Source: Pseudomonadota bacterium | GTDB lineage: Bacteria; Pseudomonadota; Alphaproteobacteria; Rhizobiales; Aestuariivirgaceae | DNA: 64,000 nt | Assembly: GCA_963205315.1 (NCBI GenBank) | Contig: CAUJIO010000056.1 | Location: forward strand, 1 to 64,000 | Direction of reading: 5' to 3' | Shown here: piece by piece, positions 1 to 64,000 of the stretch | How the letters are laid out: each line of letters opens with the position of its first letter | Position numbering within the stretch: the first letter of the stretch is position 1 | Notes under the pieces: generated by a model | What the model was told of the DNA's origin: nothing | Databases searched by the model: none | What the model saw: only the letters and a program-made list of their open reading frames with translations | Program-made: the position numbers and the translations under genes

Positions 1-76
1 GTTGCTAACCGAAATTGCTATGTAGGGTTGCCGGACTTGGATTCCTGTCCTAAGGGAAGAAGAGCTCGGAGTTGAC

Positions 77-601
77 ATGCATATTCTACTTGGGTTGCTT
101 GCCCTTCTCGGTGGCGCTGCTTTCTGGTGGTGGCGTATCAAGATGATCGGCCAAGCGGCAGATGAGGTGACCGATGTGGCCGGCCGCGCCATCGGCAAGT
201 ACAAGCGCTACAAATTTCGCAAGAAGGTCGAGGATTCACCAATGGAAGCGGTGGATGATCCGCTGGCTGCTGCCGTGGTGATGATGATCGCCATGGTCAA
301 GGAGCGCGGTCCATTGCTCGAACCATCGGAGAATGCCATTCGCCGTGAACTGCAAACCGTCATGGCGGTCGCCGACCCGACCGAGGTCATGGTGTTCGGC
401 AAATGGGTGGCAAGCCATACCGTTGATGCCAACGCCGTATCATCGCGGTATTCCAAGCTGTGGATTGGTGCGCTGAACCGCACCGAGCGGGAAGAGTTCT
501 ATGCGGCCGTTGAACGGGTGGCGGCCGTTGAGGGTCCTGTGACTGATGTGCAGCGTGCCGCTCTCGTGAAACTTCGCGAACGGCTGGCATTGCTGAACTG
601 A
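77..601 (+). CDS. TerB-like small membrane-anchored protein
   Basis: The 174-residue product begins with one hydrophobic segment (about residues 2-20, ending WWWRIK), so it is probably inner-membrane anchored with a cytoplasmic helical domain. The rest is predicted helical and resembles the tellurite-resistance TerB-like fold in style (acidic-hydrophobic pattern around DDPLAAAVVMMIAM), but this is only a resemblance. The ATG at 77 follows a purine-rich stretch (GGGAAGAAGAG at 55-65). It stands alone 130 bp before acnA on the same strand. Function is unknown; coding status is supported by length and GC-rich codon use. Confidence 0.75.
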   Translation: MHILLGLLALLGGAAFWWWRIKMIGQAADEVTDVAGRAIGKYKRYKFRKKVEDSPMEAVDDPLAAAVVMMIAMVKERGPLLEPSENAIRRELQTVMAVADPTEVMVFGKWVASHTVDANAVSSRYSKLWIGALNRTEREEFYAAVERVAAVEGPVTDVQRAALVKLRERLALLN

Positions 602-734
602 CACCGTCACCCGCTGCCTGCAATCCAGCTACGAGCTATCGATCAGTTTTATGGCTATGAACCTTGGTTGATCTGGTGCCGTAGCGCAAAAAAGACTATA
701 GGCAGCCTCGATTCCAAACCAGCAAGAGGCCCCG

Positions 735-3434
<2,700 letters not shown>

Positions 3435-3475
3435 CCGGACGGGCAAGAGGCGCCAACGCATTCGTGATGAACACA

Positions 3476-3508
3476 AAACGGCTCGTGAGTGGTTCTCACG
3501 GGCCGTTT
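3476..3508 (+). terminator. stem-loop after acnA
   Basis: A 14-bp inverted repeat (AAACGGCTCGTGAG / CTCACGGGCCGTTT, one U-G wobble) with a 5-nt loop lies 42 bp after the acnA stop and 17 bp before the next start. It ends in GTTTGG rather than a long T run, so it is a probable intrinsic terminator or mRNA 3' stabiliser. Confidence 0.7.
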
Positions 3509-3524
3509 GGTCCATATTGAGTGC

Positions 3525-4286
3525 ATGAAAACTGTGCATGCAATTTCCCGCCGGACATGCCTTGCGCTTGGAGCAGGCTTTGCGGCCTCATTTCTGCCGG
3601 TCGCCGCGCGCGCCGGCACGAACCCGGATGTCGTGGTGGAACTGTTCAGCAGCCAGGGGTGCAACTCCTGCCCTCCGGCCGACCGGCTATTCTCCGAACT
3701 TCGGCAGAAGCCTGGCGTACTGGCCCTCACCTATCACGTCGACTACTGGGACTATCTGGGCTGGAAGGATACGCTGGCCAGCCCGGAATTCTCGCAGCGC
3801 CAGTATGATTATGCCAAGGCGCGGGGCGACATGGACGTCTATACGCCGCAGATGATCATCAACGGTGGCAAGCCGCTGGTCGGCAGCCAGCGTTCCGAGG
3901 TCTACGCGGTTCTTGAACAATCCCGCCAGATGAACTGGCCGGTCGATATCACGATGTCGGCTGGCAGTAACGAGATTGCAATCGATGTCGGCCCCTTCGC
4001 CTCGGCCGGTGCGCCACCGGCGAGCGGAACGCTCTGGGTGATGCCCGTACTTCCAGAGACGACGGTCAAGATCGAGCGCGGTGAAGTCGCGGGCCAGGAC
4101 ATGACCTACAACAATGTCGTGCGCCGTCTGGTGCCGGCCGGGATGTGGAACGGCAGCGCTGACCGGATCTCTCTGCCCAAGGACGGGTTGCTTCCGCCGG
4201 ACTGCACCTTGTGCGTGGCGTTGCTGCAACAGGGAAAAGTCGGCCGGATTCTGGGAGCCGCCGTGTGGGATTCGCTGGACAGTTGA
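3525..4286 (+). CDS. DUF1223 family thioredoxin-like periplasmic protein
   Basis: Product of 253 residues starting at MKTVHAISRRT. A twin-Arg-like signal (SRRTCLALGAGFAASFLP ... ARA) indicates export. The mature start has the DUF1223 hallmark VELFSSQGCNSCPPADRLF, a thioredoxin-like fold with a CNSC pair, followed by DYWDYLGWKDTL and TPQMIINGG. The family is common in Alphaproteobacteria and presumed to act in periplasmic redox, but its substrate is unknown. I chose the ATG at 3525 because the signal peptide starts there; an upstream in-frame start would run into the terminator stem. Confidence 0.9.
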   Translation: MKTVHAISRRTCLALGAGFAASFLPVAARAGTNPDVVVELFSSQGCNSCPPADRLFSELRQKPGVLALTYHVDYWDYLGWKDTLASPEFSQRQYDYAKARGDMDVYTPQMIINGGKPLVGSQRSEVYAVLEQSRQMNWPVDITMSAGSNEIAIDVGPFASAGAPPASGTLWVMPVLPETTVKIERGEVAGQDMTYNNVVRRLVPAGMWNGSADRISLPKDGLLPPDCTLCVALLQQGKVGRILGAAVWDSLDS

Positions 4287-4299
4287 AAGGACCACCGGA

Positions 4300-4329
4300 C
4301 AGGGCCGGAACTCTGGCGCACCGGCCCTG
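4300..4329. terminator. bidirectional hairpin between convergent genes
   Basis: CAGGGCCGG pairs perfectly with CCGGCCCTG around a 12-nt loop, exactly between the convergent DUF1223 gene and the small secreted protein gene. Probably a shared terminator, although no T run is present on either strand. Confidence 0.55.
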
Positions 4330-4338
4330 CCGTCCAAG

Positions 4339-4614
4339 TCACATAACCAACTTGCCGGCCTTGATCGAGATCGTGCCCGTTTTCGCGGTGCAGGTTTCGC
4401 TCGATGAGCCAAGCGTGATCGTTGCTCCGTTCTTGCAGTCGACCGTCGCATGGCCCGCGGCCTTGACGGCAACCGTCATGTCCTTGCCGCCCTTGGGCGA
4501 AACCTTGAGTGTGTAGGGTGCCTTGTCCTGATTGCTGATGGTGAGCGCCGAGGCGGCCACCGGGGTGAGGACTGCGAGCGCAAAGGCGCTGGCCACGAGA
4601 ACACGGATGTTCAT
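4339..4614 (-). CDS. small secreted protein of unknown function
   Basis: 91 residues with a clear Sec signal peptide (MNIRVLVASAFALAVLTPVAASA) and a short mature domain rich in Thr, Lys and Gly with two cysteines (VDCKNGATI and SETCTAK) that could form a disulfide. An upstream AGGAGTAACTTCC spacing gives a good ribosome site on the minus strand. I recognise no family. It is probably a periplasmic or surface small beta protein. Confidence 0.75.
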   Translation of the reverse strand: MNIRVLVASAFALAVLTPVAASALTISNQDKAPYTLKVSPKGGKDMTVAVKAAGHATVDCKNGATITLGSSSETCTAKTGTISIKAGKLVM

Positions 4615-4861
4615 GGAAGTTACTCCTGGTTGGGATCAATGTGATGCCAGTGAGCCGGAGGAGGGACGCCGTTCGAACCAGAGGTTCATCTGACGCGAAT
4701 GAATCTACGACCATTGGCAAACGAAGTGGAGTTAAGGCTTGGTAATCCGCACGCGCCAAATGCCGCTGTTTTCGGCATAACTCCGCCCGAATTCAGTGCA
4801 TTCCTGACCCCGCCGAATATAAATAACCGCAAACATTGCAATCAAGTAACAAACTGCGCGT

Positions 4862-5548
4862 TCAGGCTTGTGAGACCTGAGTCTGCGTCCCGTCTTGTGA
4901 ACGGAGAAAATTGGAGGCAGCGCAATCCGGCACGGAGGTTTGCAGCTTTTCAATAAGCTTGGTGCGTTCCGACTGATTGAGAGCCGGCATCATCAGCGCC
5001 AGATGCGAGGTCATCATCGATTCGGGTGTCGCCTTGCAGATGCGCTCTTCGAGTGCAATCAGTTCGGTGTCACTGAAAGAGCAGTGAAGCGCCGACAGGA
5101 GCTGTGTTTCTTCTTCATGCATCTGCGCAATGTCAGCGGCGGCAAACAGCGCATAGTGCTGGTAAAGCGACTGACCCGCGATGTTGCGGCGAGACGGCGT
5201 TGCCACCTCCACTGCCCGGATCAGGGATTGCAGCTCTGCAAAACACTGCTCCCACCTGGCCTGATCGCCAGCCTTGTGCAGTGACGCACCGGGCTTGCGT
5301 GCCTCGATGGCCGTATGAATTTCACGGGCCTCACCTTGCAGATGCATGCGGCAAAGCTCGATGAGGCCTCGCAGCTTCTGTATCAGCGCGCGCGTCTCAT
5401 CCTCGCAGCCGAAATCATGTGACCCAAGTTCCGCCAGCATGCGGCAATGACCAAGGCGCAAAGCCTTGTGGGCGTTGTGGAAGAAGTCATGACGGCTGGG
5501 GTCGGGCAGGCACGTTGCAAGGCGCGGATACGACACGTCGAACTCCAT
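4862..5548 (-). CDS. hemerythrin-like HHE-domain protein
   Basis: 228 residues, all helical, with His/Glu patterns typical of hemerythrin-like proteins: HNAHKALRLGHCRM near residue 24, HLQGEAREIH near residue 90, and HYALFAAADIAQMHEEE near residue 130. Such proteins bind a di-iron site and are linked to oxygen, NO or iron sensing and repair. The upstream region carries a TGTGAT-N4-ATCACA palindrome 45 bp from the start, which fits CRP/FNR-type control and an NO or oxygen role. Cellular location is cytoplasmic (no signal peptide). Metal ligands were assigned by eye. Confidence 0.8.
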   Translation of the reverse strand: MEFDVSYPRLATCLPDPSRHDFFHNAHKALRLGHCRMLAELGSHDFGCEDETRALIQKLRGLIELCRMHLQGEAREIHTAIEARKPGASLHKAGDQARWEQCFAELQSLIRAVEVATPSRRNIAGQSLYQHYALFAAADIAQMHEEETQLLSALHCSFSDTELIALEERICKATPESMMTSHLALMMPALNQSERTKLIEKLQTSVPDCAASNFLRSQDGTQTQVSQA

Positions 5549-5592
5549 CTGGACCAGATGGAATGACCCTAGACAAACACCCCTTCACTCGA

Positions 5593-5608
5593 TGTGATTG
5601 ACATCACA
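5593..5608 (-). promoter_or_regulatory. CRP/FNR-family operator upstream of the hemerythrin-like gene
   Basis: The 16-mer TGTGATTGACATCACA has perfect arms (TGTGAT / ATCACA). It combines the CRP core TGTGA-N6-TCACA with a GAT-N4-ATC FNR-like core. It lies 45 bp upstream of the start at 5548 and beyond the end of the M23 gene, so it most likely controls the hemerythrin-like gene. Confidence 0.6.
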
Positions 5609-5635
5609 CATCTTTAGATTGTTGTATTGCAACAA

Positions 5636-6613
5636 CTAGTCGAGTTGTTGAATGAGGCTTTGGCGAAGCAAAAGCTCGGCGCCATTCCTGATTTCGACGG
5701 TGCCGCGGTATTCGCCCTTGGGCCAGACCGAACCAGGGCGCTTCGTGCCGGTGAACTGAAGATATTGAGCCTTGGCCCGGTCAAGCGTGATCGCACGTTG
5801 GACCATGACCCCGTCTGGACCCTCGAGATTCAACGAGATCTCATCGCCGCTGCCCAGATTGATGGCCCAGGCATAGACGACGAGTCCGGGCCAATCGCCC
5901 GCAATGGCTGCCGTGGTAGCAGTTCCGGTTTCGAGCGCCCGCAGATCGACAGTGCCGGGCGCAAATCCGACTTTCAACACCTGAGCTTTGCGATATTGAA
6001 GTGCGCCCTGCGCCGCCTCTGTCCACAGCATGTCGCCACCCGCACCGCAGCTGGTTGTGTCATTGGCAACGCGGAAGGGATCGCGAACGATGCCGTCCTG
6101 GCGAACCGTCAGGTGTACATGCGGAAAGGCTGCCATGCCGGAGTAGCCGACAAGACCCAGCCGCGTGCCGGCTTGCACCCGGTCGCCCGGTTTCACCGCG
6201 ACCGATCCCTGGCGGAGATGACAATATTGCGTTTCCCAACCCCCGCCATGGTCAATCACGGCACCGTTGCCGCACTCGCGATTGCCAACCGCCTTGCGGT
6301 CTTCAGGCGTTCGCATCAGGTGGTCGGCTACAGTGTTGCGCGCAGCCTTCACCACACCTCCCGCAGCGGCGACGACGTCAACCATTGAAGTGGTATCGAG
6401 AACGCGGATGTCGGTGCCGTCATGGCCGTCATAGGTCTGGGCGCCACACGCATAATCCCTCACGGCTGAGGTGGGATCACGATCGGGATACTGCTGCACC
6501 CAGCAGGTCTTGCCAGTCTCGCAGGCAACCGGCAGGGCCAGACGCAGCGGTTCGGCTCCCTCCGCCGCGTTGGCAGCCAGCAATGCGATGAGAAAGATGG
6601 CCGTGCGCATCAT
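5636..6613 (-). CDS. M23 family metallopeptidase
   Basis: 325 residues with a signal peptide (MMRTAIFLIALLAANAAEG) and an M23 (LytM) zinc peptidase domain: YDGHDGTD supplies the His and Asp ligands, CHLRQGS and PHVHLTV supply the HxH side, and Gly-rich turns (VGYSGMAAFPH) are in the usual places. A C-terminal beta region after about residue 200 carries GTVEIRNGAELLL. It likely cleaves peptidoglycan cross-links or activates amidases in the periplasm. It is transcribed in the same direction as the hemerythrin-like gene, but the operator between them argues for separate units. Confidence 0.9.
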   Translation of the reverse strand: MMRTAIFLIALLAANAAEGAEPLRLALPVACETGKTCWVQQYPDRDPTSAVRDYACGAQTYDGHDGTDIRVLDTTSMVDVVAAAGGVVKAARNTVADHLMRTPEDRKAVGNRECGNGAVIDHGGGWETQYCHLRQGSVAVKPGDRVQAGTRLGLVGYSGMAAFPHVHLTVRQDGIVRDPFRVANDTTSCGAGGDMLWTEAAQGALQYRKAQVLKVGFAPGTVDLRALETGTATTAAIAGDWPGLVVYAWAINLGSGDEISLNLEGPDGVMVQRAITLDRAKAQYLQFTGTKRPGSVWPKGEYRGTVEIRNGAELLLRQSLIQQLD

Positions 6614-6657
6614 TCATCTCCTTCCGCCTGGGCGGCTCCTCGGTCATATTCGGCAGC

Positions 6658-7020
6658 ATGACGCTCGACGACTACAACGCCTTCTGCGGCTCTCTTCAAC
6701 ATGCGACGCACGTGGTGCAATGGGGCGGCGCTCATGTCTGGAAAGTCGGTTCCAAGGTTTTTGCCATTGGCGGATGGCAGGAAGAGGGCGCCGATCCCTT
6801 CGTCACCTTCAAGTGTTCGCGGATGAGCTTCGACTTGCTGAAGGAGCAGCCTGGATGCAGGCCCGCACCCTATCTCGCGTCGCGCGGGCTGCTGTGGATC
6901 CAATGCACCGGCCACGACAGCCTGACCAGGGATGACCTGGTTGCGTATGTGCGCGAGAGTTATCGGCTGGTGGCGCTGGGACTGACGAAGCGGTTGCGCC
7001 GCGAGCTGGGACTGGAATGA
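6658..7020 (+). CDS. MmcQ/YjbR family DNA-binding protein
   Basis: 120 residues matching the small CyaY-like MmcQ/YjbR fold: MTLDDYNAFCGSLQHATHVVQWGGAHVWKVG at the N terminus, where the conserved start is followed by a Trp-Lys-Val-Gly strand, then PFVTFKCS and ASRGLLWIQ. These are small cytoplasmic proteins of uncertain DNA-binding role. It diverges from the M23 gene and ends convergent with asd at a shared hairpin. Confidence 0.88.
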   Translation: MTLDDYNAFCGSLQHATHVVQWGGAHVWKVGSKVFAIGGWQEEGADPFVTFKCSRMSFDLLKEQPGCRPAPYLASRGLLWIQCTGHDSLTRDDLVAYVRESYRLVALGLTKRLRRELGLE

Positions 7021-7054
7021 AAAACCCCGCCCACAGCAAGCTGCCGGGACGGGG
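7020..7054 (-). terminator. intrinsic terminator of asd
   Basis: Read on the minus strand after asd, GC-rich CCCCG/CGGGG plus CCC/GGG arms enclose the sequence CAGCTTGCTG and are followed by five Ts. This is a textbook rho-independent terminator 23 bp past the asd stop; it also overlaps the end of the yjbR-like gene. Confidence 0.88.
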
Positions 7055-7076
7055 CAACACTCAACTGCGTCAGTGA

Positions 7077-8114
7077 TCAGGCTGCCTGCTTCAACAGTCC
7101 ACGGTTGATCAGGCTCTCGGCGATCTGCACCGCATTCAGCGCAGCACCCTTGCGCAGGTTGTCGGAGACGACCCACAGGTTGAGGCCGTTGTCGATGGTG
7201 GCGTCCTCACGGATACGCGACACGAACGTGGCGAAATCGCCGACGCATTCGACGGGAGTGACGTAACCGCCGTCTTCGCGCTTGTCGACGACCATGCAGC
7301 CCGGCGCCTCGCGCAGGATCTCGCGCGCTTCTTCCGCCGAGATCGGCTGTTCGAACTCGATGTTGACGGCTTCCGAATGGCCGACGAACACCGGCACGCG
7401 CACGCAGGTTGCGGTCAGCTTGATCTTTGGATCGAGAATCTTCTTGGTCTCGACCAGCATCTTCCACTCTTCCTTGGTGTCACCCGAATCCATGAACACA
7501 TCGATGTGCGGAATGACGTTGAAGGCGATCTGCTTGGTGAACTTCTTCGGCGTCGGCGAATCCGTGACGAAGATGCCCTTGGTCTGCGACCACAATTCGT
7601 CGAGGCCTTCCTTGCCGGCACCCGACACCGATTGGTACGTCGAGACGACGACGCGCTTGATCTTCGCAACATCATGCAACGGCTTCAGCACCACGACGAG
7701 TTGCGCCGTCGAGCAGTTCGGATTGGCGATGATATTGCGGCGGTTGGGCCGCGCCATGTATTCGGTCAGCGCATGCGCGTTCACTTCCGGAACGATCAGC
7801 GGCACTTCCTGGTCATAGCGCCAGCACGACGAGTTATCGATGACGATGCAGCCCTGCGCACCGATCTTCGGCGACCATTCCTTCGACACCGACGAGCCTG
7901 CCGACATCAGGCAGAAATCCATCTTCGAGAAATCGAACTGCTCGAGATCCTGGCACTTCAGCGTGCGGTCGCCGAAAGACACCTCCACACCCATCGACTT
8001 CCGTGAGGCGATGGCATGCACCTCATCCACCGGAAACTGGCGCTCCTCGAGGATCGACAGCATTTCGCGGCCCACATTGCCCGTGGCACCGACGACTGCA
8101 ACCTTGTAACCCAT
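7077..8114 (-). CDS. asd: aspartate-semialdehyde dehydrogenase
   Basis: 345 residues; reduces aspartyl phosphate to aspartate semialdehyde for lysine, threonine, methionine and diaminopimelate synthesis. The N-terminal Rossmann motif is VAVVGATGNVGREML, and the catalytic cysteine is C134 in NPNCSTAQL. The substrate-binding VSGAGKEG and the histidine region VPVFVGHSEAVNIE are present. Length and motifs match the Gram-negative enzyme. Monocistronic with its own terminator; core genome. Confidence 0.97.
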   Translation of the reverse strand: MGYKVAVVGATGNVGREMLSILEERQFPVDEVHAIASRKSMGVEVSFGDRTLKCQDLEQFDFSKMDFCLMSAGSSVSKEWSPKIGAQGCIVIDNSSCWRYDQEVPLIVPEVNAHALTEYMARPNRRNIIANPNCSTAQLVVVLKPLHDVAKIKRVVVSTYQSVSGAGKEGLDELWSQTKGIFVTDSPTPKKFTKQIAFNVIPHIDVFMDSGDTKEEWKMLVETKKILDPKIKLTATCVRVPVFVGHSEAVNIEFEQPISAEEAREILREAPGCMVVDKREDGGYVTPVECVGDFATFVSRIREDATIDNGLNLWVVSDNLRKGAALNAVQIAESLINRGLLKQAA

Positions 8115-8466
8115 GTATAGTCTCCTACTGGCCGTCCAACCCGTCCCCCGCGAACCGCAATGGTTCCGCTTTCGGGCATAAGGGGTTCAGCCTCCCACCC
8201 CCGCGGGGGAAGGCCGAGGGAGAAGGCTCACGCCGTTTTGGTGGTTTTCGTGAGTTTCTCGGCAACAGGCGCAAGGGTGCGCCCCGCAAAAGCGGCACGG
8301 CCCAATGCAAAGGCGGCAAAATTCCGGCTCATGACCTGCCTGTTCAAGAATGAGAGGGGTTCTAGCATGGCGGAACTTCAAGTCAACCATGACGAAAAGG
8401 GGTTGGCAGCGGCGTTTCTCTCCGCTATCTAGCCCCCCGCGATCCACTTCGGGAAAACCGATATGC
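8115..8466. other. intergenic region between asd and tRNA-Ser
   Basis: 352 bp with no convincing gene. A GC-rich palindrome CCCCCGCGGGGG near 8200 sits in a stretch that looks like the dispersed extragenic repeats common in Hyphomicrobiales. The tRNA promoter should be in the last 100 bp. Confidence 0.5.
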
Positions 8467-8556
8467 GGAGAGGTGGCAGAGTGGTCGATCGCGCCGCACT
8501 CGAAATGCGGAGTACGCGCAAGCGTACCGGGGGTTCGAATCCCTCCCTCTCCGCCA
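8467..8556 (+). tRNA. tRNA-Ser (anticodon CGA)
   Basis: 90-nt class II tRNA. The acceptor stem GGAGAGG pairs with CCTCTCC, followed by discriminator G and an encoded CCA. The anticodon loop ACTCGAAAT gives CGA (reads UCG, Ser), the long variable arm has paired GTACGC/GCGTAC, and the T loop is GGTTCGAATCC. It lies at the border between core genes and accessory DNA, a common place for island insertion. Confidence 0.96.
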
Positions 8557-9013
8557 GTTAACCCATTGATATTGACCGATAATATGTCTCTCGGTGCGGC
8601 GCGGATTTCATCCCGCCGTTACCGTGGCTTGCGCGCGGGGGCCAGACCGCAGTCGTATACAGAGACGCCACGAGTCCGGGTTTCGTGAGCATTAGAGGCG
8701 GGATGTCTCAGCGGCCCCAAATTTGAGTACGACTCCAAGATGTAGGCTTGCGTGATGCATCTCCGCGGGATGGGATAAGTCGGAGTTGTCGTCGGCAATA
8801 GGTAGTGGCCCGAGTCCCGATGTATCCCAGAGTCACTCAAACGTGAGTCAGCTTTCGAATGCCGTCGCACGATTAACATGTTCGCTTGGATCGAAGAGTC
8901 ACCGGTCGCGCACGGCGTTCAGATCGGTTCAATCGTGCAGGGCCTGTTGGTGAGCTCCGCTTTTCTGGCAGAGGATGTGCTACACACTGATCATCCTCCT
9001 GCGGCAAGCACCT
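8557..9013. other. non-coding stretch between tRNA-Ser and the recombinase
   Basis: 457 bp with no gene I can support; overlapping small frames lack ribosome sites and recognisable products. It should contain the left junction of the island and, if the serine recombinase is the integrase, possibly its attachment site. I could not find a repeat of the tRNA 3' end elsewhere in the window by eye. Confidence 0.5.
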
Positions 9014-10741
9014 TCAGCGCATTGCGGCAAGCTGGTCTTTCCACGCGAGTTGCAGCCGGGTGTCAAGGAGCAGGCGGTGGGCGGTCAATGTCGGCGGATG
9101 CTGTCCATCAAGAATAGCACGGACGATTTCGGGCGAGAGGAACGCAAGCCGCAGCAGCCGGGTAGCATACGAGCTGTTGACATTTTCGCGGCCAGCGATG
9201 AGTTCGAGGCTGGCGCCTCGTCCCGCCAGAAGTTTGTCGCGGAAGTCAAATGCTTTGACCAGCAGCTTGAGCAGTGTTGGATCTGGTGTGCTGGTGGTTG
9301 ATCCTTCAATGATCATCCGCTTGCCAATCCCGGCGCGTTTGAGGCTTGCCAGAACTGACACCGTGACCTGATGACCAGGGTCGAACTTCTTTTCATCTGA
9401 ATTGAATGCCCCAGCCTTCGGCCAAACACGGAGTGCGGTGACGAGTGCATCCGTCTGGATATGCAGATCGACCCGGTCCGCAGTGATGATGATACATGGA
9501 ATGATAGCCATCAGGATCGCGCGTTGCTGACTGGTATTCAGGTTGTTCCAGGATTTTGCCAGCTGAGCAGCTTTGCCGATCAGATCGGCTTGTTCCTTTG
9601 CCTCAGTGACGGTGGGTGCAATCGCATCATGCATCTCTCGGCTGTTGGCAAGGAATGCCGTCATTCGGCTGATCACCAGACCTTCGATATCGCCAGCAGG
9701 AATCCGGCGACCATTTGGAGCCTCGTACTTGGTTCCAGTGATCAATGACTTCGATACATAGTAGCGGTACCGCCTGCCACCCTTGGTGGCATGGGTCGGG
9801 GTCAGAGGCTGGCCCGTTTCATCGAAGATCATGCCAGCGAGGAGGCTGGGATCTTCGGCGGTCGTGCCGTGCTTGCGATCATTGCGATTTTCTACGAGGA
9901 GACTGGCAACATCATCCCACAAAACCGTTTCCACGATGGCCTCATGTTCACCACGGTAGTGACTTCCATTGTGATGGACGTCGCCAATGTACAGCCGGTT
10001 GGAGAGGATCCTGTAGAGTGCGCCGCGACCCAATGTTGCGCCAGCCCCGGTTGACCCTTCGGCTAATACGCGGAGTTTACCGCGGATGTCGTGCTGATCG
10101 AGTTCTTCCGCCAGCAATCGAACCGATCCGAGTTCCACATAACGCTTGTAAATGTGCCGGACCCGCTCGGCCTCATCCGGGTTAATCACTAGCTTCCGGT
10201 CCTTGACGTCATAGCCCAGGGGCACGACGCCACCCATCCACATGCCCTTCTTTTTGGAGGCGGCGACCTTGTCGCGGATGCGCTCGCCAGTCACCTCGCG
10301 TTCGAACTGAGCGAAGGACAGAAGCATGTTGAGGGTGAGCCTGCCCATGGATGTCGTGGTGTTGAACTGCTGAGTGATCGAGACAAACGAGACCCCTTTG
10401 GTATCGAAGACGGACACGATCTTTGAGAAGTCACCGAGTGATCGCGTTAACCGGTCGACCTTGTAAACGACCACCGTATTGACCCGGCCAGCCTCGATAT
10501 CGACAAGGAGGCGCTTGAGAGCAGGGCGCTCCATGGTGCCGCCAGAAATGCCGCCGTCATCGTAGAGATCGGGGAGAAGGAGCCAGCCCTCGTGCTTCTG
10601 GCTCTTGATATAAGCTTCGCAGGCCTCCCGCTGAGCATCGAGTGAATTGAAGGCTTGTTCCAAGCCCTCCTCGGAGGATTTGCGAGTGTAGATGGCACAG
10701 CGGATACTGCCGCTGCGCCGAGAGGTGGCGGGATCATTCAT
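9014..10741 (-). CDS. large serine recombinase
   Basis: 575 residues from the ATG at 10741. The N-terminal resolvase domain carries AIYTRKSSEEG with nucleophile Ser22 and the conserved VYKVDRLTRS and SITQQFNTTTSMGRL blocks; a recombinase domain follows (GVVPLGYDV ... IYKRYVE ... SNRLYIG), then a C-terminal region. Such enzymes integrate and excise islands and phages by a serine-linked mechanism. It overlaps the preceding DUF2924 gene by 8 bp, so the two are probably translated together. The recombinase–DUF2924–DUF3489 trio is a recurrent alphaproteobacterial cassette (family knowledge). Confidence 0.93.
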   Translation of the reverse strand: MNDPATSRRSGSIRCAIYTRKSSEEGLEQAFNSLDAQREACEAYIKSQKHEGWLLLPDLYDDGGISGGTMERPALKRLLVDIEAGRVNTVVVYKVDRLTRSLGDFSKIVSVFDTKGVSFVSITQQFNTTTSMGRLTLNMLLSFAQFEREVTGERIRDKVAASKKKGMWMGGVVPLGYDVKDRKLVINPDEAERVRHIYKRYVELGSVRLLAEELDQHDIRGKLRVLAEGSTGAGATLGRGALYRILSNRLYIGDVHHNGSHYRGEHEAIVETVLWDDVASLLVENRNDRKHGTTAEDPSLLAGMIFDETGQPLTPTHATKGGRRYRYYVSKSLITGTKYEAPNGRRIPAGDIEGLVISRMTAFLANSREMHDAIAPTVTEAKEQADLIGKAAQLAKSWNNLNTSQQRAILMAIIPCIIITADRVDLHIQTDALVTALRVWPKAGAFNSDEKKFDPGHQVTVSVLASLKRAGIGKRMIIEGSTTSTPDPTLLKLLVKAFDFRDKLLAGRGASLELIAGRENVNSSYATRLLRLAFLSPEIVRAILDGQHPPTLTAHRLLLDTRLQLAWKDQLAAMR

Positions 10742-11276
10742 GGACAACATCCCGCAGATTGCTGCCAGCTTGCCCACGCGGGACAAAACGGGGAAGGGGG
10801 CACTTCAGACCGAAGAAGGCAGGGCCGGACCGGTGCAACCCGCTGATGGCGGCTGCCACCTTGGTCAGGGATCCATAGCGCTTGCCACCATACTCAAACC
10901 CGTCGTCAAGGATCATGACAGTGTGGGTGGCGCCACCCCATTCCCGGACCAGCTTGGTGCCGGGCTTCAGCGAAGGCGCGCTGCGCTGGGCTTTAGAATC
11001 GGGCTGTTCAAAGGAGTGGGCCAGTGTCTCAAGACGCCGCAGCGTCGACTTGCTCAGACCCCCGAGGGCTTCTTCCTGGATGCGATGGGCGATGAACCGG
11101 GTCAGAATATCCCGGCTCATGCCCTTTGGCACTGGTACTTGATATTGCCGCCGCCAGATGGTCTTGAGACTCGAAATCGACAGTTCGCTCAATTCTGCCA
11201 ATTGCTGGCTCACGGCATGGGGAGGTGACGATGGTGCAGATGCAGCGATCACAGTCTCGATCAACATGGTCGTCAT
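10734..11276 (-). CDS. DUF2924 protein, recombinase partner
   Basis: 180 residues with the DUF2924 pattern: LAELSELSISSLKTIWRRQY at the start, RDILTRFIAHRIQEEALGGL in the middle and the C-terminal GTKLVREWGGATHTV plus FEYGGKRYGSLTKVAAAISG. No enzymatic motif; probably a small DNA-binding accessory factor. Its gene ends 8 bp inside the recombinase gene and begins with a 4-bp overlap with DUF3489. Confidence 0.9.
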   Translation of the reverse strand: MTTMLIETVIAASAPSSPPHAVSQQLAELSELSISSLKTIWRRQYQVPVPKGMSRDILTRFIAHRIQEEALGGLSKSTLRRLETLAHSFEQPDSKAQRSAPSLKPGTKLVREWGGATHTVMILDDGFEYGGKRYGSLTKVAAAISGLHRSGPAFFGLKCPLPRFVPRGQAGSNLRDVVHE

Positions 11277-11623
11277 GCCTCTTGTCCGGCAACGTGATAC
11301 CGCCGAATGCCATCCTCTCCGGCGGCGGAAGTGACGGTGAGGCCGAGCTTCCGTTTTACGGCGCCCGACAGGAATCCTCTGACACTATGCGACTGCCAGC
11401 CCGTGGCCGTCATGAGCTCCGCAATGCTAACACCGTCGCCGCGCCGGAGAAGTGCGAGGCACTGGCTGGATTTTGTCAGCTTGTTTGCCGTGGCGCTCTG
11501 TGCAGCAGCGGTGCCCTCATGTGCCTTGTTCTTAGGTTTTTGCACCTTCTGAAGCTGTCTCTTGCTCATCGGTGCCGTCGCGGCTTTGGCTTTTGATACC
11601 TTGCTCTGGGGTGACTTCGGCAT
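11273..11623 (-). CDS. DUF3489 protein
   Basis: 116 residues from MPKSPQSKVSK. A Lys/Ala/Gln-rich basic N terminus is followed by a winged-helix-like DUF3489 domain (LTKSSQCLALLRRGDGVSIAELMTATGWQSHSVRGFLSGAVKRKLG). It is first in the minus-strand recombinase cassette, so it may regulate it. Upstream in-frame Met codons are less likely because they lack the basic N terminus. Confidence 0.85.
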   Translation of the reverse strand: MPKSPQSKVSKAKAATAPMSKRQLQKVQKPKNKAHEGTAAAQSATANKLTKSSQCLALLRRGDGVSIAELMTATGWQSHSVRGFLSGAVKRKLGLTVTSAAGEDGIRRYHVAGQEA

Positions 11624-12101
11624 GGGTGGTCTCCATCTTTGTCGCCGCCACGAACATCGTGGTGGTCGCACCACCCAAAGCCCCACTATACAGCGGGGCA
11701 GGCCCTGGTCCTGTTACGGTCGCCGTCCGGCGTCCTTTCCATGTGTATCAATGCTTCGTTGACGGCCGAAGTCGAATGGAATGTGCGTCGTAGTTAGCAA
11801 TTCCCACGTGCGACAGAATAAGTAAAAACATGGCCTTGGTCTGTTGAACCAAAATTGCCACTAACTCTGAGCAGCGGCAAAACAGGGAAAACAACCCCGG
11901 CATTTCTATGGGTTGCAACTCTAACTGAACTGCCGGCTCGAATCTCTATCGTGTCTTGCAACCGGGCAGGTCGACGATGGAATTGTTGGGATGCGGTTGT
12001 TTCGAAGCCGCATCGCACTCCCAATCACAACGTCCTGCTCGTTCCCGCTTTGTGCCGAGTTCTCAGCATGCTACGGTGCTCAGAAAATATGAGGCGAGCA
12101 G
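11624..12101. other. non-coding stretch upstream of two divergent units
   Basis: About 480 bp between the DUF3489 start and the DUF5131 start. Several short frames overlap in both directions but none shows a family or good ribosome site. It must hold both promoters; no clear operator was recognised. Confidence 0.45.
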
Positions 12102-12860
12102 TTGGCCCAGAAGTCGGACATTGAATGGACGGACGCGACGTGGAACCCAGTGACGGGCTGCACCAAAGTCGGTCCGGGATGTGACAATTGCTACGCCGAG
12201 CGTTTTGCGGAGCGTTGGCGTGGCATTCCAGGACACCCTTACGAGCAGGGCTTCGACCTGACGCTTTGGCCGTCGCGGCTGCAACAGCCGGTGCTTTGGA
12301 AGAAGCCTCGGATGATCTTCGTGAACTCGATGAGCGACCTCTTCCACAAGGACATCGACCGCGCATTCATTGACCAGGTGTTCGACGCCATGGAACATGC
12401 GGACTGGCACGTCTATCAGGTGCTGACCAAACGCAGTTCGCTCATGCGCAACTACATCCGGAAGCGGTACGAAGGCGGACCCGTCCCGCGCCACATCTGG
12501 CTTGGTGTCTCGGTTGAGAACGCGGCACACACCAGCCGCATCGAGCACTTGAAGCAGATCAATTCTGACGCTCGCTTCATCTCGTTCGAGCCGCTGCTCG
12601 GGCCGATCGGTGACGTCAACCTGATGGGCATCGCATGGGCTATTGTTGGGGGTGAAAGCGGGCCTCGGGCGCGTCCTATGGAGGAAAACTGGGCCCGTCA
12701 GCTTCGCGACACCTGCGACCGTGACGCGGTGGCGTTCTTTTTCAAACAGTGGGGCGGCCCACGGCCGAAGTCGGGTGGGCGTCTGCTCGACGGCGAAGAG
12801 TGGAATGGCTTTCCCTGGCAGATCGTCCCAAAACCAATCCTCAAAAAGATTTCAGCATGA
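12102..12860 (+). CDS. DUF5131 (phage Gp37/Gp68) family three-Cys protein
   Basis: 252 residues of the Gp37/Gp68 (DUF5131) family. The N terminus SDIEWTDATWNPVTGC leads into a CX6CX2C motif (C20, C27, C30) that gives the three-Cys name and resembles a radical-SAM-type metal site. KPRMIFVNSMSDLFH, VYQVLTKRS and IVGGESGPRARP are further family blocks. The biochemical role is unknown. Translation appears to start at TTG, supported by GAGGCGAG just upstream. It is paired with a TcmP gene, the usual neighbour of this family. Confidence 0.9.
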   Translation: MAQKSDIEWTDATWNPVTGCTKVGPGCDNCYAERFAERWRGIPGHPYEQGFDLTLWPSRLQQPVLWKKPRMIFVNSMSDLFHKDIDRAFIDQVFDAMEHADWHVYQVLTKRSSLMRNYIRKRYEGGPVPRHIWLGVSVENAAHTSRIEHLKQINSDARFISFEPLLGPIGDVNLMGIAWAIVGGESGPRARPMEENWARQLRDTCDRDAVAFFFKQWGGPRPKSGGRLLDGEEWNGFPWQIVPKPILKKISA

Positions 12861-12887
12861 CCCTTTTGCGATGGAGCGCCGTTATCA

Positions 12888-13795
12888 TTGAAGAAATCTC
12901 ATGTTGAGAACACAGTAGGACCATGGGCTCGACAGAAACTCGATGGCCTTGAAGCCTACCTGCACGCCTACACGATGGCGCTCAAGAGGCAGCCTTTCGA
13001 GCTGGTATACATTGATGCGTTCGCCGGTGCGGGACGATCAAAAATCCGCACAGCCTGGGAAGGCGCCGATGATGAGGATCTTCAGCTCTTTGATGATGAG
13101 TTTGTGAGGGCTGAACAGCAATTCATCGAAGGCTCCCCCCACAGGGCCCTTATTCTCGAAAATCCGTTTTCTCAGTACTATTTCTTCGACGCAGATGCCG
13201 GGCGGGCTGCCCTTCTTGAAGGCCTTCGGATCGAATATCCGGGCCGCAAAATCAGCGTCAAGGTCGGGGACGCCAATGCTTTGATTCAGGAGTGGCCCTG
13301 CGGATCAATGGTCGGAACACGAAGGGCGTTGCTTTCCTTGATCCCTACGGCCCTCACCTCGACTGGCGAACACTGGAGGCACTTGGCACTACCAAGAAGT
13401 TTGAGGTCATCATCAACTTTCCGCTTGGCATGGCCATCAACAGGTTGATCACACGCTCTGGCGACATACCAGACAGTTGGCGCGCTGGGCTGAACGGCTG
13501 CTTCGGCGGCTCCGCCTGGGAGGGCCTTGTTTACGCTGAGCGGACCGACCTTTTCGGTGACACGACCCGACACAAAGTCGACGACGCCGCCAAGCGGCTT
13601 CTCGATCACTACGTTGGCCGCTTGAAAACATTGTTTGGACATGCCGCCACACCAAGCGTCGTCCGAAACACGCGGGGCGTCCCCATCTATTACATGCTTT
13701 GGGCGGGGCCTCACCCACTCGGCTACAGGATCGCCAACTACATTCTGGCCAAAGGGGACCGTATCACTCCGCCGAAGAAACGGTCGGATCGCTGA
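12888..13795 (+). pseudogene. tcmP: three-Cys-motif partner protein TcmP, frameshifted
   Basis: Two frames together give a complete TcmP-like protein of about 302 residues. The first runs from a TTG at 12888 through VYIDAFAGAGRSK and VGDANALIQE; the second continues as ALRINGRNTKGVAFLDPYG through HPLGYRIANYILAKGD to 13795. The break falls at about 13292. Restoring one base between GAG and TGG there would give a continuous QELALRING reading. The conserved DAFAGAG and FLDPYG blocks are methyltransferase-like. It follows the DUF5131 gene by 27 bp. Either a genuine inactivating deletion or a sequencing error. Confidence 0.85.
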
Positions 13796-13950
13796 CAATC
13801 GCTCGCCTCAGCTCGCGTCGAGCGCGCCGGAAACCAGGATTCGCGAGGATCGCTACAACAAGACCAATGGAAAAGTTCGCATCACGGCGCAGCGACTCCT
13901 CTGCCGATAGCCTATATAGATTTCGGGATCATCCTTGATTTGAATTTAGA

Positions 13951-14199
13951 CGACCTGCGGCTTGGAAAGACCGGTTTGCCCTTGGCCGCAAAAGCCATCT
14001 CTTCGCCGGGTCGAAAGCAGGCGGCAAGCGTGCCGCCCCAATCTACTCGCTCATCGAAACCTGTAAGCTGAACGGCCTCGATCCAGAGGCCTGGTTCTGT
14101 AACATCCTGGCCCGCATCTCGGATCATCTGGTCAATCATGTCGCAGCTCTACTGCCTTGGAACTGGGCGACGACCACGCAAATAGCGCGTGCCGCGTAA
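13951..14199 (+). pseudogene. IS66 family transposase, C-terminal remnant
   Basis: A frame of about 82 codons without its own start reads LGRKSHLFAGSKAGGKRAA followed by YSLIETCKLNGLDPEAW and ends LLPWNW, the characteristic IS66 TnpC C terminus. Everything upstream of this domain is missing. It sits between the broken tcmP and the mer operon and shows past transposition in this interval. Confidence 0.85.
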
Positions 14200-14251
14200 A
14201 CCACCGGACGCATACACTTATGAGACGTTGTGCATACAGATGTGGCGGTTA

Positions 14252-14665
14252 TTACGATCCTAATGTCTCCAGCACCGGGCATTCCGGTACCCGTTCGCCG
14301 GAGCACTGCGCCGCCGTCGCCGCCAGCACTGTCTCGATGCGCCCCAAGTCTGCGATTTTGGCGCGCACGTCGGCCAGATGACGCTCTGTCCTTTCCTTTA
14401 CCTCCGCGCAGGTCTGTGTTCCGCCGTCCACCAGGTCAAGCAATCCCCGAATTCCCTCGATGGTGAAGCCAAGCTCGCGACTGCGCAGGATGAAGCGCAG
14501 ACGGGAGACGTGCCGTTCATAATAGACCCGGTAGCCGGAGGCGGTACGCGGCGGCTCCGGCATTATACCGATCTTCTCATAGTATCGGATGGTCTCAAGA
14601 TTGCAGCCAGTCCGCTGTGCTAGTTCCGCGCGTTGCAATCCCTTCTCGCCAATGTGATCGATCAT
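14252..14665 (-). CDS. merR: mercury-responsive regulator MerR
   Basis: 137 residues from the ATG at 14665; a longer in-frame reading would cover its own operator. Winged helix (RAELAQRTGCNLETIRYYEKIGIM), dimerisation helix and three mercury-binding cysteines C86, C121 and C129 are seen. Classical MerR has C82, C117 and C126, so the C-terminal pair here is one residue closer. It diverges from merTPFA and should repress, then activate on Hg(II), the promoter at 14680-14710. Confidence 0.94.
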   Translation of the reverse strand: MIDHIGEKGLQRAELAQRTGCNLETIRYYEKIGIMPEPPRTASGYRVYYERHVSRLRFILRSRELGFTIEGIRGLLDLVDGGTQTCAEVKERTERHLADVRAKIADLGRIETVLAATAAQCSGERVPECPVLETLGS

Positions 14666-14679
14666 TTCGCAAAAACCTC

Positions 14680-14710
14680 TTGAGTCTGCATTTACTACAG
14701 ACCCTATCTT
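14680..14710 (+). promoter_or_regulatory. MerR-type mer promoter/operator
   Basis: TTGAGT (14680-14685), a 19-bp spacer and TATCTT (14705-14710). The overlong 19-bp spacer is the hallmark of MerR-activated promoters. The dyad GTCTG-N9-CAGAC (14684-14702) lies centred in the spacer. It is 32 bp upstream of merT and 15 bp from merR. Confidence 0.8.
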
Positions 14711-14741
14711 AAAGTCATAGCAAGGGCGAGGACGATGACAC

Positions 14742-15137
14742 ATGACTCTTATACGAACAGAAACAGAGGCATCTCAGTTGGATAGCGCAACAGATCGCAA
14801 GGAAAGCTGGTTTGCGGTAGGGGGTGTGATCGGCGCCATCCTGGCGTCGACCTGTTGCGTCGTACCGCTAGCTCTTTTGATGTTAGGTGTGTCCGGTGCT
14901 TGGATTGGCACCCTTACAGCGCTGGAGCCCTATAAGCCGTACATCGCGGCGGTGGCGCTCATCTTTATCGGGCTTGGCTTCCGGCAGGTTTATTTTAAGG
15001 CCAAGCCCGCCTGCATCGATGGATCGTACTGCGCCAAGCCGCAATCTGCCTTCATCACCAAATCCGCCCTCTGGCTGGCGACTGGGCTCATTCTTCTGGC
15101 CCTGACGATCAACTGGTGGGCGCCACTCTTCTATTAA
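14742..15137 (+). CDS. merT: mercuric ion transporter MerT
   Basis: 131 residues with three membrane segments. The first holds the vicinal pair C38-C39 (STCCVVPLALLMLG), and the cytoplasmic loop holds C91 and C97 (KPACIDGSYCAKP), matching MerT. It accepts Hg(II) from periplasmic MerP and delivers it inward to MerA. First gene of the mer operon; merP follows after 12 bp. Confidence 0.95.
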   Translation: MTLIRTETEASQLDSATDRKESWFAVGGVIGAILASTCCVVPLALLMLGVSGAWIGTLTALEPYKPYIAAVALIFIGLGFRQVYFKAKPACIDGSYCAKPQSAFITKSALWLATGLILLALTINWWAPLFY

Positions 15138-15149
15138 GGAGCAACCGAC

Positions 15150-15482
15150 ATGAAACGATCCCCCATTCTTCTGGCCGCCGTGCTCGCTATCAGCGGACTC
15201 GGCGTATTTGGCATCACGGCCGTCTTACCTGTTTCCGCCCAATCCCCTGCCGTTCAAGTGGCCGCCGTCAAGTCGGCGACCTTCTCAATCGAGAACATGA
15301 CCTGTGCGCTCTGCCCAGTAACGGTGAAAAAGGCGATGGAACAGGTTAACGGTGTGCAATCGGTTGAGATCGACTTCGCAGCCAAGACAGCGACCGTCGC
15401 ATTTGATCCAGCGGTCACGAACATAAAGGCTATTGGCGCCGCTTCGACCAATGCTGGCTACCCCGCCACAGTCAAGGGTTAA
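15150..15482 (+). CDS. merP: periplasmic mercury-binding protein MerP
   Basis: 110 residues: signal peptide to about residue 30, then a heavy-metal-associated domain with the Hg-binding motif MTCALCPVTVKKAM (C52 and C55) and the usual beta-alpha-beta pattern. Scavenges Hg(II) in the periplasm for MerT. AAGGAGC upstream gives a strong ribosome site. Confidence 0.95.
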   Translation: MKRSPILLAAVLAISGLGVFGITAVLPVSAQSPAVQVAAVKSATFSIENMTCALCPVTVKKAMEQVNGVQSVEIDFAAKTATVAFDPAVTNIKAIGAASTNAGYPATVKG

Positions 15483-15492
15483 GGCGGAGCCG

Positions 15493-15741
15493 ATGAAGGA
15501 CGCCACTATCCTGAAAACCGGCATCGTCGGCTCGGTGGTCGCCGCCCTTTGCTGCGCGACACCGGTACTGGTGGTCGCACTGGGCGCCGCCGGTCTGACA
15601 ACCTGGTTAGGCCGGGTCGACGATGTGCTGATGCCAATGCTCGCGGTTTTTTCGGCGATGGCCGCCTATGGCCTGTGGCGACGGCAGCACATAACTGCCT
15701 GCTGCGCAGATGAAATGCAAAACACCAAGGAAAGTACCTGA
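15493..15741 (+). CDS. merF: mercury transporter MerF
   Basis: 82 residues, two membrane helices. Two vicinal cysteine pairs are present, C20-C21 (LCCATPVLVV) and C70-C71 (ITACCADE), which match MerF. A second inner-membrane Hg(II) importer, redundant with MerT. Its stop overlaps the merA start region by one base, so translation is probably coupled. Confidence 0.9.
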   Translation: MKDATILKTGIVGSVVAALCCATPVLVVALGAAGLTTWLGRVDDVLMPMLAVFSAMAAYGLWRRQHITACCADEMQNTKEST

Positions 15742-15742
15742 T

Positions 15743-17170
15743 ATGGCTGATTGCTGCACGACTGACGGCAAAAAGAACGCTTATGACCTCGCTGTCATAG
15801 GGGCCGGTTCGGCAGGATTTTCCGCCGCTATCACGGCGGCCGAGCAAGGGGCGACCGTCGTTCTGATTGGCCACGGCACCATTGGTGGCACCTGCGTCAA
15901 TGTCGGTTGCGTGCCATCGAAAACCATGATCCGCGCCGCCGAGGCTCTGCATGGCGCACGCGCGGCAAGCCGCTTCTCTGGCCTCGTTGGCGAAGCGCAT
16001 GTCGACAACTGGCAAAGTCTGATTGCCGCCAAGGACGACCTCGTATCCACTCTTCGTCAGAAGAAATATGTCGACCTGCTGCCTGAATATGATGGGATTA
16101 CCTATCTGGAAGGCGCGGCGCGGTTGAACGGCGGCGGCGTGCTCGTCGAAGGTGCCCCTGTCGCGGCTGAAAAGATCATCATTGCCACGGGCGGACGGCC
16201 TGCCGTGCCGCCGATCACCGGCATCGAGACCGTATCCTACCTGACCAGCACGGCATTGCTGGAGCTGAGAGAACTTCCGAAAAGCCTCATCGTCATTGGC
16301 GGAGGGTATATCGGCGCGGAACTGGCCCAGATGATGGCACGCATGGGCGTTGAAGTGACGGTGATCTGCCGGTCACGCCTGCTGCCGCAAGTGGAGCCGG
16401 AAGTGTCGGACGCTCTGGCTGCGGCCTTCCGCGCCGAAGGCATCACCCTCTATTGCGGCATCACTTACGATGCCTGCCAAGAAGATGAGACCGGCGTGAC
16501 CGTTTGCGTGTCTGAAGGCGGTAAACGGATCGAGCTGAAGGCGGAACGGCTTCTGGTCGCCACGGGGCGCACCGCCAACACCGAGACCCTCGGTCTTGCG
16601 GAGGCTGGCGTCGCGCAGAATGGTCTCGGCGCCATTGTCGTCGATGACCACATGCGGACGTCGAAACTGGGTGTCTATGCGGCGGGTGACGTGACCAACC
16701 GCGACCAGTTCGTTTACATGGCGGCTTATGGGGGCAAATTGGCCGCGCTCAATGCCCTGAACGGCGACAGCCGCACCTACGACAACAGTACCATGCCGTG
16801 GGTGGTATTCACTGACCCGCAAGTGGCTGGCGTGGGCTTGAGCGAGGCCGTAGCAAAGGCAGCTGGCTATGGGGTCAAAACGACTATCGTACCGCTCAAC
16901 CAGGTACCGCGTGCGCTGGCCGCCCGCGACACGCGCGGGCTCATCAAGTTGGTGGCGGATGCAAAGACCGACAACCTGCTTGGCGGCCAAATCCTCGCAC
17001 CGGAGGGCGCTGACAGCGTCCAGGCACTGGTCATGGCGCTCAAGTTCAGCATGACCGCAAAGGCGCTCGGCGAGACGATTTTCCCTTATCTCACGACGGT
17101 CGAAGGACTGAAGCTCGCCGCCCAGAGTTTCAACAAGGACGTCGCCAAGCTCTCCTGCTGTGCGGGTTAA
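15743..17170 (+). CDS. merA: mercuric reductase MerA
   Basis: 475-residue flavoprotein that reduces Hg(II) to Hg(0) with NADPH. FAD-binding AVIGAGSAGFSAAI, redox-active C51/C56 in GGTCVNVGCVPSK, NADPH-binding VIGGGYIGAELAQMM and the C-terminal vicinal C472-C473 (LSCCAG) are all seen. It lacks the N-terminal MerP-like domain found in Tn501 MerA and keeps only a short MADCC leader, an arrangement seen in several alphaproteobacterial enzymes. Start at 15743 chosen because it follows merF directly. Confidence 0.96.
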   Translation: MADCCTTDGKKNAYDLAVIGAGSAGFSAAITAAEQGATVVLIGHGTIGGTCVNVGCVPSKTMIRAAEALHGARAASRFSGLVGEAHVDNWQSLIAAKDDLVSTLRQKKYVDLLPEYDGITYLEGAARLNGGGVLVEGAPVAAEKIIIATGGRPAVPPITGIETVSYLTSTALLELRELPKSLIVIGGGYIGAELAQMMARMGVEVTVICRSRLLPQVEPEVSDALAAAFRAEGITLYCGITYDACQEDETGVTVCVSEGGKRIELKAERLLVATGRTANTETLGLAEAGVAQNGLGAIVVDDHMRTSKLGVYAAGDVTNRDQFVYMAAYGGKLAALNALNGDSRTYDNSTMPWVVFTDPQVAGVGLSEAVAKAAGYGVKTTIVPLNQVPRALAARDTRGLIKLVADAKTDNLLGGQILAPEGADSVQALVMALKFSMTAKALGETIFPYLTTVEGLKLAAQSFNKDVAKLSCCAG

Positions 17171-17257
17171 ATTCGAGGCGCACGCTGACTTATAAACAGA
17201 ACTCATTTCCTGTGTATAACGCGACGGATACGGTAACTGCGTTCGCGTGTTCATGTT

Positions 17258-17776
17258 ATGTACTCATGCATGGTAGAGCCGTCTAAAACCGTGTCCGCAA
17301 TCAAGACAGAGCTGTTGCGGATGGAGGAAGATTGCACCCACTCCAGTAAAGCTCATTTCAACGCCGCAACACGATGGATTCGGTGGCACTATGTATTTGG
17401 GCTTCCCTCTGTCGTGTTGGCGACGGCGGCCGGAGCAGCCTTCTTCAAGGGCTTTCCCATCACTGCGGGCGCAATGACTTCGGTGGTTGCAGTTCTGAGC
17501 GGGTTAATGACCTTCCTTAAGCCGTCTGAACGGTCAGCAAGTCACAAAAGTTCAGGCGATCAATATCTGGCACTACGCAATGATTCTCGGGTGTTTAGGG
17601 AAATTGAGCTCGAGCATGTGGGGGACGAGGCGTCGGCAATCAGTGCCATGCAAGGTCTCACAACTAGGCGTAACGAGTTGAATACTGCAAGCCCTTCTTT
17701 CTCTTTCCGTGATTTCCAGAAAGCCAAAAAGGGTATCGATTCAGGCGAAGCAACACACGCTGTAGATAAGGGATAA
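17258..17776 (+). CDS. SLATT-domain two-TM membrane protein (putative defence effector)
   Basis: 172 residues. Two hydrophobic segments (about residues 43-66 and 71-88, the second ending GLMTFLKP) are followed by a helical soluble region with SHKSSGDQYLALRNDSRVF, the pattern of the SLATT (SMODS and SLOG-associating two-TM effector) domain. In known systems such proteins are predicted pore-formers triggered by a nucleotide second messenger. It is one base before the CD-NTase gene, so the two are co-translated. The first Met at 17258 and a later one at 17270 are both possible; no strong ribosome site is visible. AT content is higher than in the mer operon. Confidence 0.82.
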   Translation: MYSCMVEPSKTVSAIKTELLRMEEDCTHSSKAHFNAATRWIRWHYVFGLPSVVLATAAGAAFFKGFPITAGAMTSVVAVLSGLMTFLKPSERSASHKSSGDQYLALRNDSRVFREIELEHVGDEASAISAMQGLTTRRNELNTASPSFSFRDFQKAKKGIDSGEATHAVDKG

Positions 17777-17777
17777 C

Positions 17778-18557
17778 ATGTCTGTTCTGAGTTATCTGAC
17801 CCAACGCGCTTCAGGTGCCGTGCTTTCAGAAGATGAGCGGTCGAGCATAAACACATCTATATCCACCCTCTCCACGAGACTGGACTCCTACTTTAATTCA
17901 CCGGGGGATGGTCTTCGCAACCATTTCCGTTTTGGCTCCTCAATGCGGGGAACTATTCTTCCTCGCCGGATAGATAACAATTCGGACATTGACTACATGG
18001 TAGTGTTTCAGAAGGGAGGTCTTACACCTCAGGCTTATCTTGACCGCCTGCGGAAATTTGTGGAGCAGAAATACGGCACGTCCGAAATCTATCAGTCCAG
18101 CCCTACAATTGTACTTGAGCTCAACCATATCAGGTTCGAGCTCGTTCCGGCGCTGCACTCCTACGGGGAAACCTATGAAATTCCAAATGGGCCCGGTGCA
18201 TGGAGAAATTCAAGCCCCAAGGAATTCAACGACAGTTTGGAGGCTCGCAACGGTCAAGAAGGCAGCATGTTGAAGCCCACAATCAGACTGGCGAAAATAT
18301 GGAATACCAAGAACGGTTATGTGTTTGACACCTATCTTTTCGAGAAATGGATTAGCGAACAGTTTTATTTCACCAAGACCAATCAGAAGACCTACCTTTT
18401 TACCGTCTTTGACAACCTTGTAGCTAATCAAGCCACCCAATGGCGGAACGATAAAATTGCTCGGTCTAAGGAAATCGTTTCTGCTGTCAGGAGGTATGAA
18501 CAGGATGAAATGCCTGCGTCTGCTGAGATTGAAGTGAATAAATTGATTCCCGAATAG
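17778..18557 (+). CDS. CD-NTase / SMODS-type nucleotidyltransferase
   Basis: 259 residues of the cGAS/DncV-like nucleotidyltransferase fold. The active site reads GSSMRGT (G53-S54) followed by D70-I-D72 (NNSDIDYMVVF) and a third carboxylate E121 in RFELVPAL, so all catalytic residues are in place. It would make a cyclic nucleotide on infection and activate the SLATT protein encoded just upstream. No separate sensor or cap2/cap3 accessory gene is adjacent, as in minimal (type I) CBASS. The stop is 4 bp before another short frame and 330 bp before an IS110 transposase. Low GC relative to neighbours suggests transfer. Confidence 0.85.
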   Translation: MSVLSYLTQRASGAVLSEDERSSINTSISTLSTRLDSYFNSPGDGLRNHFRFGSSMRGTILPRRIDNNSDIDYMVVFQKGGLTPQAYLDRLRKFVEQKYGTSEIYQSSPTIVLELNHIRFELVPALHSYGETYEIPNGPGAWRNSSPKEFNDSLEARNGQEGSMLKPTIRLAKIWNTKNGYVFDTYLFEKWISEQFYFTKTNQKTYLFTVFDNLVANQATQWRNDKIARSKEIVSAVRRYEQDEMPASAEIEVNKLIPE

Positions 18558-18561
18558 CAGG

Positions 18562-18786
18562 ATGGAACTCTACGTCTGGCGTGCCATCACCAGCTCGACA
18601 AAATCTGAAATCTTCATAAGTCACGCCCGTTGCCCGGCGCGAAATGCTTCATGGAGTTTATCGGGCAGCACCAAGATTCTCGGCCTGCATCTTATGTGTT
18701 TCGGCCCTGCTATAAATACCCCGTCGCCGATCCTGGCCGGGATCGGCGACGGGGTGGAATACAGCGCTAAACATCTCGTGGCCTGA
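18562..18786 (+). other. short frame after the CD-NTase, possibly a gene cut by the IS110 insertion
   Basis: Begins 4 bp after the CD-NTase stop behind GCAGG. Only the first 17 or so codons (MELYVWRAITSSTKSEI) look protein-like; the remainder runs into IS-end sequence and the hairpin at 18719-18754. It could be the stump of a third gene interrupted by the IS110 element or only chance. Low confidence. Confidence 0.25.
18719..18754 (+). ncRNA. perfect 15-bp hairpin in the IS110 left end, candidate bridge/seek RNA stem
   Basis: CCCCGTCGCCGATCC and GGATCGGCGACGGGG pair perfectly around the loop TGGCCG. It lies 134 bp upstream of the transposase start. IS110-family elements encode a structured guide (bridge or seeker) RNA in a non-coding end, which in the IS110 group is upstream of the transposase (established for the family). 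The rest of the RNA was not delimited. Confidence 0.5.
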
Positions 18787-18887
18787 CCACGCTTTCTAGC
18801 AGGCTGATCCCGCCTCTCCTCACCGTCTCGAACAGTTGACGGCGGCCCGCTCTTTGGGACCGCGAAGCATAAGGAAGAGAGAGTGAC

Positions 18888-19850
18888 ATGATAACAGCAT
18901 CGATCGTGGTTGGGATAGATGTGTCGCGCGATTGGCTGGACGGATTTTGCTTTCCCGGTGAGCAGAGATTCCGGCTGGCGAACGCGGCAGAGGGCCACCA
19001 ACAGCTGATTTCGATGATTCGGCAGATGCCGCTTTCGGTTCAGGTCGGCTTCGAGGCGACGGGCGGTCAGGAGTGGGCTCTGTGGACTGCGCTTGTTGAA
19101 GCGGGGATTGATGCGCGGCAACTCCCTCCGGCTCAGATCAAGGCCTTCGCCATGTCGCGAGGCACACGCGCCAAGACTGATCGGATCGACGCCGAACTCA
19201 TCGCGCGCTTCATGCTGTTCCGCCCAGAGGCCGGCCGGCGATTGCCAAACAAGAATGTGCGTATTCTCAGAGCTTTGACGACACGGCGGGCTCAGATCGT
19301 CGACATGCGCAAACGATTTGCAGCGCAAATCGCTGCGCGGAAAAAGCAAAACATCACGGCCGATATCGAAGACATGGACGATGCCCTCAGAGCCATGCTG
19401 GATACCCAGATCGGCGATCTTGAACGCCGGATCGCAGAAGCCATCAACCAGGATGTGAACTCGGCCATCAAGGCAAAACTGCTGCTATCTATTCCTGGTA
19501 TTGGTCCGGTTTCTGCAGGAATGTTGATCGCTGAAATGCCCGAATTGGGCCGAATGACGGCAGGTCAGGCGGCAGCAATGACCGGCCTCGCTCCCGTTCC
19601 ACACGATAGCGGAACGATGCGAGGCCAACGCGCAATCGCCGGAGGCAGACGCGCCTTGCGCCGTGTGCTGTTTCAGGCGGCACTCGCCGCAGCATGTCAC
19701 AATCCGGTTCTGAAGCTCGTCGCAAAACGTCTAAAAGAGCGTGGAAAGCCCCACAAACTCGTGATCATTGCCATCGCGCGCAGGCTCATCACCATTGCAA
19801 ACGCAATCCTCAAAACCGGAACCCAATGGAAACAAAAACTCTCTGCGTAG
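18888..19850 (+). mobile_element. IS110 family transposase
   Basis: 320 residues. The N-terminal DEDD RuvC-like domain shows VGIDVSRDWLDG, FEATGGQEW and KTDRIDAELIARF; the C-terminal transposase_20 domain shows LLSIPGIGPVSAGMLIAEM and TGLAPVPHDSGTMRGQRAI with the serine nucleophile region. Length and motifs are those of an intact IS110 element, which inserts without terminal inverted repeats and is guided by its own non-coding RNA. It separates the defence pair from the copper region. Confidence 0.93.
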
Positions 19851-20254
19851 ACACAGTTGCTAGTTGGTCTGGGCCCCCGATATTACCGGGCTCATACGAT
19901 CGGTTGCGACCGGTCATTAAGAGTGCAATCCTGTCGCCGCCCTAGCCGACTTCTACTATGCCAGTAAACGTAAGGATACATGGAAATGAGCGAGCTGGGA
20001 GGGCCAATACCGCTTAGCATGAGCATTGGATCTCTCCCAAGCCGAAATGTGGCGGTTAGGAAGGCTCACAACGCATAAACTGTCCGCAACCGTTGCAATT
20101 GACGCCAGCTGAACTGAAGATTCGCATAACGGGGGTTACGGAAATGGGCTTGATAGCCACCCAACGACAGCGGGTCAGTTTGCCAATCCAGTCAATCATC
20201 CCTCTCGGCGAGGTGATTTGACCCACTACACGCTCTCGGCTATTTAACCTAGTC
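19851..20254. other. non-coding stretch between IS110 and the first copper leader gene
   Basis: About 400 bp. The first part should include the IS110 right end, whose exact edge I cannot place. The remainder contains a weak minus-strand frame of 66 codons (20056-20256) ending in a Cys-rich tail, which I did not accept. The promoter of the 20255 gene must lie near 20200-20250. Confidence 0.45.
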
Positions 20255-20602
20255 ATGGTGCTGGGCTCATTTTGGCAGTTATTGCGACCGCTTCTTGGCG
20301 TGTTGATTGCGCTCGGCTTGATTGTCGCGCCCATCCAAGCCATGGGGGTTTCCAAGGCATCGTTCACGACAGAAATGAGCGGTGAGCCATGCCCGAAGAA
20401 GCCTTCGTGCTGTGAAAAGCCCGATCCCATGCAAAAATGCGCGGATGCGGCGGGCTGTTTTGTCAAATGCGGCGGCGCCACTGCGCTTGAACACTCTGAA
20501 TTAGTGTCACTTCCCATCACTCTGCCGGTAGACTTTATGGCCTTGGCCGTGGCCATTTCGCCCTTCGGCCCGCCGCCATTGCGGCGACCTCCACGCACTT
20601 GA
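20255..20602 (+). CDS. small secreted Cys-rich protein, candidate copper leader upstream of cusBA
   Basis: 115 residues: hydrophobic N-terminal export segment (LLRPLLGVLIALGLIVAPIQA), a Cys-rich centre (GEPCPKKPSCCEKPDPMQKC, then a CxxxC in GCFVKCGG) and a Pro-rich end PPLRRPPRT. This arrangement recurs at 46768, 51062 and 58837, always directly before copper genes. It recalls the CutF and CruR copper-responsive leader proteins, whose nascent chain controls the following gene; that is inference from layout, not from sequence similarity. A hairpin lies between its stop and cusB. Confidence 0.75.
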   Translation: MVLGSFWQLLRPLLGVLIALGLIVAPIQAMGVSKASFTTEMSGEPCPKKPSCCEKPDPMQKCADAAGCFVKCGGATALEHSELVSLPITLPVDFMALAVAISPFGPPPLRRPPRT

Positions 20603-20621
20603 ACCCCTGAGATTGTTGTCC

Positions 20622-20647
20622 AGGTCCGTGCCGTCCGCACGGCCCCT
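20622..20647 (+). promoter_or_regulatory. stem-loop between leader and cusB
   Basis: CCGTGC pairs with GCACGG around CGTCC, extended by AGG/CCT outside one mismatch. It sits between the leader stop (20602) and the cusB ribosome site (GAGGTG, 20660-20665), where it could control translation of cusB. Confidence 0.55.
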
Positions 20648-20673
20648 GTCTTTGCATTTTCGAGGTGTTCATC

Positions 20674-22053
20674 ATGCGTGTTTTCGCGCGACTTGTTTTG
20701 ACCTTGTTGCTGATTGCCGTGGGAGGTCTGGCAGGTTTCCTGTCGGCTACGACGTTCCGGCCCCATTTTGACGCTCTGGCGTCGCAGATCACAGGGAACG
20801 TGATTACTGACAACTCCGGGGGTCCCAAAATCCTGTTCTACAGGAACCCCATGGGCCTCCCTGACACGTCTCCCATTCCGAAAAAGGACTCGATGGGGAT
20901 GGACTACATCCCGGTTTATGAGGAGACAACCGGTGGTCAGGCTTCCACTGGAGAACCCAAGGTTCTCTACTACCGCAACCCGATGGGCCTGCCCGACACG
21001 TCTCCCGTTCCGAAGAAAGACTCGATGGGGATGGATTACATTCCGGTCTACGAGGATGAGGGCGGTGCGACCGATCCTTCCATTGTGAGGGTCAACGTCG
21101 AAAAGGTGCAGCGCGCCGGGGTCAAGACGGAACCTGTCACCAAACGGGTTCTGGAGGAACCGCTACATGTGCCGGGCTCGATCCAGCTCGACGAACGCCG
21201 CGAGCGTTCGATCACGCTTCGCGCCGAAGGATTTGTTGAGGAAGTGTATGCCGGGGCGACCGGCCAGCACGTCAAGGCTGGCGAACCGCTATTCCGCTTC
21301 TACAGCCCGCAAATCCTTCAAGCGGCGGTCGAATACCGGATTGCCGCCGCAGGCGGACAGAAACGGGCTGGTGCCCGCAAGCTGCTCAATCTCGGCGTGC
21401 CCGAAAGCTATATCCAATCCATCCCGCTGAAGGGCGAATTGTCACCGTCGCTCGACTGGCTATCGCCGGTCGATGGCGTACTGATGAAGAAGAACGTTGT
21501 AGTGGGCGCTCGCTCGATGCCCGGCGATGAACTCTATCGGCTGGCGGACGTGTCGATGGTTTGGGTCATTGCCGATGTCCCGGAGCAGGATGTTGGCCGG
21601 ATCAAGACGGGCGACAAGGCGATAATCTCTGTCCGGGCTTACCCGGGGCAGACCTTCACCGGCGATGTGGCCTTCATTCTTCCGGAACTCAACGCCGCGA
21701 CGCGCACCGCCTCGGTCCGCATCGAATTGCCCAATCCCGACCACAAGCTGCTCCATGGCATGTTCACCGATGTGGTGATTGACACCGCGCGATCTGGAGA
21801 AGTCATCACCGTTCCGGCTTCTGCCGTCATCGACAGCGGTAACCGGCAAGTGGCCATCGTGCAAGTCGCCAAGGGCCAGTTCAAGGCTAGGGAATTGAAG
21901 CTTGGCCGCCGTGGCGCTGGCTTTGTGGAAGTACTCGAAGGCCTGTCCGAAGGCGAATTGGTCGTCACCCGGGCCAACTTCCTGATCGACGCCGAAAGCA
22001 ACCTGCAGGCCGCCCTGACAGCACTCACCTCCGCAGAGGGAAGCGCGCAATGA
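20674..22053 (+). CDS. cusB: RND periplasmic adaptor CusB with two heavy-metal-binding repeats
   Basis: 459 residues, membrane-fusion protein linking CusA to an outer-membrane channel. A signal/anchor is followed by two nearly identical copies of the heavy-metal-binding domain (YRNPMGLPDTSPIPKKDSMG and YRNPMGLPDTSPVPKKDSMG, roughly residues 50-80 and 90-120), then the barrel-sandwich hybrid, helical hairpin and beta-barrel regions. CusB homologues carrying this domain usually have one copy, so the tandem is a local duplication. ATG at 20674 chosen over the in-frame GTG at 20665 because GAGGTG then serves as ribosome site. It overlaps cusA by 4 bp. Confidence 0.94.
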   Translation: MRVFARLVLTLLLIAVGGLAGFLSATTFRPHFDALASQITGNVITDNSGGPKILFYRNPMGLPDTSPIPKKDSMGMDYIPVYEETTGGQASTGEPKVLYYRNPMGLPDTSPVPKKDSMGMDYIPVYEDEGGATDPSIVRVNVEKVQRAGVKTEPVTKRVLEEPLHVPGSIQLDERRERSITLRAEGFVEEVYAGATGQHVKAGEPLFRFYSPQILQAAVEYRIAAAGGQKRAGARKLLNLGVPESYIQSIPLKGELSPSLDWLSPVDGVLMKKNVVVGARSMPGDELYRLADVSMVWVIADVPEQDVGRIKTGDKAIISVRAYPGQTFTGDVAFILPELNAATRTASVRIELPNPDHKLLHGMFTDVVIDTARSGEVITVPASAVIDSGNRQVAIVQVAKGQFKARELKLGRRGAGFVEVLEGLSEGELVVTRANFLIDAESNLQAALTALTSAEGSAQ

Positions 22054-25000
22054 TTGGCAAGATCATCGAATGGTCGGCCCGCAACATGGTGCTGGTGCTG
22101 ATCGGCGCGTTGTTTCTGTCGTTAGCCGGTGCGTACTCAGTAGTGACGACACCATTGGACGCGATCCCCGATCTCTCGGACACGCAGGTAATCGTCTATA
22201 CGGAGTATGCCGGACAAGCACCCCAAGTTGTCGAGGACCAGGTTACCTATCCGCTGACCACGTCGCTGCTTAGCGTTCCCAAATCCAAGGTGGTGCGGGG
22301 CTTCTCGTTTTTCGGCGTGTCGTTCATCTACATCATTTTCGAGGACGGCACCGATGCCTATTGGGCGCGCTCGCGGGTTCTGGAATATCTTAACGCGGCG
22401 TCCCGGAAACTGCCGCAAGGTGTGACGCCCTCATTGGGCCCCGATGCGACCGGTGTCGGCTGGGTCTATCAGTATGCGCTGACCGGCAAGGGCCGCGATC
22501 TCGGCGAACTGCGCACCACCCAGGACTGGCAGCTGCGCTATGCGCTCGCCAAGGCGGAAGGCGTGGCGGAGGTTGCAAGCGTCGGTGGCTTCGTCAAGCA
22601 ATACAGCGTGGTGATCGACCCGCGCCGCCTGCAGAGCCTGGGCATTTCGCTCGATACGGTGCGCGATGCCATCCGTAGCAGCAATATGGACACCGGCGGG
22701 CGCACTGTCGAAATTTCCGAAACCGAATATGCGGTGCGCGGACGCGGGCTTTTCAGGAGCGTCGAAGACATCGAGATGATCGTCCTCAAGGCCGAGAACG
22801 GCGTGCCGGTGCTGCTGCGCGATGTGGCGCGGGTCGAATTCGCACCCGACGAGCGGCGCGGCATCACCGAACTCAATGGCGAAGGCGAAGCCGTGGGCGG
22901 CATCGCGGTGCAGCGCTATGGCGAAAATGCGCTTTCAGTGATTGACAACGTCAAGGCCCGCATCGCGGACGTCAAGGCGAGCCTTCCGGAAGGAACCGAG
23001 ATCAAGACAGTCTATGACCGGTCCGATCTGATCCACCGCGCCATTGAAACACTGAAGAGCACGCTGCTCGAAGAGAGCCTGATCGTGGCGGTGGTTTGCG
23101 TCATCTTCCTGCTTCATGTGCGCAGCGCGTTGGTCGCCATCCTGATGCTGCCGGTGGGCATCCTCATCGCTTTCGCGCTGATGCGGATGCTGGGGCTTTC
23201 CTCCAACATCATGAGTCTCGGCGGTATTGCCATTGCCATTGGCGCTATGGTGGACGCGGCGATCGTGATGATCGAGAATGCCCACAAGCATATGGAACGG
23301 GCAAAGCCTGGCACACCGCGTGTCGAGATCATTGTCGCGGCGGCGAAGGAGGTCGGGCCGCCACTGTTCTTCGGCCTGCTGGTGATCACCGTGTCGTTCC
23401 TGCCCATCTTCACGCTGGAGGCACAGGAAGGGCGACTGTTCAAACCGCTCGCCTACACCAAGACCTTCTCGATGGCGGCGGCGGCGTTCCTGTCGATCAC
23501 GCTGGTTCCTGCACTGATGTACCTCTTCATTCGAGGCAGGATCATCGCCGAGCACCGAAATCCCATCAACCGGCTGCTGATCTGGCTCTACCGTCCCGTC
23601 ATCAAGGGCGTACTGGGGGCGAAAATTTTCACCGTTGCATTGGCGCTCGTGGTTCTGGGCGCCAGTTATTGGCCGGCATCCAAGCTTGGCTCGGAATTCA
23701 TGCCAACGCTTGATGAGGGCACCTTGTTCTACATGCCGACGACGCTGCCGGGCTTGTCCGTCACCAAGGCGGCGGAACTCCTCCAGACGCAGAACAAAAT
23801 CATCAAATCGTTTCCCGAGGTGGACTCGGTCTTCGGCAAAGCGGGGCGCGCCAACAGCGCCACCGACCCGGCACCGACCGAGATGATCGAAACCATCGTC
23901 AATCTCAAACCGAAGGAGCAATGGCGGGCGGGCGTGACGGTTGATTCCCTGATCGCCGAGATGGACAGATCGCTGCAGTTCCCTGGTGTGTCGAATGCCT
24001 GGACCATGCCGATCAAGGCGCGCATCGACATGCTCTCGACCGGCATCAGGACGCCAGTAGGCGTCAAGGTCTTCGGGCCGGATTTGCGGGAAATCGAGCG
24101 CCTTGGCCGCGAGATCGAGAAGGCGCTGAGGACGCTGCCTGAGACGTCGAGCGCGTTTTCGGAACGAGTCATCGGTGGTTACTATCTCGAAATCACTCCG
24201 GACCGTCAGCGCCTGGCGCGCTATGGGCTGATGGTCCAGGACGTGCAGGACACGATCGCCATGGCCTTGGGCGCCGAGCCCATCACGACCGCGGTGGAAG
24301 GCCGCGAACGCTATGCCGTGACGCTCCGCCTGCCGCGCGATCTGCGCAGCGATCCCGAAAGCATTGCCCGCAATGTGCGCGTGAGCGCCGGCAATGGCGT
24401 TTCGGTGCCGCTGGGTGATGTGGCGGACATCAAACTGACAACCGGTCCGTCCACCATCCGAACCGAGAATGCCCAACTCGCGGCCTATATCTTCGTCGAC
24501 ACTCGCGACAGCGACATCGGCGGCTATGTGGCGAAGGCGCAACGGGTCGTCGCTGAGAACGTGAAGTTTCCGCCTGGCTTTTTCATCACTTGGAGCGGTC
24601 AGTTTGAGTATCTGGAGCGCGCCAAGGAGCGCCTTAAGATTGTCGTGCCGGTGACTTTGCTCATCATCTTCATGCTGCTCTATCTTAACTTCAGACGCAT
24701 CACGGAAACCTTTATTGTCATGCTGTCGCTGCCGTTCTCTCTAGTAGGCGGGCTATGGCTCATGTGGTGGATGGGGTTCAATTTCTCCGTCGCTGTTGCC
24801 GTTGGTTTCATTGCCCTTGCGGGTGTCGCGGCCGAAACCGGCGTCGTCATGCTCATGTATTTGCAGAACGCGCTCGATGACTGGCAGCTTCGCGCAGCCG
24901 AGGAAGGCCGCCCCTTCACCAAGGCGGACCTCTATGGCGCCATCATGGAGGGTGCGGTTGGCCGGGTGCGTCCCAAGATGATGACGGTTGCCGCCATCAT

Positions 25001-25214
25001 GGCAGGTCTGTTGCCCATCCTGTGGAGCACGGGTACCGGATCGGAGGTCATGCAGCGCATCGCCGTTCCGATGATCGGCGGCATGGTGTCATCAACTGTC
25101 CTGACCTTGGTCGTCATTCCCGCCATCTTCGCGCTTGTCGAAGGCGCACGAATGCGGATGAGGAAGAAGCGCGAACTTGTTCCATCAAACCTTGAACCTG
25201 CAGTCCAGACATAG
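22050..25214 (+). CDS. cusA: RND heavy-metal efflux pump, CusA type
   Basis: 1054 residues, about 12 membrane segments, inner-membrane proton-driven pump of the HME-RND family. The three methionines that bind Cu(I)/Ag(I) in E. coli CusA (M573, M623, M672) align with Met562 (FYMPTT), Met612 (TEMIET) and Met661 (RIDMLSTG), with identical spacing, so I favour copper/silver over zinc/cobalt. Transported ion is passed from CusB and CusF-type carriers to an outer-membrane factor. No tolC-like gene is in this operon; one is encoded at 51785. Confidence 0.95.
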   Translation: MIGKIIEWSARNMVLVLIGALFLSLAGAYSVVTTPLDAIPDLSDTQVIVYTEYAGQAPQVVEDQVTYPLTTSLLSVPKSKVVRGFSFFGVSFIYIIFEDGTDAYWARSRVLEYLNAASRKLPQGVTPSLGPDATGVGWVYQYALTGKGRDLGELRTTQDWQLRYALAKAEGVAEVASVGGFVKQYSVVIDPRRLQSLGISLDTVRDAIRSSNMDTGGRTVEISETEYAVRGRGLFRSVEDIEMIVLKAENGVPVLLRDVARVEFAPDERRGITELNGEGEAVGGIAVQRYGENALSVIDNVKARIADVKASLPEGTEIKTVYDRSDLIHRAIETLKSTLLEESLIVAVVCVIFLLHVRSALVAILMLPVGILIAFALMRMLGLSSNIMSLGGIAIAIGAMVDAAIVMIENAHKHMERAKPGTPRVEIIVAAAKEVGPPLFFGLLVITVSFLPIFTLEAQEGRLFKPLAYTKTFSMAAAAFLSITLVPALMYLFIRGRIIAEHRNPINRLLIWLYRPVIKGVLGAKIFTVALALVVLGASYWPASKLGSEFMPTLDEGTLFYMPTTLPGLSVTKAAELLQTQNKIIKSFPEVDSVFGKAGRANSATDPAPTEMIETIVNLKPKEQWRAGVTVDSLIAEMDRSLQFPGVSNAWTMPIKARIDMLSTGIRTPVGVKVFGPDLREIERLGREIEKALRTLPETSSAFSERVIGGYYLEITPDRQRLARYGLMVQDVQDTIAMALGAEPITTAVEGRERYAVTLRLPRDLRSDPESIARNVRVSAGNGVSVPLGDVADIKLTTGPSTIRTENAQLAAYIFVDTRDSDIGGYVAKAQRVVAENVKFPPGFFITWSGQFEYLERAKERLKIVVPVTLLIIFMLLYLNFRRITETFIVMLSLPFSLVGGLWLMWWMGFNFSVAVAVGFIALAGVAAETGVVMLMYLQNALDDWQLRAAEEGRPFTKADLYGAIMEGAVGRVRPKMMTVAAIMAGLLPILWSTGTGSEVMQRIAVPMIGGMVSSTVLTLVVIPAIFALVEGARMRMRKKRELVPSNLEPAVQT

Positions 25215-25224
25215 GAGGACAACA

Positions 25225-25701
25225 ATGGAAAACTTCGTCATGAACCGCCGCGCTTCTTTATTCAGTCTTGTCGCCATCGCGGCGAGTGGCCTGGTCCCAT
25301 CAGTGGGACTCGCCGCAGGAGATGCGTTGCCCACGGTCAAGGCATATCGCAATCCCGGTTGTGGCTGCTGTGAGAAATGGGCTGGCCGGATGAAGCAGGC
25401 GGGTTTCGACATCGTCATGGAGGATGACAACGATCTGGCTGGCCGAAAGGAGAAGCTCGGCGTTCCGGCTGAACTTTCAGGATGCCACACGGCCCTGATC
25501 GCAGACTATGTCATTGAAGGTCATGTGCCGCCAAAGGACATCCTTCGGCTACTGGCCGAAAAGCCAGACGCCCTTGGCCTTGCCGTGCCCGGAATGCCAG
25601 TGGGTTCACCAGGAATGGAAGCTGCGGGAGATGCAGACGTTTACAACGTAATCCAGTTTGACCGGAAGGGATCGCAACGAGTCTTCGCTCGCTACACGTA
25701 A
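25225..25701 (+). CDS. DUF411 metal-binding periplasmic protein
   Basis: 158 residues from the ATG at 25225 (GGAGG ribosome site). Signal peptide, then a thioredoxin-like DUF411 domain with the metal motif NPGCGCCEKWAGRM (CxCC), SGCHTALIADYVIEGHVP and the C-terminal GMPVGSPGM. The family is regularly found beside copper and silver resistance genes and is thought to bind the metal in the periplasm. Third gene of the cusBA operon. Confidence 0.92.
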   Translation: MENFVMNRRASLFSLVAIAASGLVPSVGLAAGDALPTVKAYRNPGCGCCEKWAGRMKQAGFDIVMEDDNDLAGRKEKLGVPAELSGCHTALIADYVIEGHVPPKDILRLLAEKPDALGLAVPGMPVGSPGMEAAGDADVYNVIQFDRKGSQRVFARYT

Positions 25702-25726
25702 TGTTGCAGTTCTGGATTGGGGGTGA

Positions 25727-26146
25727 TCAGTGCTCGCTGCCGCAGTGCTTGTGGTCGCTGAGTACCTCGATCACCCGGCAATGGCTTACGCGGCCATGGC
25801 CGCATTCTTCGACCATGCGTTTCAGTTCCTTGCGAAGAGCTTGAAGCTTCTTCAGCCGCAATTCGACCTGTTCGAGATGCGAACGGGCGATGATGTCGGC
25901 GGCTGAGCAACTCGTGTCCGGATTGTCCGACAGTTGCAGCAGCTCCCGGATTTCTTCAATGCCGAAGCCGAGTTCACGGGCGTGGCGGATGAACTTGAGG
26001 CGGCGCGCGTCTTCCGGTCCATATTGCCGGTGGCCACCCTCCGAGCGTGCAAAAGGCCTGATCAGGCCGATTTCCTCATAATATCGGATGGTCTGAACCT
26101 TGGTCGCGGCGATCACGGCGAGTTTACCAATGGCCATGCCGGGCAT
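25727..26146 (-). CDS. MerR-family metal regulator (ZntR/PbrR/CueR group)
   Basis: 139 residues from the ATG at 26146, chosen because AGAGG lies 7 bases upstream. Winged helix (IGKLAVIAATKVQTIRYYEEIGLI), dimer helix, then cysteines in TSCSAAD, EECGHGRVSHCRV and a third near the end (HKHCGS). The Cys layout is closer to ZntR/PbrR than to CueR, which fits the zntA-type pump it diverges from. It should bind the 19-bp-spacer promoter at 26158-26188 and activate the dsbA–ldt–zntA unit. Confidence 0.88.
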   Translation of the reverse strand: MPGMAIGKLAVIAATKVQTIRYYEEIGLIRPFARSEGGHRQYGPEDARRLKFIRHARELGFGIEEIRELLQLSDNPDTSCSAADIIARSHLEQVELRLKKLQALRKELKRMVEECGHGRVSHCRVIEVLSDHKHCGSEH

Positions 26147-26157
26147 GGAATTTCCTC

Positions 26158-26188
26158 TTGAAGCTCTAGTGGCTGGAGATTGTATCAG
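26158..26188 (+). promoter_or_regulatory. MerR-type promoter of the dsbA–zntA unit
   Basis: TTGAAG, a 19-bp spacer and TATCAG, with the dyad CTCTAG-TGG-CTGGAG in the spacer. The long spacer and centred dyad are diagnostic for MerR-family activation. It points toward dsbA (26254) and lies 12 bp from the divergent regulator start. Confidence 0.78.
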
Positions 26189-26253
26189 GGAAAGTGCGAC
26201 GCTCAAAGGGGCGGCGGCCAGACTGCGCCGTCATATGAAAGGAACGAAATGTC

Positions 26254-26898
26254 ATGAACCGACGGCAATTCAGTGTTGCGCTAGGGACGGTTGCCCTGCT
26301 CGGGGTAAATTTCGCCAGTCGGCCCGCTTACGCCCAGGAAGCCGCCGAGGTCGCCAAGCGTCTGCTGGACGCTGCTTCCTCTCTTGGGGACCGCTCGCTT
26401 GGCAAAGCTGACGCTCCCGTCGTGATGATTGAGTATGCCTCGGCGACTTGCCCACATTGCGCTGAGTTTCACGAAACGGTTCTGCCACAGATCAAGTCCC
26501 AGTACATCGAGACGGGAAAGGTCCGCTTCATCTTTCGGGAGTTTCCCTTGGATCAATTGGCCCTGGGAGCCTTTATGCTGACCCGCTGTATCCCCGATGA
26601 CAAGTATTTCGCGACACTCGATCTCATGTTCCAGAAGCAGAAGACATGGGCGCAGGCCAAGAACCCTGCCGACGAACTGTTCAAAGTCATGCAGATGGCA
26701 GGCATGGATCAAGCGGGGTTTGAAGCTTGCGTGAAGCGCGAGGACCTTGCCAAGGCCATCGTAGAATCCTCGCGGAAGGCCGCAAAGGACTTCGCCATCA
26801 AGGGAACGCCAGCGATTTTCGTCAACGGCCAGTTCGTTGATACTCACGAGAACATGGCGTCCGTCAAGATCGCATTGGACAAGGCCATTGGCCAGTAG
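26254..26898 (+). CDS. DsbA-family thiol-disulfide oxidoreductase
   Basis: 214 residues with a signal peptide ending ARPAYA-like (SRPAYAQEA), a thioredoxin fold with active-site C66-P-H-C69 and the cis-proline loop KGTPAIFVNG. Catalyses disulfide formation or protection of thiols in the periplasm, useful when copper or Hg oxidises cysteines. First gene after the MerR-type promoter. Confidence 0.93.
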   Translation: MNRRQFSVALGTVALLGVNFASRPAYAQEAAEVAKRLLDAASSLGDRSLGKADAPVVMIEYASATCPHCAEFHETVLPQIKSQYIETGKVRFIFREFPLDQLALGAFMLTRCIPDDKYFATLDLMFQKQKTWAQAKNPADELFKVMQMAGMDQAGFEACVKREDLAKAIVESSRKAAKDFAIKGTPAIFVNGQFVDTHENMASVKIALDKAIGQ

Positions 26899-26929
26899 AA
26901 CGCCTGAAATCAAAATAAGGAATGTGAAG

Positions 26930-27583
26930 TTGAAGCGAAGAGAACTATTGACAGGCGCGCTGGCCGCGATTGCGGCGGCATCAGTGGGCGTTTCGGAAGC
27001 GGCGGCGGAGAAATTCCCGATTTCCCGCGCCGAGATTCAAAAGGTTCCACCCAAATATCGCAAGCGGACCGTCCGGTTTTCAAGTAATTATTCGTCAGGC
27101 ACCATCGTTGTCGATACCCGCAACAAGTTCCTATATCTCGTTCAGCCAGGCGGTAGGGCGATCCGCTATGGCATCGGCGTTGGGCGACAAGGCTTCTCGT
27201 GGTCTGGCGCCGCGGTGATCAAGCGCAAAGCCAAGTGGCCAACATGGACACCGCCCGCTGCCATGGTGGCACGCGATGAGTTCGCCGCCCGATGGGCTAA
27301 TGGCATGCCGGGTGGCCCGAAAAACCCACTCGGAGCGCGGGCGCTTTATCTCTATCAAGGCAATGTCGATACGCTCTATCGCATCCATGGCACGTTCGCC
27401 CCTTCATCCATTGGCAAGGCGGTGTCGTCGGGATGCATCCGCATGATCAACGCCGATGTTGCCGATCTCTACGACCGCGTTCCAACCGGAACACGCGTCG
27501 TCGTGCTGCAAGGACGTTCACCGCTCGTTGCTGAGGACGACACGCCACGAAAGCGGCGCCAATTGTTCTCGCTCTTCGATTAA
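26930..27583 (+). CDS. L,D-transpeptidase (YkuD domain), copy 1
   Basis: About 217 residues: signal (MKRRELLTGALAAIAAASVG), then YkuD domain with the conserved YGIGVGRQGFSWSG, NPLGARALYLYQGN, the active-site His in IHGT and the catalytic Cys in SSGCIRM. Forms 3-3 cross-links or anchors proteins to peptidoglycan. Start is ambiguous: TTG at 26930 (8 bases after AAGGA) or GTG at 26924. Two close paralogues lie at 48787 and 56090. Confidence 0.9.
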   Translation: MKRRELLTGALAAIAAASVGVSEAAAEKFPISRAEIQKVPPKYRKRTVRFSSNYSSGTIVVDTRNKFLYLVQPGGRAIRYGIGVGRQGFSWSGAAVIKRKAKWPTWTPPAAMVARDEFAARWANGMPGGPKNPLGARALYLYQGNVDTLYRIHGTFAPSSIGKAVSSGCIRMINADVADLYDRVPTGTRVVVLQGRSPLVAEDDTPRKRRQLFSLFD

Positions 27584-27597
27584 GAGAAGGAAGCCCC

Positions 27598-29745
27598 ATG
27601 GCCGTCGGTGTCGTGACGAAGTACAGTGTAAAGGGCATGGATTGCGCATCCTGCGCAACCAAAATTGAAACCGCCGTGAAGCGCATAGATGGCGCCACGG
27701 GCATAAAGGTTGGACTCCACACGGAGACACTGTCAGTCAATCTTGCTGATGAAGAGGCTGGCGCCAAGGTTGAGAAAGCGGTTCGCGATCTCGGTTACAA
27801 CATTGCACCGCTAGGTGCACCTGGGCAAGCAGGGGCAAAAGGCACTGCGGGCGATGATGACCATGGCGATCACCCAGATCACGCCAAGCCTATTGAGGGG
27901 GCATGGTGGGAGTCCAGCAAAGGCATTCTTGTCATCGCCACTGGCGTGATGATCGCGCTGGCCTACGTCGAGCGCAACCTGCTCCCCTATGGATCGCAAT
28001 TTGTCTTTCTCGCAGCTGCCGCAGTCGGAACATATCCCGTTGCGAAGCGGGCGCTCAGCGCTTTGCGGACCGGATCGTTCTTCACCATCGAAATGCTGAT
28101 GACCATCGCGGTTGTTGGCGCGCTTGTCATCCAGGCCACTGAAGAAGCTGCATTGGTGGTCTTTCTATTTGCAGTGGGTGAGCTGCTGGAAGGAATTGCA
28201 GCCGGAAGGGCGCGATCCGGGATCAAGGCTTTAGCTCAGATCGCACCAAAGACAGCCATGCTGGAGACCGAGAACGGATTGGTTGAAACGCCAATCGAGA
28301 GAATTGCAATCGGATCGATTGTCGTTGTCCGTCCCGGTGACCGCGTGCCGGCAGATGGAATAATCGCATCGGGCACCTCTTCGGTCGATGAATCCGCCCT
28401 GACCGGTGAATCCATGCCCAAGACCAAGGAGGAAGGTGACATCGTGTTGGCGGGTTCGATCAACACCGAGGCCGTGTTGCGCGTTAAGGTTGAGAAGCCT
28501 GCCGCGGACAATCTGATCTCCCGCGTGGTCCGGCTTGTCGAAGAGGCTGCCGACTCAAAGGCGCCAGCGCAGCGGTTTATCGACCAATTCGCGCGCTGGT
28601 ATATGCCGATGATCTGTCTGGTTGCCATTGCAGTTGCCATAGGGCCACCCATCCTGTGGCAGCAACCGTGGGATACCTGGATATATCGGGCTTTGGCATT
28701 ATTATTGATTGGTTGTCCCTGTGCATTGGTGATTTCAACCCCTGCGTCGATTGCCTCGGCCCTTGCGGCGGGGGCACGGCATGGGCTGCTGGTCAAGGGC
28801 GGTGGAGTCCTAGAGTCCATTGGAAAGGTCAAGCACATCGCCTTCGACAAGACGGGTACGCTCACCGAGGGCAAGCCGAAGGTGACCGATGTTGTGCTTC
28901 TCGGCTCAGCTTCCGTTGGCGACCTGTTACGCCTCGCTGCAGCAGTAGAGTCGGGTTCTTCCCATCCGCTCGCAACGGCCATTATTGCAGAAGCGAATGC
29001 GCGAAACATCGCCTTCCAGCCTGGCGGATCACAGGCCATGCCGGGCAAGGGGATTGCTGGACGAACCGAGGGTCAGATGATCACGATCGGGGCAGCAGCC
29101 CGGCTCAACGTGACTGACCAGAACGTATTGGAGCAAGCCTCCAAGCTTGAGGGTGAAGGCAAGAGTGTGTCGGTTGTGCTATCTGGCAAGCAGCCCATCG
29201 GCCTCATCGCACTTCGCGACGAGCCGCGCGCCGATGCCATTGCCGGAATCAAACTCATCAGGGCGCTCGGCGTTGTGCCAATCATGCTCACCGGCGACAA
29301 TCGCGCCAACGCCGAAGCTGTTGGCAAGATCGTCGGGATGGAGGTTCGCGCCGAGCTTCTGCCCGAAGACAAGCTGGCGATAATCAAGCAGATGAGCAGC
29401 AACGGCGGAGGCATCGCCAAAGTAGGCGACGGCATCAACGACGCTCCTGCACTCGCGGCTGCTACCGTGGGTATCGCAATGGGGTCTGGCACCGACATGG
29501 CGCTCGAAGCCGCTGATGCTGCCGTTCTCAACAACAAGGTGACCGACGTTGCCGACTTGATCAAGCTGTCACGGCGGACCATGACGGTCGTTCGGCAGAA
29601 CGTGGCAATTGCGCTGGGCCTCAAGGCAGTGTTTCTGGTGACGACTGTGATTGGCTTGACCGGATTGTGGATCGCCATCCTCGCCGACACAGGAGCAACT
29701 GTCCTGGTTACGGCCAACGCGCTCCGGTTGCTGAGGAAGATTTGA
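27598..29745 (+). CDS. zntA: heavy-metal P1B-type ATPase, ZntA-like
   Basis: 715 residues, inner-membrane ATP-driven exporter. One HMA domain (GMDCASCATKIETAV), a His/Asp-rich linker (DDDHGDHPDHA), eight predicted membrane helices, CPC in helix 6 (about residues 372-374, GCPCALVIS), phosphorylated D417 in DKTGTLTEG and hinge [10 protein letters not shown]. The last helix ends DTGATVLVTANALRLL, the pattern of Zn/Cd/Pb exporters rather than copper ATPases. It fits the ZntR/PbrR-like regulator upstream. A broken second copy lies at 34240. Confidence 0.94.
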   Translation: MAVGVVTKYSVKGMDCASCATKIETAVKRIDGATGIKVGLHTETLSVNLADEEAGAKVEKAVRDLGYNIAPLGAPGQAGAKGTAGDDDHGDHPDHAKPIEGAWWESSKGILVIATGVMIALAYVERNLLPYGSQFVFLAAAAVGTYPVAKRALSALRTGSFFTIEMLMTIAVVGALVIQATEEAALVVFLFAVGELLEGIAAGRARSGIKALAQIAPKTAMLETENGLVETPIERIAIGSIVVVRPGDRVPADGIIASGTSSVDESALTGESMPKTKEEGDIVLAGSINTEAVLRVKVEKPAADNLISRVVRLVEEAADSKAPAQRFIDQFARWYMPMICLVAIAVAIGPPILWQQPWDTWIYRALALLLIGCPCALVISTPASIASALAAGARHGLLVKGGGVLESIGKVKHIAFDKTGTLTEGKPKVTDVVLLGSASVGDLLRLAAAVESGSSHPLATAIIAEANARNIAFQPGGSQAMPGKGIAGRTEGQMITIGAAARLNVTDQNVLEQASKLEGEGKSVSVVLSGKQPIGLIALRDEPRADAIAGIKLIRALGVVPIMLTGDNRANAEAVGKIVGMEVRAELLPEDKLAIIKQMSSNGGGIAKVGDGINDAPALAAATVGIAMGSGTDMALEAADAAVLNNKVTDVADLIKLSRRTMTVVRQNVAIALGLKAVFLVTTVIGLTGLWIAILADTGATVLVTANALRLLRKI

Positions 29746-30276
29746 GTGGTGCGTGTGGTGTCGTTCAAGATAGTTCTTGCCACTGCATCTGCGATGCTCT
29801 TCGGAATCGCAGCGAGCTATGCGGCCTCCGCTGAAACCAAGACGGGAGGTCCGTGGAAGCTTGGCGAGGTCGTTGTGGAACAGGCGTGGGCTCGCGTCAC
29901 GCCGGGAGGCTCCAGGACGGGTGCAATCTATCTCATCATTCACAACAAATCGACAACTGACGATTTGTTACTGGCAGTCGATAGCAGCGCAGCCAAGACG
30001 ACGGCTATTCATGAAAGCCGCATTGTCGACGGTGTGGCGACCATGGAGCCTTTGCCAATTGGACTTCCCATGCCGAGCCACGGAGAGGTCGTAATGCGGC
30101 CCGGCGCCATGCACATCATGCTGACGGGGCTTTCGAGCGCCCTTAAGGTAGGAGGGATGCTACCGGTGCGGATGGTCTTTCAGGAGGCCGGTTCGCTTGA
30201 TTTTGAAGTGCCTATCCTGCTCTTCAACACGGATGATCCGGTAGTGAAACATTCTGGTCATGGAACAAACCCGTGA
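29746..30276 (+). CDS. PCu(A)C periplasmic copper chaperone
   Basis: 176 residues: signal peptide, then a PCu(A)C (DUF461) domain with AWARVTPGGSRTGAIYLIIHN and the Met/His copper site made of IHES, TMEPLPIGLPM, SHG and GAMHIML. Delivers Cu(I) to cytochrome oxidase CuA/CuB centres together with SCO. GTG start immediately after the zntA stop; overlaps the SCO gene by 4 bp, so the two are translated together, which is the usual PCu(A)C–SCO pairing. Confidence 0.92.
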   Translation: MVRVVSFKIVLATASAMLFGIAASYAASAETKTGGPWKLGEVVVEQAWARVTPGGSRTGAIYLIIHNKSTTDDLLLAVDSSAAKTTAIHESRIVDGVATMEPLPIGLPMPSHGEVVMRPGAMHIMLTGLSSALKVGGMLPVRMVFQEAGSLDFEVPILLFNTDDPVVKHSGHGTNP

Positions 30277-30860
30277 AGAAGGTTCGAATTGCGGCATGGC
30301 TGGTTGTTGCGTTTGTTCTTGGAATTATTGCTTGGCCGCTCACCGCTCTTCTTCTCCATGAAGAAGAGAAATTTGATGCGCTGTTCATCGGTGTTCCCTT
30401 TGCCATGACGGATCGAAATGGAAGGGCGGTGACGGAGAAAGACTACGCAGGCAAAGCCAAAGCCATTTTCTTCGGGTTCACTTTCTGCATTGACGTTTGC
30501 CCAACAACTCTGGCACGGCTCACCGTGTTGATGGAGAAGCTCGGCCCGGACGCTGAAAAACTGCAAGTCATCCTCGTCAGTGTTGACCCGGAGCGTGATA
30601 CACCGGAAGTTCTGAAAACGTATCTGGCTGCTTTCGATCCACGCATGACCGGTCTGACAGGCTCACCAGAGCAATTGGCGGCGTTCGCCAAGTCCTATCG
30701 GGTCTTCTACGAGAGGATCCCGAGACCAGATGGCAACTACACCCTGAACCATTCGGCTGGCATTTATCTGTTCAAGGCTAGTGGCGAATTCCAGGGGACG
30801 GTTAATGCTCACGAATCTGATGAAACCGCAATCCTGAAACTAAAGCTCGTCGTCAACTAG
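30273..30860 (+). CDS. SCO1/SenC family copper chaperone
   Basis: 195 residues with one N-terminal membrane anchor and a thioredoxin-like SCO domain. Copper ligands C72 and C76 (FCIDVCPTTL) and H160 (LNHSAGIYLF) are all present. Acts in CuA assembly of cytochrome oxidase, or as a periplasmic thiol redox protein. GTG start overlaps the PCu(A)C stop. Confidence 0.93.
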   Translation: MKKVRIAAWLVVAFVLGIIAWPLTALLLHEEEKFDALFIGVPFAMTDRNGRAVTEKDYAGKAKAIFFGFTFCIDVCPTTLARLTVLMEKLGPDAEKLQVILVSVDPERDTPEVLKTYLAAFDPRMTGLTGSPEQLAAFAKSYRVFYERIPRPDGNYTLNHSAGIYLFKASGEFQGTVNAHESDETAILKLKLVVN

Positions 30861-30897
30861 GCAAATTCCTGGGCTTTTTCACCAACGCCACATTTGG

Positions 30898-31305
30898 TTA
30901 ATGGACGATTGTCACTGGACAAGCTGATTTCTTGAGCACCTCATTCGATACCGAGCCGAGGACAAAGGCCTTGATGCTCCCCACGCCGGAAGCTCCCATG
31001 ACAATCAGCCCTGCCTCTGTTTTGAGGGCTATTTCAACGATCGTGTAAGCCACGTCCCGTGATCTTTCCTCGATGATTTCTGTCGCAGGATTGTCCCCTG
31101 CAGCGACAACCTCTAACGCCAGCGTCCTGATCTCCCGCACCTCCTCGTCGCTCCAGACCTCCGGAACATCATGGCGACCCACGACGAATTGCCTCACAAG
31201 CAGGATCTTGAGTTCTGCGCCCAGCCCTTTTGCCAGTTTCGCGGCAAGTTCGAGGGCCCTGTAAGACGCTTTTGATCCATCAATTGCCGTGAGAATGCGT
31301 TTCAT
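30898..31305 (-). CDS. universal stress protein
   Basis: 135 residues of the UspA fold: MKRILTAIDGSKASYRALELAAKLA at the N terminus and the ATP-binding GASGVGSIKAFVLGSVSNEVLKKSACPV at the C terminus. Cytoplasmic; role in stress survival. Transcribed away from the APC permease that begins 31 bp upstream. Confidence 0.93.
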   Translation of the reverse strand: MKRILTAIDGSKASYRALELAAKLAKGLGAELKILLVRQFVVGRHDVPEVWSDEEVREIRTLALEVVAAGDNPATEIIEERSRDVAYTIVEIALKTEAGLIVMGASGVGSIKAFVLGSVSNEVLKKSACPVTIVH

Positions 31306-31335
31306 GTCAGTTTGAACTCCCGCCTTGAGGTATAG

Positions 31336-32562
31336 ATGAACGATTCCCAGCCAAACCAGCTGAAACGAGTATTATCACTGCCGCTTGTGGTTCTCTATGG
31401 GCTTGGGATCACCATCGGGGCAGGCATCTACGTGCTAGTTGGAGAAACAGCCGCGCGGGCCGGCATGCTCGCACCTTTGGCATTCATACTGGCTGCGATT
31501 GTGATGCTGTTTCCGGCGCTGTGTTTTGCCGAATTGTCCGGGCGCTTTCCATTCGCGTCAGGCGCGGCGCAGTACGTCGAGGAGAGTTTTGGCAAGAGAA
31601 TGCTGGGTCTTGGCATTGGCCTGCTGGTGATGGCTGCCGGGCTGATTGCTGCCAGCACGATTTCCCTTGGATCCGTCCGCTATCTCAGTTCGCTGGTTGA
31701 TTTGCCCGCAAGCTTGCTGCTGGTCGCAGTGGTGTCGCTGATGGGGTTTATTTGCACCTGGGGCATCAAAGAGTCGGTGATTTTTGCCAGTATTATGACG
31801 CTCCTCGAAATCAGCGGTCTATTCGCGGTGATTGTCGGAGGATTCATATTCGATTACGATCTCTTGACGCATGTTAATCGGCTCTTGCCGCCATCTTGGT
31901 CGGCTGCAGTATTGACGAGTATCCTGCAGGCAAGCTTGCTGGCATTCTTCGCGTTCATCGGTTTTGAGGGTATTTCCAATATCGCGGAGGAAACGCTCGA
32001 TCCACGACGGACATTGCCGCGCGCCATCATATTCACCTTGGCATTCAGCACGGTGATCTATGTGCTGGTTGTCAGCATAGCGCTCCTGACGGTGGGGCCT
32101 GAAGAACTTTCAACACAACAGGCGCCCTTGTCGCATTTATTTCAGCAGACAACTAGTCTCCCCGCTTCAATCATATCGTTGATCGCCGTCGTGGCGACAC
32201 TCAACGGCGTTATCGTTCAGATCATCATGGTCTCGCGGTTGGCTTATGGTTTAAGCTCGCGAGGCCTGCTGCCAGAGTTCTTGCGCCAGGTCCATCCGCG
32301 CCGGAAGACGCCTGTCCTCGCGATCCTGCTGGCGACTGCACTCATCCTTTTACTAACGCTTTCTTTGCCGGTTGTGGTGCTTGCCGAATGGACTTCGCGG
32401 ATCATCCTGTTCGTGTTCATGATCGTCTGCCTGGCACTGCTGCGCTTGAAGGTGAAACGGATAGAACCGCCAGCTGGAAACTTTCGCGTCAATCCGGCAA
32501 TCCCTGCCCTGGGTGGCGTCCTGTGTGGCTTTCTGCTGATTGCCGATTTCATCTGGGGGTAG
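31336..32562 (+). CDS. APC-superfamily amino acid permease
   Basis: 408 residues, about 11 membrane helices. The N terminus has LPLVVLYGLGITIGAGIYVLVGE, the substrate-binding unwound helix of APC transporters, and helix 6 has FFAFIGFEGISNIAEETLDPRR. Substrate unknown. It diverges from the universal stress protein gene. The C terminus is shorter than the usual 12-helix permease. Confidence 0.9.
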   Translation: MNDSQPNQLKRVLSLPLVVLYGLGITIGAGIYVLVGETAARAGMLAPLAFILAAIVMLFPALCFAELSGRFPFASGAAQYVEESFGKRMLGLGIGLLVMAAGLIAASTISLGSVRYLSSLVDLPASLLLVAVVSLMGFICTWGIKESVIFASIMTLLEISGLFAVIVGGFIFDYDLLTHVNRLLPPSWSAAVLTSILQASLLAFFAFIGFEGISNIAEETLDPRRTLPRAIIFTLAFSTVIYVLVVSIALLTVGPEELSTQQAPLSHLFQQTTSLPASIISLIAVVATLNGVIVQIIMVSRLAYGLSSRGLLPEFLRQVHPRRKTPVLAILLATALILLLTLSLPVVVLAEWTSRIILFVFMIVCLALLRLKVKRIEPPAGNFRVNPAIPALGGVLCGFLLIADFIWG

Positions 32563-32619
32563 TGTTGTGCGTCAAGAGACCTGTTTGTTGCTCGGAAATG
32601 GAAGTGAGAGGCCTTAGCA

Positions 32620-33180
32620 GTGCCAGAACCGCCTCACGTCATTGAAGTTCACCTCAGAACAGCCGAGCAGCTTTACAATTCGCTCGATCCGTCGCCCTTC
32701 CACGAGCGCGATCTCGACGACAATGCCGAACGCTACATCGTTGGCTGGGCCCGCGAGGCGAAAAATTCTGCAAGTATGCAACTCATTGTCACCTTGCCGG
32801 ACGTGGCACGCCAAGCTGAAGCCGCACAGCGCATTCCTGATTCTATCCACAACCATTTCAGCTATCGCGCGCTCCAATCGAAGCAAGATCTCCACGAGCT
32901 TCTGCGCATCGGGCGGCGGTCCCTTGCAATTGGTATTGTTATTCTGGTGCTGTGTTTCGGCGCAATCCGCTATCTCAGCCTTGTGACCGAGCAGACGACG
33001 GCTATTAGACTGATCGAAGAGAGCTTTCTGATCCTGGGGTGGGTGGCAAACTGGCGGCCATTGGAGATCTTCTTGTACGACTGGTGGCCAATCCGCCGGA
33101 AGACTGTGCTGTTTGAGCATTTGGCCGCAATGCCAGTGGAAGTTCGCACCGCATCAGAACGAGTTCCGTCGATCCCTTGA
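32620..33180 (+). CDS. membrane protein of unknown function
   Basis: 186 residues starting at a GTG. An N-terminal soluble part (HVIEVHLRTAEQLYNSLDPSPF, then ERYIVGWAREAK) precedes a central hydrophobic segment (about residues 104-120) and a Trp-rich region WRPLEIFLYDWWPIRRK. I recognise no family. It may be co-transcribed with the permease 57 bp upstream. Confidence 0.7.
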   Translation: MPEPPHVIEVHLRTAEQLYNSLDPSPFHERDLDDNAERYIVGWAREAKNSASMQLIVTLPDVARQAEAAQRIPDSIHNHFSYRALQSKQDLHELLRIGRRSLAIGIVILVLCFGAIRYLSLVTEQTTAIRLIEESFLILGWVANWRPLEIFLYDWWPIRRKTVLFEHLAAMPVEVRTASERVPSIP

Positions 33181-33239
33181 CTGCAAAAATGGAGCGCGGG
33201 CTGCAGATGGAAAGGTCGAACTCGAAACAGGTGGAAATC

Positions 33240-34127
33240 TTATAGTACCACGACGCCGGAATGCTTGGCCTTGTTCTCTGGTTCAACGTGGATGGTGACC
33301 ATGGCGTCTGGCACTTTCGCCTTCAGTTTGCTCTCGATGCGATCACAGATATCGTGAGCTTCGACTACCAAAATATGTCCCGGCACCACAAGGTGGAAAT
33401 CGATGAAGGTCACCTTCCCCGCGTGGCGCGTCCGCACGTCGTGCGCCTCGAGGGCACCGACCGCTTCGATGGCAATGACCTCGCGAATTTTCTTAAGGTC
33501 TTCGATGGGGACGGATTCGTCCATCAGCCCGCTGAGTGAGGTCTTCATCACCTTCCAGCCTGACCACAGGATGTTGAAGGCCACAAGCCCGGCAAGGGCC
33601 GGGTCAAGGATAGCCCAACCCGTCTCGATGGCCAGCAGCACTCCGAACGTCACGCCGATAGAGGAAACCACATCGGACAGCAGGTGATGACCGTCTGCAA
33701 CAAGGGCAGGGGAACGATGACGGCGGCCCTGTGTGATGAGTATCCAGCACCAGACGCCGTTGATGACACTGGCGGCGCCGTTGACCAGCAGGCCCTGCAG
33801 GGGCGCATCGAGGATACGTGGCGCCATGACGCCCTTGTAGGCCTCATTCATGATGAGGAGTGCGGCCACAATAATCATCACGCCTTCAAGGACGGCACTA
33901 AAGAACTCGGCCTTGTGGTGTCCGTATGGGTGGTTGTCATCGGCGGGGCGGGTCGCAATTTGGATGGCAATGAGGGCCGCAATTGCCGTTGCCACGTTCA
34001 CGGTGCTTTCAAGGGCATCGGAGAGTAGAGCAATCGAGCCCGTCATCTTCCACGCGAGTGCCTTCAAGGCCAGAACAACAACGCCGACGACGAGACTACC
34101 AATTGCAAGCTTGAGCGTGGTCGTCAC
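33240..34127 (-). CDS. cation diffusion facilitator (CzcD/FieF-like)
   Basis: 295 residues with six membrane helices and a cytoplasmic tail. Metal-site motifs are in helix 2 (LLSDALESTVN) and helix 5 (ADGHHLLSDVVSS); a PYGHHKAE loop lies between. The tail has the ferredoxin-like CDF dimer domain (THAGKVTFIDFHLVVPG). Exports Zn, Fe, Mn or similar divalent ions by proton exchange. Convergent with the hypothetical gene at 32620. Confidence 0.92.
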   Translation of the reverse strand: MTTTLKLAIGSLVVGVVVLALKALAWKMTGSIALLSDALESTVNVATAIAALIAIQIATRPADDNHPYGHHKAEFFSAVLEGVMIIVAALLIMNEAYKGVMAPRILDAPLQGLLVNGAASVINGVWCWILITQGRRHRSPALVADGHHLLSDVVSSIGVTFGVLLAIETGWAILDPALAGLVAFNILWSGWKVMKTSLSGLMDESVPIEDLKKIREVIAIEAVGALEAHDVRTRHAGKVTFIDFHLVVPGHILVVEAHDICDRIESKLKAKVPDAMVTIHVEPENKAKHSGVVVL

Positions 34128-34239
34128 AATGGTTTGTCCTCAGTTGTTATCGCGCTGCTACAGCATGCTCCTAGATGCATTGCCGAGAGTTCTGTCTGTC
34201 GCATGCCATAAAAGGTCAGGCATCAGAAAGCGCTCTGAA

Positions 34240-34814
34240 ATGACTGTCGTGGTGCGCGAAGGGTTTATCGCGCTTCGCGATGAGCCGCGTGCTGATGCCA
34301 TTGCTGGAATCCGCGAGATCAAGTCTCTCGGCGTGACACCGATCATGCTGACAGACGACTACCGCGCCACTGCCGACGCCGTGGGCAAGATCGTAGGTAT
34401 GGAGGTCCGGGCCGAGCTCCTGCCAGAGAACAAGCTTGAGATCATAAAGCAGCTTAACGGCAATTCTGGCGGCTTCTCCAAGGTGGGTGACGACATCAAC
34501 GATGCTCCAGCTCTGGCGGCTGCGACCGTTTGCATCGCCATGGGTTCCGGGACGGACGTGGCGCTTGAGGCAGCGGATGCTGCAGTTCTCAACAACCGGA
34601 TCACTGATGTTGCAGACCTGATCCGGCTGTCGCGCCGCACCATGGCGGCGATCTCTCAGAACGTCGCGCTGGCGCTGGGGCTTAAGGCCATCTTCCTGGT
34701 GACAACAGTGGTGGGTGCAACCGGGCTCTGGATGCCATCCTTGCAGATACTGGCGCCACGGTGCTCGTCACTGCAAACGCCCTCAGATTGCTAAAGAGTA
34801 TACAAACGAAGTAA
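34240..34814 (+). pseudogene. truncated, frameshifted copy of zntA
   Basis: Reads as the C-terminal third of a ZntA-type ATPase, closely similar to the copy at 27598 (shared FIALRDEPRADAIAGI, VGMEVRAELLPE, AADAAVLNN). The HMA domain, CPC helix and DKTG site are missing. Key motifs are decayed: MLTGDNR has become MLTDDYR and GDGIND has become GDDIND. Near 34731 one base is missing, but the next frame continues AILADTGATVLVTANALRLL to TAA at 34814. A non-functional duplicate. Confidence 0.9.
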
Positions 34815-34971
34815 AGGTTATACGCACTTGTTGTGCTCGGGAATGGCGGTAATTTTTCGTGGATCAGAACTTACTAAGTGTTTGCGACTGTCCTTGCGGT
34901 TTTATGGCAAGCTTCTGCCGCCCTCCCGAGGGGCAAAGCAGAAGCTCTGATTGTAGCGTCGGCTCGGACAG

Positions 34972-35358
34972 TCAGATCGCGGAAACTGCCTTAGCTAACA
35001 GCTCACGTACTTGGCCTGCGACCGCATGCAGAGCCGAATTGTTGATCGCCTGCATCGAGGCCTCTGGATCAATCGCGCTGACCTCGACTCCGCCCGTCAC
35101 CTCGCGCAGGATGACGTTACACGGCAACATCGCGCCAACGCGCGGTTCCAATCCGATAGCCTGATGCGCCATTTTCGGATTACATGCCCCAAGAATGCGG
35201 TAGCGCGGCATATCCACATCCAGCTTCTTCTTCATCGTCGCCTTCACGTCGATTTCGGTAAGAACGCCAAATCCGTGCGCTGCCAGAGCCGCACGGGTGC
35301 GGCCGTCAACCGTTTCAAAATCCGTATCCGCGATCAGGCGGTTAATTGTGTAATCCAT
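34972..35358 (-). CDS. DUF302 domain protein
   Basis: 128 residues from MDYTINRLIADTDFE (start at 35358, upstream GGTGAACC). DUF302 pattern: ARAALAAHGFGVLTEIDVKATMKKKL with FRILGACNPKMAH-type strand and GAMLPCNVILRE. Small cytoplasmic proteins of unknown role often found with metal-resistance genes. The gene is 16 bp downstream of a 38-residue membrane protein on the same strand. Confidence 0.88.
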   Translation of the reverse strand: MDYTINRLIADTDFETVDGRTRAALAAHGFGVLTEIDVKATMKKKLDVDMPRYRILGACNPKMAHQAIGLEPRVGAMLPCNVILREVTGGVEVSAIDPEASMQAINNSALHAVAGQVRELLAKAVSAI

Positions 35359-35374
35359 TGGTTCACCCTTCATT

Positions 35375-35491
35375 CTATTTGCGCAAGTATTTGACCAGCG
35401 CTGCGATGGCGAGGCCGACCAGAACAAGGATGACAATTATCCAGAGCCAGCCGAATCCCATGCCAAAACCCATACCATAGTCGTTCATCAT
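35375..35491 (-). CDS. 38-residue single-span membrane protein
   Basis: A short frame with an excellent ribosome site (AGGAG, 6-base spacing) encodes a Gly/Met-rich start (MMNDYGMGFGMGFG) and one helix (WLWIIVILVLVGLAIAALV) ending KYLRK. Such tiny proteins are common beside copper genes. It is too short for a family call, but the position, ribosome site and clean helix support a real gene coupled to the DUF302 gene. Confidence 0.6.
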   Translation of the reverse strand: MMNDYGMGFGMGFGWLWIIVILVLVGLAIAALVKYLRK

Positions 35492-35519
35492 CGGTTTCTC
35501 CTGATTTGTGACGGCGTAG

Positions 35520-35555
35520 TCTCCGCCAACCGGCGCTAGGCCCGGTTGGCGGAGA
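35520..35555. terminator. 14-bp perfect hairpin
   Basis: TCTCCGCCAACCGG and CCGGTTGGCGGAGA pair perfectly around an 8-nt loop. On the minus strand it lies 12 bases after the stop of the truncated frame at 35568, so it is probably the terminator of the gene that once stood there. No T run follows. Confidence 0.55.
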
Positions 35556-35567
35556 CTAAAGCGCGTG

Positions 35568-35624
35568 TCAGTTGTCGCCCATCATGTCCTTACCCATGTT
35601 CGGCATGCCATCCTGCCACGGCCC
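35568..35624 (-). pseudogene. 3' stump of a Met-rich small protein
   Basis: The last 18 codons plus stop of a minus-strand reading frame (ending MPNMGKDMMGDN) directly precede the hairpin at 35520-35555; the upstream part is replaced by unrelated sequence. The Met/Asp-rich tail resembles small copper-island proteins. Probably the tail of a gene cut by a rearrangement. Confidence 0.4.
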
Positions 35625-35648
35625 TGCGCGATTATAACGGCACTGTGA

Positions 35649-35885
35649 ACCCGGTCGGTCTTTTCGACCTGGAACGGAACATCCGCCCCCGTTGGTCGCG
35701 CCTACAAAGAACTCATCGAGCAGTGGCGAGAGTTACTGCCGGCACAAAGCTTCTGCCTGATCGTCCCGATCACCCTGCCGAGAGAGTACGATGACATTGC
35801 GGTGACCCGCCGGCGTGAATGGATGCGCCAGTTCATGGCACGTCACGCCAATCCGCGATATTCGTCGTCGACACTCAAGAGGTGA
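35649..35885 (+). pseudogene. 3' fragment of an unidentified gene
   Basis: An open frame without a start reads AYKELIEQWRELLPAQSF, then LIVPITLPREYDDIAVT and a basic end (RRREWMRQFMARH) before TGA. Composition is protein-like, but I do not recognise it. Together with the opposite-strand stump at 35568 it marks a rearrangement junction near 35630. The 219 bp that follow to the end of pps hold nothing I can support. Confidence 0.4.
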
Positions 35886-36104
35886 TTCCCTGCGCATCAA
35901 TGCTGGTGATTGTTAGACAATCGAGAATTACTGTGACTTTCGGCCAGCGTGTAAAACAACCTGGTTTGCCAGCGCTCCGATGTGACCGAACGCTAAGCGA
36001 CTTTTCAGTAACAGGACTTCTTCTGCTCCGGCTGTCCGCGAAAAGTGGCAAGGTTCGAAAAGGCGCAGCGATTTCCGGAATTCAGCGACTGGACCGGTGC
36101 AGTT

Positions 36105-38534
36105 TTACTGATCTGGCATCTTAACCGATGTCTTGTGCTGCGGTGGTTCCGAACTTGGGTTCAATTCGCTTTCTGCCACCGCCCGGCAGACCCGCACAAA
36201 ACTATCCGGGCTAACGGAGATTGAATCAATTCCGCATTCCACCAGGAACCTGGCAAAGTCCGGGTGATCGCTCGGAGCTTGGCCGCACAATCCGACTTTC
36301 GCGCCAGCCTTGTGCGCTTCGGTGATGACATTGCGGATCATCCATTTCACTGCATTATCCTGCTCGTCGAAGGCCGCAGCGAGCTCGGAAGAGTCGCGGT
36401 CAATACCGAGCGTAAGTTGTGTCAAGTCGTTCGACCCGATTGAGAAACCGTCGAAACGCTTGGCGAATTCGGCGGCGAGGATGACGTTCGACGGGATCTC
36501 GCACATCACATAAACTTCGAGCGCCTTTTCGCCACGCTTGAGGCCGTTACTGGCCATCGTCTCCAGCACCTTGTCGGCCTCCGCTACCGAGCGGCAAAAG
36601 GGGATCATGACGATGACGTTTGTGAAACCCATTTCCTCCCGCAACCGCTTGATGGCGCGGCACTCGAGGGCGAAACCTTCACGATAACGTGGCGAGTAAT
36701 AACGCGAGGCCCCCCGGAAGCCTATCATCGGGTTTTCCTCGGCCGGCTCGAATTCCGCCCCTCCAACGAGACTGGCGTACTCGTTCGTCTTGAAGTCGCT
36801 CATCCGGACGATGACGGGCTGCGGGTGCAATGCGGCTGCTATGCGAGCCAGACCCTGTGAAAGTCTATCGACGAAATATTCGGACTTTTCGGGGTAGCCC
36901 GAGGTGAGTTCCTCCATTTCCCGGCGCGCTACCTCGTCTTTCAGTGTGTCAAAGCGGACGAGTGCCATGGGGTGAATACGAATATGGTTGGAGATAACAA
37001 ACTCCATGCGCGCGAGGCCTACCCCGGCCGCGGGCAGCTTCCACCAGCGGAAGGCGGCTGCAGGATTCGCGAGATTCAGCATGATCTGGGTGCGGGTTGC
37101 GGGCAAGCTGCGGATGTCAATGTCTTCGCTACTGATCACCGCCGAAGCCCCGTACACGAAGCCTTCATCGCCCTCCGCGCAAGAGACTGTTACCTGCTGT
37201 TCGGTGTGCAGCACGGTTGTGGCGGTGCCGGTACCGACAATTGCGGGAAGACCCAATTCGCGGCTGACGATGGCCGCGTGCGAGGTACGCCCGCCGTGGT
37301 CGGTGACAATGGCCTTGGCGCGCTTCATGACGGGCACCCAGTCGGGATCCGTTGTCGAAGTAACGAGAATGGCCCCGTCCACAAAGCTGCCGATATCCTT
37401 GACGTCCTCGATGAGGCAGACCGTGCCCTTTACCGCCGCATCACCGATGGCAATGCCTTTGACCAGCGGCTTACCCGCGTTTGCGACTGCGAAACTGCGA
37501 AAAGCCAAGGTGTCGCGCCGGGCCTGAACGGTCTCAGGCCTCGCCTGGACGATAAAGAGTTCACCGGTTTCACCGTCTTTCGCCCACTCCATGTCCATCG
37601 GGCAGCCGTAGTGAGCCTCGATCAAGCGCGCCCAGCGGGCGAGTTGGAGTATCTCAATGTCTGACAGCACCCAGGACTGTCGCTCACTCTTGGACGTCGG
37701 AACGTTGTGCACCGGGCGTTCCGCGCTCTCGGCATAGATCATCTTGATCGCCTTTGAGCCCAGTTTCTTCTCCAAAATGGGGCGCAGGTTCTGGTCATCA
37801 AGGAATGGCTTGAAAACCATGTACTGGTCTGGGTCTACGGCACCTTGCACCACGTTCTCGCCGAGGCCATAGGCTGCATCGATCAGCACAACTTTGTCGA
37901 AACCCGTTTCGGTATCGAGCGAGAACATCACGCCGGAGCTGCCCAGATCCGATCTCACCATGATTTGCACACCGACTGACAGCGCGACGCTCATGTGATC
38001 AAAGCCCTTGGCACGGCGGTAGCTGATGGCACGGTCGGTAAACAGGGACGCGAAGCAGCGGCGGCAGGCGTTGAGAAGGGCGCGCTCACCCGTGATATTT
38101 AAAAAGGTCTCCTGCTGGCCAGCGAAGCTCGCATCGGGAAGGTCCTCTGCTGTGGCACTGGACCGCACAGCTACCGCTGCATTGAACCGGCCTGTTAACT
38201 GGCAGAGGGTTTGATACGCCGTAATGATGGCTGCGGCATCCCGGGCGGGCCAGTTTCCTTTGAGAATGGCGGCGCGGATGGTGGCCCCCGCGTCGGGAAG
38301 GCTGATCGATCCGGCTTCGAACTCAGAAATTGCTGCTAGGATCATACCTTCAAGGTCGTTCGCCTGTAGAAACCTGCGGTAGACGCTGGCTGTCGTTGCA
38401 AAACCCGACGGGACCCGCACCCCCGAGCCCGTCAGTTGACCGATAAGTTCTCCCAGAGAGGCGTTTTTACCGCCAACCCGCGCCACATCTTCCCGACGGA
38501 GCGTCTCGAAACCGATGACGGGCGCCTCTGTCAT
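36105..38534 (-). CDS. ppsA: phosphoenolpyruvate synthase
   Basis: 809 residues; converts pyruvate to PEP with ATP. The N-terminal nucleotide-binding domain starts EDVARVGGKNASLGELIGQL and has VRSSATAEDLPDASFAGQQE; the phosphohistidine is H419 in GGRTSHAAIVS; the C-terminal TIM-barrel domain has FSIGSNDLTQLTLGIDRDS and the active-site GLCGQAPSDHP. The length matches PpsA rather than PPDK. An FNR-type box lies 60 bp upstream. Its place in a metal island with a type II GAPDH suggests an alternative carbon flow under low oxygen. Confidence 0.95.
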   Translation of the reverse strand: MTEAPVIGFETLRREDVARVGGKNASLGELIGQLTGSGVRVPSGFATTASVYRRFLQANDLEGMILAAISEFEAGSISLPDAGATIRAAILKGNWPARDAAAIITAYQTLCQLTGRFNAAVAVRSSATAEDLPDASFAGQQETFLNITGERALLNACRRCFASLFTDRAISYRRAKGFDHMSVALSVGVQIMVRSDLGSSGVMFSLDTETGFDKVVLIDAAYGLGENVVQGAVDPDQYMVFKPFLDDQNLRPILEKKLGSKAIKMIYAESAERPVHNVPTSKSERQSWVLSDIEILQLARWARLIEAHYGCPMDMEWAKDGETGELFIVQARPETVQARRDTLAFRSFAVANAGKPLVKGIAIGDAAVKGTVCLIEDVKDIGSFVDGAILVTSTTDPDWVPVMKRAKAIVTDHGGRTSHAAIVSRELGLPAIVGTGTATTVLHTEQQVTVSCAEGDEGFVYGASAVISSEDIDIRSLPATRTQIMLNLANPAAAFRWWKLPAAGVGLARMEFVISNHIRIHPMALVRFDTLKDEVARREMEELTSGYPEKSEYFVDRLSQGLARIAAALHPQPVIVRMSDFKTNEYASLVGGAEFEPAEENPMIGFRGASRYYSPRYREGFALECRAIKRLREEMGFTNVIVMIPFCRSVAEADKVLETMASNGLKRGEKALEVYVMCEIPSNVILAAEFAKRFDGFSIGSNDLTQLTLGIDRDSSELAAAFDEQDNAVKWMIRNVITEAHKAGAKVGLCGQAPSDHPDFARFLVECGIDSISVSPDSFVRVCRAVAESELNPSSEPPQHKTSVKMPDQ

Positions 38535-38593
38535 GGCGTTTGGTCCTTCCGTAGCTGAGACGCGAAGTGTTATCCCGAAGCCGTGTCGCCGAA

Positions 38594-38607
38594 ATGATCC
38601 AGATCAA
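38594..38607. promoter_or_regulatory. FNR/FixK-type anaerobox
   Basis: ATGATCCAGATCAA matches TTGAT-N4-ATCAA at 9 of 10 positions. It lies in the 214-bp divergent interval, 60 bp before the pps start and 142 bp before the DUF305 gene, so pps is the likelier target. Confidence 0.6.
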
Positions 38608-38748
38608 CCCGTATTATATCACATTTTGCTGCGATAGACCGCGAACTGGACATGTTGTACGTCTACCGGGTCGCGGCTTAGGAATGGTCAATGGTGAACT
38701 TTTGGCGGCAACACGCGTTAGGGAGCGGACTCAACAAGGAGAAAACTC

Positions 38749-39198
38749 ATGTTCGCCCGTATTGCATTGATAAGCTTTTTCGCTGTTCCGTTCATTTCGA
38801 CTGCCGTCCTCGCCCAGGATTCTTCGGGAGCCAATTTCAAGCTTCCTGCAGCATGTGAGCAGGCAGCCCAGATGGGCGGGAAAATGCCCGACATGAACTC
38901 GATGATGCAGGGTATGCAGAACATGGGCGGTCAGATGACCGACGCTACCAAAGGATACATGCAGGCGATGGCGGGCATGCATCCACCCATGATGCAAGGT
39001 GCAATGGCGCAAGACCCCGACGTTGCTTTCAACTGCTCAATGATCGCCCATCATCAGGGCGCGATCGCCATGGCACGAGTCGAACTCCAGTACGGCAAGG
39101 ATGATCAGGCGAAGAAGATGGCTCAAAAAACCATCGATGAACAGTCGAAGGAAGTGGACGAGATGACAAAATGGGTAGAGGAGCACGCCAAAAAGTGA
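38749..39198 (+). CDS. DUF305 copper-island periplasmic protein
   Basis: 149 residues: signal peptide (MFARIALISFFAVPFISTAVLAQ), a Met-rich linker (MPDMNSMMQGMQNMGGQM) and the DUF305 helical domain with MIAHHQGAIAMARVELQYG. The paired His and many Met residues suggest metal binding. The family recurs in copper-resistance clusters and its function is unknown. GGAG ribosome site. Confidence 0.9.
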   Translation: MFARIALISFFAVPFISTAVLAQDSSGANFKLPAACEQAAQMGGKMPDMNSMMQGMQNMGGQMTDATKGYMQAMAGMHPPMMQGAMAQDPDVAFNCSMIAHHQGAIAMARVELQYGKDDQAKKMAQKTIDEQSKEVDEMTKWVEEHAKK

Positions 39199-39377
39199 CG
39201 ATGGCGATTTTCCCGTTGTCGTGGATCGGAATAGAAGCAGTGCTTCCAAGGTTCATCTAGGGTGGTGGACCCTTCCAGTCTCTGCACCATTCCTCGAATC
39301 GCCTAACCGCGCGTCACCTCGGCGCTGGATCTATTTTGTGAAATGCCAGGGGAGCCTTGAGATCGGCCTTCTGTATA

Positions 39378-39527
39378 ATGCCGAGAGCAGGAGTAGTTTT
39401 CTACCGGGGATGTTCCTCACCAGATTCAAGCAACGTTGTGGAAGATGCACTCCGGCTCCTCAAGCGGCAAGATGGCCCGCGTCTGGAGGACAAGATGGAC
39501 GGTGCAGCTACCGGCGCGAGCCAGTAG
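39378..39527 (+). CDS. possible 49-residue protein before the GAPDH gene
   Basis: A short frame (MPRAGVVFYRGCSSPDSS ... VEDALRLLKRQDGPRLEDKM) reads like protein, with an amphipathic helix, but lacks a strong ribosome site and homology. It may be a remnant. The other longer frame here (39221-39538) is less protein-like. The rest of 39199-39563 holds nothing else I can support. Confidence 0.3.
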   Translation: MPRAGVVFYRGCSSPDSSNVVEDALRLLKRQDGPRLEDKMDGAATGASQ

Positions 39528-39563
39528 CCAGCGCTTGATTTCGCACTTACCGAGGAGGGACGG

Positions 39564-40613
39564 ATGTCGAAGATTCGTGTTGCCATTAATGGCTATGGTG
39601 TGATCGGAAAGCGGGTCGCGCTCGCCGTAGGCACGCAGGACGATATGGAAGTAGCGGGAGTATGCGACGTTACCACCGACTGGCGGCTACGGCCTTGGCT
39701 TTCTACAGGAGGGAAGTTGTTCGCCGCTGACGAAGCCCACGCAACGGATATGGCAAAGGCTGGTCTGAAGCTCGACGGCACCCTTCGCGAGCTGTTGGGA
39801 CAATGCGATATCATTGTTGATTGCACACCTAAACGCGTTGCGGCGTCCAATGTGACGCTCTACCGCGAGCAAGGTAAGAAGTTCATCGTGCAAGGTGGCG
39901 AAAAGCACAATGTCACGGGGCATTCTTTCGTAGCTGAGACATCATACGGCTCCGCTCTGGGACGGGATTCCACCCGGGTTGTATCCTGCAATACCACCTC
40001 GATCGTCAGAACGCTTTCAGCGCTAAAGCGCGCAGGACTCCTAAAACGTGCCCGGGGAACGCTGCTGCGCAGGGCGACAGATCCCTGGGAAAGCCATCTT
40101 GGCGGTATTATGAACACGCTGGTTCCAGAACCTGAGATTCCCAGCCATCAAGGGCCTGATGCCCAGACGGTCGACCCCGAACTCGACGTTGTTACAATGG
40201 CAGTTATGGTACCCGAGACACTTGCCCACCTTCACTACTGGTCCGTAGAGATGCCGCGCGCTGCCAGTAAGGACGAAGTGATTGCCGCTTTTAGCACATC
40301 GTCCCGCATTGCGCTAATACGCTACGGCGATGGGTTTAGCGGCATCAACACGGTCAAGGAGTTGACTTCCGATCTCGGGCGCCCCTTTTCCAATCTCTAT
40401 GAAGTGGCCCTGTGGCGGGACATGCTTAAGGTACAAGGTAACGAACTGTTCTATGCTTACATGGTGGATAACCAGGCAATCGTGATCCCGGAAACGATTG
40501 ATGCCATCCGAGCACTTACCCGAGCAGAAGTCGATGCCCTCTCCTCCATCGAGCGTACCAATGCGTCGCTGGGAATTGGAGCGGCGCCTCTGTTGGGGCC
40601 TTCGAGGGGGTAG
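39564..40613 (+). CDS. type II (archaeal-like) glyceraldehyde-3-phosphate dehydrogenase
   Basis: 349 residues. Unlike bacterial GapA it follows the archaeal pattern: VAINGYGVIGKRVALAV, DCTPKRVAASN, GGEKHNVTGHSFVAETSYG and catalytic C142 in SCNTTSIVRT. The C-terminal PETLAHLHYWSVEMPR also fits. Type II enzymes usually accept NADP as well as NAD. It begins 8 bp after GAGGAGGG, a very strong ribosome site. Not part of the usual bacterial glycolytic cluster; likely acquired with the island. Confidence 0.93.
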   Translation: MSKIRVAINGYGVIGKRVALAVGTQDDMEVAGVCDVTTDWRLRPWLSTGGKLFAADEAHATDMAKAGLKLDGTLRELLGQCDIIVDCTPKRVAASNVTLYREQGKKFIVQGGEKHNVTGHSFVAETSYGSALGRDSTRVVSCNTTSIVRTLSALKRAGLLKRARGTLLRRATDPWESHLGGIMNTLVPEPEIPSHQGPDAQTVDPELDVVTMAVMVPETLAHLHYWSVEMPRAASKDEVIAAFSTSSRIALIRYGDGFSGINTVKELTSDLGRPFSNLYEVALWRDMLKVQGNELFYAYMVDNQAIVIPETIDAIRALTRAEVDALSSIERTNASLGIGAAPLLGPSRG

Positions 40614-40637
40614 CGCTCAATGAGAAATCCTATGCGG

Positions 40638-41141
40638 TCAATTGCCGGAATGCGAGTAACGAAAGGGGAAAGATATTGCCGTCTTACGTTCGGGCAATAA
40701 GACCTTGAACACCAAGTCGTAGAGATCTGGGCCGGCCAATCTAACGAATATTCCCCAGGTGACGGAATCCGCAATTGTCATTGGTTCGAGATTGAGCCAG
40801 GTTGCGCCGACATGGCCCAAGCCCATGATGCTCACCGACATTTGAGCGGACTCAATCCGTTTGCCGGACGCCGCGTCGAAGAGGGCCAATATGAGATGGT
40901 ACTGGTGCTGTCCCTCGGGAGAGCCACCGTGCATGCTGCCCTCGGCGTGAGACTCCGGATGACCCCGTACAACAGCGGCGGGCAGCACGCCAAAATAGGC
41001 GAGAACCCCTTCCACGATCATTGAGTTGCCCTTTCCGTTGTCCTGCGCCGACGCGGCACGCGACAGCGCAGCCGCCAGTATCGAGGCACAGGTCGTGACA
41101 ATTGCGTTCCGGCGCGAAACGATCGACCGTACTCGGCTCAT
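40638..41141 (-). CDS. exported protein of unknown function
   Basis: 167 residues from MSRVRSIVSRRNAIVTTC. A twin-Arg-like signal ends near ASAQ; the mature part has a His/Met-rich loop (HPESHAEGSMHGGSPEGQHQYHLIL) and beta-rich strands with MGLGHVGATWL. The His cluster suggests metal binding. I do not recognise the family. It is convergent with the GAPDH gene (24 bp apart). Confidence 0.65.
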   Translation of the reverse strand: MSRVRSIVSRRNAIVTTCASILAAALSRAASAQDNGKGNSMIVEGVLAYFGVLPAAVVRGHPESHAEGSMHGGSPEGQHQYHLILALFDAASGKRIESAQMSVSIMGLGHVGATWLNLEPMTIADSVTWGIFVRLAGPDLYDLVFKVLLPERKTAISFPFRYSHSGN

Positions 41142-41440
41142 GCTCTTGCCTCCTCTATGTTCCGGCGTCGAGAAATCGACGAGGAAAATGCCGTCTTTGA
41201 TCAGGCTGCTGCACAACACGGTCAAATTGACTTTCCGGTGTCGATTTCACCTGTCTCCTGTGCAGGCTACATTACTGCCCCCATCGTGTCGGCGAAAGCC
41301 ACCCTTTTCTGGAGACATGGTGCTCTGCGGGAACTGGTGGAGTTCCCGGCGCCAGATGTTAGTATGCAAGAACTGAGGCACGGACATGGGGTCGTGATGT
41401 TGGACGTCCACGCCTGGATTTCGACGAATGGGGAAAGACG

Positions 41441-42160
41441 ATGTGTCTGTCGGCTGGTGTCAGTTTTGCGGCCAGCGCGCTGTTGACGGTGGGGGGCGCG
41501 GCGATAGTCGTCAGGGCGTTGCGACGTAACTGGCGCTACCTCCCCATCGGGCTGATGCCCCTTTTTGCGGGCGTCCAGCAGTTCATGGAGGGTAACGTCT
41601 GGATGGGGGTCAACAGTGGCGATCATGCCACGATGGTCTGGGGTGCAATGGGTTTCATCTTTTTCACCTGGTTCATGTGGCCCTTCTGGATTCCTTTCGC
41701 AGTCTGGACACTCGAACCGCCGCAGAGTCGCCGTCGGTGGTTGTTCCTGGTGATGACCGGGGTCGGGCTGGCGCTCGGTCTGCTCCTCTATATCCCGCAC
41801 GGGGCCGGAACTGACTGGCTTGTCGTGACGGTCAATCGCAATTCGCTTGCTTACGAGAACTCGATGTTGCTCGACCAGTTCCTGCCGCGCTGGCTCACTT
41901 ACGCCCTCTACGTCTTCCTGATCGTCGCGCCGCCCGCGCTGTCCTATTATCGCCACATGCGGCATTTCGCTTGGACAGTAATTGTCGTCCTCGTGCTGGA
42001 CGTGACCTTGTTACGCTACGCGTATATTTCGTTCTTCTGCCTTCTTGCGGGGCTGGCAACGGTTCACCTTGCCTGGATCATTCTGACCAACAAGTGCGCC
42101 GAAGAGTGTCCGGAACTCTTCGGACATGCTGCTGCTCCAAAACCTGCAGCATTCCAATAG
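41441..42160 (+). CDS. DUF6629 membrane protein
   Basis: 239 residues with about seven hydrophobic segments. MCLSAGVSFAASALLTVGG and LMPLFAGVQQFMEGNVW match DUF6629, a family of unknown integral membrane proteins that often sit with stress genes. GGGGAAAG lies about 6 bases before the ATG. The Cys near the start (MCLSAG) is conserved in the family. Confidence 0.85.
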   Translation: MCLSAGVSFAASALLTVGGAAIVVRALRRNWRYLPIGLMPLFAGVQQFMEGNVWMGVNSGDHATMVWGAMGFIFFTWFMWPFWIPFAVWTLEPPQSRRRWLFLVMTGVGLALGLLLYIPHGAGTDWLVVTVNRNSLAYENSMLLDQFLPRWLTYALYVFLIVAPPALSYYRHMRHFAWTVIVVLVLDVTLLRYAYISFFCLLAGLATVHLAWIILTNKCAEECPELFGHAAAPKPAAFQ

Positions 42161-42288
42161 GGGCGAGTGCAGCAGCTCGTCAGCAACCCTCACGCTATGC
42201 CAGAACATTCTATCAAGCCGCCGGCATAGCGTGTCCGATGGTGGTGAGCCGGTCCGACTGGCCTGCAACTCTCTAGCCAACCTTGAGA

Positions 42289-43293
42289 CTATACCACGGC
42301 GTTCCGGGGCGCTCCCGCCAGGAATGCCTCGATGTTGTCTAGCGTCGTCTGGATGATGCGATGGAGAGCGGCCTCCGTGTTGTAGGCGTTGTGCGGCGTG
42401 ATGATGACGTTCTGCATTCGCAGCAGGAGGTGATCTGCCAGCAATGTCTTTAGTTCCGCCCCGGCGAGAGCGCGTCTGGACCTCAAGATCTCTGCCTCGT
42501 CCCGGAGCAAGGGTTCCCCCGGAACCACGTCCAGCCCGGCTCCCCACAGAATACCTGTTTGCAATGCCCACAGCAGAGCTTCAGCATCGACAATGTTTCC
42601 ACGGGCGGTGTTGATGAGAATGCTCCCGCGCTTCATGCTGGCGAATGCGCTCCGATCGAGCAAATTCAAGGTCTGAGGAGTTGCTGGGAGATGTATAGTA
42701 ACCACGTCCGATGTCGCCAGGAGCTCTTGCAGGCTCAGGTAGACGAAGCCGATCGCTCTTGCGGATTCATCATCCTGTCTCTTGTCGTAGGCGACCACCT
42801 CCATGCCGAAGCCGCGGCCAATCTGCGCGGCCCTGCGGCCGATCCGCCCAGTGCCAAGGACTCCCAGGCGTCTTCCCTGGAGTTCAATCCCACGCAGTTG
42901 CTTCCGGTCGAAATCGAGCCGTTGCACTCGTGCCAGGCTTTCCGGAATTTTTCTGGCTACGCTTAGGAGGAGGGCAAAAGCGTGTTCCGCTACGGTGGCA
43001 TCCCCGTAATCAGGTACGTTGCAGACTCTTATTCCGCGCTCCCTGCAGTATTCGAGATCGATATGATCCACACCGGTGGAACGGGTGGCGATGAGTGTCA
43101 GACGCGGGAATGCCTTCAAGAGAGGAGAAGTCAGCTGGGACCCAATGAAAACGCTGATCACCTTGGCCTCGGTGAACTGCTTTGCGGTCTCCGGTGTGAG
43201 TGGCTCCCGCGTACAGTGGAAGTCATGGAGGCCGCGTAGGCGCTCGCAACCCCGCTCCTCCCAGTCCTCGGTTTCAAAGACAACGATTTGCAT
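42289..43293 (-). CDS. D-2-hydroxyacid dehydrogenase
   Basis: 334 residues of the D-isomer-specific family: N-terminal catalytic half, a Rossmann core with LGVLGTGRIGRRAAQIGRG, RSTGVDHIDLEYC, INTARGNIVD and the active-site NVIITPHNAYNTEAA (His). Reduces a 2-keto acid such as pyruvate with NADH, probably a fermentative D-lactate dehydrogenase type. With pps and the GAPDH it forms a small carbon-metabolism set inside the metal island. Confidence 0.92.
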   Translation of the reverse strand: MQIVVFETEDWEERGCERLRGLHDFHCTREPLTPETAKQFTEAKVISVFIGSQLTSPLLKAFPRLTLIATRSTGVDHIDLEYCRERGIRVCNVPDYGDATVAEHAFALLLSVARKIPESLARVQRLDFDRKQLRGIELQGRRLGVLGTGRIGRRAAQIGRGFGMEVVAYDKRQDDESARAIGFVYLSLQELLATSDVVTIHLPATPQTLNLLDRSAFASMKRGSILINTARGNIVDAEALLWALQTGILWGAGLDVVPGEPLLRDEAEILRSRRALAGAELKTLLADHLLLRMQNVIITPHNAYNTEAALHRIIQTTLDNIEAFLAGAPRNAVV

Positions 43294-43344
43294 GAATCAG
43301 ACTCCGCGGAGAGGGGCACCCCATCGTCAGAGGTGCCCCGAGCG

Positions 43345-43539
43345 CTAGGCGGCAGTGTTTGGGTAGCCTGCGTCTAACAATGCCTTAGAGATGCTGGGTA
43401 CCTGAGCCGCCGTCGTCACCTCAACGGTCTTGCTTGGCAAATCCACTTTGACGTCAGCCGTGGGATCAACGGCCCTGATTGCCTTTGTGATGACACCGGC
43501 GCAGTGGCCGCAGCTCATATCTGGCACATTGAGTTTCAT
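43345..43539 (-). CDS. copZ: copper chaperone CopZ
   Basis: 64 residues: a single HMA domain with the metal site [14 protein letters not shown] and the beta-alpha-beta-beta-alpha-beta order. Carries Cu(I) in the cytoplasm to CopA. ATG at 43539 chosen because GGAG lies 9 bases upstream and the domain starts there; the longer in-frame reading runs through the promoter. It diverges from copA with its own CueR-type promoter. Confidence 0.93.
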
Positions 43540-43585
43540 CGTCAGGTTCTCCATTTCAGCAGAGAAAGTTTTTTCTGCCTCCCTG

Positions 43586-43616
43586 TAGATAAGGGTTCCA
43601 ACGCTGGCAAGGTCAA
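43586..43616 (-). promoter_or_regulatory. CueR-type promoter of copZ
   Basis: On the minus strand: TTGACC, a 19-bp spacer containing the CueR half-sites CTTGCC-N5-TGGAAC, then TATCTA. About 47 bp before the copZ start. It is the mirror image of the copA promoter. Confidence 0.75.
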
Positions 43617-43639
43617 GGGGAGCGCAACCCTTTTTTCTC

Positions 43640-43670
43640 TTGACCTTGCCAGCATGGGAAGCCTCATACA
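43640..43670 (+). promoter_or_regulatory. CueR-type promoter of copA
   Basis: On the plus strand: TTGACC, a 19-bp spacer with CTTGCC-N5-GGGAAG, then CATACA. About 47 bp before the copA start. The 15-bp arm CTTGACCTTGCCAGC is repeated exactly, inverted, in the copZ promoter at 43603-43617. Confidence 0.75.
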
Positions 43671-43716
43671 TGGAACAGATTGTTCAAGAGGCTCAGGTGA
43701 GCCGGGAGTATCTGTG

Positions 43717-46218
43717 ATGGAGCTGAGTTTTCCGGTTGAGGGAATGACCTGTGCCTCATGTGTGAGGCGCGTGGAAAAGGCGATTGAAGGAGTGCCCGGT
43801 GTTTCGCGAGCCGCCGTCAACCTCGCGACGGAGCGGGCAGACGTGATTTTCCGGGAGCGAGCAAAGATTGCTGAAGTTGTGAAGGCGGTCCAGAACGCGG
43901 GTTATGAAGTCCCCCGCAAGCGGCTTGAGTTTTCGATCGGAGGCATGACCTGTGCCTCCTGCGTGAACCGGGTGGAGAGGGCAATATCCGATGTGCCGGG
44001 CGTGCTCGAGGCCTCGGTAAATCTTGCCACGGAAAGAGCGAGCCTTGAAGTCGTTTCCGGCACGCGGCTGGTGGATATCGGCCTTGCTGTGCGGAAGGCG
44101 GGCTACGAGGCCCGGCTAGTTGAAGATCAGGCCGCGGCAGCGACCGGTGGGCAGTCCAGCAAGGACCTGGAACTGCGGCGCCTCACGCGCGATGTTGTCA
44201 TCGCCGCTGTGTTCACGCTGCCCCTCTTCGTGCTCGAGATGGGGATCCACGTCCTCCCCGGCCTCCACGAGTTGCTGATGTCAACCTTGGATCAGCGGAC
44301 ACTCTACTTGGTCTACTTTGTGTTCGCCAGCATTGTCCAGTTCGGGCCGGGTCTCCGCTTCTACCTCAAAGGGGTGCCAGCCCTGCTTCGACTTGCCCCG
44401 GACATGAATTCCCTCGTTGTCTTAGGCTCCACCGCAGCGTGGGGCTACTCTGTGGTCGCCACCTTCGCGCCCCACCTGTTGCCTCACGGAACCGTAAACG
44501 TCTATTACGAAGCTTCATCCGTGATCGTGACGCTGATCCTTCTGGGCCGTTTCCTCGAGGCAAAGGCCAAGGGGCGAACCAGCGAGGCCATTCGCAAGCT
44601 TGTCGGTCTGCAGGCCAAGTCCGCCCGCGTGGAGCGGGCCGGTGAGTTCACGGAGGTTCCGCTTGAACAGGTGGTGCAGGGAGACATCGTTCAGGTGCGG
44701 CCCGGCGAGCGCGTTCCGGTCGACGGCGAAGTTTCCACGGGTGCGTCTTTCGTCGACGAGTCGATGATCACCGGTGAGCCGGTTCCCGTGTCGAAGACGG
44801 AAGGCTCGGAGGTGGTGGGCGGCACCATCAACAAGAACGGCAGCTTCACCTATCGCGCTACGAAGGTCGGCGCCGATATGTTGCTGTCGCAGATCATTCG
44901 GATGGTCGAAGCGGCCCAGGGATCCAAACTGCCCATTCAGGCGAGGGTTGACCAGATTACCGCATGGTTCGTTCCGGCTGTGATGCTTGCTGCCATTGCA
45001 ACGTTCGGTGTCTGGATCGCCTTCGGGCCCGCGCCCGCGCTAAGCTTCGGGATTGTCAATGCCGTGGCCGTACTCATCATTGCGTGTCCCTGTGCCATGG
45101 GACTTGCAACACCGACGTCCATCATGGTGGGGACAGGGCGCGCAGCCGAACTCGGAATCCTGTTCCGCAAGGGCGAGGCGCTGCAGAGTTTGCGGGACGC
45201 AGAGATCATTGCGCTCGACAAGACCGGTACGCTGACGGAAGGCCGCCCCGAGTTGACAGATTTCGTGGTTGCGGATGGTTTTGATGCGGTTAGCTTGCTT
45301 CCCCTGGTGGCGGCTGTGGAGAGCCAGTCGGAACACCCGATCGCTGCCGCAATCGTTGCTGCAGCCAAGCGAAGCGGGTACGCCATACCCACGGTTTCGA
45401 GCTTCGAAGCTGTGCCCGGCTACGGCGCCCATGCGCTTGTGGAGGGCCGGGACGTCGCTGTGGGTGCCGACCGGTACATGCAGCAGTTGGGCATTGATAC
45501 GACCCGGTTTTCGGCGATGGCAGAGAAGCTGGGAAGCGAGGGCAAGTCACCGCTCTACGCCACGGTTGACGGTGCCCTTGCAGCGGTTATCGCCGTTGCC
45601 GATCCGATCAAGCCATCGACGCATTCCGCGATTGCCGCGCTTCACAAGCTCGGCCTGAGGGTGGCTATGATCACTGGGGACAACCGGCGCACCGCGGAAG
45701 CGATCGGACGCATACTCGGCATCGATGAGATCGCCGCCGAAGTGCTGCCTCAGGGCAAGGTCGAAGTCATCAAGCAATGGAAGGTCATGGGGCGCAAGGT
45801 GGCCTTCGTTGGGGATGGCATCAACGATGCGCCTGCACTGGCGGAGGCCGACGTTGGGCTGGCAATCGGCACAGGCACCGACATTGCCATTGAAAGTGCG
45901 GACGTCGTTCTGATGTCAGGTGACCTTCAGGGGGTCCCGAACGCCATTGGACTGTCGCAGGCTACCATCCGGAACATCAAGGAAAACCTCTTCTGGGCAT
46001 TCGCTTACAACGTGCTCCTGATCCCAGTGGCTGCAGGTGTCCTTTATCCCTTCACGGGGACGCTTCTCTCGCCAATCCTTGCAGCGGGTGCCATGGCGCT
46101 CTCCAGTGTGTTTGTTCTGACAAATGCGCTGCGGCTCCGGCGTTTCAGGCCGGCCTACAAGGTTCGATTGGCAAATGCGGGGAGAGTATCACCTGTCACG
46201 GCGCAAACCCTGGGGTAG
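43717..46218 (+). CDS. copA: Cu(I)-exporting P1B-type ATPase CopA
   Basis: 833 residues. Two HMA domains ([16 protein letters not shown] near residue 8 and [16 protein letters not shown] near 76), eight membrane helices, C457-P-C459 in helix 6, phosphorylated D501 in DKTGTLTEG and hinge [10 protein letters not shown]. The helix 7 and 8 pattern ([14 protein letters not shown], then [22 protein letters not shown]) is that of Cu(I) pumps, unlike zntA in this window. ATG at 43717 preceded by GGGAG. cueR follows 42 bp downstream on the same strand. Confidence 0.96.
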
Positions 46219-46260
46219 AAAAGCGTGGATGGGTTGGCGGGGGTAAATAGGAGAACCAGA

Positions 46261-46713
46261 ATGAACATTGGTGAAGTGTCTGCCGCATCCGGCGTCTCCG
46301 CAAAGATGATCCGTTATTATGAACAGATTGGCCTGCTAAGGGCTGCAGCCCGAAGCCCGGCAGGGTATCGACTGTACAGCGCGACGGATGTTCACGACCT
46401 GAGCTTCATTCGCCGTGCCCGCGATCTGGGGTTTACAGTGGAGCAGATTGGCGAACTGCTTGAGCTCTGGCGCGACCGGAACAGAGCGAGTGCCGACGTG
46501 AGACGCATCGCGTCGCAGCATCTTGAGAGGCTTGAACGGAAGATGGCCGAAATCAGGGAAATGACGGACGCCCTCAAATTTCTTGTTAATCACTGCCGCG
46601 GCAATCATCGCCCCGACTGTCCAATCATCGAAGAACTGGCTCGAAAGTCGATTGAGGCAGAGGAGACCAGAGCGACCTCGCAGCTTGGAAGAGGATTCAA
46701 AAAACTGGAGTGA
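46261..46713 (+). CDS. cueR: Cu(I)-responsive regulator CueR (HmrR)
   Basis: 150 residues of the MerR family. MNIGEVSAASGVSAKMIRYYEQIGLL is the typical start, and the copper-binding cysteines C112 and C120 (HCRGNHRPDC) fall at exactly the E. coli CueR positions. Senses cytoplasmic Cu(I) and activates 19-bp-spacer promoters; the copA and copZ promoters carry matching sites. The preceding in-frame codons are leaderless sequence after copA. Confidence 0.94.
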   Translation: MNIGEVSAASGVSAKMIRYYEQIGLLRAAARSPAGYRLYSATDVHDLSFIRRARDLGFTVEQIGELLELWRDRNRASADVRRIASQHLERLERKMAEIREMTDALKFLVNHCRGNHRPDCPIIEELARKSIEAEETRATSQLGRGFKKLE

Positions 46714-46767
46714 GTTTGAGCCAAATCAAGGTTCAGCCATAATCCGCGTGTTCATGTGCAATTCGGA

Positions 46768-47130
46768 ATGATCAGAGTATTTACCATGGCCCTCGCCTTT
46801 ATGGCGCTGGCAGTCCTCGCTATCGGCACGATGACTGTGCCGAGCACTGCGGCTGGTTGCGACGCTCAGGGACATATCGGACATTCTCTGGCCCGTGAGC
46901 ATACTCTCGGCGACTTGCCGGATTGTCGCGGATCCGCGTCGCATTCCGGCGTTCCATGTCCTGCTGTAAGCCTTTGTGGCGCTGCCCCCTGCATTCCTGC
47001 GATGTGGCATTCCACGCAGCAACTTGCCGGCCGGTTTTCTCAGAGCACGCTCTTTTCGCCGCCGGATGACCTGCGACTCGCAGAATGGAAGCTGGCCCCC
47101 CCGATAAAGCCGCCTCGCCTTTTGGGCTGA
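46768..47130 (+). CDS. small secreted Cys/His-rich protein, candidate CutF-like copper leader
   Basis: 120 residues from MIRVFTMALAFMAL: signal peptide, a His/Cys-rich centre (GHIGHSLAREHTLGDLPDC and CPAVSLCGAAPC) and a Pro-rich end LAPPIKPPRLLG. The multicopper oxidase starts 72 bp later. In Rhodobacter capsulatus, CutF is a small copper-sensing leader located right before the multicopper oxidase CutO; this gene has the same size, position and Pro-rich end (inference by analogy). The first Met at 46756 is also possible. Confidence 0.72.
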   Translation: MIRVFTMALAFMALAVLAIGTMTVPSTAAGCDAQGHIGHSLAREHTLGDLPDCRGSASHSGVPCPAVSLCGAAPCIPAMWHSTQQLAGRFSQSTLFSPPDDLRLAEWKLAPPIKPPRLLG

Positions 47131-47202
47131 CTCTTCTGAGTGAACCTTGAAGTTCGATTTCCCTGGCCCGGGTTAGGGCGGCTCTATGGAAAGACAAATC
47201 AC

Positions 47203-48672
47203 ATGAATCGCAGGACTCTTCTGGCCGGCGCTGCTTACGCCAGCGCACTTGGACCCGCTTCCTTCCCCTTCAGGCGTGCTCGCGCTGCTGCGGCAGAAAA
47301 GCTCAACGTTGTATCCCGCACGATTGAGGTCAATGGCAGGGCAGCCACTGTCCTCGGCCTTACAGACGCTGGCAACAAGCCCGGTCTCATACTGGACGCA
47401 GGGAGCATGTTCGACATTGTTCTCGACAACAAGCTTGCCGAAGACACGATGATCCACTGGCACGGCCTGACGCCGCCCGCCGAGTTCGATGGAGTGCCGG
47501 ACCTGCCGATGCCCATCATCAAGGCTGGGGAGCAGCGGGCCTACCGCTTTCCGGTCGGTGCGGGCGGAACGCACTGGATGCACGCGCACACTCTTCAGGA
47601 GCAGCAGCTTCTTGCTGCTCCCTTGATCGTGCGCACCACGGAGGATCGCAAGGCGGATGAACAGGAAGTCGTCGTTCTCCTCCATGACTTCTCCTTCACG
47701 CCGCCGGCCGAGTTGCTTGCCGGCCTCAAAGGTAGTGCGGGATCGGCCAAGCCCGGGATGGACCACGGCGTTGCAAGCCACGGCAACTCTGACGGCGGAA
47801 TGGCCGGCATGGACATGAGCGGCATGGACATGGGTAGCGACGCCGGGGTCAATTTGTCCGTTGGCGCTGCGGGCATGGACCTCAATGACATAGAATACGA
47901 CGCCTATCTCGCGAATGACCGCACCCTTGACGATCCGGAAGTCGTACAGGTGGAGCGTGGTGGACGCGTGAGACTGCGCATCATCAACGGTGCGACCGCG
48001 ACCGGCTTCACGATCGACCTCAACGGACTGACGGGGAAACTCCTGGCAGTCGACGGTCAGGCGATTGTTCCGCTCGAGGTGCGGCAGGTACCGCTCACCA
48101 TGGGCCAGCGTGCGGACATCAGGATCGACCTGCCGAAGGAAGGGGGAGCCTTCCCGATTGTGGCACTCCGCGAAGGGAGCGTTCAGCGGACAGGGATCGT
48201 CCTGGCTACTCCCGGAGCCAAGATCGCCGGCATGTCCACTGCAACAGAAAATGCCGGCCCCGTTCTGGATCTTTCGCTGGAGTCGCGTATCCAGGCGCAA
48301 CAGACACTCGTGGCCAAGGCAGCGGATCGCAAGCTTACCGTTCATCTGGTCGGAAACATGGCGGGGTATACCTGGGCTATGGGTGGCGACTCGTTGAAGA
48401 TCCGTTCGGGTGAACGCATCACCCTTGAGATGATGAATATGTCGATGATGGCACATCCCATGCATCTTCATGGCCATCACTTCCAGATTGTAGGGATCGG
48501 AGGGAAAGCGATCAACGGCGCCGTGCGTGATACAGTTCTGGTACCCCCGAACCAGTCCGTAACGATTGCCTTCGATGCCAAAAACCCAGCGAAAGCCTGG
48601 GCATTCCACTGCCATCACCTTTATCATATGGCGGCTGGCATGATCACAACTGTTGCTTACGATGGCATCTGA
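47203..48672 (+). CDS. multicopper oxidase (CutO/CopA type)
   Basis: 489 residues with a twin-Arg-like signal (MNRRTLLAGAAYASALG). The four copper motifs are present: IHWHGL, HWMHAHT, HPMHLHGHHFQ and HCHHLYHMAAGM, giving type 1, 2 and 3 centres with an axial Met. A Met-rich insert (GGMAGMDMSGMDMGSDAG) near residue 205 probably binds Cu(I). Oxidises Cu(I) to the less toxic Cu(II) in the periplasm. Follows the Cys-rich leader by 72 bp. Confidence 0.94.
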   Translation: MNRRTLLAGAAYASALGPASFPFRRARAAAAEKLNVVSRTIEVNGRAATVLGLTDAGNKPGLILDAGSMFDIVLDNKLAEDTMIHWHGLTPPAEFDGVPDLPMPIIKAGEQRAYRFPVGAGGTHWMHAHTLQEQQLLAAPLIVRTTEDRKADEQEVVVLLHDFSFTPPAELLAGLKGSAGSAKPGMDHGVASHGNSDGGMAGMDMSGMDMGSDAGVNLSVGAAGMDLNDIEYDAYLANDRTLDDPEVVQVERGGRVRLRIINGATATGFTIDLNGLTGKLLAVDGQAIVPLEVRQVPLTMGQRADIRIDLPKEGGAFPIVALREGSVQRTGIVLATPGAKIAGMSTATENAGPVLDLSLESRIQAQQTLVAKAADRKLTVHLVGNMAGYTWAMGGDSLKIRSGERITLEMMNMSMMAHPMHLHGHHFQIVGIGGKAINGAVRDTVLVPPNQSVTIAFDAKNPAKAWAFHCHHLYHMAAGMITTVAYDGI

Positions 48673-48786
48673 GAACCCTCGCCTGATCTCAAATGCTGGG
48701 TCTCGGGAAGCTGTCACACACTGGGCGTCTTCAAGAGCAAAGAGCAGCCGGGCTAACGCCCGGCTTACGCACCCGCGGCAGCAAAG

Positions 48787-49497
48787 ATGGATATGACTCG
48801 GAGACATCTGGCATTGGCTTGCGCAGTGGCATGCTTTGCAACGGGTCGTGCCGTCACATCCATCGCGCTGGCTGCAGGGCCTTCTTCCCGGCGGCATGAT
48901 AGTGACGATGCGTTTCCCATTGAACACGACGAAGTAAAGAAGATTGCGCCGGCTTTTCGACGCACCGTGATCGACTACACATCGGACGAACAGGTTGGGA
49001 CGGTGATTGTCGATCCCGGAGCAAAGTACCTTTATCTCTTATTTGAAGGCGGCAAGGCGTTGCGTTACGGCATTGGCGTCGGACGCCAAGGCTTCGAATG
49101 GTCAGGAGAGGCTTTCATCCGTAGAAAAGCCAAGTGGCCTCGCTGGACACCTCCGAAGTCCATGGTGACAAGAGATCCACTGGCAGCCAAATGGGCGGGC
49201 GGCATGCCGGGCGGTCCGGATAATCCGCTCGGAGCACGGGCCTTGTATCTTTATCAGGGCGAGGTTGACACACTTTATCGCATTCACGGAACCAACCAGC
49301 CGCAATCGATCGGCAAGGCTGTTTCGTCGGGTTGCATCCGGTTGCTCAATGCTGATATCGCGGACCTCTACAGCCGGGTGCGCCTCGGTGCGAAGGTCAT
49401 TGTGCTCCCGGTTATGCCGGCTCATCCTGAACTCATGCCGTCCGATGATTTCCGCACCAAGCGACCCCAAGGAAGCCGATCCGAGAGTATTTACTGA
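48787..49497 (+). CDS. L,D-transpeptidase (YkuD domain), copy 2
   Basis: 236 residues with signal peptide and YkuD domain; the sequence YGIGVGRQGFEWSG, NPLGARALYLYQGEVDTLYRIHGTNQPQ-like block and catalytic Cys in SSGCIRLL are clearly paralogous to copies at 26930 and 56090. The stop overlaps the ATG of the next gene (TGATG), so the two are co-translated. Cell-wall cross-linking in the periplasm. Confidence 0.92.
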   Translation: MDMTRRHLALACAVACFATGRAVTSIALAAGPSSRRHDSDDAFPIEHDEVKKIAPAFRRTVIDYTSDEQVGTVIVDPGAKYLYLLFEGGKALRYGIGVGRQGFEWSGEAFIRRKAKWPRWTPPKSMVTRDPLAAKWAGGMPGGPDNPLGARALYLYQGEVDTLYRIHGTNQPQSIGKAVSSGCIRLLNADIADLYSRVRLGAKVIVLPVMPAHPELMPSDDFRTKRPQGSRSESIY

Positions 49498-50825
49498 TGT
49501 CTTTCAAGTCGAATTCTGAGTCCAAGAGCACAGCTATGAAGCTGAATGCGTTATGCCACTGCATCACCCTTGACAGGGATCTTCTCAGCCAAGTCTTGGC
49601 CGACGAAACAGCGGATACGGCCTTGGCCGCACTCGTCCTGGAACGTGCTTCAGCGATGTTCTCAAATGTGGCTGTGTTCGCATTATCGTCAGTTCTTTCG
49701 CAGATGACCGAGGTGATCGAAGCCATTGTGAGGGTCACTCAAACGCCTTTATACCAGAAGGAAGTGTTGGAACGGGCGCCACTCTGGGCCCGTCTCGACC
49801 ATGGACCCGCTGGCGTGTTCATGGGATTTGACTTTCACGTGGGGCATGATGGCCCTCAACTGATTGAAATCAACACGAATGCTGGCGGGGCCTTCCTGAA
49901 CGCGGCGCTGAGACGCGCCCATCAGGAATGCTGTTCGCGGATGGATAGCCACGCCGGAAATCTTGGAGGTCGAAGCTTCGAACCCGCCGTCCTGAAGATG
50001 TTTGAAAGGGAGTGGCGGTCCCAGCGCAAATCAGGACGCTTGGGCAGGATCGCAATCGTTGACGACCAGCCGCAAAACCAGGCGCTTTATCCCGAGTTCC
50101 TGCTTGCGCAATCACTGTTTCGCAGGAACGGAATCGAGGCGGTCATCGCCGGTCCGGATGAACTCATCTTGGACAGCGGCAAGCTGTTGATCTCCGGAGA
50201 GCCGATTGACCTTGTCTATAATCGCCTGGTGGATTTTCAACTCAGCGCCGAACAGCATCAGGTATTGCGCCTCGGCTATGAGATGGGAGCGGCGGTCATA
50301 ACGCCAAACCCCCGCAACCACGCCCTCTACGCAGACAAGCGCAATCTGGTGCTGTTGTCCGACGCAGCCCGGCTAAGGGACTGGGGAGTAGACTCGCGCG
50401 ACCTTGAGATTCTATCGAAGGCGATCCCGAGAGCTCAGGAAGTGACGCCGACAAATGCGGATAGGATCTGGCGTGACCGCAAGAAGAGTTTTTTTAAGCC
50501 GTTTGCAGGATACGCAAGCAAAGCCGTCTACCGGGGCGATAAGGTGACGAGTGCACGCTGGGCTGAAATCCGAACGGGCGGCTATATTGCACAGGAGTTC
50601 GCCGAGCCGGGGGAGAGAATGGTCGTTCTCGATGGCGAGTTGCTAGCCCGCAAAGTTGACTTTCGCCTCTATGCCTATGAGGTAGATACTCTACTTACCG
50701 CGGCGAGGGTGTACCAAGGCCAGACAACCAACATGAGAACGCCCGGAGGTGGATTTGCTCCAGTGCTTGTGGTGGAGGATGGGGTAGGCAGCCTGACGTC
50801 ATGCGAGGCAGCAGACACTGTCTAG
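49497..50825 (+). CDS. ATP-grasp-like protein of unknown substrate
   Basis: 442 residues, no signal peptide. VFMGFDFHVGHDGPQLIEIN-type segment with a conserved Asn-rich stretch (EINTNAGGAFLNAAL) and the lysine/glycine region SFFKPFAGYASKAVYRGDK followed by YIAQEFAEPGE resemble the ATP-grasp fold, possibly of a circularly permuted ligase such as glutathionylspermidine synthase. The substrate is unknown. It is fused by overlap to an L,D-transpeptidase gene, so a peptide or cell-wall substrate is possible. Confidence 0.6.
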   Translation: MSFKSNSESKSTAMKLNALCHCITLDRDLLSQVLADETADTALAALVLERASAMFSNVAVFALSSVLSQMTEVIEAIVRVTQTPLYQKEVLERAPLWARLDHGPAGVFMGFDFHVGHDGPQLIEINTNAGGAFLNAALRRAHQECCSRMDSHAGNLGGRSFEPAVLKMFEREWRSQRKSGRLGRIAIVDDQPQNQALYPEFLLAQSLFRRNGIEAVIAGPDELILDSGKLLISGEPIDLVYNRLVDFQLSAEQHQVLRLGYEMGAAVITPNPRNHALYADKRNLVLLSDAARLRDWGVDSRDLEILSKAIPRAQEVTPTNADRIWRDRKKSFFKPFAGYASKAVYRGDKVTSARWAEIRTGGYIAQEFAEPGERMVVLDGELLARKVDFRLYAYEVDTLLTAARVYQGQTTNMRTPGGGFAPVLVVEDGVGSLTSCEAADTV

Positions 50826-51061
50826 AAGCTAGCATGTCCCGTGTGAGAGCAGCGACAAGTTTTGGTGCGATGCCCCTCACCTTGAATGCCGCGGACTGGT
50901 AGCTTGCGCCTACCTCAAAGTACAGGGTTCTTTACCATTCATTATCCATTGTGCGGCAGCCTCATTATGGCCGCGATTGCCGATGCATTCTCGCGACGGA
51001 TCTACGAGGCGATAACGGAAATTTCAGTTGCGAAGCAGAAAGAGTTTCGCTAGCAGGGCTC

Positions 51062-51475
51062 ATGGGTTTTGATGTGGGGAAATTGACGGCGTTGATGCGA
51101 TTGGTGCTCGCCATCGTATTTTTTTGCTCGTCGCTTTCCGCTTCAATCCCGAAGGCAGAGGCATCAAGTTATGCCAAGAGCGCCTCGGTTGTGGTGCTGG
51201 AGCATGATCATTCTCCAATTGGCGAGCCTGTTAGTTCCAATTCGAAGTCATCCATTTCTGAGGCCGATGTTCAGGAGTGTATTCCTGACGGAAAGTCGCA
51301 TTATGGGCATGGAACATCGTCTTCGGATTGCTGCGCAGCTGCCTGTTCTGATCTGACTACACTGCCAGCCGTGGGATACAGGGAGGCTGTTTTGTCTCTA
51401 TCCCTCTCGGACGAACTTCGCCGTTCAGTTCTCACCGTCGTCCCATATCGGTTCCTGCGCCCTCCGCGCGCATGA
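51062..51475 (+). CDS. small secreted Cys/His-rich protein, candidate copper leader
   Basis: 137 residues from the Met at 51062: signal segment (LTALMRLVLAIVFFCSSLSAS), His pairs (EHDHSPIG, HYGHGTSSSDCC) with a CxxxC (C-A-A-A-C within CCAAAC), and a Pro-Arg end RFLRPPRA. Layout matches the proteins at 20255 and 46768. The UGA stop codon is itself part of a base-paired element (51473-51535) before the next operon. Upstream 50826-51061 holds no gene. Role inferred from position. Confidence 0.7.
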   Translation: MGFDVGKLTALMRLVLAIVFFCSSLSASIPKAEASSYAKSASVVVLEHDHSPIGEPVSSNSKSSISEADVQECIPDGKSHYGHGTSSSDCCAAACSDLTTLPAVGYREAVLSLSLSDELRRSVLTVVPYRFLRPPRA

Positions 51476-51535
51476 GTTCTTAATTTTCCAGTTCGATCTG
51501 GTGGTAAGCCGCTTTTTTGCGGTCTTCTGAACTCA
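51473..51535 (+). promoter_or_regulatory. three-way-junction RNA element spanning the leader stop codon
   Basis: TGAGTTC (51473-51479, starting at the stop codon) pairs perfectly with GAACTCA (51529-51535). Inside are two hairpins: CCAG-ttcgat-CTGG and AAGCCGC-tttttt-GCGG(t)CTT. The structure ends 16 bases before the lipoprotein start at 51552, so a ribosome held at the leader end would change its folding. Seen directly; function inferred. Confidence 0.6.
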
Positions 51536-51551
51536 ACTTCGGATTTTCATC

Positions 51552-51788
51552 ATGTACCGTTTCGTCGCTGTGGCTTGGCTGCCACTGTTCATCTCTGCGT
51601 GCACGTCCACAACGAGCCCTCCTGAAGTTGCGGGGTACCGATCTCCTGCAGATGCAAGCACGGGCATTCGTAATACGCATCATCATACGCCGGTCACCGG
51701 GTACACTCACCGGAACCCGGTTGAACCTAAGTCCTGGCGTTGTGTGAACAATCCTGAAGCTGGATGCGGAGAGGGGTCGGGATCATGA
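51552..51788 (+). CDS. small lipoprotein
   Basis: 78 residues with lipobox LFISAC (Cys17) and a His-rich mature part (NTHHHTPVTGYTH) and two further cysteines in WRCVNNPEAGC. Probably outer- or inner-membrane anchored metal-binding lipoprotein. Its stop overlaps the next start by 4 bp (ATGA), so it is translated with the outer-membrane factor. Confidence 0.8.
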   Translation: MYRFVAVAWLPLFISACTSTTSPPEVAGYRSPADASTGIRNTHHHTPVTGYTHRNPVEPKSWRCVNNPEAGCGEGSGS

Positions 51789-53302
51789 AGCTGCGTCCCA
51801 AATTAAAGATGTCGGCGGCTATCTCGGCTGTATCGGTTCTTCTGACGGGTTGTGTGACTGCCGAGCAGGCGGCGATCTATTCTGATCGTGAAGCCGGGTT
51901 TTCCACTGTTTCAGCACAGGCTTCGGTCGCAACTAGAGGCAAGCAGTCGATTTGGATTCAGAACCAGGAACAGGCTCAGGAGAATGCGAACCGGGTCCAT
52001 GCTCTTATTCACAAGAAGAAGATTTCGGCGGACACAGCTGTCCAGATCGCACTTTTGAACAACAAGGGCCTGCAAGCAGCCTATGCGGAGCTCGGGCTGA
52101 GTGCAGCCGAGGCCTGGCAGCAGACCATGCTGCAGAATCCGACCGTATCAGTGGGCGTGCTCGGAATTGGTGCTCCAGGTCTTGGGTTGTTCAGAGCCAT
52201 AGAGGGTATGATTGCCAATAACCTCTTGTCGTTGGCAACGCAAAAGCGCCGCGTGGAAGTGGCGGACACGAGGTTCCGCCAGACCCAAATGAAGGCCGTC
52301 GTCGAGACGCTAAAGCTCGCAAATGAAACGCGCAGGGCCTGGATCGTCGCGGTGTCAGCATTCGAAACCATTACCTATCTGAAGCAGGCTCAGGTGGCGG
52401 CTGACGCTGCGTCGGAACTTGCGCGCAAACTTGGAGAGACCGGCGCAATCCCGAAGGCTGAGCAGGCACGAGAACAAGCATTCTATGCCGAGCTTACCGG
52501 GCAATTGGCTGAAGCAAGGCTTGCAGCGAAACTTTCGAAGGAAGAATTGACGCGATTGATGGGGCTTTGGGGCACGGACGTTGACTACCTCGTACCTGAT
52601 CGATTGCCCACGCTCCCCGTTCGGCTTGCAACGAAAGACCGCATTGAAGCGGAAGCCTTGAGGGAGCGTGTCGACTTGAAGGTTGCGAAGCTCGAACTGG
52701 AGGCGGTCGCGCAGAGTTATGGCCTGACGGAAGCAACGCGCTATGTGACCGATCTTGAACTGATTGTCGGATTCGAAGCGGAGCGGGAGATTGAGACCGA
52801 GTATGAGCTCCATCACGGCAATCTGGAGGAAACCTCAACTAAGGAAACTACCATAACGCCACAAATTGAACTTGAGTTTGTCATACCGATTTTCGACTCT
52901 GGGAAAGCGCGGATGCGGAAGGCGGAACTGTCCTACATGCAGGCTGCAAATCGTCTAGCTGAGAAGGCAGTGAACATTCGGTCGGAAGCGCGTTCTGCCT
53001 ATACCGCATATCGCTCAACCTACGACATTGCACTTCACTACAGAAATTCAGTGGTTCCATTGCGCTCCAAAATCGAACAGGAATCATTGCTGACCTACAA
53101 CGGCATGATTACCAACACCTTCGAACTTCTTGCTGACACGCGGGCCAAGACAAACTCAATCCTTCTGGCCTCAAATGCGAAAAGGGAGTTCTGGCTTGCA
53201 GAAGCCAATCTGTCTGCATCGATATTTGGCGGCGGAGGCTCGGGCGGCGCACCGAGCGATGGCGCAGCAACAGTCGCCGATTCCGGCGGCGCAGGCCACT
53301 GA
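51785..53302 (+). CDS. outer-membrane efflux channel (CusC/TolC family lipoprotein)
   Basis: 505 residues with a lipobox (SVLLTGCV). The OEP repeats are visible: ALLNNKGLQAAYAELGLSAAEAW followed by QNPTVSVG in the first half and IELEFVIPIFDSGKARMRKAEL in the second. The C-terminal Gly/Ser tail is unusual. It can serve as the exit duct for CusBA at 20674-25214, which lacks its own. In an operon with the lipoprotein and the multicopper oxidase. Confidence 0.92.
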   Translation: MKLRPKLKMSAAISAVSVLLTGCVTAEQAAIYSDREAGFSTVSAQASVATRGKQSIWIQNQEQAQENANRVHALIHKKKISADTAVQIALLNNKGLQAAYAELGLSAAEAWQQTMLQNPTVSVGVLGIGAPGLGLFRAIEGMIANNLLSLATQKRRVEVADTRFRQTQMKAVVETLKLANETRRAWIVAVSAFETITYLKQAQVAADAASELARKLGETGAIPKAEQAREQAFYAELTGQLAEARLAAKLSKEELTRLMGLWGTDVDYLVPDRLPTLPVRLATKDRIEAEALRERVDLKVAKLELEAVAQSYGLTEATRYVTDLELIVGFEAEREIETEYELHHGNLEETSTKETTITPQIELEFVIPIFDSGKARMRKAELSYMQAANRLAEKAVNIRSEARSAYTAYRSTYDIALHYRNSVVPLRSKIEQESLLTYNGMITNTFELLADTRAKTNSILLASNAKREFWLAEANLSASIFGGGGSGGAPSDGAATVADSGGAGH

Positions 53303-53316
53303 CACAGGAGACAACC

Positions 53317-54678
53317 ATGTTTAACAGACGTCATCTGCTTGGCGCCGGCGCGGCGCTTGTATCAACCACAGCCTGGGCGAAAACTTCTAACATGGGCCTG
53401 CCCGAGGCTGCCGTTATGGAGAGTGCGGCAACCCAGCCGCCTCAGGCACCAACGGCAGGGCCGGACTACAACCCGGTCGTGACCTTGAACGGTTGGTCCG
53501 CTCCCTTCCGAATTAACAACGGTGTAAAGGAATTCCATCTCGTCGCGGAGCCCGTCGAGCGCGAGATGGCTGAGGGCATGACGGCTCGACTCTGGGGTTA
53601 TAACGGTCAGTCGCCTGGCCCGACCATTGAAGCTGTAGAGGGTGACAGGGTCCGGATCTTTGTTACCAACAAACTACCTGAACACACGACGATCCATTGG
53701 CATGGAATGATCCTGCCCTCCGGCATGGATGGCGTGGGTGGTCTTTCCCAGCCCCATATTCCGGTCGGAAAGACTTTCATCTATGAGTTCGATCTCGTGA
53801 AGTCCGGCACCTTCATGTACCACCCCCACGCCGATGAGATGGTCCAGATGGCCATGGGCATGATGGGATTCTTCGTGGTTCATCCAAAGGACCCGAAATT
53901 CATGCGCGTCGACAGGGACTTTGTGTTCCTCCTCAACGCCTATGACGTTGATCCTGGCTCCTACGTGCCGAAGATCATGACTATGACTGACTTCAATCTG
54001 TGGTCATGGAACAGCCGCATCTTCCCAGGCATCGATCCGCTCGTCGTCTCCAAGAATGACCGTGTGCGGGTGAGGGTTGGCAATCTCACGATGACCAATC
54101 ATCCGATTCACATGCATGGTTATGACTTTGAGGTGACCTGCACGGATGGTGGTTGGGTCAGGCCGGAGGCAAGATGGCCCGAAGTCAGCATCGACATACC
54201 GGTAGGCGCCATGCGGGCCTATGAGTTCGATGCCAAATATGAAGGTGACTGGGCAATTCACTGCCACAAGTCTCACCACACCATGAATGCCATGGGGCAC
54301 GATGTACCGACGTTCATTGGTGTCGATAAATCAAATCTCACAAAAAAGATCCGGCGGCTTCAACCCGAATACATGCCTATGGGCACGAAGGGTATGGCCG
54401 ACATGGGTGAAATGGAGATGCCGCTGCCGGACAACACCGTTCCAATGATGACCGGATGGGGTCCGCATGGCGCACTGGAAATGGGAGGCATGTTCTCTGT
54501 CGTAAAAGTGCGGCAGGGGATCAGCGCCGGGGATTACAAGGATCCAGGTTGGTACGAGAACCCCCCGGGTACGCAGGCCTATGAGTGGACGGGCGAAATT
54601 CCCGACTTCACAAAGGCCACTGACGCCAAGACGAAGATAACGCCGCCGCCGTCCTCCAATCAGGGCGACGAAGGCTAA
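53317..54678 (+). CDS. multicopper oxidase, second copy
   Basis: 453 residues; export signal (MFNRRHLLGAGAALVSTTAWA). The copper motifs HWHG, YHPHADE, HPIHMHG and HCHKSHHTMNAMGH are all intact, so a four-copper enzyme with axial Met. The Met pairs MVQMAMGMMG, MADMGEMEM may bind Cu(I). Overall pattern is that of a CopA/CumA-like oxidase and differs from the one at 47203. ATG after GGAGA; 14 bp from the outer-membrane factor. Confidence 0.93.
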   Translation: MFNRRHLLGAGAALVSTTAWAKTSNMGLPEAAVMESAATQPPQAPTAGPDYNPVVTLNGWSAPFRINNGVKEFHLVAEPVEREMAEGMTARLWGYNGQSPGPTIEAVEGDRVRIFVTNKLPEHTTIHWHGMILPSGMDGVGGLSQPHIPVGKTFIYEFDLVKSGTFMYHPHADEMVQMAMGMMGFFVVHPKDPKFMRVDRDFVFLLNAYDVDPGSYVPKIMTMTDFNLWSWNSRIFPGIDPLVVSKNDRVRVRVGNLTMTNHPIHMHGYDFEVTCTDGGWVRPEARWPEVSIDIPVGAMRAYEFDAKYEGDWAIHCHKSHHTMNAMGHDVPTFIGVDKSNLTKKIRRLQPEYMPMGTKGMADMGEMEMPLPDNTVPMMTGWGPHGALEMGGMFSVVKVRQGISAGDYKDPGWYENPPGTQAYEWTGEIPDFTKATDAKTKITPPPSSNQGDEG

Positions 54679-54719
54679 ACCAACGACAAATTCAATTCTG
54701 AGAACTGAAGAGGGAACTT

Positions 54720-55172
54720 ATGAAAAAGATTGCTACGATATTGGCCGGCCTTGTTTTGGGCGCAGGGACAGCTCATGCAGGCGGCGCTACGACCGCAGGA
54801 CAACCTGGAAAGAAATCCGAAGTTACGCGTGTAATCAAGGTAACGATGAGTGAAACCGAAGATGGAGCGATGATTTTCTCGCCCAAGCAGTTCAAGATCA
54901 AGAAGGGTGAAACCATTCGCTTCGCGATCGTGAATAAGGGTGAGACCGATCACGAGTTCGTTCTAGATGACCATAAGGGCATGGAGAAACACAAGGCTTT
55001 GATGGAGAAATTCCCTGAAATGGAACACGCTGATCCGAATTCCATTCGTCTTGAGCCCGGTGCCAAAGGCGAAATCATTTGGAAGTTCTCAGCTTCCGGA
55101 GAATTTCAATTTGCCTGCTTGATCCCAGGACATATGGAAGCCGGTATGCACGGCCCAGTCCTGGTCAACTGA
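54720..55172 (+). CDS. cupredoxin-domain periplasmic copper protein
   Basis: 150 residues: signal peptide, then a plastocyanin/azurin-like fold with FSPKQFKIKKGETIRFAIVNKG, His in TDHEFVLDD and the C-terminal copper loop CLIPGHMEAGMHG (Cys, His, Met). It shuttles Cu or electrons, probably to or from the multicopper oxidase just upstream (41 bp). Confidence 0.92.
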   Translation: MKKIATILAGLVLGAGTAHAGGATTAGQPGKKSEVTRVIKVTMSETEDGAMIFSPKQFKIKKGETIRFAIVNKGETDHEFVLDDHKGMEKHKALMEKFPEMEHADPNSIRLEPGAKGEIIWKFSASGEFQFACLIPGHMEAGMHGPVLVN

Positions 55173-55203
55173 ATTTACAGCTTCAAACAAAAGGAAGACA
55201 GCA

Positions 55204-55485
55204 ATGAACATTACAAAGTATATGCTCGCTGCAACAGCAGTGTCGTTTATGGTGACCGGTGCTTGGGCCGCAGAGTTCACCAAGGGTGTGGTGAAAAAGG
55301 TTGATGTTAAAGCCAAGAAGGTCACGGTTATTCACGAAGAGCTCAAGAGCCTTGAAATGCCTGCCATGACCATGGTGTTCCGGACAGCTACCGATGAGAT
55401 GCTGGCATCGCTCAAGGATGGCCAAACCATCGAGTTTGTTGCGGATCGCGTGAACGGGAAGCTGACCATCACTGAGATCAAGTAA
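55204..55485 (+). CDS. CusF-like periplasmic copper-binding protein
   Basis: 93 residues: signal (to about 22), small beta-barrel. Ligands align with E. coli CusF: H44 for H36, M55 for M47 and M57 for M49. The position of the Cu-stacking Trp44 of CusF is M52 here (EMPAMTMVF). It hands Cu(I) to CusB/CusA. Follows the cupredoxin gene by 31 bp. Confidence 0.9.
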   Translation: MNITKYMLAATAVSFMVTGAWAAEFTKGVVKKVDVKAKKVTVIHEELKSLEMPAMTMVFRTATDEMLASLKDGQTIEFVADRVNGKLTITEIK

Positions 55486-55540
55486 GCCAACTGATACCGG
55501 CAGAGTATAGAGCTCTGCTGGTGTCACCTACACAAAGCTG

Positions 55541-56089
55541 GTGATACTGGCTGCGCCCGGATTAACCATGCAGTTTCCGAGACTTTTTGCTCAATTAACA
55601 GCTGCACTCGAAGACCTCTCCTTTAGGAGTGCAGTCGAATTACTTATGGTCTTCGCGGGACTTAATTTCCTTTGGGAAGTGGCACAACTTCCTCTTTATG
55701 ACATCTGGTACGAGGCGTCCTTGGGCAGCATCGCCTTCGCCGTGCTGCACTGTACGGTGGGTGACGTTCTCATCGGCATCAACAGCGCGATTGTCGCCTT
55801 TCTGGTTGTTGCCGGTGTCTATCAGTCAAGGACCCCGCCGCTTTGGGTCGTGGGCTTGATGTTCGTTGTGATCTCTGTTGGCTATACGGTTTACAGCGAG
55901 TGGCTCAATGTTTCCGTCCGGAGGAGCTGGGGCTATAGCAGCTTGATGCCGACGGTTCCGCCACTTATGACAGGTCTTTCACCACTTCTGCAGTGGATTA
56001 TCGTGCCAATCGTAACACTAAGGATTGCCAGGACCCAGCTGCACCGGCGCTGGCGTCAACCGTCATCTTCAGAAGACAGGAAAACGTAA
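55541..56089 (+). CDS. membrane protein of unknown function
   Basis: 182 residues from GTG at 55541 (or ATG at 55568). About four hydrophobic segments (FAGLNFLWEVAQLPLYDIW; ASLGSIAFAVLHCTVGDVL; VVGLMFVVISVGYTVYSEW; LSPLLQWIIVPIVTLRIA). A Cys/His pair in the second (LHCTVGD) is the only possible metal site. No family recognised. Ends exactly where the L,D-transpeptidase starts, so it belongs to that operon. Confidence 0.7.
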   Translation: MILAAPGLTMQFPRLFAQLTAALEDLSFRSAVELLMVFAGLNFLWEVAQLPLYDIWYEASLGSIAFAVLHCTVGDVLIGINSAIVAFLVVAGVYQSRTPPLWVVGLMFVVISVGYTVYSEWLNVSVRRSWGYSSLMPTVPPLMTGLSPLLQWIIVPIVTLRIARTQLHRRWRQPSSSEDRKT

Positions 56090-56800
56090 ATGGTTGCCTT
56101 CTTGACCCGCCGCCGGTGGCTTGCCTCCGCTCTGACCGTCATGACGCTGGGGGGCAGTAGATTGGCCATGGGCAACGCGCTCTACGGGGGCGAGGACGAG
56201 GAATATTTCGACCCGGCTTTACTGCCACCAGCAGAGTCTGAGATCGACTTCCCGATCGAGAAAGTGAACCTTCGCAGCATCCCCAAACGTTTCCGCCGGC
56301 AGATTGTCGACTTCGAAGGCACCGAAGCCTTAGGGACGATTATCGTCGAACCCGATAATCGGTTCTTGTACTATGTCATCGAACAGGGACAGGTTATCCG
56401 ATACGGTGTGGGGGTAGGGCGTGCCGGATTTGCGTGGTCGGGGAACGCGATTGTTGGCATGAAGCGTCGTTGGCCGCGTTGGGTACCGCCACGCAGCATG
56501 GTTGACCGGGATGCCAACGCTCGCCGCTGGATCAACGGTCAGCCTGGAGGACCAGACAACCCGCTAGGCGCTCGGGCTCTTTATCTGTTCTCCAACGGCG
56601 CTGATACCTTGTATCGGATCCACGGGACGAATGAGCCAGAGACTATCGGCAAGGCTGTTTCCTCAGGGTGCATACGAATGTTAAATGAGGATGTGGCTCA
56701 TCTCTATGAGCTTGTTGAAGTTGGCACACCTGTGATCGTTCGCTCAACTCATGATGTCAGACAACAAAACGAATCCAGTATCTATCACCACAAGTCATGA
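56090..56800 (+). CDS. L,D-transpeptidase (YkuD domain), copy 3
   Basis: 236 residues, signal peptide, YkuD domain with YGVGVGRAGFAWSG, NPLGARALYLFSNG, RIHGTNEPETIG and catalytic Cys in SSGCIRML. Third paralogue of the enzymes at 26930 and 48787. It begins directly after the preceding stop codon. The 281 bp after it contain no gene I can support. Confidence 0.92.
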   Translation: MVAFLTRRRWLASALTVMTLGGSRLAMGNALYGGEDEEYFDPALLPPAESEIDFPIEKVNLRSIPKRFRRQIVDFEGTEALGTIIVEPDNRFLYYVIEQGQVIRYGVGVGRAGFAWSGNAIVGMKRRWPRWVPPRSMVDRDANARRWINGQPGGPDNPLGARALYLFSNGADTLYRIHGTNEPETIGKAVSSGCIRMLNEDVAHLYELVEVGTPVIVRSTHDVRQQNESSIYHHKS

Positions 56801-57081
56801 TCGCTCTCGAACCTCAATTTAAGCTGTTCTGCTCGAACGAGATCAACTTAGCACCACCGATAGCCGAGGTATTGAAGCCACATCTAGCCTTCTCGTGCGT
56901 GAAACCAGCAAATTCTGGGTATTGGACGCCGACAGCCCGGAAGTTGTGCTAGCGGCAAGCCGCCACACTCCCAGTCCTCCAGCTGTTTGTTGGCGGTGCG
57001 AGAATGGCGTATGATTGGCGTGCTCGAAGACATCCAGGATATCACCGCCTGTATATGAGAGCTGACTAACGGAGAAACGCC

Positions 57082-57978
57082 ATGAAGTGCTCATTTCAAT
57101 TGGGTCCCAGCCTGCGGTTGCATATCTCCATGACGATCTTGATTCTGCTCTTTCCCGTATTTTTCGTACGCAGTGGGAATGCTGAGAGTATCCATGAACT
57201 TGCGCAGCATACCCACATTCACGGAATTTCATACAATCGGGATGCTGGCGAAGCAGAACTGCTGCTCGCTACTCATCACGGAATGTTTGCTGTGTTGCGA
57301 GATGGCACGGCGAAACAGATTTCTTCCACACACGATTTCATGGGATTCTCAGCTGATCCAGGCGACCCGCTGAGGTATTTTGGAAGTGGCCATCCTGCAG
57401 GTGGCGGTAACTCGGGTTTCCTTGAGTCGCGCGACAATGGCTCAACTTGGTCGAGAGTGTCGGACGGAATCAATGGACCGGTCGATTTTCACAGTCTTGC
57501 CGTGAGCGCGGCCAATCCGACGGTAATCTATGGTGTCTTCGACGGCATCCAGAAAAGCTCCGATGGAGGCACCACGTGGCGGATCTCTGGCACTGTTCCA
57601 GATGATTTGGTTCAATTGGCTGCCTCTTCAAAGAGCACTGAACAAATTTTTGCCGCCACCAAGAGCGGCTTGAAAATCAGCAACAATTCGGGTCAGTCCT
57701 GGAGGACTGCTTCATTTGATGGCGAAATTGTCACTGCCGTCCAGGTTGAACGGGATGCAACCATCTATGCATTTGTACTCGGTCATGGGTTCCTGAAAAG
57801 CAATGAGTCAAATCTCAGCGACTGGATTCCGCTGTCCAACTCCTTCGGAAAGGCGATTCCGCTTCATATGGCGACAAAGCCCGGTACTCCGAGCCAGATG
57901 GTCGTTTCCACGCAGACCAGCGAAGTCTTCGAGTCACAAGATGGTGGAAAGACTTGGCGACCGTTCGGCCAGCCTTGA
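57082..57978 (+). CDS. F510_1955-type exported beta-propeller protein
   Basis: 298 residues: signal peptide (to about residue 35), then BNR/sialidase-type repeats with repeated SxDGGxTW loops (SRDNGSTWSRVSDG, SSDGGTTWRISG, SNNSGQSWR, SQDGGKTWRPFG) and the start HTHIHGISYN. Matches the F510_1955 family of predicted glycosyl-hydrolase-like proteins, of unproven activity. The cytochrome c gene begins 2 bp after its stop, so the two form an operon. Confidence 0.82.
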   Translation: MKCSFQLGPSLRLHISMTILILLFPVFFVRSGNAESIHELAQHTHIHGISYNRDAGEAELLLATHHGMFAVLRDGTAKQISSTHDFMGFSADPGDPLRYFGSGHPAGGGNSGFLESRDNGSTWSRVSDGINGPVDFHSLAVSAANPTVIYGVFDGIQKSSDGGTTWRISGTVPDDLVQLAASSKSTEQIFAATKSGLKISNNSGQSWRTASFDGEIVTAVQVERDATIYAFVLGHGFLKSNESNLSDWIPLSNSFGKAIPLHMATKPGTPSQMVVSTQTSEVFESQDGGKTWRPFGQP

Positions 57979-57980
57979 TC

Positions 57981-58490
57981 ATGAAGTTTCTAGACAACAG
58001 GTCCATCTTCATCGTGCCTGCGATGCTGGTCTTTGCGATGGCTGGGACAGGGTTGTCACTTTTGGACTTCGATGACCCTGCAAGAGTCGCTACCAAGCGT
58101 TCCTCAACCGATCAGGCGTCGATCGATCAAGGACGGATTTGGTACGAGTCCTATTGTGCCGGTTGTCATGGAAAAAACCTTGAGGGTCAACCCAATTGGA
58201 AAAGTCCTTTGCCCAGTGGCCGACTCCCGGCGCCTCCCCATGATGCCAGCGGGCACACTTGGCACCATCCGGATGATATCTTGGCTAGTATCATATTGAG
58301 AGGGCTTAAACCTTTCGCCGGTGAAGAGTATGAAAGCGACATGCCTGCGTTCGAAGGAGTGTTGAGTGTGGAACAGGTCAACGACATCCTGGCGTACATC
58401 AAGGACAGATGGCCGGAGCGCGAACGCAGCTACCAGGATCAGATGACGGATCACGCATCAAACTCTGCCCCAGCGTCGCCCGCTAACTAG
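57981..58490 (+). CDS. membrane-anchored c-type cytochrome
   Basis: 169 residues: N-terminal membrane anchor (SIFIVPAMLVFAMAGTGLSLL), one haem c site C-A-G-C-H (YCAGCHGKNLEGQP) and a distal Met candidate (SDMPAFEGV). Electron carrier in the periplasm. It is a plausible donor to the CuA subunit encoded at 59291. Confidence 0.92.
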   Translation: MKFLDNRSIFIVPAMLVFAMAGTGLSLLDFDDPARVATKRSSTDQASIDQGRIWYESYCAGCHGKNLEGQPNWKSPLPSGRLPAPPHDASGHTWHHPDDILASIILRGLKPFAGEEYESDMPAFEGVLSVEQVNDILAYIKDRWPERERSYQDQMTDHASNSAPASPAN

Positions 58491-58836
58491 GTGGTGGCGA
58501 TCAGTGAATATCGAAGTAAAAATTTTCGTTGATCAGCCTGGAGTAGAGAAGTGGTACCCGAAGAGAAATGAACACCGATGGCTGAATGCGACTGCGACTT
58601 GCAACTTCACTGCGGCGGTCGCGCTCAGTCCCTCAATGGGTTGAAGGCTGGAAAAGAAGACAAGCGCCGTGAGAAACTTATCCATGAAAGCTCTTGGTAT
58701 TGTAATCACTTAAGGAGGGCATGCTGAACATTACCCATTGGGACCTTTGGGCTCCAATAGACATTTGCAATTGTTTCGATGGTCAAGCTTGACCTAGGTC
58801 AATGCAGTTGAGGATGGCTTTGAAGTATTTAGAATT
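58491..58836. other. intergenic region between the cytochrome c gene and the oxidase-like cluster
   Basis: 346 bp. It holds two overlapping 49- to 50-codon frames: plus strand 58578-58727 (Cys-rich, MAECDCDLQLHCGG) and minus strand (a signal-like MDKFLTALVFFSSLQP). Neither is accepted. The TTGAC-N4-GTCAA palindrome at 58789-58802 and the promoter for 58837 are here. Confidence 0.45.
58789..58802. promoter_or_regulatory. FixK/FNR-type palindrome before the oxidase-like cluster
   Basis: TTGACCTAGGTCAA is a perfect 14-bp palindrome of the TTGA(C/T)-N4-(G/A)TCAA type bound by FNR-superfamily regulators. Centred about 41 bp upstream of the start at 58837, an activation-compatible place if the start site lies near the gene. 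Confidence 0.6.
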
Positions 58837-59211
58837 ATGAGACTGGTTGGCATCGCTCTGATACTCCGCCTATCCCGCTGGCTTCTGCCGGTGATAGTGG
58901 GCGTTGCCTTCGCTCTTTCGACTGCACATCCAAGCGGATCATTGGCCACCGCAGAGGCTGTGACGCACGGATACAGCCAAGCCATAGCTGCAGACGGCCA
59001 CGCCATGCCAGCCCATAAATGCCCGGAAGACTTAAAAGGTCACCCGTGTTGTCAGACTGGGGCTGGGTGCATGGCGTTCACACTCATAGAAAACTGCCCA
59101 CCGACTGATGTTCCTGCCACTCAGATTGTGCATGGAGCATTGATTTCGGTCCTTGCGACACGGTTGATCGCTCCACCACTGCCGCCTCCCATTTCCCTCG
59201 TCTTCGCCTGA
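58837..59211 (+). CDS. small secreted Cys/His-rich protein, candidate copper leader
   Basis: 124 residues: hydrophobic N terminus, a His/Cys-rich centre (DGHAMPAHKCPEDLKGHPCCQTGAGC, seen in parts) and a Pro-rich C terminus (IAPPLPPPISLVFA). Same layout as the proteins at 20255, 46768 and 51062, here before the CuA/oxidase-like cluster, but the PP-R ending is replaced by PPLPPP. Two hairpins lie between it and the next gene. Role inferred from position. Confidence 0.7.
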   Translation: MRLVGIALILRLSRWLLPVIVGVAFALSTAHPSGSLATAEAVTHGYSQAIAADGHAMPAHKCPEDLKGHPCCQTGAGCMAFTLIENCPPTDVPATQIVHGALISVLATRLIAPPLPPPISLVFA

Positions 59212-59216
59212 GTGTG

Positions 59217-59255
59217 CCGGTCTGTCGGACCGGATGAGCGGTGGCAAACTGCCGC
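59217..59255 (+). promoter_or_regulatory. tandem stem-loops between leader and CuA gene
   Basis: First hairpin CCGGTC-tgtcg-GACCGG (59217-59233), second GCGG...CCGC (59238-59255) with two additional wobble pairs. They follow the leader stop (59211) and precede the start at 59291. Confidence 0.5.
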
Positions 59256-59290
59256 CCAACGTGTGCGATTGATGACAGGATTGAACACCA

Positions 59291-60031
59291 ATGACTGGAA
59301 AACCAGCGGGTCCGCGCCAAGATGGCCGGGCTAGCCTAAGCACGCGCCGCGGTTTTATCGCGGCTGCCAGCCTCGGCGCCGTGAGCCTCTATGGATTATG
59401 GGCGGGACTTGGCGCGGCACCCTTACGCTTTTGGGATCTCGGCGGCGCAGATATGAGTGACATGGAAATGTCAAGCGGGGGGCACGGGTCTACAGGCGGC
59501 CTGTCACCCGAGGAGTTCCGCCGCATGGCTGAAGAATTCAATGATAAACATCGGCAGACAGATGGAAGTGTTTCTGTCACGCCCGCCGAGAATGGGCAGT
59601 CCGTGACGGGAATGGAAATGCCTACCGAGCCTGATAACGCGGCCTTACCAATGCCCGACATGGACATGTCGGAAACGGACGGTCACGCGGGCCATCAGAT
59701 GCCAAGCGTGACGGAGACGGAACAGGCTGCCTCGCATGACAGCGAAGTGCTGCCATTGGAAGTCTATGTGCTGGCGCAACAATGGTCGTTCGACCCGTCC
59801 CTGCTTCGGCTGAAGGCCTACCAGCCCTATCGTTTCCGAATGATGGCGGTGGATGCCGCCCATGGCGCGTCAATTCAGCTCGGCAGTGCCAGCCATATCA
59901 TTCGGCTTCCCAAAGGGGCGCTGGTCGAACGTGAACTCTCTTTCACTCAACCCGGAGAATATCTCCTGTATTGCACCATTTATTGCGGCGAAGGCCACCA
60001 ATTTATGAGCGCCAAAATCATCGTCGCGTGA
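59291..60031 (+). CDS. CuA-containing oxidase subunit II-like protein
   Basis: 246 residues. A twin-Arg-like signal or anchor (STRRGFIAAASLGAVSL), a long His/Met/Asp-rich linker (residues 50-150), and a cupredoxin with a complete CuA site: H191 (DAAHGAS), C228, C232, H236 and M239 (CTIYCGEGHQFM). The Glu whose backbone carbonyl normally contributes is Ile230. It should take electrons from a c-type cytochrome and pass them to the membrane subunit encoded 7 bp downstream. Confidence 0.88.
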   Translation: MTGKPAGPRQDGRASLSTRRGFIAAASLGAVSLYGLWAGLGAAPLRFWDLGGADMSDMEMSSGGHGSTGGLSPEEFRRMAEEFNDKHRQTDGSVSVTPAENGQSVTGMEMPTEPDNAALPMPDMDMSETDGHAGHQMPSVTETEQAASHDSEVLPLEVYVLAQQWSFDPSLLRLKAYQPYRFRMMAVDAAHGASIQLGSASHIIRLPKGALVERELSFTQPGEYLLYCTIYCGEGHQFMSAKIIVA

Positions 60032-60038
60032 GGACACC

Positions 60039-61706
60039 ATGACCATCCAATCGATTTCCAGGAAGTTGAATGACCTCCCATCCTCTGACCGACTGTTCCT
60101 GAAGACGTTCGCTGGAGTGGCGCTTGCCTCCCTGTTGGTCGGATTGTTGTTTGGCTTGGCAACAGCCCTCATTCGCACCGGTTATGCGGAAGCGGAATCA
60201 TCTACCGGATACCGCATGATGACGGCACATGGCGTCACCGTGTTCTTCTATTGGCTCTACTTCGCTCAAATGGCGTTCCTGCTGGCGCTCGCCGCTTCGC
60301 AGTTCGAGGGTAAGCCCCGTATCGCCTGGGCGCCCGCAGCCTGGACGGGGCTATTGGCAATGGTGTTGGGCTTCTTTGCCAGCCAGTCCGGCACCTACCT
60401 CGGAACACCTCTGCTCTATGACGGCTCCCCGGAACTCGTGGGTGAGAACATGTTGTCGGCCGGCATTTTCTATTCCGGCTATGTGCTCCTCGCCGCGGGT
60501 CTCTTCCTGCTGGCAGCCAGCGCAATTGCCACAACGCTCGCGGCCAAACCCAGCGGCGTGAAGGACGTCTGGTCGACTATCGGCTTTGCCGTGACTGCTT
60601 GGGCCGGGCTCGTGATGGTCAGCAGCATTGCCACACTCAACACATTTCTTCCGGCCACCGCATGGGCTTTTGGACTGGCGGCGATGCCAGCCAACCATGA
60701 AACCGGTTGGCATCTACTCTTCCACAATCTGCATTATCTGCCACTGATGGGAACAGTCATCATCTGGTATGCGGTAATCCAGGACATCACCGGCGTGGGC
60801 TCGATCTTCGGACAACGTTTCTCGAAAATAATCTTTACGCTTTACCTTGTCTTCGTTCCGCCAACGTCGCTCTATCATATGTTCCTCGAGCCGGACCTGT
60901 CGCCGTTTCTGCGTGGACTCGGATCCCTCCTGTCACTGTTCATCAGCGTGCCGACGATCGCGGTATTCCTGGTGATCGTCACCTCGCTCGAGGCCCATGC
61001 GCGCGCACGGGGTGCGCGAGGGCTCTTCGGCTGGCTACGCAGCCTCCCGTGGAACAATCCAGCGGTCTCTGCGATCGGCTGGGCAGTGGTCAACCTGGCG
61101 CTGGGTGGCATCTTTGCCTTCGTTCTCATCCAAGAGCGCTTGGCGCCGTTACTCAGCGATACGTTCTTCGTACCGGCCTACTTTCACTTCCTGACCATCG
61201 GTACCGTCACGCTTACACTATTGGCAGCTTTCGCCTGGGCCATGCCTTCAGTGTTCGGCCGCAAACTCCTGGCGCCGCGCCTGCTGACTGCTATACCCGC
61301 GGTGCTCACGTTCGGGTTGGCGCTGTTCGGGGGCGCCGGGATGGCGGCCGGATTGAGCGGCATGCCGCGCCGCGTGCTCGATCCGGCCTATGACGGGGCC
61401 GCACCTCAGGTGTGGACGGCCATGTCGCCCTATATTGCCGCAGGCGCAATCATCATGGCGGTTTCGCTCACAGCGTATGTGGTGGTCCTGACGGCCACTG
61501 CGATGGGCGCACCGGCCCCAAAGTCAGCCATCGCACCCGCTACGCCTCGCTCGGAAGGCGACCTCATGGTATTCCGCCAGCCGGCCTGGACGGCATCACT
61601 TGCCGTCGCGATTCTGGTTGGTGGGATGTATGCCGCCACGCTTGTCGCATTCTCCATTCTGCGAGCCCTGCCACTCGTGGCCGGGGCTGCAACCGGTGCC
61701 CACTGA
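60039..61706 (+). CDS. B-family (ba3-like) heme-copper oxidase subunit I with altered active site
   Basis: 555 residues, about 13 membrane helices. Alignment to Thermus ba3 (recalled) is anchored by LFGWLRSLPWNNPA. Low-spin haem ligands H64 (TAHGVT) and H383 remain, as does the first CuB His H229 with the cross-link Tyr233 (FHNLHY). But the CuB His-His pair is Y279-H280 (SLYHMFLEP), and the high-spin haem ligand is Y381 (VPAYFHF). Two of the ligands needed for O2 reduction are thus missing, while the fold and CuA partner are kept. It may be a redox protein with a different reaction or no catalysis. Confidence 0.88.
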   Translation: MTIQSISRKLNDLPSSDRLFLKTFAGVALASLLVGLLFGLATALIRTGYAEAESSTGYRMMTAHGVTVFFYWLYFAQMAFLLALAASQFEGKPRIAWAPAAWTGLLAMVLGFFASQSGTYLGTPLLYDGSPELVGENMLSAGIFYSGYVLLAAGLFLLAASAIATTLAAKPSGVKDVWSTIGFAVTAWAGLVMVSSIATLNTFLPATAWAFGLAAMPANHETGWHLLFHNLHYLPLMGTVIIWYAVIQDITGVGSIFGQRFSKIIFTLYLVFVPPTSLYHMFLEPDLSPFLRGLGSLLSLFISVPTIAVFLVIVTSLEAHARARGARGLFGWLRSLPWNNPAVSAIGWAVVNLALGGIFAFVLIQERLAPLLSDTFFVPAYFHFLTIGTVTLTLLAAFAWAMPSVFGRKLLAPRLLTAIPAVLTFGLALFGGAGMAAGLSGMPRRVLDPAYDGAAPQVWTAMSPYIAAGAIIMAVSLTAYVVVLTATAMGAPAPKSAIAPATPRSEGDLMVFRQPAWTASLAVAILVGGMYAATLVAFSILRALPLVAGAATGAH

Positions 61707-61718
61707 GGAGTAACCAAC

Positions 61719-61916
61719 ATGACCGAAGATTCCATTCTCGTTGCATTCGTCTGGCTGATCTGGACGGCACTGGCCGTCCTTTATGCCTTCGTGCCGATGT
61801 TCTCCATGCCTGGCAGCGCCATGGTGTGGGGCAGCGGAGCCGCCGTCTTTCTCGGACTGGCGATCATGACGGCAGCCCGCGAAATTCAACTGAAATCTAC
61901 TACGCAACGCCACTGA
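61719..61916 (+). CDS. small two-span membrane protein of the oxidase-like cluster
   Basis: 65 residues with two hydrophobic segments (ILVAFVWLIWTALAVLYAFV and AMVWGSGAAVFLGLAIM). 12 bp after the subunit I gene, GGAG ribosome site. Possibly a small accessory subunit (as in other oxidases), family unknown. Confidence 0.7.
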   Translation: MTEDSILVAFVWLIWTALAVLYAFVPMFSMPGSAMVWGSGAAVFLGLAIMTAAREIQLKSTTQRH

Positions 61917-61949
61917 GCTCATTTAGTGGATCACAAAAGGAGAATGAAA

Positions 61950-62594
61950 ATGCTGAAGACAAAATTGCTGGTCGCCGTCACTGCGGCCGCCCTGGTTTTT
62001 GGATCGCCAACTGGCTTCGCCCAGACGCAGCCCGATCCTCATCACCCGGAACAAACAGGGGCAGAAGTTACTGCTCCACCTAACCAACCGGCCGCAGGAA
62101 TGTCCATGATGAACATGATGGCTGGCATGATGAAGATGATGGGCGGCGGTCAAATGGGCATGGGTGGCATGGACATGGCCGGGATGGGCATGACGGAGCG
62201 TGTCGAGGGTCGCATCGCCTTCCTTCATGCTGAACTCCAGATCACCAATAGCCAGGCCAAGCTCTGGGACGCCTATGCCGGCGCACTCAGGGACAATGCC
62301 AGGCGCCTCAAGGACAGTGGTGGCGGCATGATGGCTGGCATGCAGGGTCCGGCGTTGCTTGGCCAGCTGGATGCGCAGGAGAAGATGCTTAGTGCCCGTC
62401 TCGAAGGTGTCAGGGCCATGAAGGCATCATTGGCGCCGCTTTACGAAGCATTGACTGAAGACCAGCGCAAGACGGCCGATGAATTGCTGGCGCCTCACAT
62501 GGGACTCATGGGCAAAGGCATGATGCAAGGTGGCATGATGCAGGGCGGTACGACGCAGGGCGGCTCCATGCCCGTGCAGAACAGTCTGCAGTGA
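61950..62594 (+). CDS. Met-rich Spy/CpxP-like periplasmic protein
   Basis: 214 residues: signal peptide (to about 25), a Met/Gly-rich stretch (MNMMAGMMKMMGGGQMGMGG), an LTxxQ-type helical domain (AFLHAELQITNSQAKLWDAY; LYEALTEDQRKTADELLAP) and a second Met-rich tail (GKGMMQGGMMQGG). Resembles Spy/CpxP envelope chaperones, with added metal-binding Met runs. Start 61950 chosen for the GGAG at 61939. Confidence 0.88.
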   Translation: MLKTKLLVAVTAAALVFGSPTGFAQTQPDPHHPEQTGAEVTAPPNQPAAGMSMMNMMAGMMKMMGGGQMGMGGMDMAGMGMTERVEGRIAFLHAELQITNSQAKLWDAYAGALRDNARRLKDSGGGMMAGMQGPALLGQLDAQEKMLSARLEGVRAMKASLAPLYEALTEDQRKTADELLAPHMGLMGKGMMQGGMMQGGTTQGGSMPVQNSLQ

Positions 62595-62652
62595 CTTATC
62601 AATGTGCACGGCCGGCCCCCATAGGGCCGGCCAATGCCGAAGGAGTTTTTCC

Positions 62653-62994
62653 ATGGGTAGTCTCGTTTATTTTCTCATATTCGCCGGTCTGTTTGCCTTG
62701 ATGATGCGATTTGGCTGCGGATCACATGTCCTTGGTCACGGCCATGGCCACCGGCACGGTTCCGCGCCAGGGATCCCGGACGGCCTGGCCGGCGGCGACA
62801 CCGCCAAGGACCCTGTGTGCGGCATGACGGTTGACACTGCGAATGCCCTATCCAGCGTCCAGGCCGGGCAGACTTACTACTTCTGTTCAGCGACTTGCCG
62901 CGACCGCTTTGTGGCATCACCTGAAAAGTTCATCGGCAATGGCGAGAAGCCTGCAGCAACTATGGGGACCTCACATGCCTCTCACCAGCACTGA
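62653..62994 (+). CDS. YHS-domain metal-binding membrane protein
   Basis: 113 residues from the ATG at 62653 (AGGAG upstream): one membrane segment, a His-rich loop (HVLGHGHGHRHG), then a YHS domain with KDPVCGMTVD and YYFCSATCRDRF. YHS domains accompany copper ATPases and bind metal. Overlaps the next gene by 20 bp in another frame. Confidence 0.9.
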   Translation: MGSLVYFLIFAGLFALMMRFGCGSHVLGHGHGHRHGSAPGIPDGLAGGDTAKDPVCGMTVDTANALSSVQAGQTYYFCSATCRDRFVASPEKFIGNGEKPAATMGTSHASHQH

Positions 62995-63292
62995 AAGCCG
63001 CTTGGGCCATCCGGGTTTGAATGAGCCGCACCGGCTTCTGATTCCGATCATCCCACTGGGCATGAGTCTGGGTCTGTTCCTGGTGATTGCCTATGTCGCC
63101 TGCATCTTCTTCTATTTTCTGTTTCCGAACTTGATCCTTAATCACGCCGTGCTCGCGCTCTTTCTCCCGGGCTTCAAACTCCTCGACTGGCCGAGCTTTC
63201 TGCTCGGATTGATCGAGAGCTTTGGTTACGGCTGGGTCGTGGCACTGGTGTTTGGGCCACTATTCAATTTCTTCTCGGCGCGACAGAGCTGA
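62975..63292 (+). CDS. DUF5676 membrane protein
   Basis: 105 residues with two to three hydrophobic segments (LGMSLGLFLVIAYVACIFFYFLFP; ESFGYGWVVALVFGPLFNFF). Matches DUF5676, a family often beside YHS-domain proteins. It starts inside the YHS gene (20-bp overlap), which suggests translational coupling. Confidence 0.85.
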   Translation: MPLTSTESRLGHPGLNEPHRLLIPIIPLGMSLGLFLVIAYVACIFFYFLFPNLILNHAVLALFLPGFKLLDWPSFLLGLIESFGYGWVVALVFGPLFNFFSARQS

Positions 63293-63376
63293 GGGAAGGA
63301 CTGTTGGACTAGGTCAGTGGTGCTTGTGCGCACTGAATAAATCTGTGTTGCTCCAAATCCTCGTGGGGAATGAAAA

Positions 63377-64000
63377 ATGAACGAACAGAACAAGCCGAAA
63401 CCGCGCCAGAACTTCGCCTATGATATCCTGTATTTTGTGGCGACGATGTTTGCCGTTCTGCTGATACGGGACTTTCTGGTGGGGCCAAGCCATGTGCGTG
63501 AGATACCCTATAGCGAATTCCGGCAACGCCTAGACAAAGGGGAACTGAAGGATCTGGTTGTCGGTCCAACTCGAGTTACCGGTTCCTTGCCCACGGAAAA
63601 CAAGGATCAGTCACAACATTTCACGACTATCCGCGTCGACCCTCAACTCGCCGACGATCTGATTAAGCGCGGGATTTCCTTCTCAGGTCAACCCGAGCCA
63701 GGCCTATTTGAGAACTTCATTTCTTGGCTGCTGCCGATGGCGGGTTTCATAGTCTTGTGGATGTTCCTCTTGAGGCCGATGGCAATGGGCCACGGTGGAA
63801 TGATGGGCATGGGGAAGTCCAAGGCGAAAATCTATGCTGAAACCGACGTCGGTGTAAAATTTGCCGATGTCGCCGGTGTTGATGAAGCAAAGAGTGAATT
63901 GGCCGAAGTTGTAGGATTTCTGAGGGACCCAAAGAGCTTCGGACGCTTAGGAGCGCGTGTCCCGAAAGGCGTCCTGCTGGTTGGCCCACCCGGAACCGGA
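63377..64000 (+). CDS. ftsH: FtsH-type membrane AAA protease, N-terminal part
   Basis: The first 208 codons, cut by the window edge. One membrane segment near residues 13-32, periplasmic domain ([21 protein letters not shown]), second membrane segment, a Met/Gly-rich loop ([17 protein letters not shown]) and the start of the AAA domain ([14 protein letters not shown], then the Walker A start LLVGPPGTG). Degrades damaged membrane proteins. Its place next to copper genes suggests an accessory copy, as the loop is unusually Met-rich. Confidence 0.93.

Follow-up and report, generated by a model that had tools for sequence, protein, structure and literature searches.

The window analysed here, a stretch of 64,000 nucleotides, carries a haem-copper oxidase (HCO)-like subunit I with tyrosines at positions 279 and 381, and we refer to the proteins that share this pair as the YY family. 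YY subunit I travels in a three-gene operon with a CuA subunit II and a membrane protein of about 62 residues. In the window, this operon is preceded by genes for a multicopper oxidase, a cupredoxin, a CusF-type protein and a c-type cytochrome and followed by LTXXQ, YHS and DUF5676 genes; the Pfam matches of these neighbours bear out the copper island that an initial sequence-only reading had described.

53317..54678, + strand: multicopper oxidase (Pfam Cu-oxidase_3, Cu-oxidase_2)
54720..55172, + strand: cupredoxin (Pfam Copper-bind, Cupredoxin_1)
55204..55485, + strand: CusF-type periplasmic copper protein (Pfam CusF_Ec, 78.9 bits)
57954..58490, + strand: c-type cytochrome, a possible electron donor by inferred role (Pfam Cytochrome_CBB3 and Cytochrom_C, above cut-off)
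59291..60031, + strand: subunit II, with a Tat-like N-terminus, one membrane anchor, a His/Met-rich linker and a complete C-terminal CuA domain (phmmer to CuA domains, e.g. 6ptt, 2cua)
60039..61706, + strand: HCO-like subunit I of the YY family, Tyr279 and Tyr381 (open reading frame of 555 amino acids)
61719..61916, + strand: small membrane protein, third gene of the operon, probably two helices (hydropathy with two maxima)
61926..62594, + strand: LTXXQ (Spy/CpxP-like) protein with a Met-rich stretch (Pfam LTXXQ)
62602..62994, + strand: YHS-domain protein (Pfam YHS)
62975..63292, + strand: DUF5676 membrane protein (Pfam DUF5676, 31.1 bits; cut-off 27.6)

The block of multicopper oxidase and CusF genes is flanked by two related proteins (48787-49497 and 56090-56800; 51% identity over 210 residues), the second of which is an L,D-transpeptidase (Pfam YkuD). 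A 442-residue open reading frame amid the copper genes (49497-50825) has no Pfam match at 1e-5. The product of 57082-57978 scores 174.1 bits against the NCBIfam model F510_1955 "glycosylhydrolase", just below the cut-off of 175, and its cluster is also found near the YY operons of L020, L036 and L038. Elsewhere in the window, an IS110-family transposase (18888-19850) stands shortly before a CusB/RND pump pair (20665-25214), a possible sign of mobility.

The open reading frame at 60039-61706 encodes a full-length HCO subunit I (Pfam COX1, 133.8 bits; cut-off 34.8), which we matched to solved structures by sequence, with two alignments to the Thermus ba3 enzyme. Its predicted fold reaches TM scores of 0.76-0.78 against ba3-type chains and 7deg, and it falls far below the cut-off of the aa3-type equivalog model CtaD_CoxA (NCBIfam TIGR02891, 34.4 bits vs 670.75). 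As the COX1 model accepts the protein well above its cut-off, counts of respiratory oxidases made with this model would include the YY family.

We counted residues over 49 distinct proteins, that of the window included (L041 and L051 encode an identical protein). L032, which is in two pieces, and the fragments L042, L043, L044, L046 and L047 were left out of the counts and of the subunit I alignment, and L050 was counted but is absent from the alignment. Both tyrosines are present in all 49 full-length members. The low-spin haem ligands H64 and H383, the CuB ligands H229 and H280, and Y233, the active-site Tyr on helix VI, are likewise found in 49/49. Y279 occupies the third CuB position, opposite the first His of the ba3 His-His pair, and Y381 stands opposite the ba3 proximal His of the high-spin haem, each in every protein. 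Where a CuB/FeB site is defined by three His, subunit I therefore keeps H229 and H280 and has Tyr as the third. The complete set of invariant residues is H64, H229, N230, Y233, Y279, H280, E284, S373, D374, Y381, H383, R444 and R445. The residue assignments of the sequence-only reading are thus confirmed by the two ba3 alignments and the residue table, and neither alignment supplied another His for the sites of 279 and 381. These same data rule out misalignment as the source of the two tyrosines, and their presence in 49/49 rules out a chance substitution or a sequencing error. The ba3 residue numbers used throughout are those that we presume for that enzyme.

Several further changes surround this site. 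H232, present in 48 of the 49 proteins, stands at ba3 Val236, a position that we take to line the active site; as a possible substitute metal ligand, it might stand in for the His missing at 279. Val236 is the subject of mutant structures, judging by the titles of 4g70-4g72 among our structure matches, and our literature search on this residue found no paper. The HNT motif of ba3 has become SDT (S373 and D374 in 49/49), and Ala369 is found in 49/49 opposite a ba3 residue that we take to be Asp372. H225 is present in 41/49, the remaining proteins having N or S. Y244, opposite ba3 Tyr248, is kept in 48/49, and position 240, Tyr in ba3, is Val in the YY rows; in ba3, both positions belong to the K-channel analogue. 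The Arg pair, which presumably holds the haem propionates in ba3, is kept in the YY family. In PMC3128077, the Aquifex enzyme is described with His60/His385 as haem B ligands, His383 on haem A3 and His222/273/274 on CuB, a spacing identical to that of subunit I.

The partners of subunit I are conserved as well. Subunit II was called in 44/49 loci, the window included, and tblastn adds L027, L034 and L043 (47/49); the small membrane protein, which has no Pfam or NCBIfam match at 0.01, was called in 46/49 loci and tblastn adds L010 (47/49). All four missing partner genes fall at contig ends. Our subunit II alignment holds the window and 36 of the 40 called sequences (L032, L042, L047 and L050 being left out), and the five CuA ligands H191, C228, C232, H236 and M239 are invariant in its 37 rows, so that the subunit is complete, as had been claimed from the window alone. 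Residues 228-232 of the window protein read CTIYC; the Glu found between the Cys of eNOR-like and ba3 subunits is a hydrophobic residue throughout the YY family. The N-terminus was read as Tat-like by eye, and the twin Arg is missing in some rows. By contrast with the comparison enzymes, the linker is rich in His and Met: a median of 15 His+Met (range 6-42; median length 103; 37 rows), against 2 (0-3) in 24 eNOR-like and 2 (1-5) in six ba3 proteins over the 45 residues that precede the CuA core, or a fraction of 0.137 vs 0.044 and 0.044. In some members, L040 for example, the linker holds many MDHG repeats. Its composition suggests that this linker could bind copper. Judged by its residues, the electron input is intact, with the CuA ligands, the bis-His low-spin haem ligands and the Arg pair all in place.

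The YY family is rare and patchy. A peptide-pattern scan of genome contigs of all species found 47 related loci, although distant members may be missed because the patterns came from the window protein. By their labels, all are from Pseudomonadota (two named Proteobacteria bacterium only), and subunit I is split in two pieces in one of them, L032. The family is present in 2/69 genomes of the same taxonomic family, the window's own included (three further ones match at about 1e-32 through a paralogue only), in 6/385 genomes of the class, again with the window's own, in 1/11 genomes of one order and 2/300 of another, and in 1/398 genomes of a phylum sample, which is the window's own. In that sample, with at most three candidates per genome scored, the matches drop from 7.8e-246 for the window's own to 6.7e-53; the lower matches that we fetched are Gln-type or ba3-type, with His at both 279 and 381. 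Plasmid records gave three matches with a coverage of 80% or more, all of them in Azospirillum, whereas viral contigs gave no relative, which speaks against viral carriage. Isolates with the operon include Hydrogenophaga pseudoflava (L011) and Azospirillum (L050). L041, from an Aestuariivirga metagenome-assembled genome (72% identical to the window protein), and L049 (60%) also have LTXXQ and DUF5676 genes near the YY operon. No relative with a mixed His/Tyr pair was seen in the samples searched. The dN/dS ratio is 0.08-0.17 in nine of ten YY pairs; the tenth (L007/L009) gives 0.48 at a dS of merely 0.066, and dS is near-saturated for the window/L041 pair. The YY family is under purifying selection and is a real family.

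To place this family among HCOs, we compared 47 YY rows with 33 eNOR-like and 10 ba3 rows. The proximal-haem His and the CuB His are near-universal in the HCO superfamily, and none of the 43 eNOR-like and ba3 rows departs from the proximal His or the His at 279. The YY family has six positions of its own, each fixed in it and fixed differently in both other groups (258, 263, 279, 373, 374 and 381), and four of these (279, 373, 374 and 381) are at or adjoining the high-spin haem/CuB site, if, as we take it from ba3, 279 is a CuB ligand, 373/374 lie on the propionate side and 381 is the proximal ligand. All three groups have in common the low-spin haem ligands, the Arg pair, W338 and many glycines. 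By this comparison, the half that takes in electrons has been conserved and the catalytic half rebuilt. By its sequence, subunit I is homologous to HCOs and yet departs from them at two His positions, the proximal ligand and the third CuB ligand.

In our trees, the YY proteins form one clade with full support and a long stem, so that the two Tyr changes do define a clade, a point that the sequence-only reading had put forward for checking. This clade is sister to the eNOR-like enzymes with a support of 99/96, in a tree that is rooted on a single A-family sequence (L056) and for which the program warns of long branches meeting. Eleven positions are fixed as in eNOR-like enzymes and not as in ba3 (W72, T165, P205, W224, V240, S262, Y269, S277, P420, F538 and L544), ten as in ba3 and not as in eNOR-like enzymes, including Y233 and P275, and a profile comparison with one protein of each kind ties (1.3e-29 for eNOR-like, 3.5e-30 for ba3). 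The tree thus favours an eNOR-like placement, while the fixed positions (11:10) and the profile tie separate neither. The "former oxidase" of the sequence-only reading is itself unsure, because the nearest relatives may be either ba3-type or eNOR-like. The active-site Tyr position is Gln in 33/33 eNOR-like rows. Gln at this position is the mark of an eNOR in PMC8756737, and the YY family has Y233 there.

The genome of the window holds eight COX1 matches, seven above cut-off, one of which is an eNOR-like paralogue (L002/L064). In L064, the eNOR-like pair (7646-9938, - strand) has GHSSQQIN in subunit I and CNEYC in subunit II, and adjoins genes that resemble by eye those for haem O synthase, SCO and cytochrome b. 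Another eNOR-like subunit I, on the Thermus thermophilus plasmid pHB5018d (L102, CDS 3395-5077), has HFK for HFH, so that its second low-spin haem His is Lys; it adjoins Rrf2 and DUF542 genes, and a multicopper oxidase is near.

The association with copper extends beyond the window. Copper-type genes start at most 9 kb away in 25/49 YY loci, and in 19 of the 27 loci that have at least 2.5 kb on both sides; this broad set, used for the comparisons below as well, counts LTXXQ proteins and two clusters that carry no model label, and a narrower set gives 23/49. By cross-BLAST without self hits, copper genes were found at 23/48 YY loci vs 0/24 eNOR-like control loci (Fisher p 9e-6; 0/20 and p 4.6e-5 against the genome-drawn controls alone; 21/48 vs 0/24 with the narrower set), p-values that are optimistic because the queries come from YY loci and the loci share descent. 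One control, L102, has an annotated multicopper oxidase that this rule missed (weak match, 1e-3), and by annotation two ba3 loci outside the control set carry a P-type ATPase (L103) and a heavy-metal-associated domain (L108). The P-type ATPases near YY operons are of the copper type in 10/10 tested (of 15 in relatives; above the TIGR01511 cut-off), and the RND pump cluster was called CusA-type by eye (Pfam ACR_tran).

CopRS-type regulators adjoin the YY operon in part of the family: 6/7 response regulators tested and 3/3 sensors tested are above the heavy-metal cut-offs (TIGR01387 and TIGR01386, respectively). In 4/42 loci, each with a heavy-metal regulator nearby, subunit II is preceded by a CusR/HprR-type box, TTACA-N4-TGTAA (exact in L020, L021 and L031, one mismatch in L025; 0.004 expected per 430 bases). 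This box was not found upstream of the window operon, nor upstream of those of L011 and L045, which have regulators above cut-off. In E. coli, such a box answers to both CusR (copper) and HprR (oxidants), according to PMC9302797. The copper link of the YY family is real, although not universal, and copper genes do not accompany the clade in every case: for about half of the loci, the available flanking DNA holds no copper-type gene.

Part of this unevenness follows the residue at position 225. The subclade with N or S there (L007, L008, L009, L010, L013, L018, L134 and L135) has a copper-type gene at 1/8 loci, an RND pump, vs 24/40 loci with H225 (p 0.02, some contigs being short; L032, L043, L044, L046 and L047 were left out). 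Its six measured subunit II linkers hold more Met than His (median 10 vs 4), whereas in the other 31 it is His that prevails (Met 4 vs His 10). These differences would fit, perhaps, a second function inside the YY family.

Since both His are replaced by Tyr in every relative checked, with a CuA partner and frequent copper-resistance genes, the YY family probably has a different redox job. Such a change of role had been suggested from the window alone and fits the pattern of kept and changed residues; the thiol oxidation and electron storage offered as examples find no specific support here. Tentatively, and with a little less than even confidence, we propose that the YY complex may be a three-subunit membrane redox enzyme of the B-family/eNOR-like branch, with a rebuilt O2- or peroxide-reducing site, used at least partly in copper stress. 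A sharper version, which we consider rather doubtful, would make it a membrane-bound, Cu(I)-driven peroxide/O2 reductase with an HCO fold, a haem ligated by Tyr as in catalase and a second metal site of mixed His/Tyr ligands, receiving its electrons via the His/Met-rich CuA subunit. To our knowledge, the HCO superfamily has no catalytic class of copper-driven peroxide or oxygen reductases with a Tyr-ligated haem. In such an enzyme, Cu(I) collected by the linker, or else a periplasmic cytochrome or cupredoxin, would deliver electrons to CuA, and from there, by way of the low-spin haem, they would reach the rebuilt centre, where Tyr381 would take the place of the proximal His, and His229, His232 and His280 together with Tyr279 would hold the second metal. 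With tyrosinate as its ligand, the haem would stay ferric, which makes peroxide the likelier substrate (by a catalase- or peroxidase-like cleavage of the O-O bond), or O2 handled by the second metal. The net effect could be the oxidation of periplasmic Cu(I), or the removal of peroxide that would otherwise react with Cu(I). By analogy, the Tyr-ligated haem of yeast Sfh5, with a potential of -330 mV according to PMC7462610, suggests that CuA would not readily reduce such a haem to the ferrous state, and favours a ferric cycle of the peroxidase kind. Against this reading, Sfh5 itself shows no measurable catalase activity.

Other explanations have to be weighed against this one. The high-spin haem could have been lost altogether, leaving a site with copper only or an empty one, and the complex would then act as an electron relay, a copper sensor or a copper oxidase, from CuA to the low-spin haem. 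The proximal His, the propionate-side HNT and one CuB ligand have changed together while the low-spin ligands are untouched, and haem loss would account for these residues equally well; we nevertheless rate it as unlikely, since Tyr233, Tyr279, His280, His229 and Tyr381 are each found in 49/49, which points to a site that works and has not been emptied. Alternatively, the YY complex might still reduce O2 to water with an altered affinity or potential, His232 serving as third CuB ligand and Tyr381 being a tolerated axial ligand. Tyr233 (49/49) and His232 (48/49) would suit this, as would the kept CuA, low-spin His and Arg pair and the HCO fold, but none of the 43 eNOR-like and ba3 rows compared lacks the proximal His, HNT has become SDT, Ala369 faces ba3 Asp372 in 49/49, and the potential of a Tyr-ligated haem, extrapolating from Sfh5, would be too low for CuA-driven reduction. 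This makes retained O2 reduction improbable in our eyes. Were the YY complex related to the B-family NO reductases, it might act on nitrogen oxides. This would agree with the grouping with eNOR-like enzymes (99/96, with a single A-family sequence as the root) and with the name of one of the hosts, Thioalkalivibrio denitrificans. It appears quite improbable, as the NO reductases of Table A4 in PMC8756737 all lack the active-site Tyr that the YY family keeps, a reading of the neighbours by eye revealed no denitrification gene, and the profile comparison between eNOR-like and ba3 ties. Finally, that the YY proteins are decaying, functionless oxidases, as the split subunit I of L032 and the patchy distribution (6/385 class genomes) might suggest, is hardly credible in view of a dN/dS of 0.08-0.17 in 9/10 pairs, a three-gene operon that is kept and key residues at 49/49.

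The YY family has a wider interest. With both Tyr fixed, and CuA, the low-spin ligands and the active-site Tyr kept, it tests, as a natural experiment, which ligands are needed for oxygen chemistry, and if it serves copper tolerance, a membrane redox enzyme would join the pumps and soluble multicopper oxidases for which that system is known. We recognised no description of the family in the literature searched, subscription papers being mostly outside that search; a 2024 survey of NO reductases in PNAS may cover it.

Compared with known systems, the YY complex is close to the ba3 oxidase of Thermus thermophilus in the fold of subunit I over its length, the low-spin His pair, the equivalents of H229 and H280, the active-site Tyr and a CuA subunit with a single anchor. 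It differs in the two Tyr, one in place of a CuB ligand and one in place of the proximal His, the His at Val236, SDT for HNT and the His/Met-rich linker. The eNOR-like enzymes, unlike the YY family, keep His at 279 and 381, have Gln for the active-site Tyr and carry a short linker without His/Met enrichment. The gene order is II-I-small in the YY family and IIa-II-I in ba3, the latter as given in PMC3128077. The multicopper cuprous oxidases of the CueO/CopA type would have the same proposed job, the oxidation of periplasmic Cu(I), and belong to a different Pfam family; multicopper oxidases are encoded in the same region of the window. Such cuprous oxidases have a soluble multicopper fold without haem. 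Catalases have a proximal Tyr on their haem, with His and Asn near the opposite face, and the predicted coordination of the YY site would resemble theirs in both respects, in a fold to which those of catalases and of other Tyr-ligated haem proteins are unrelated.
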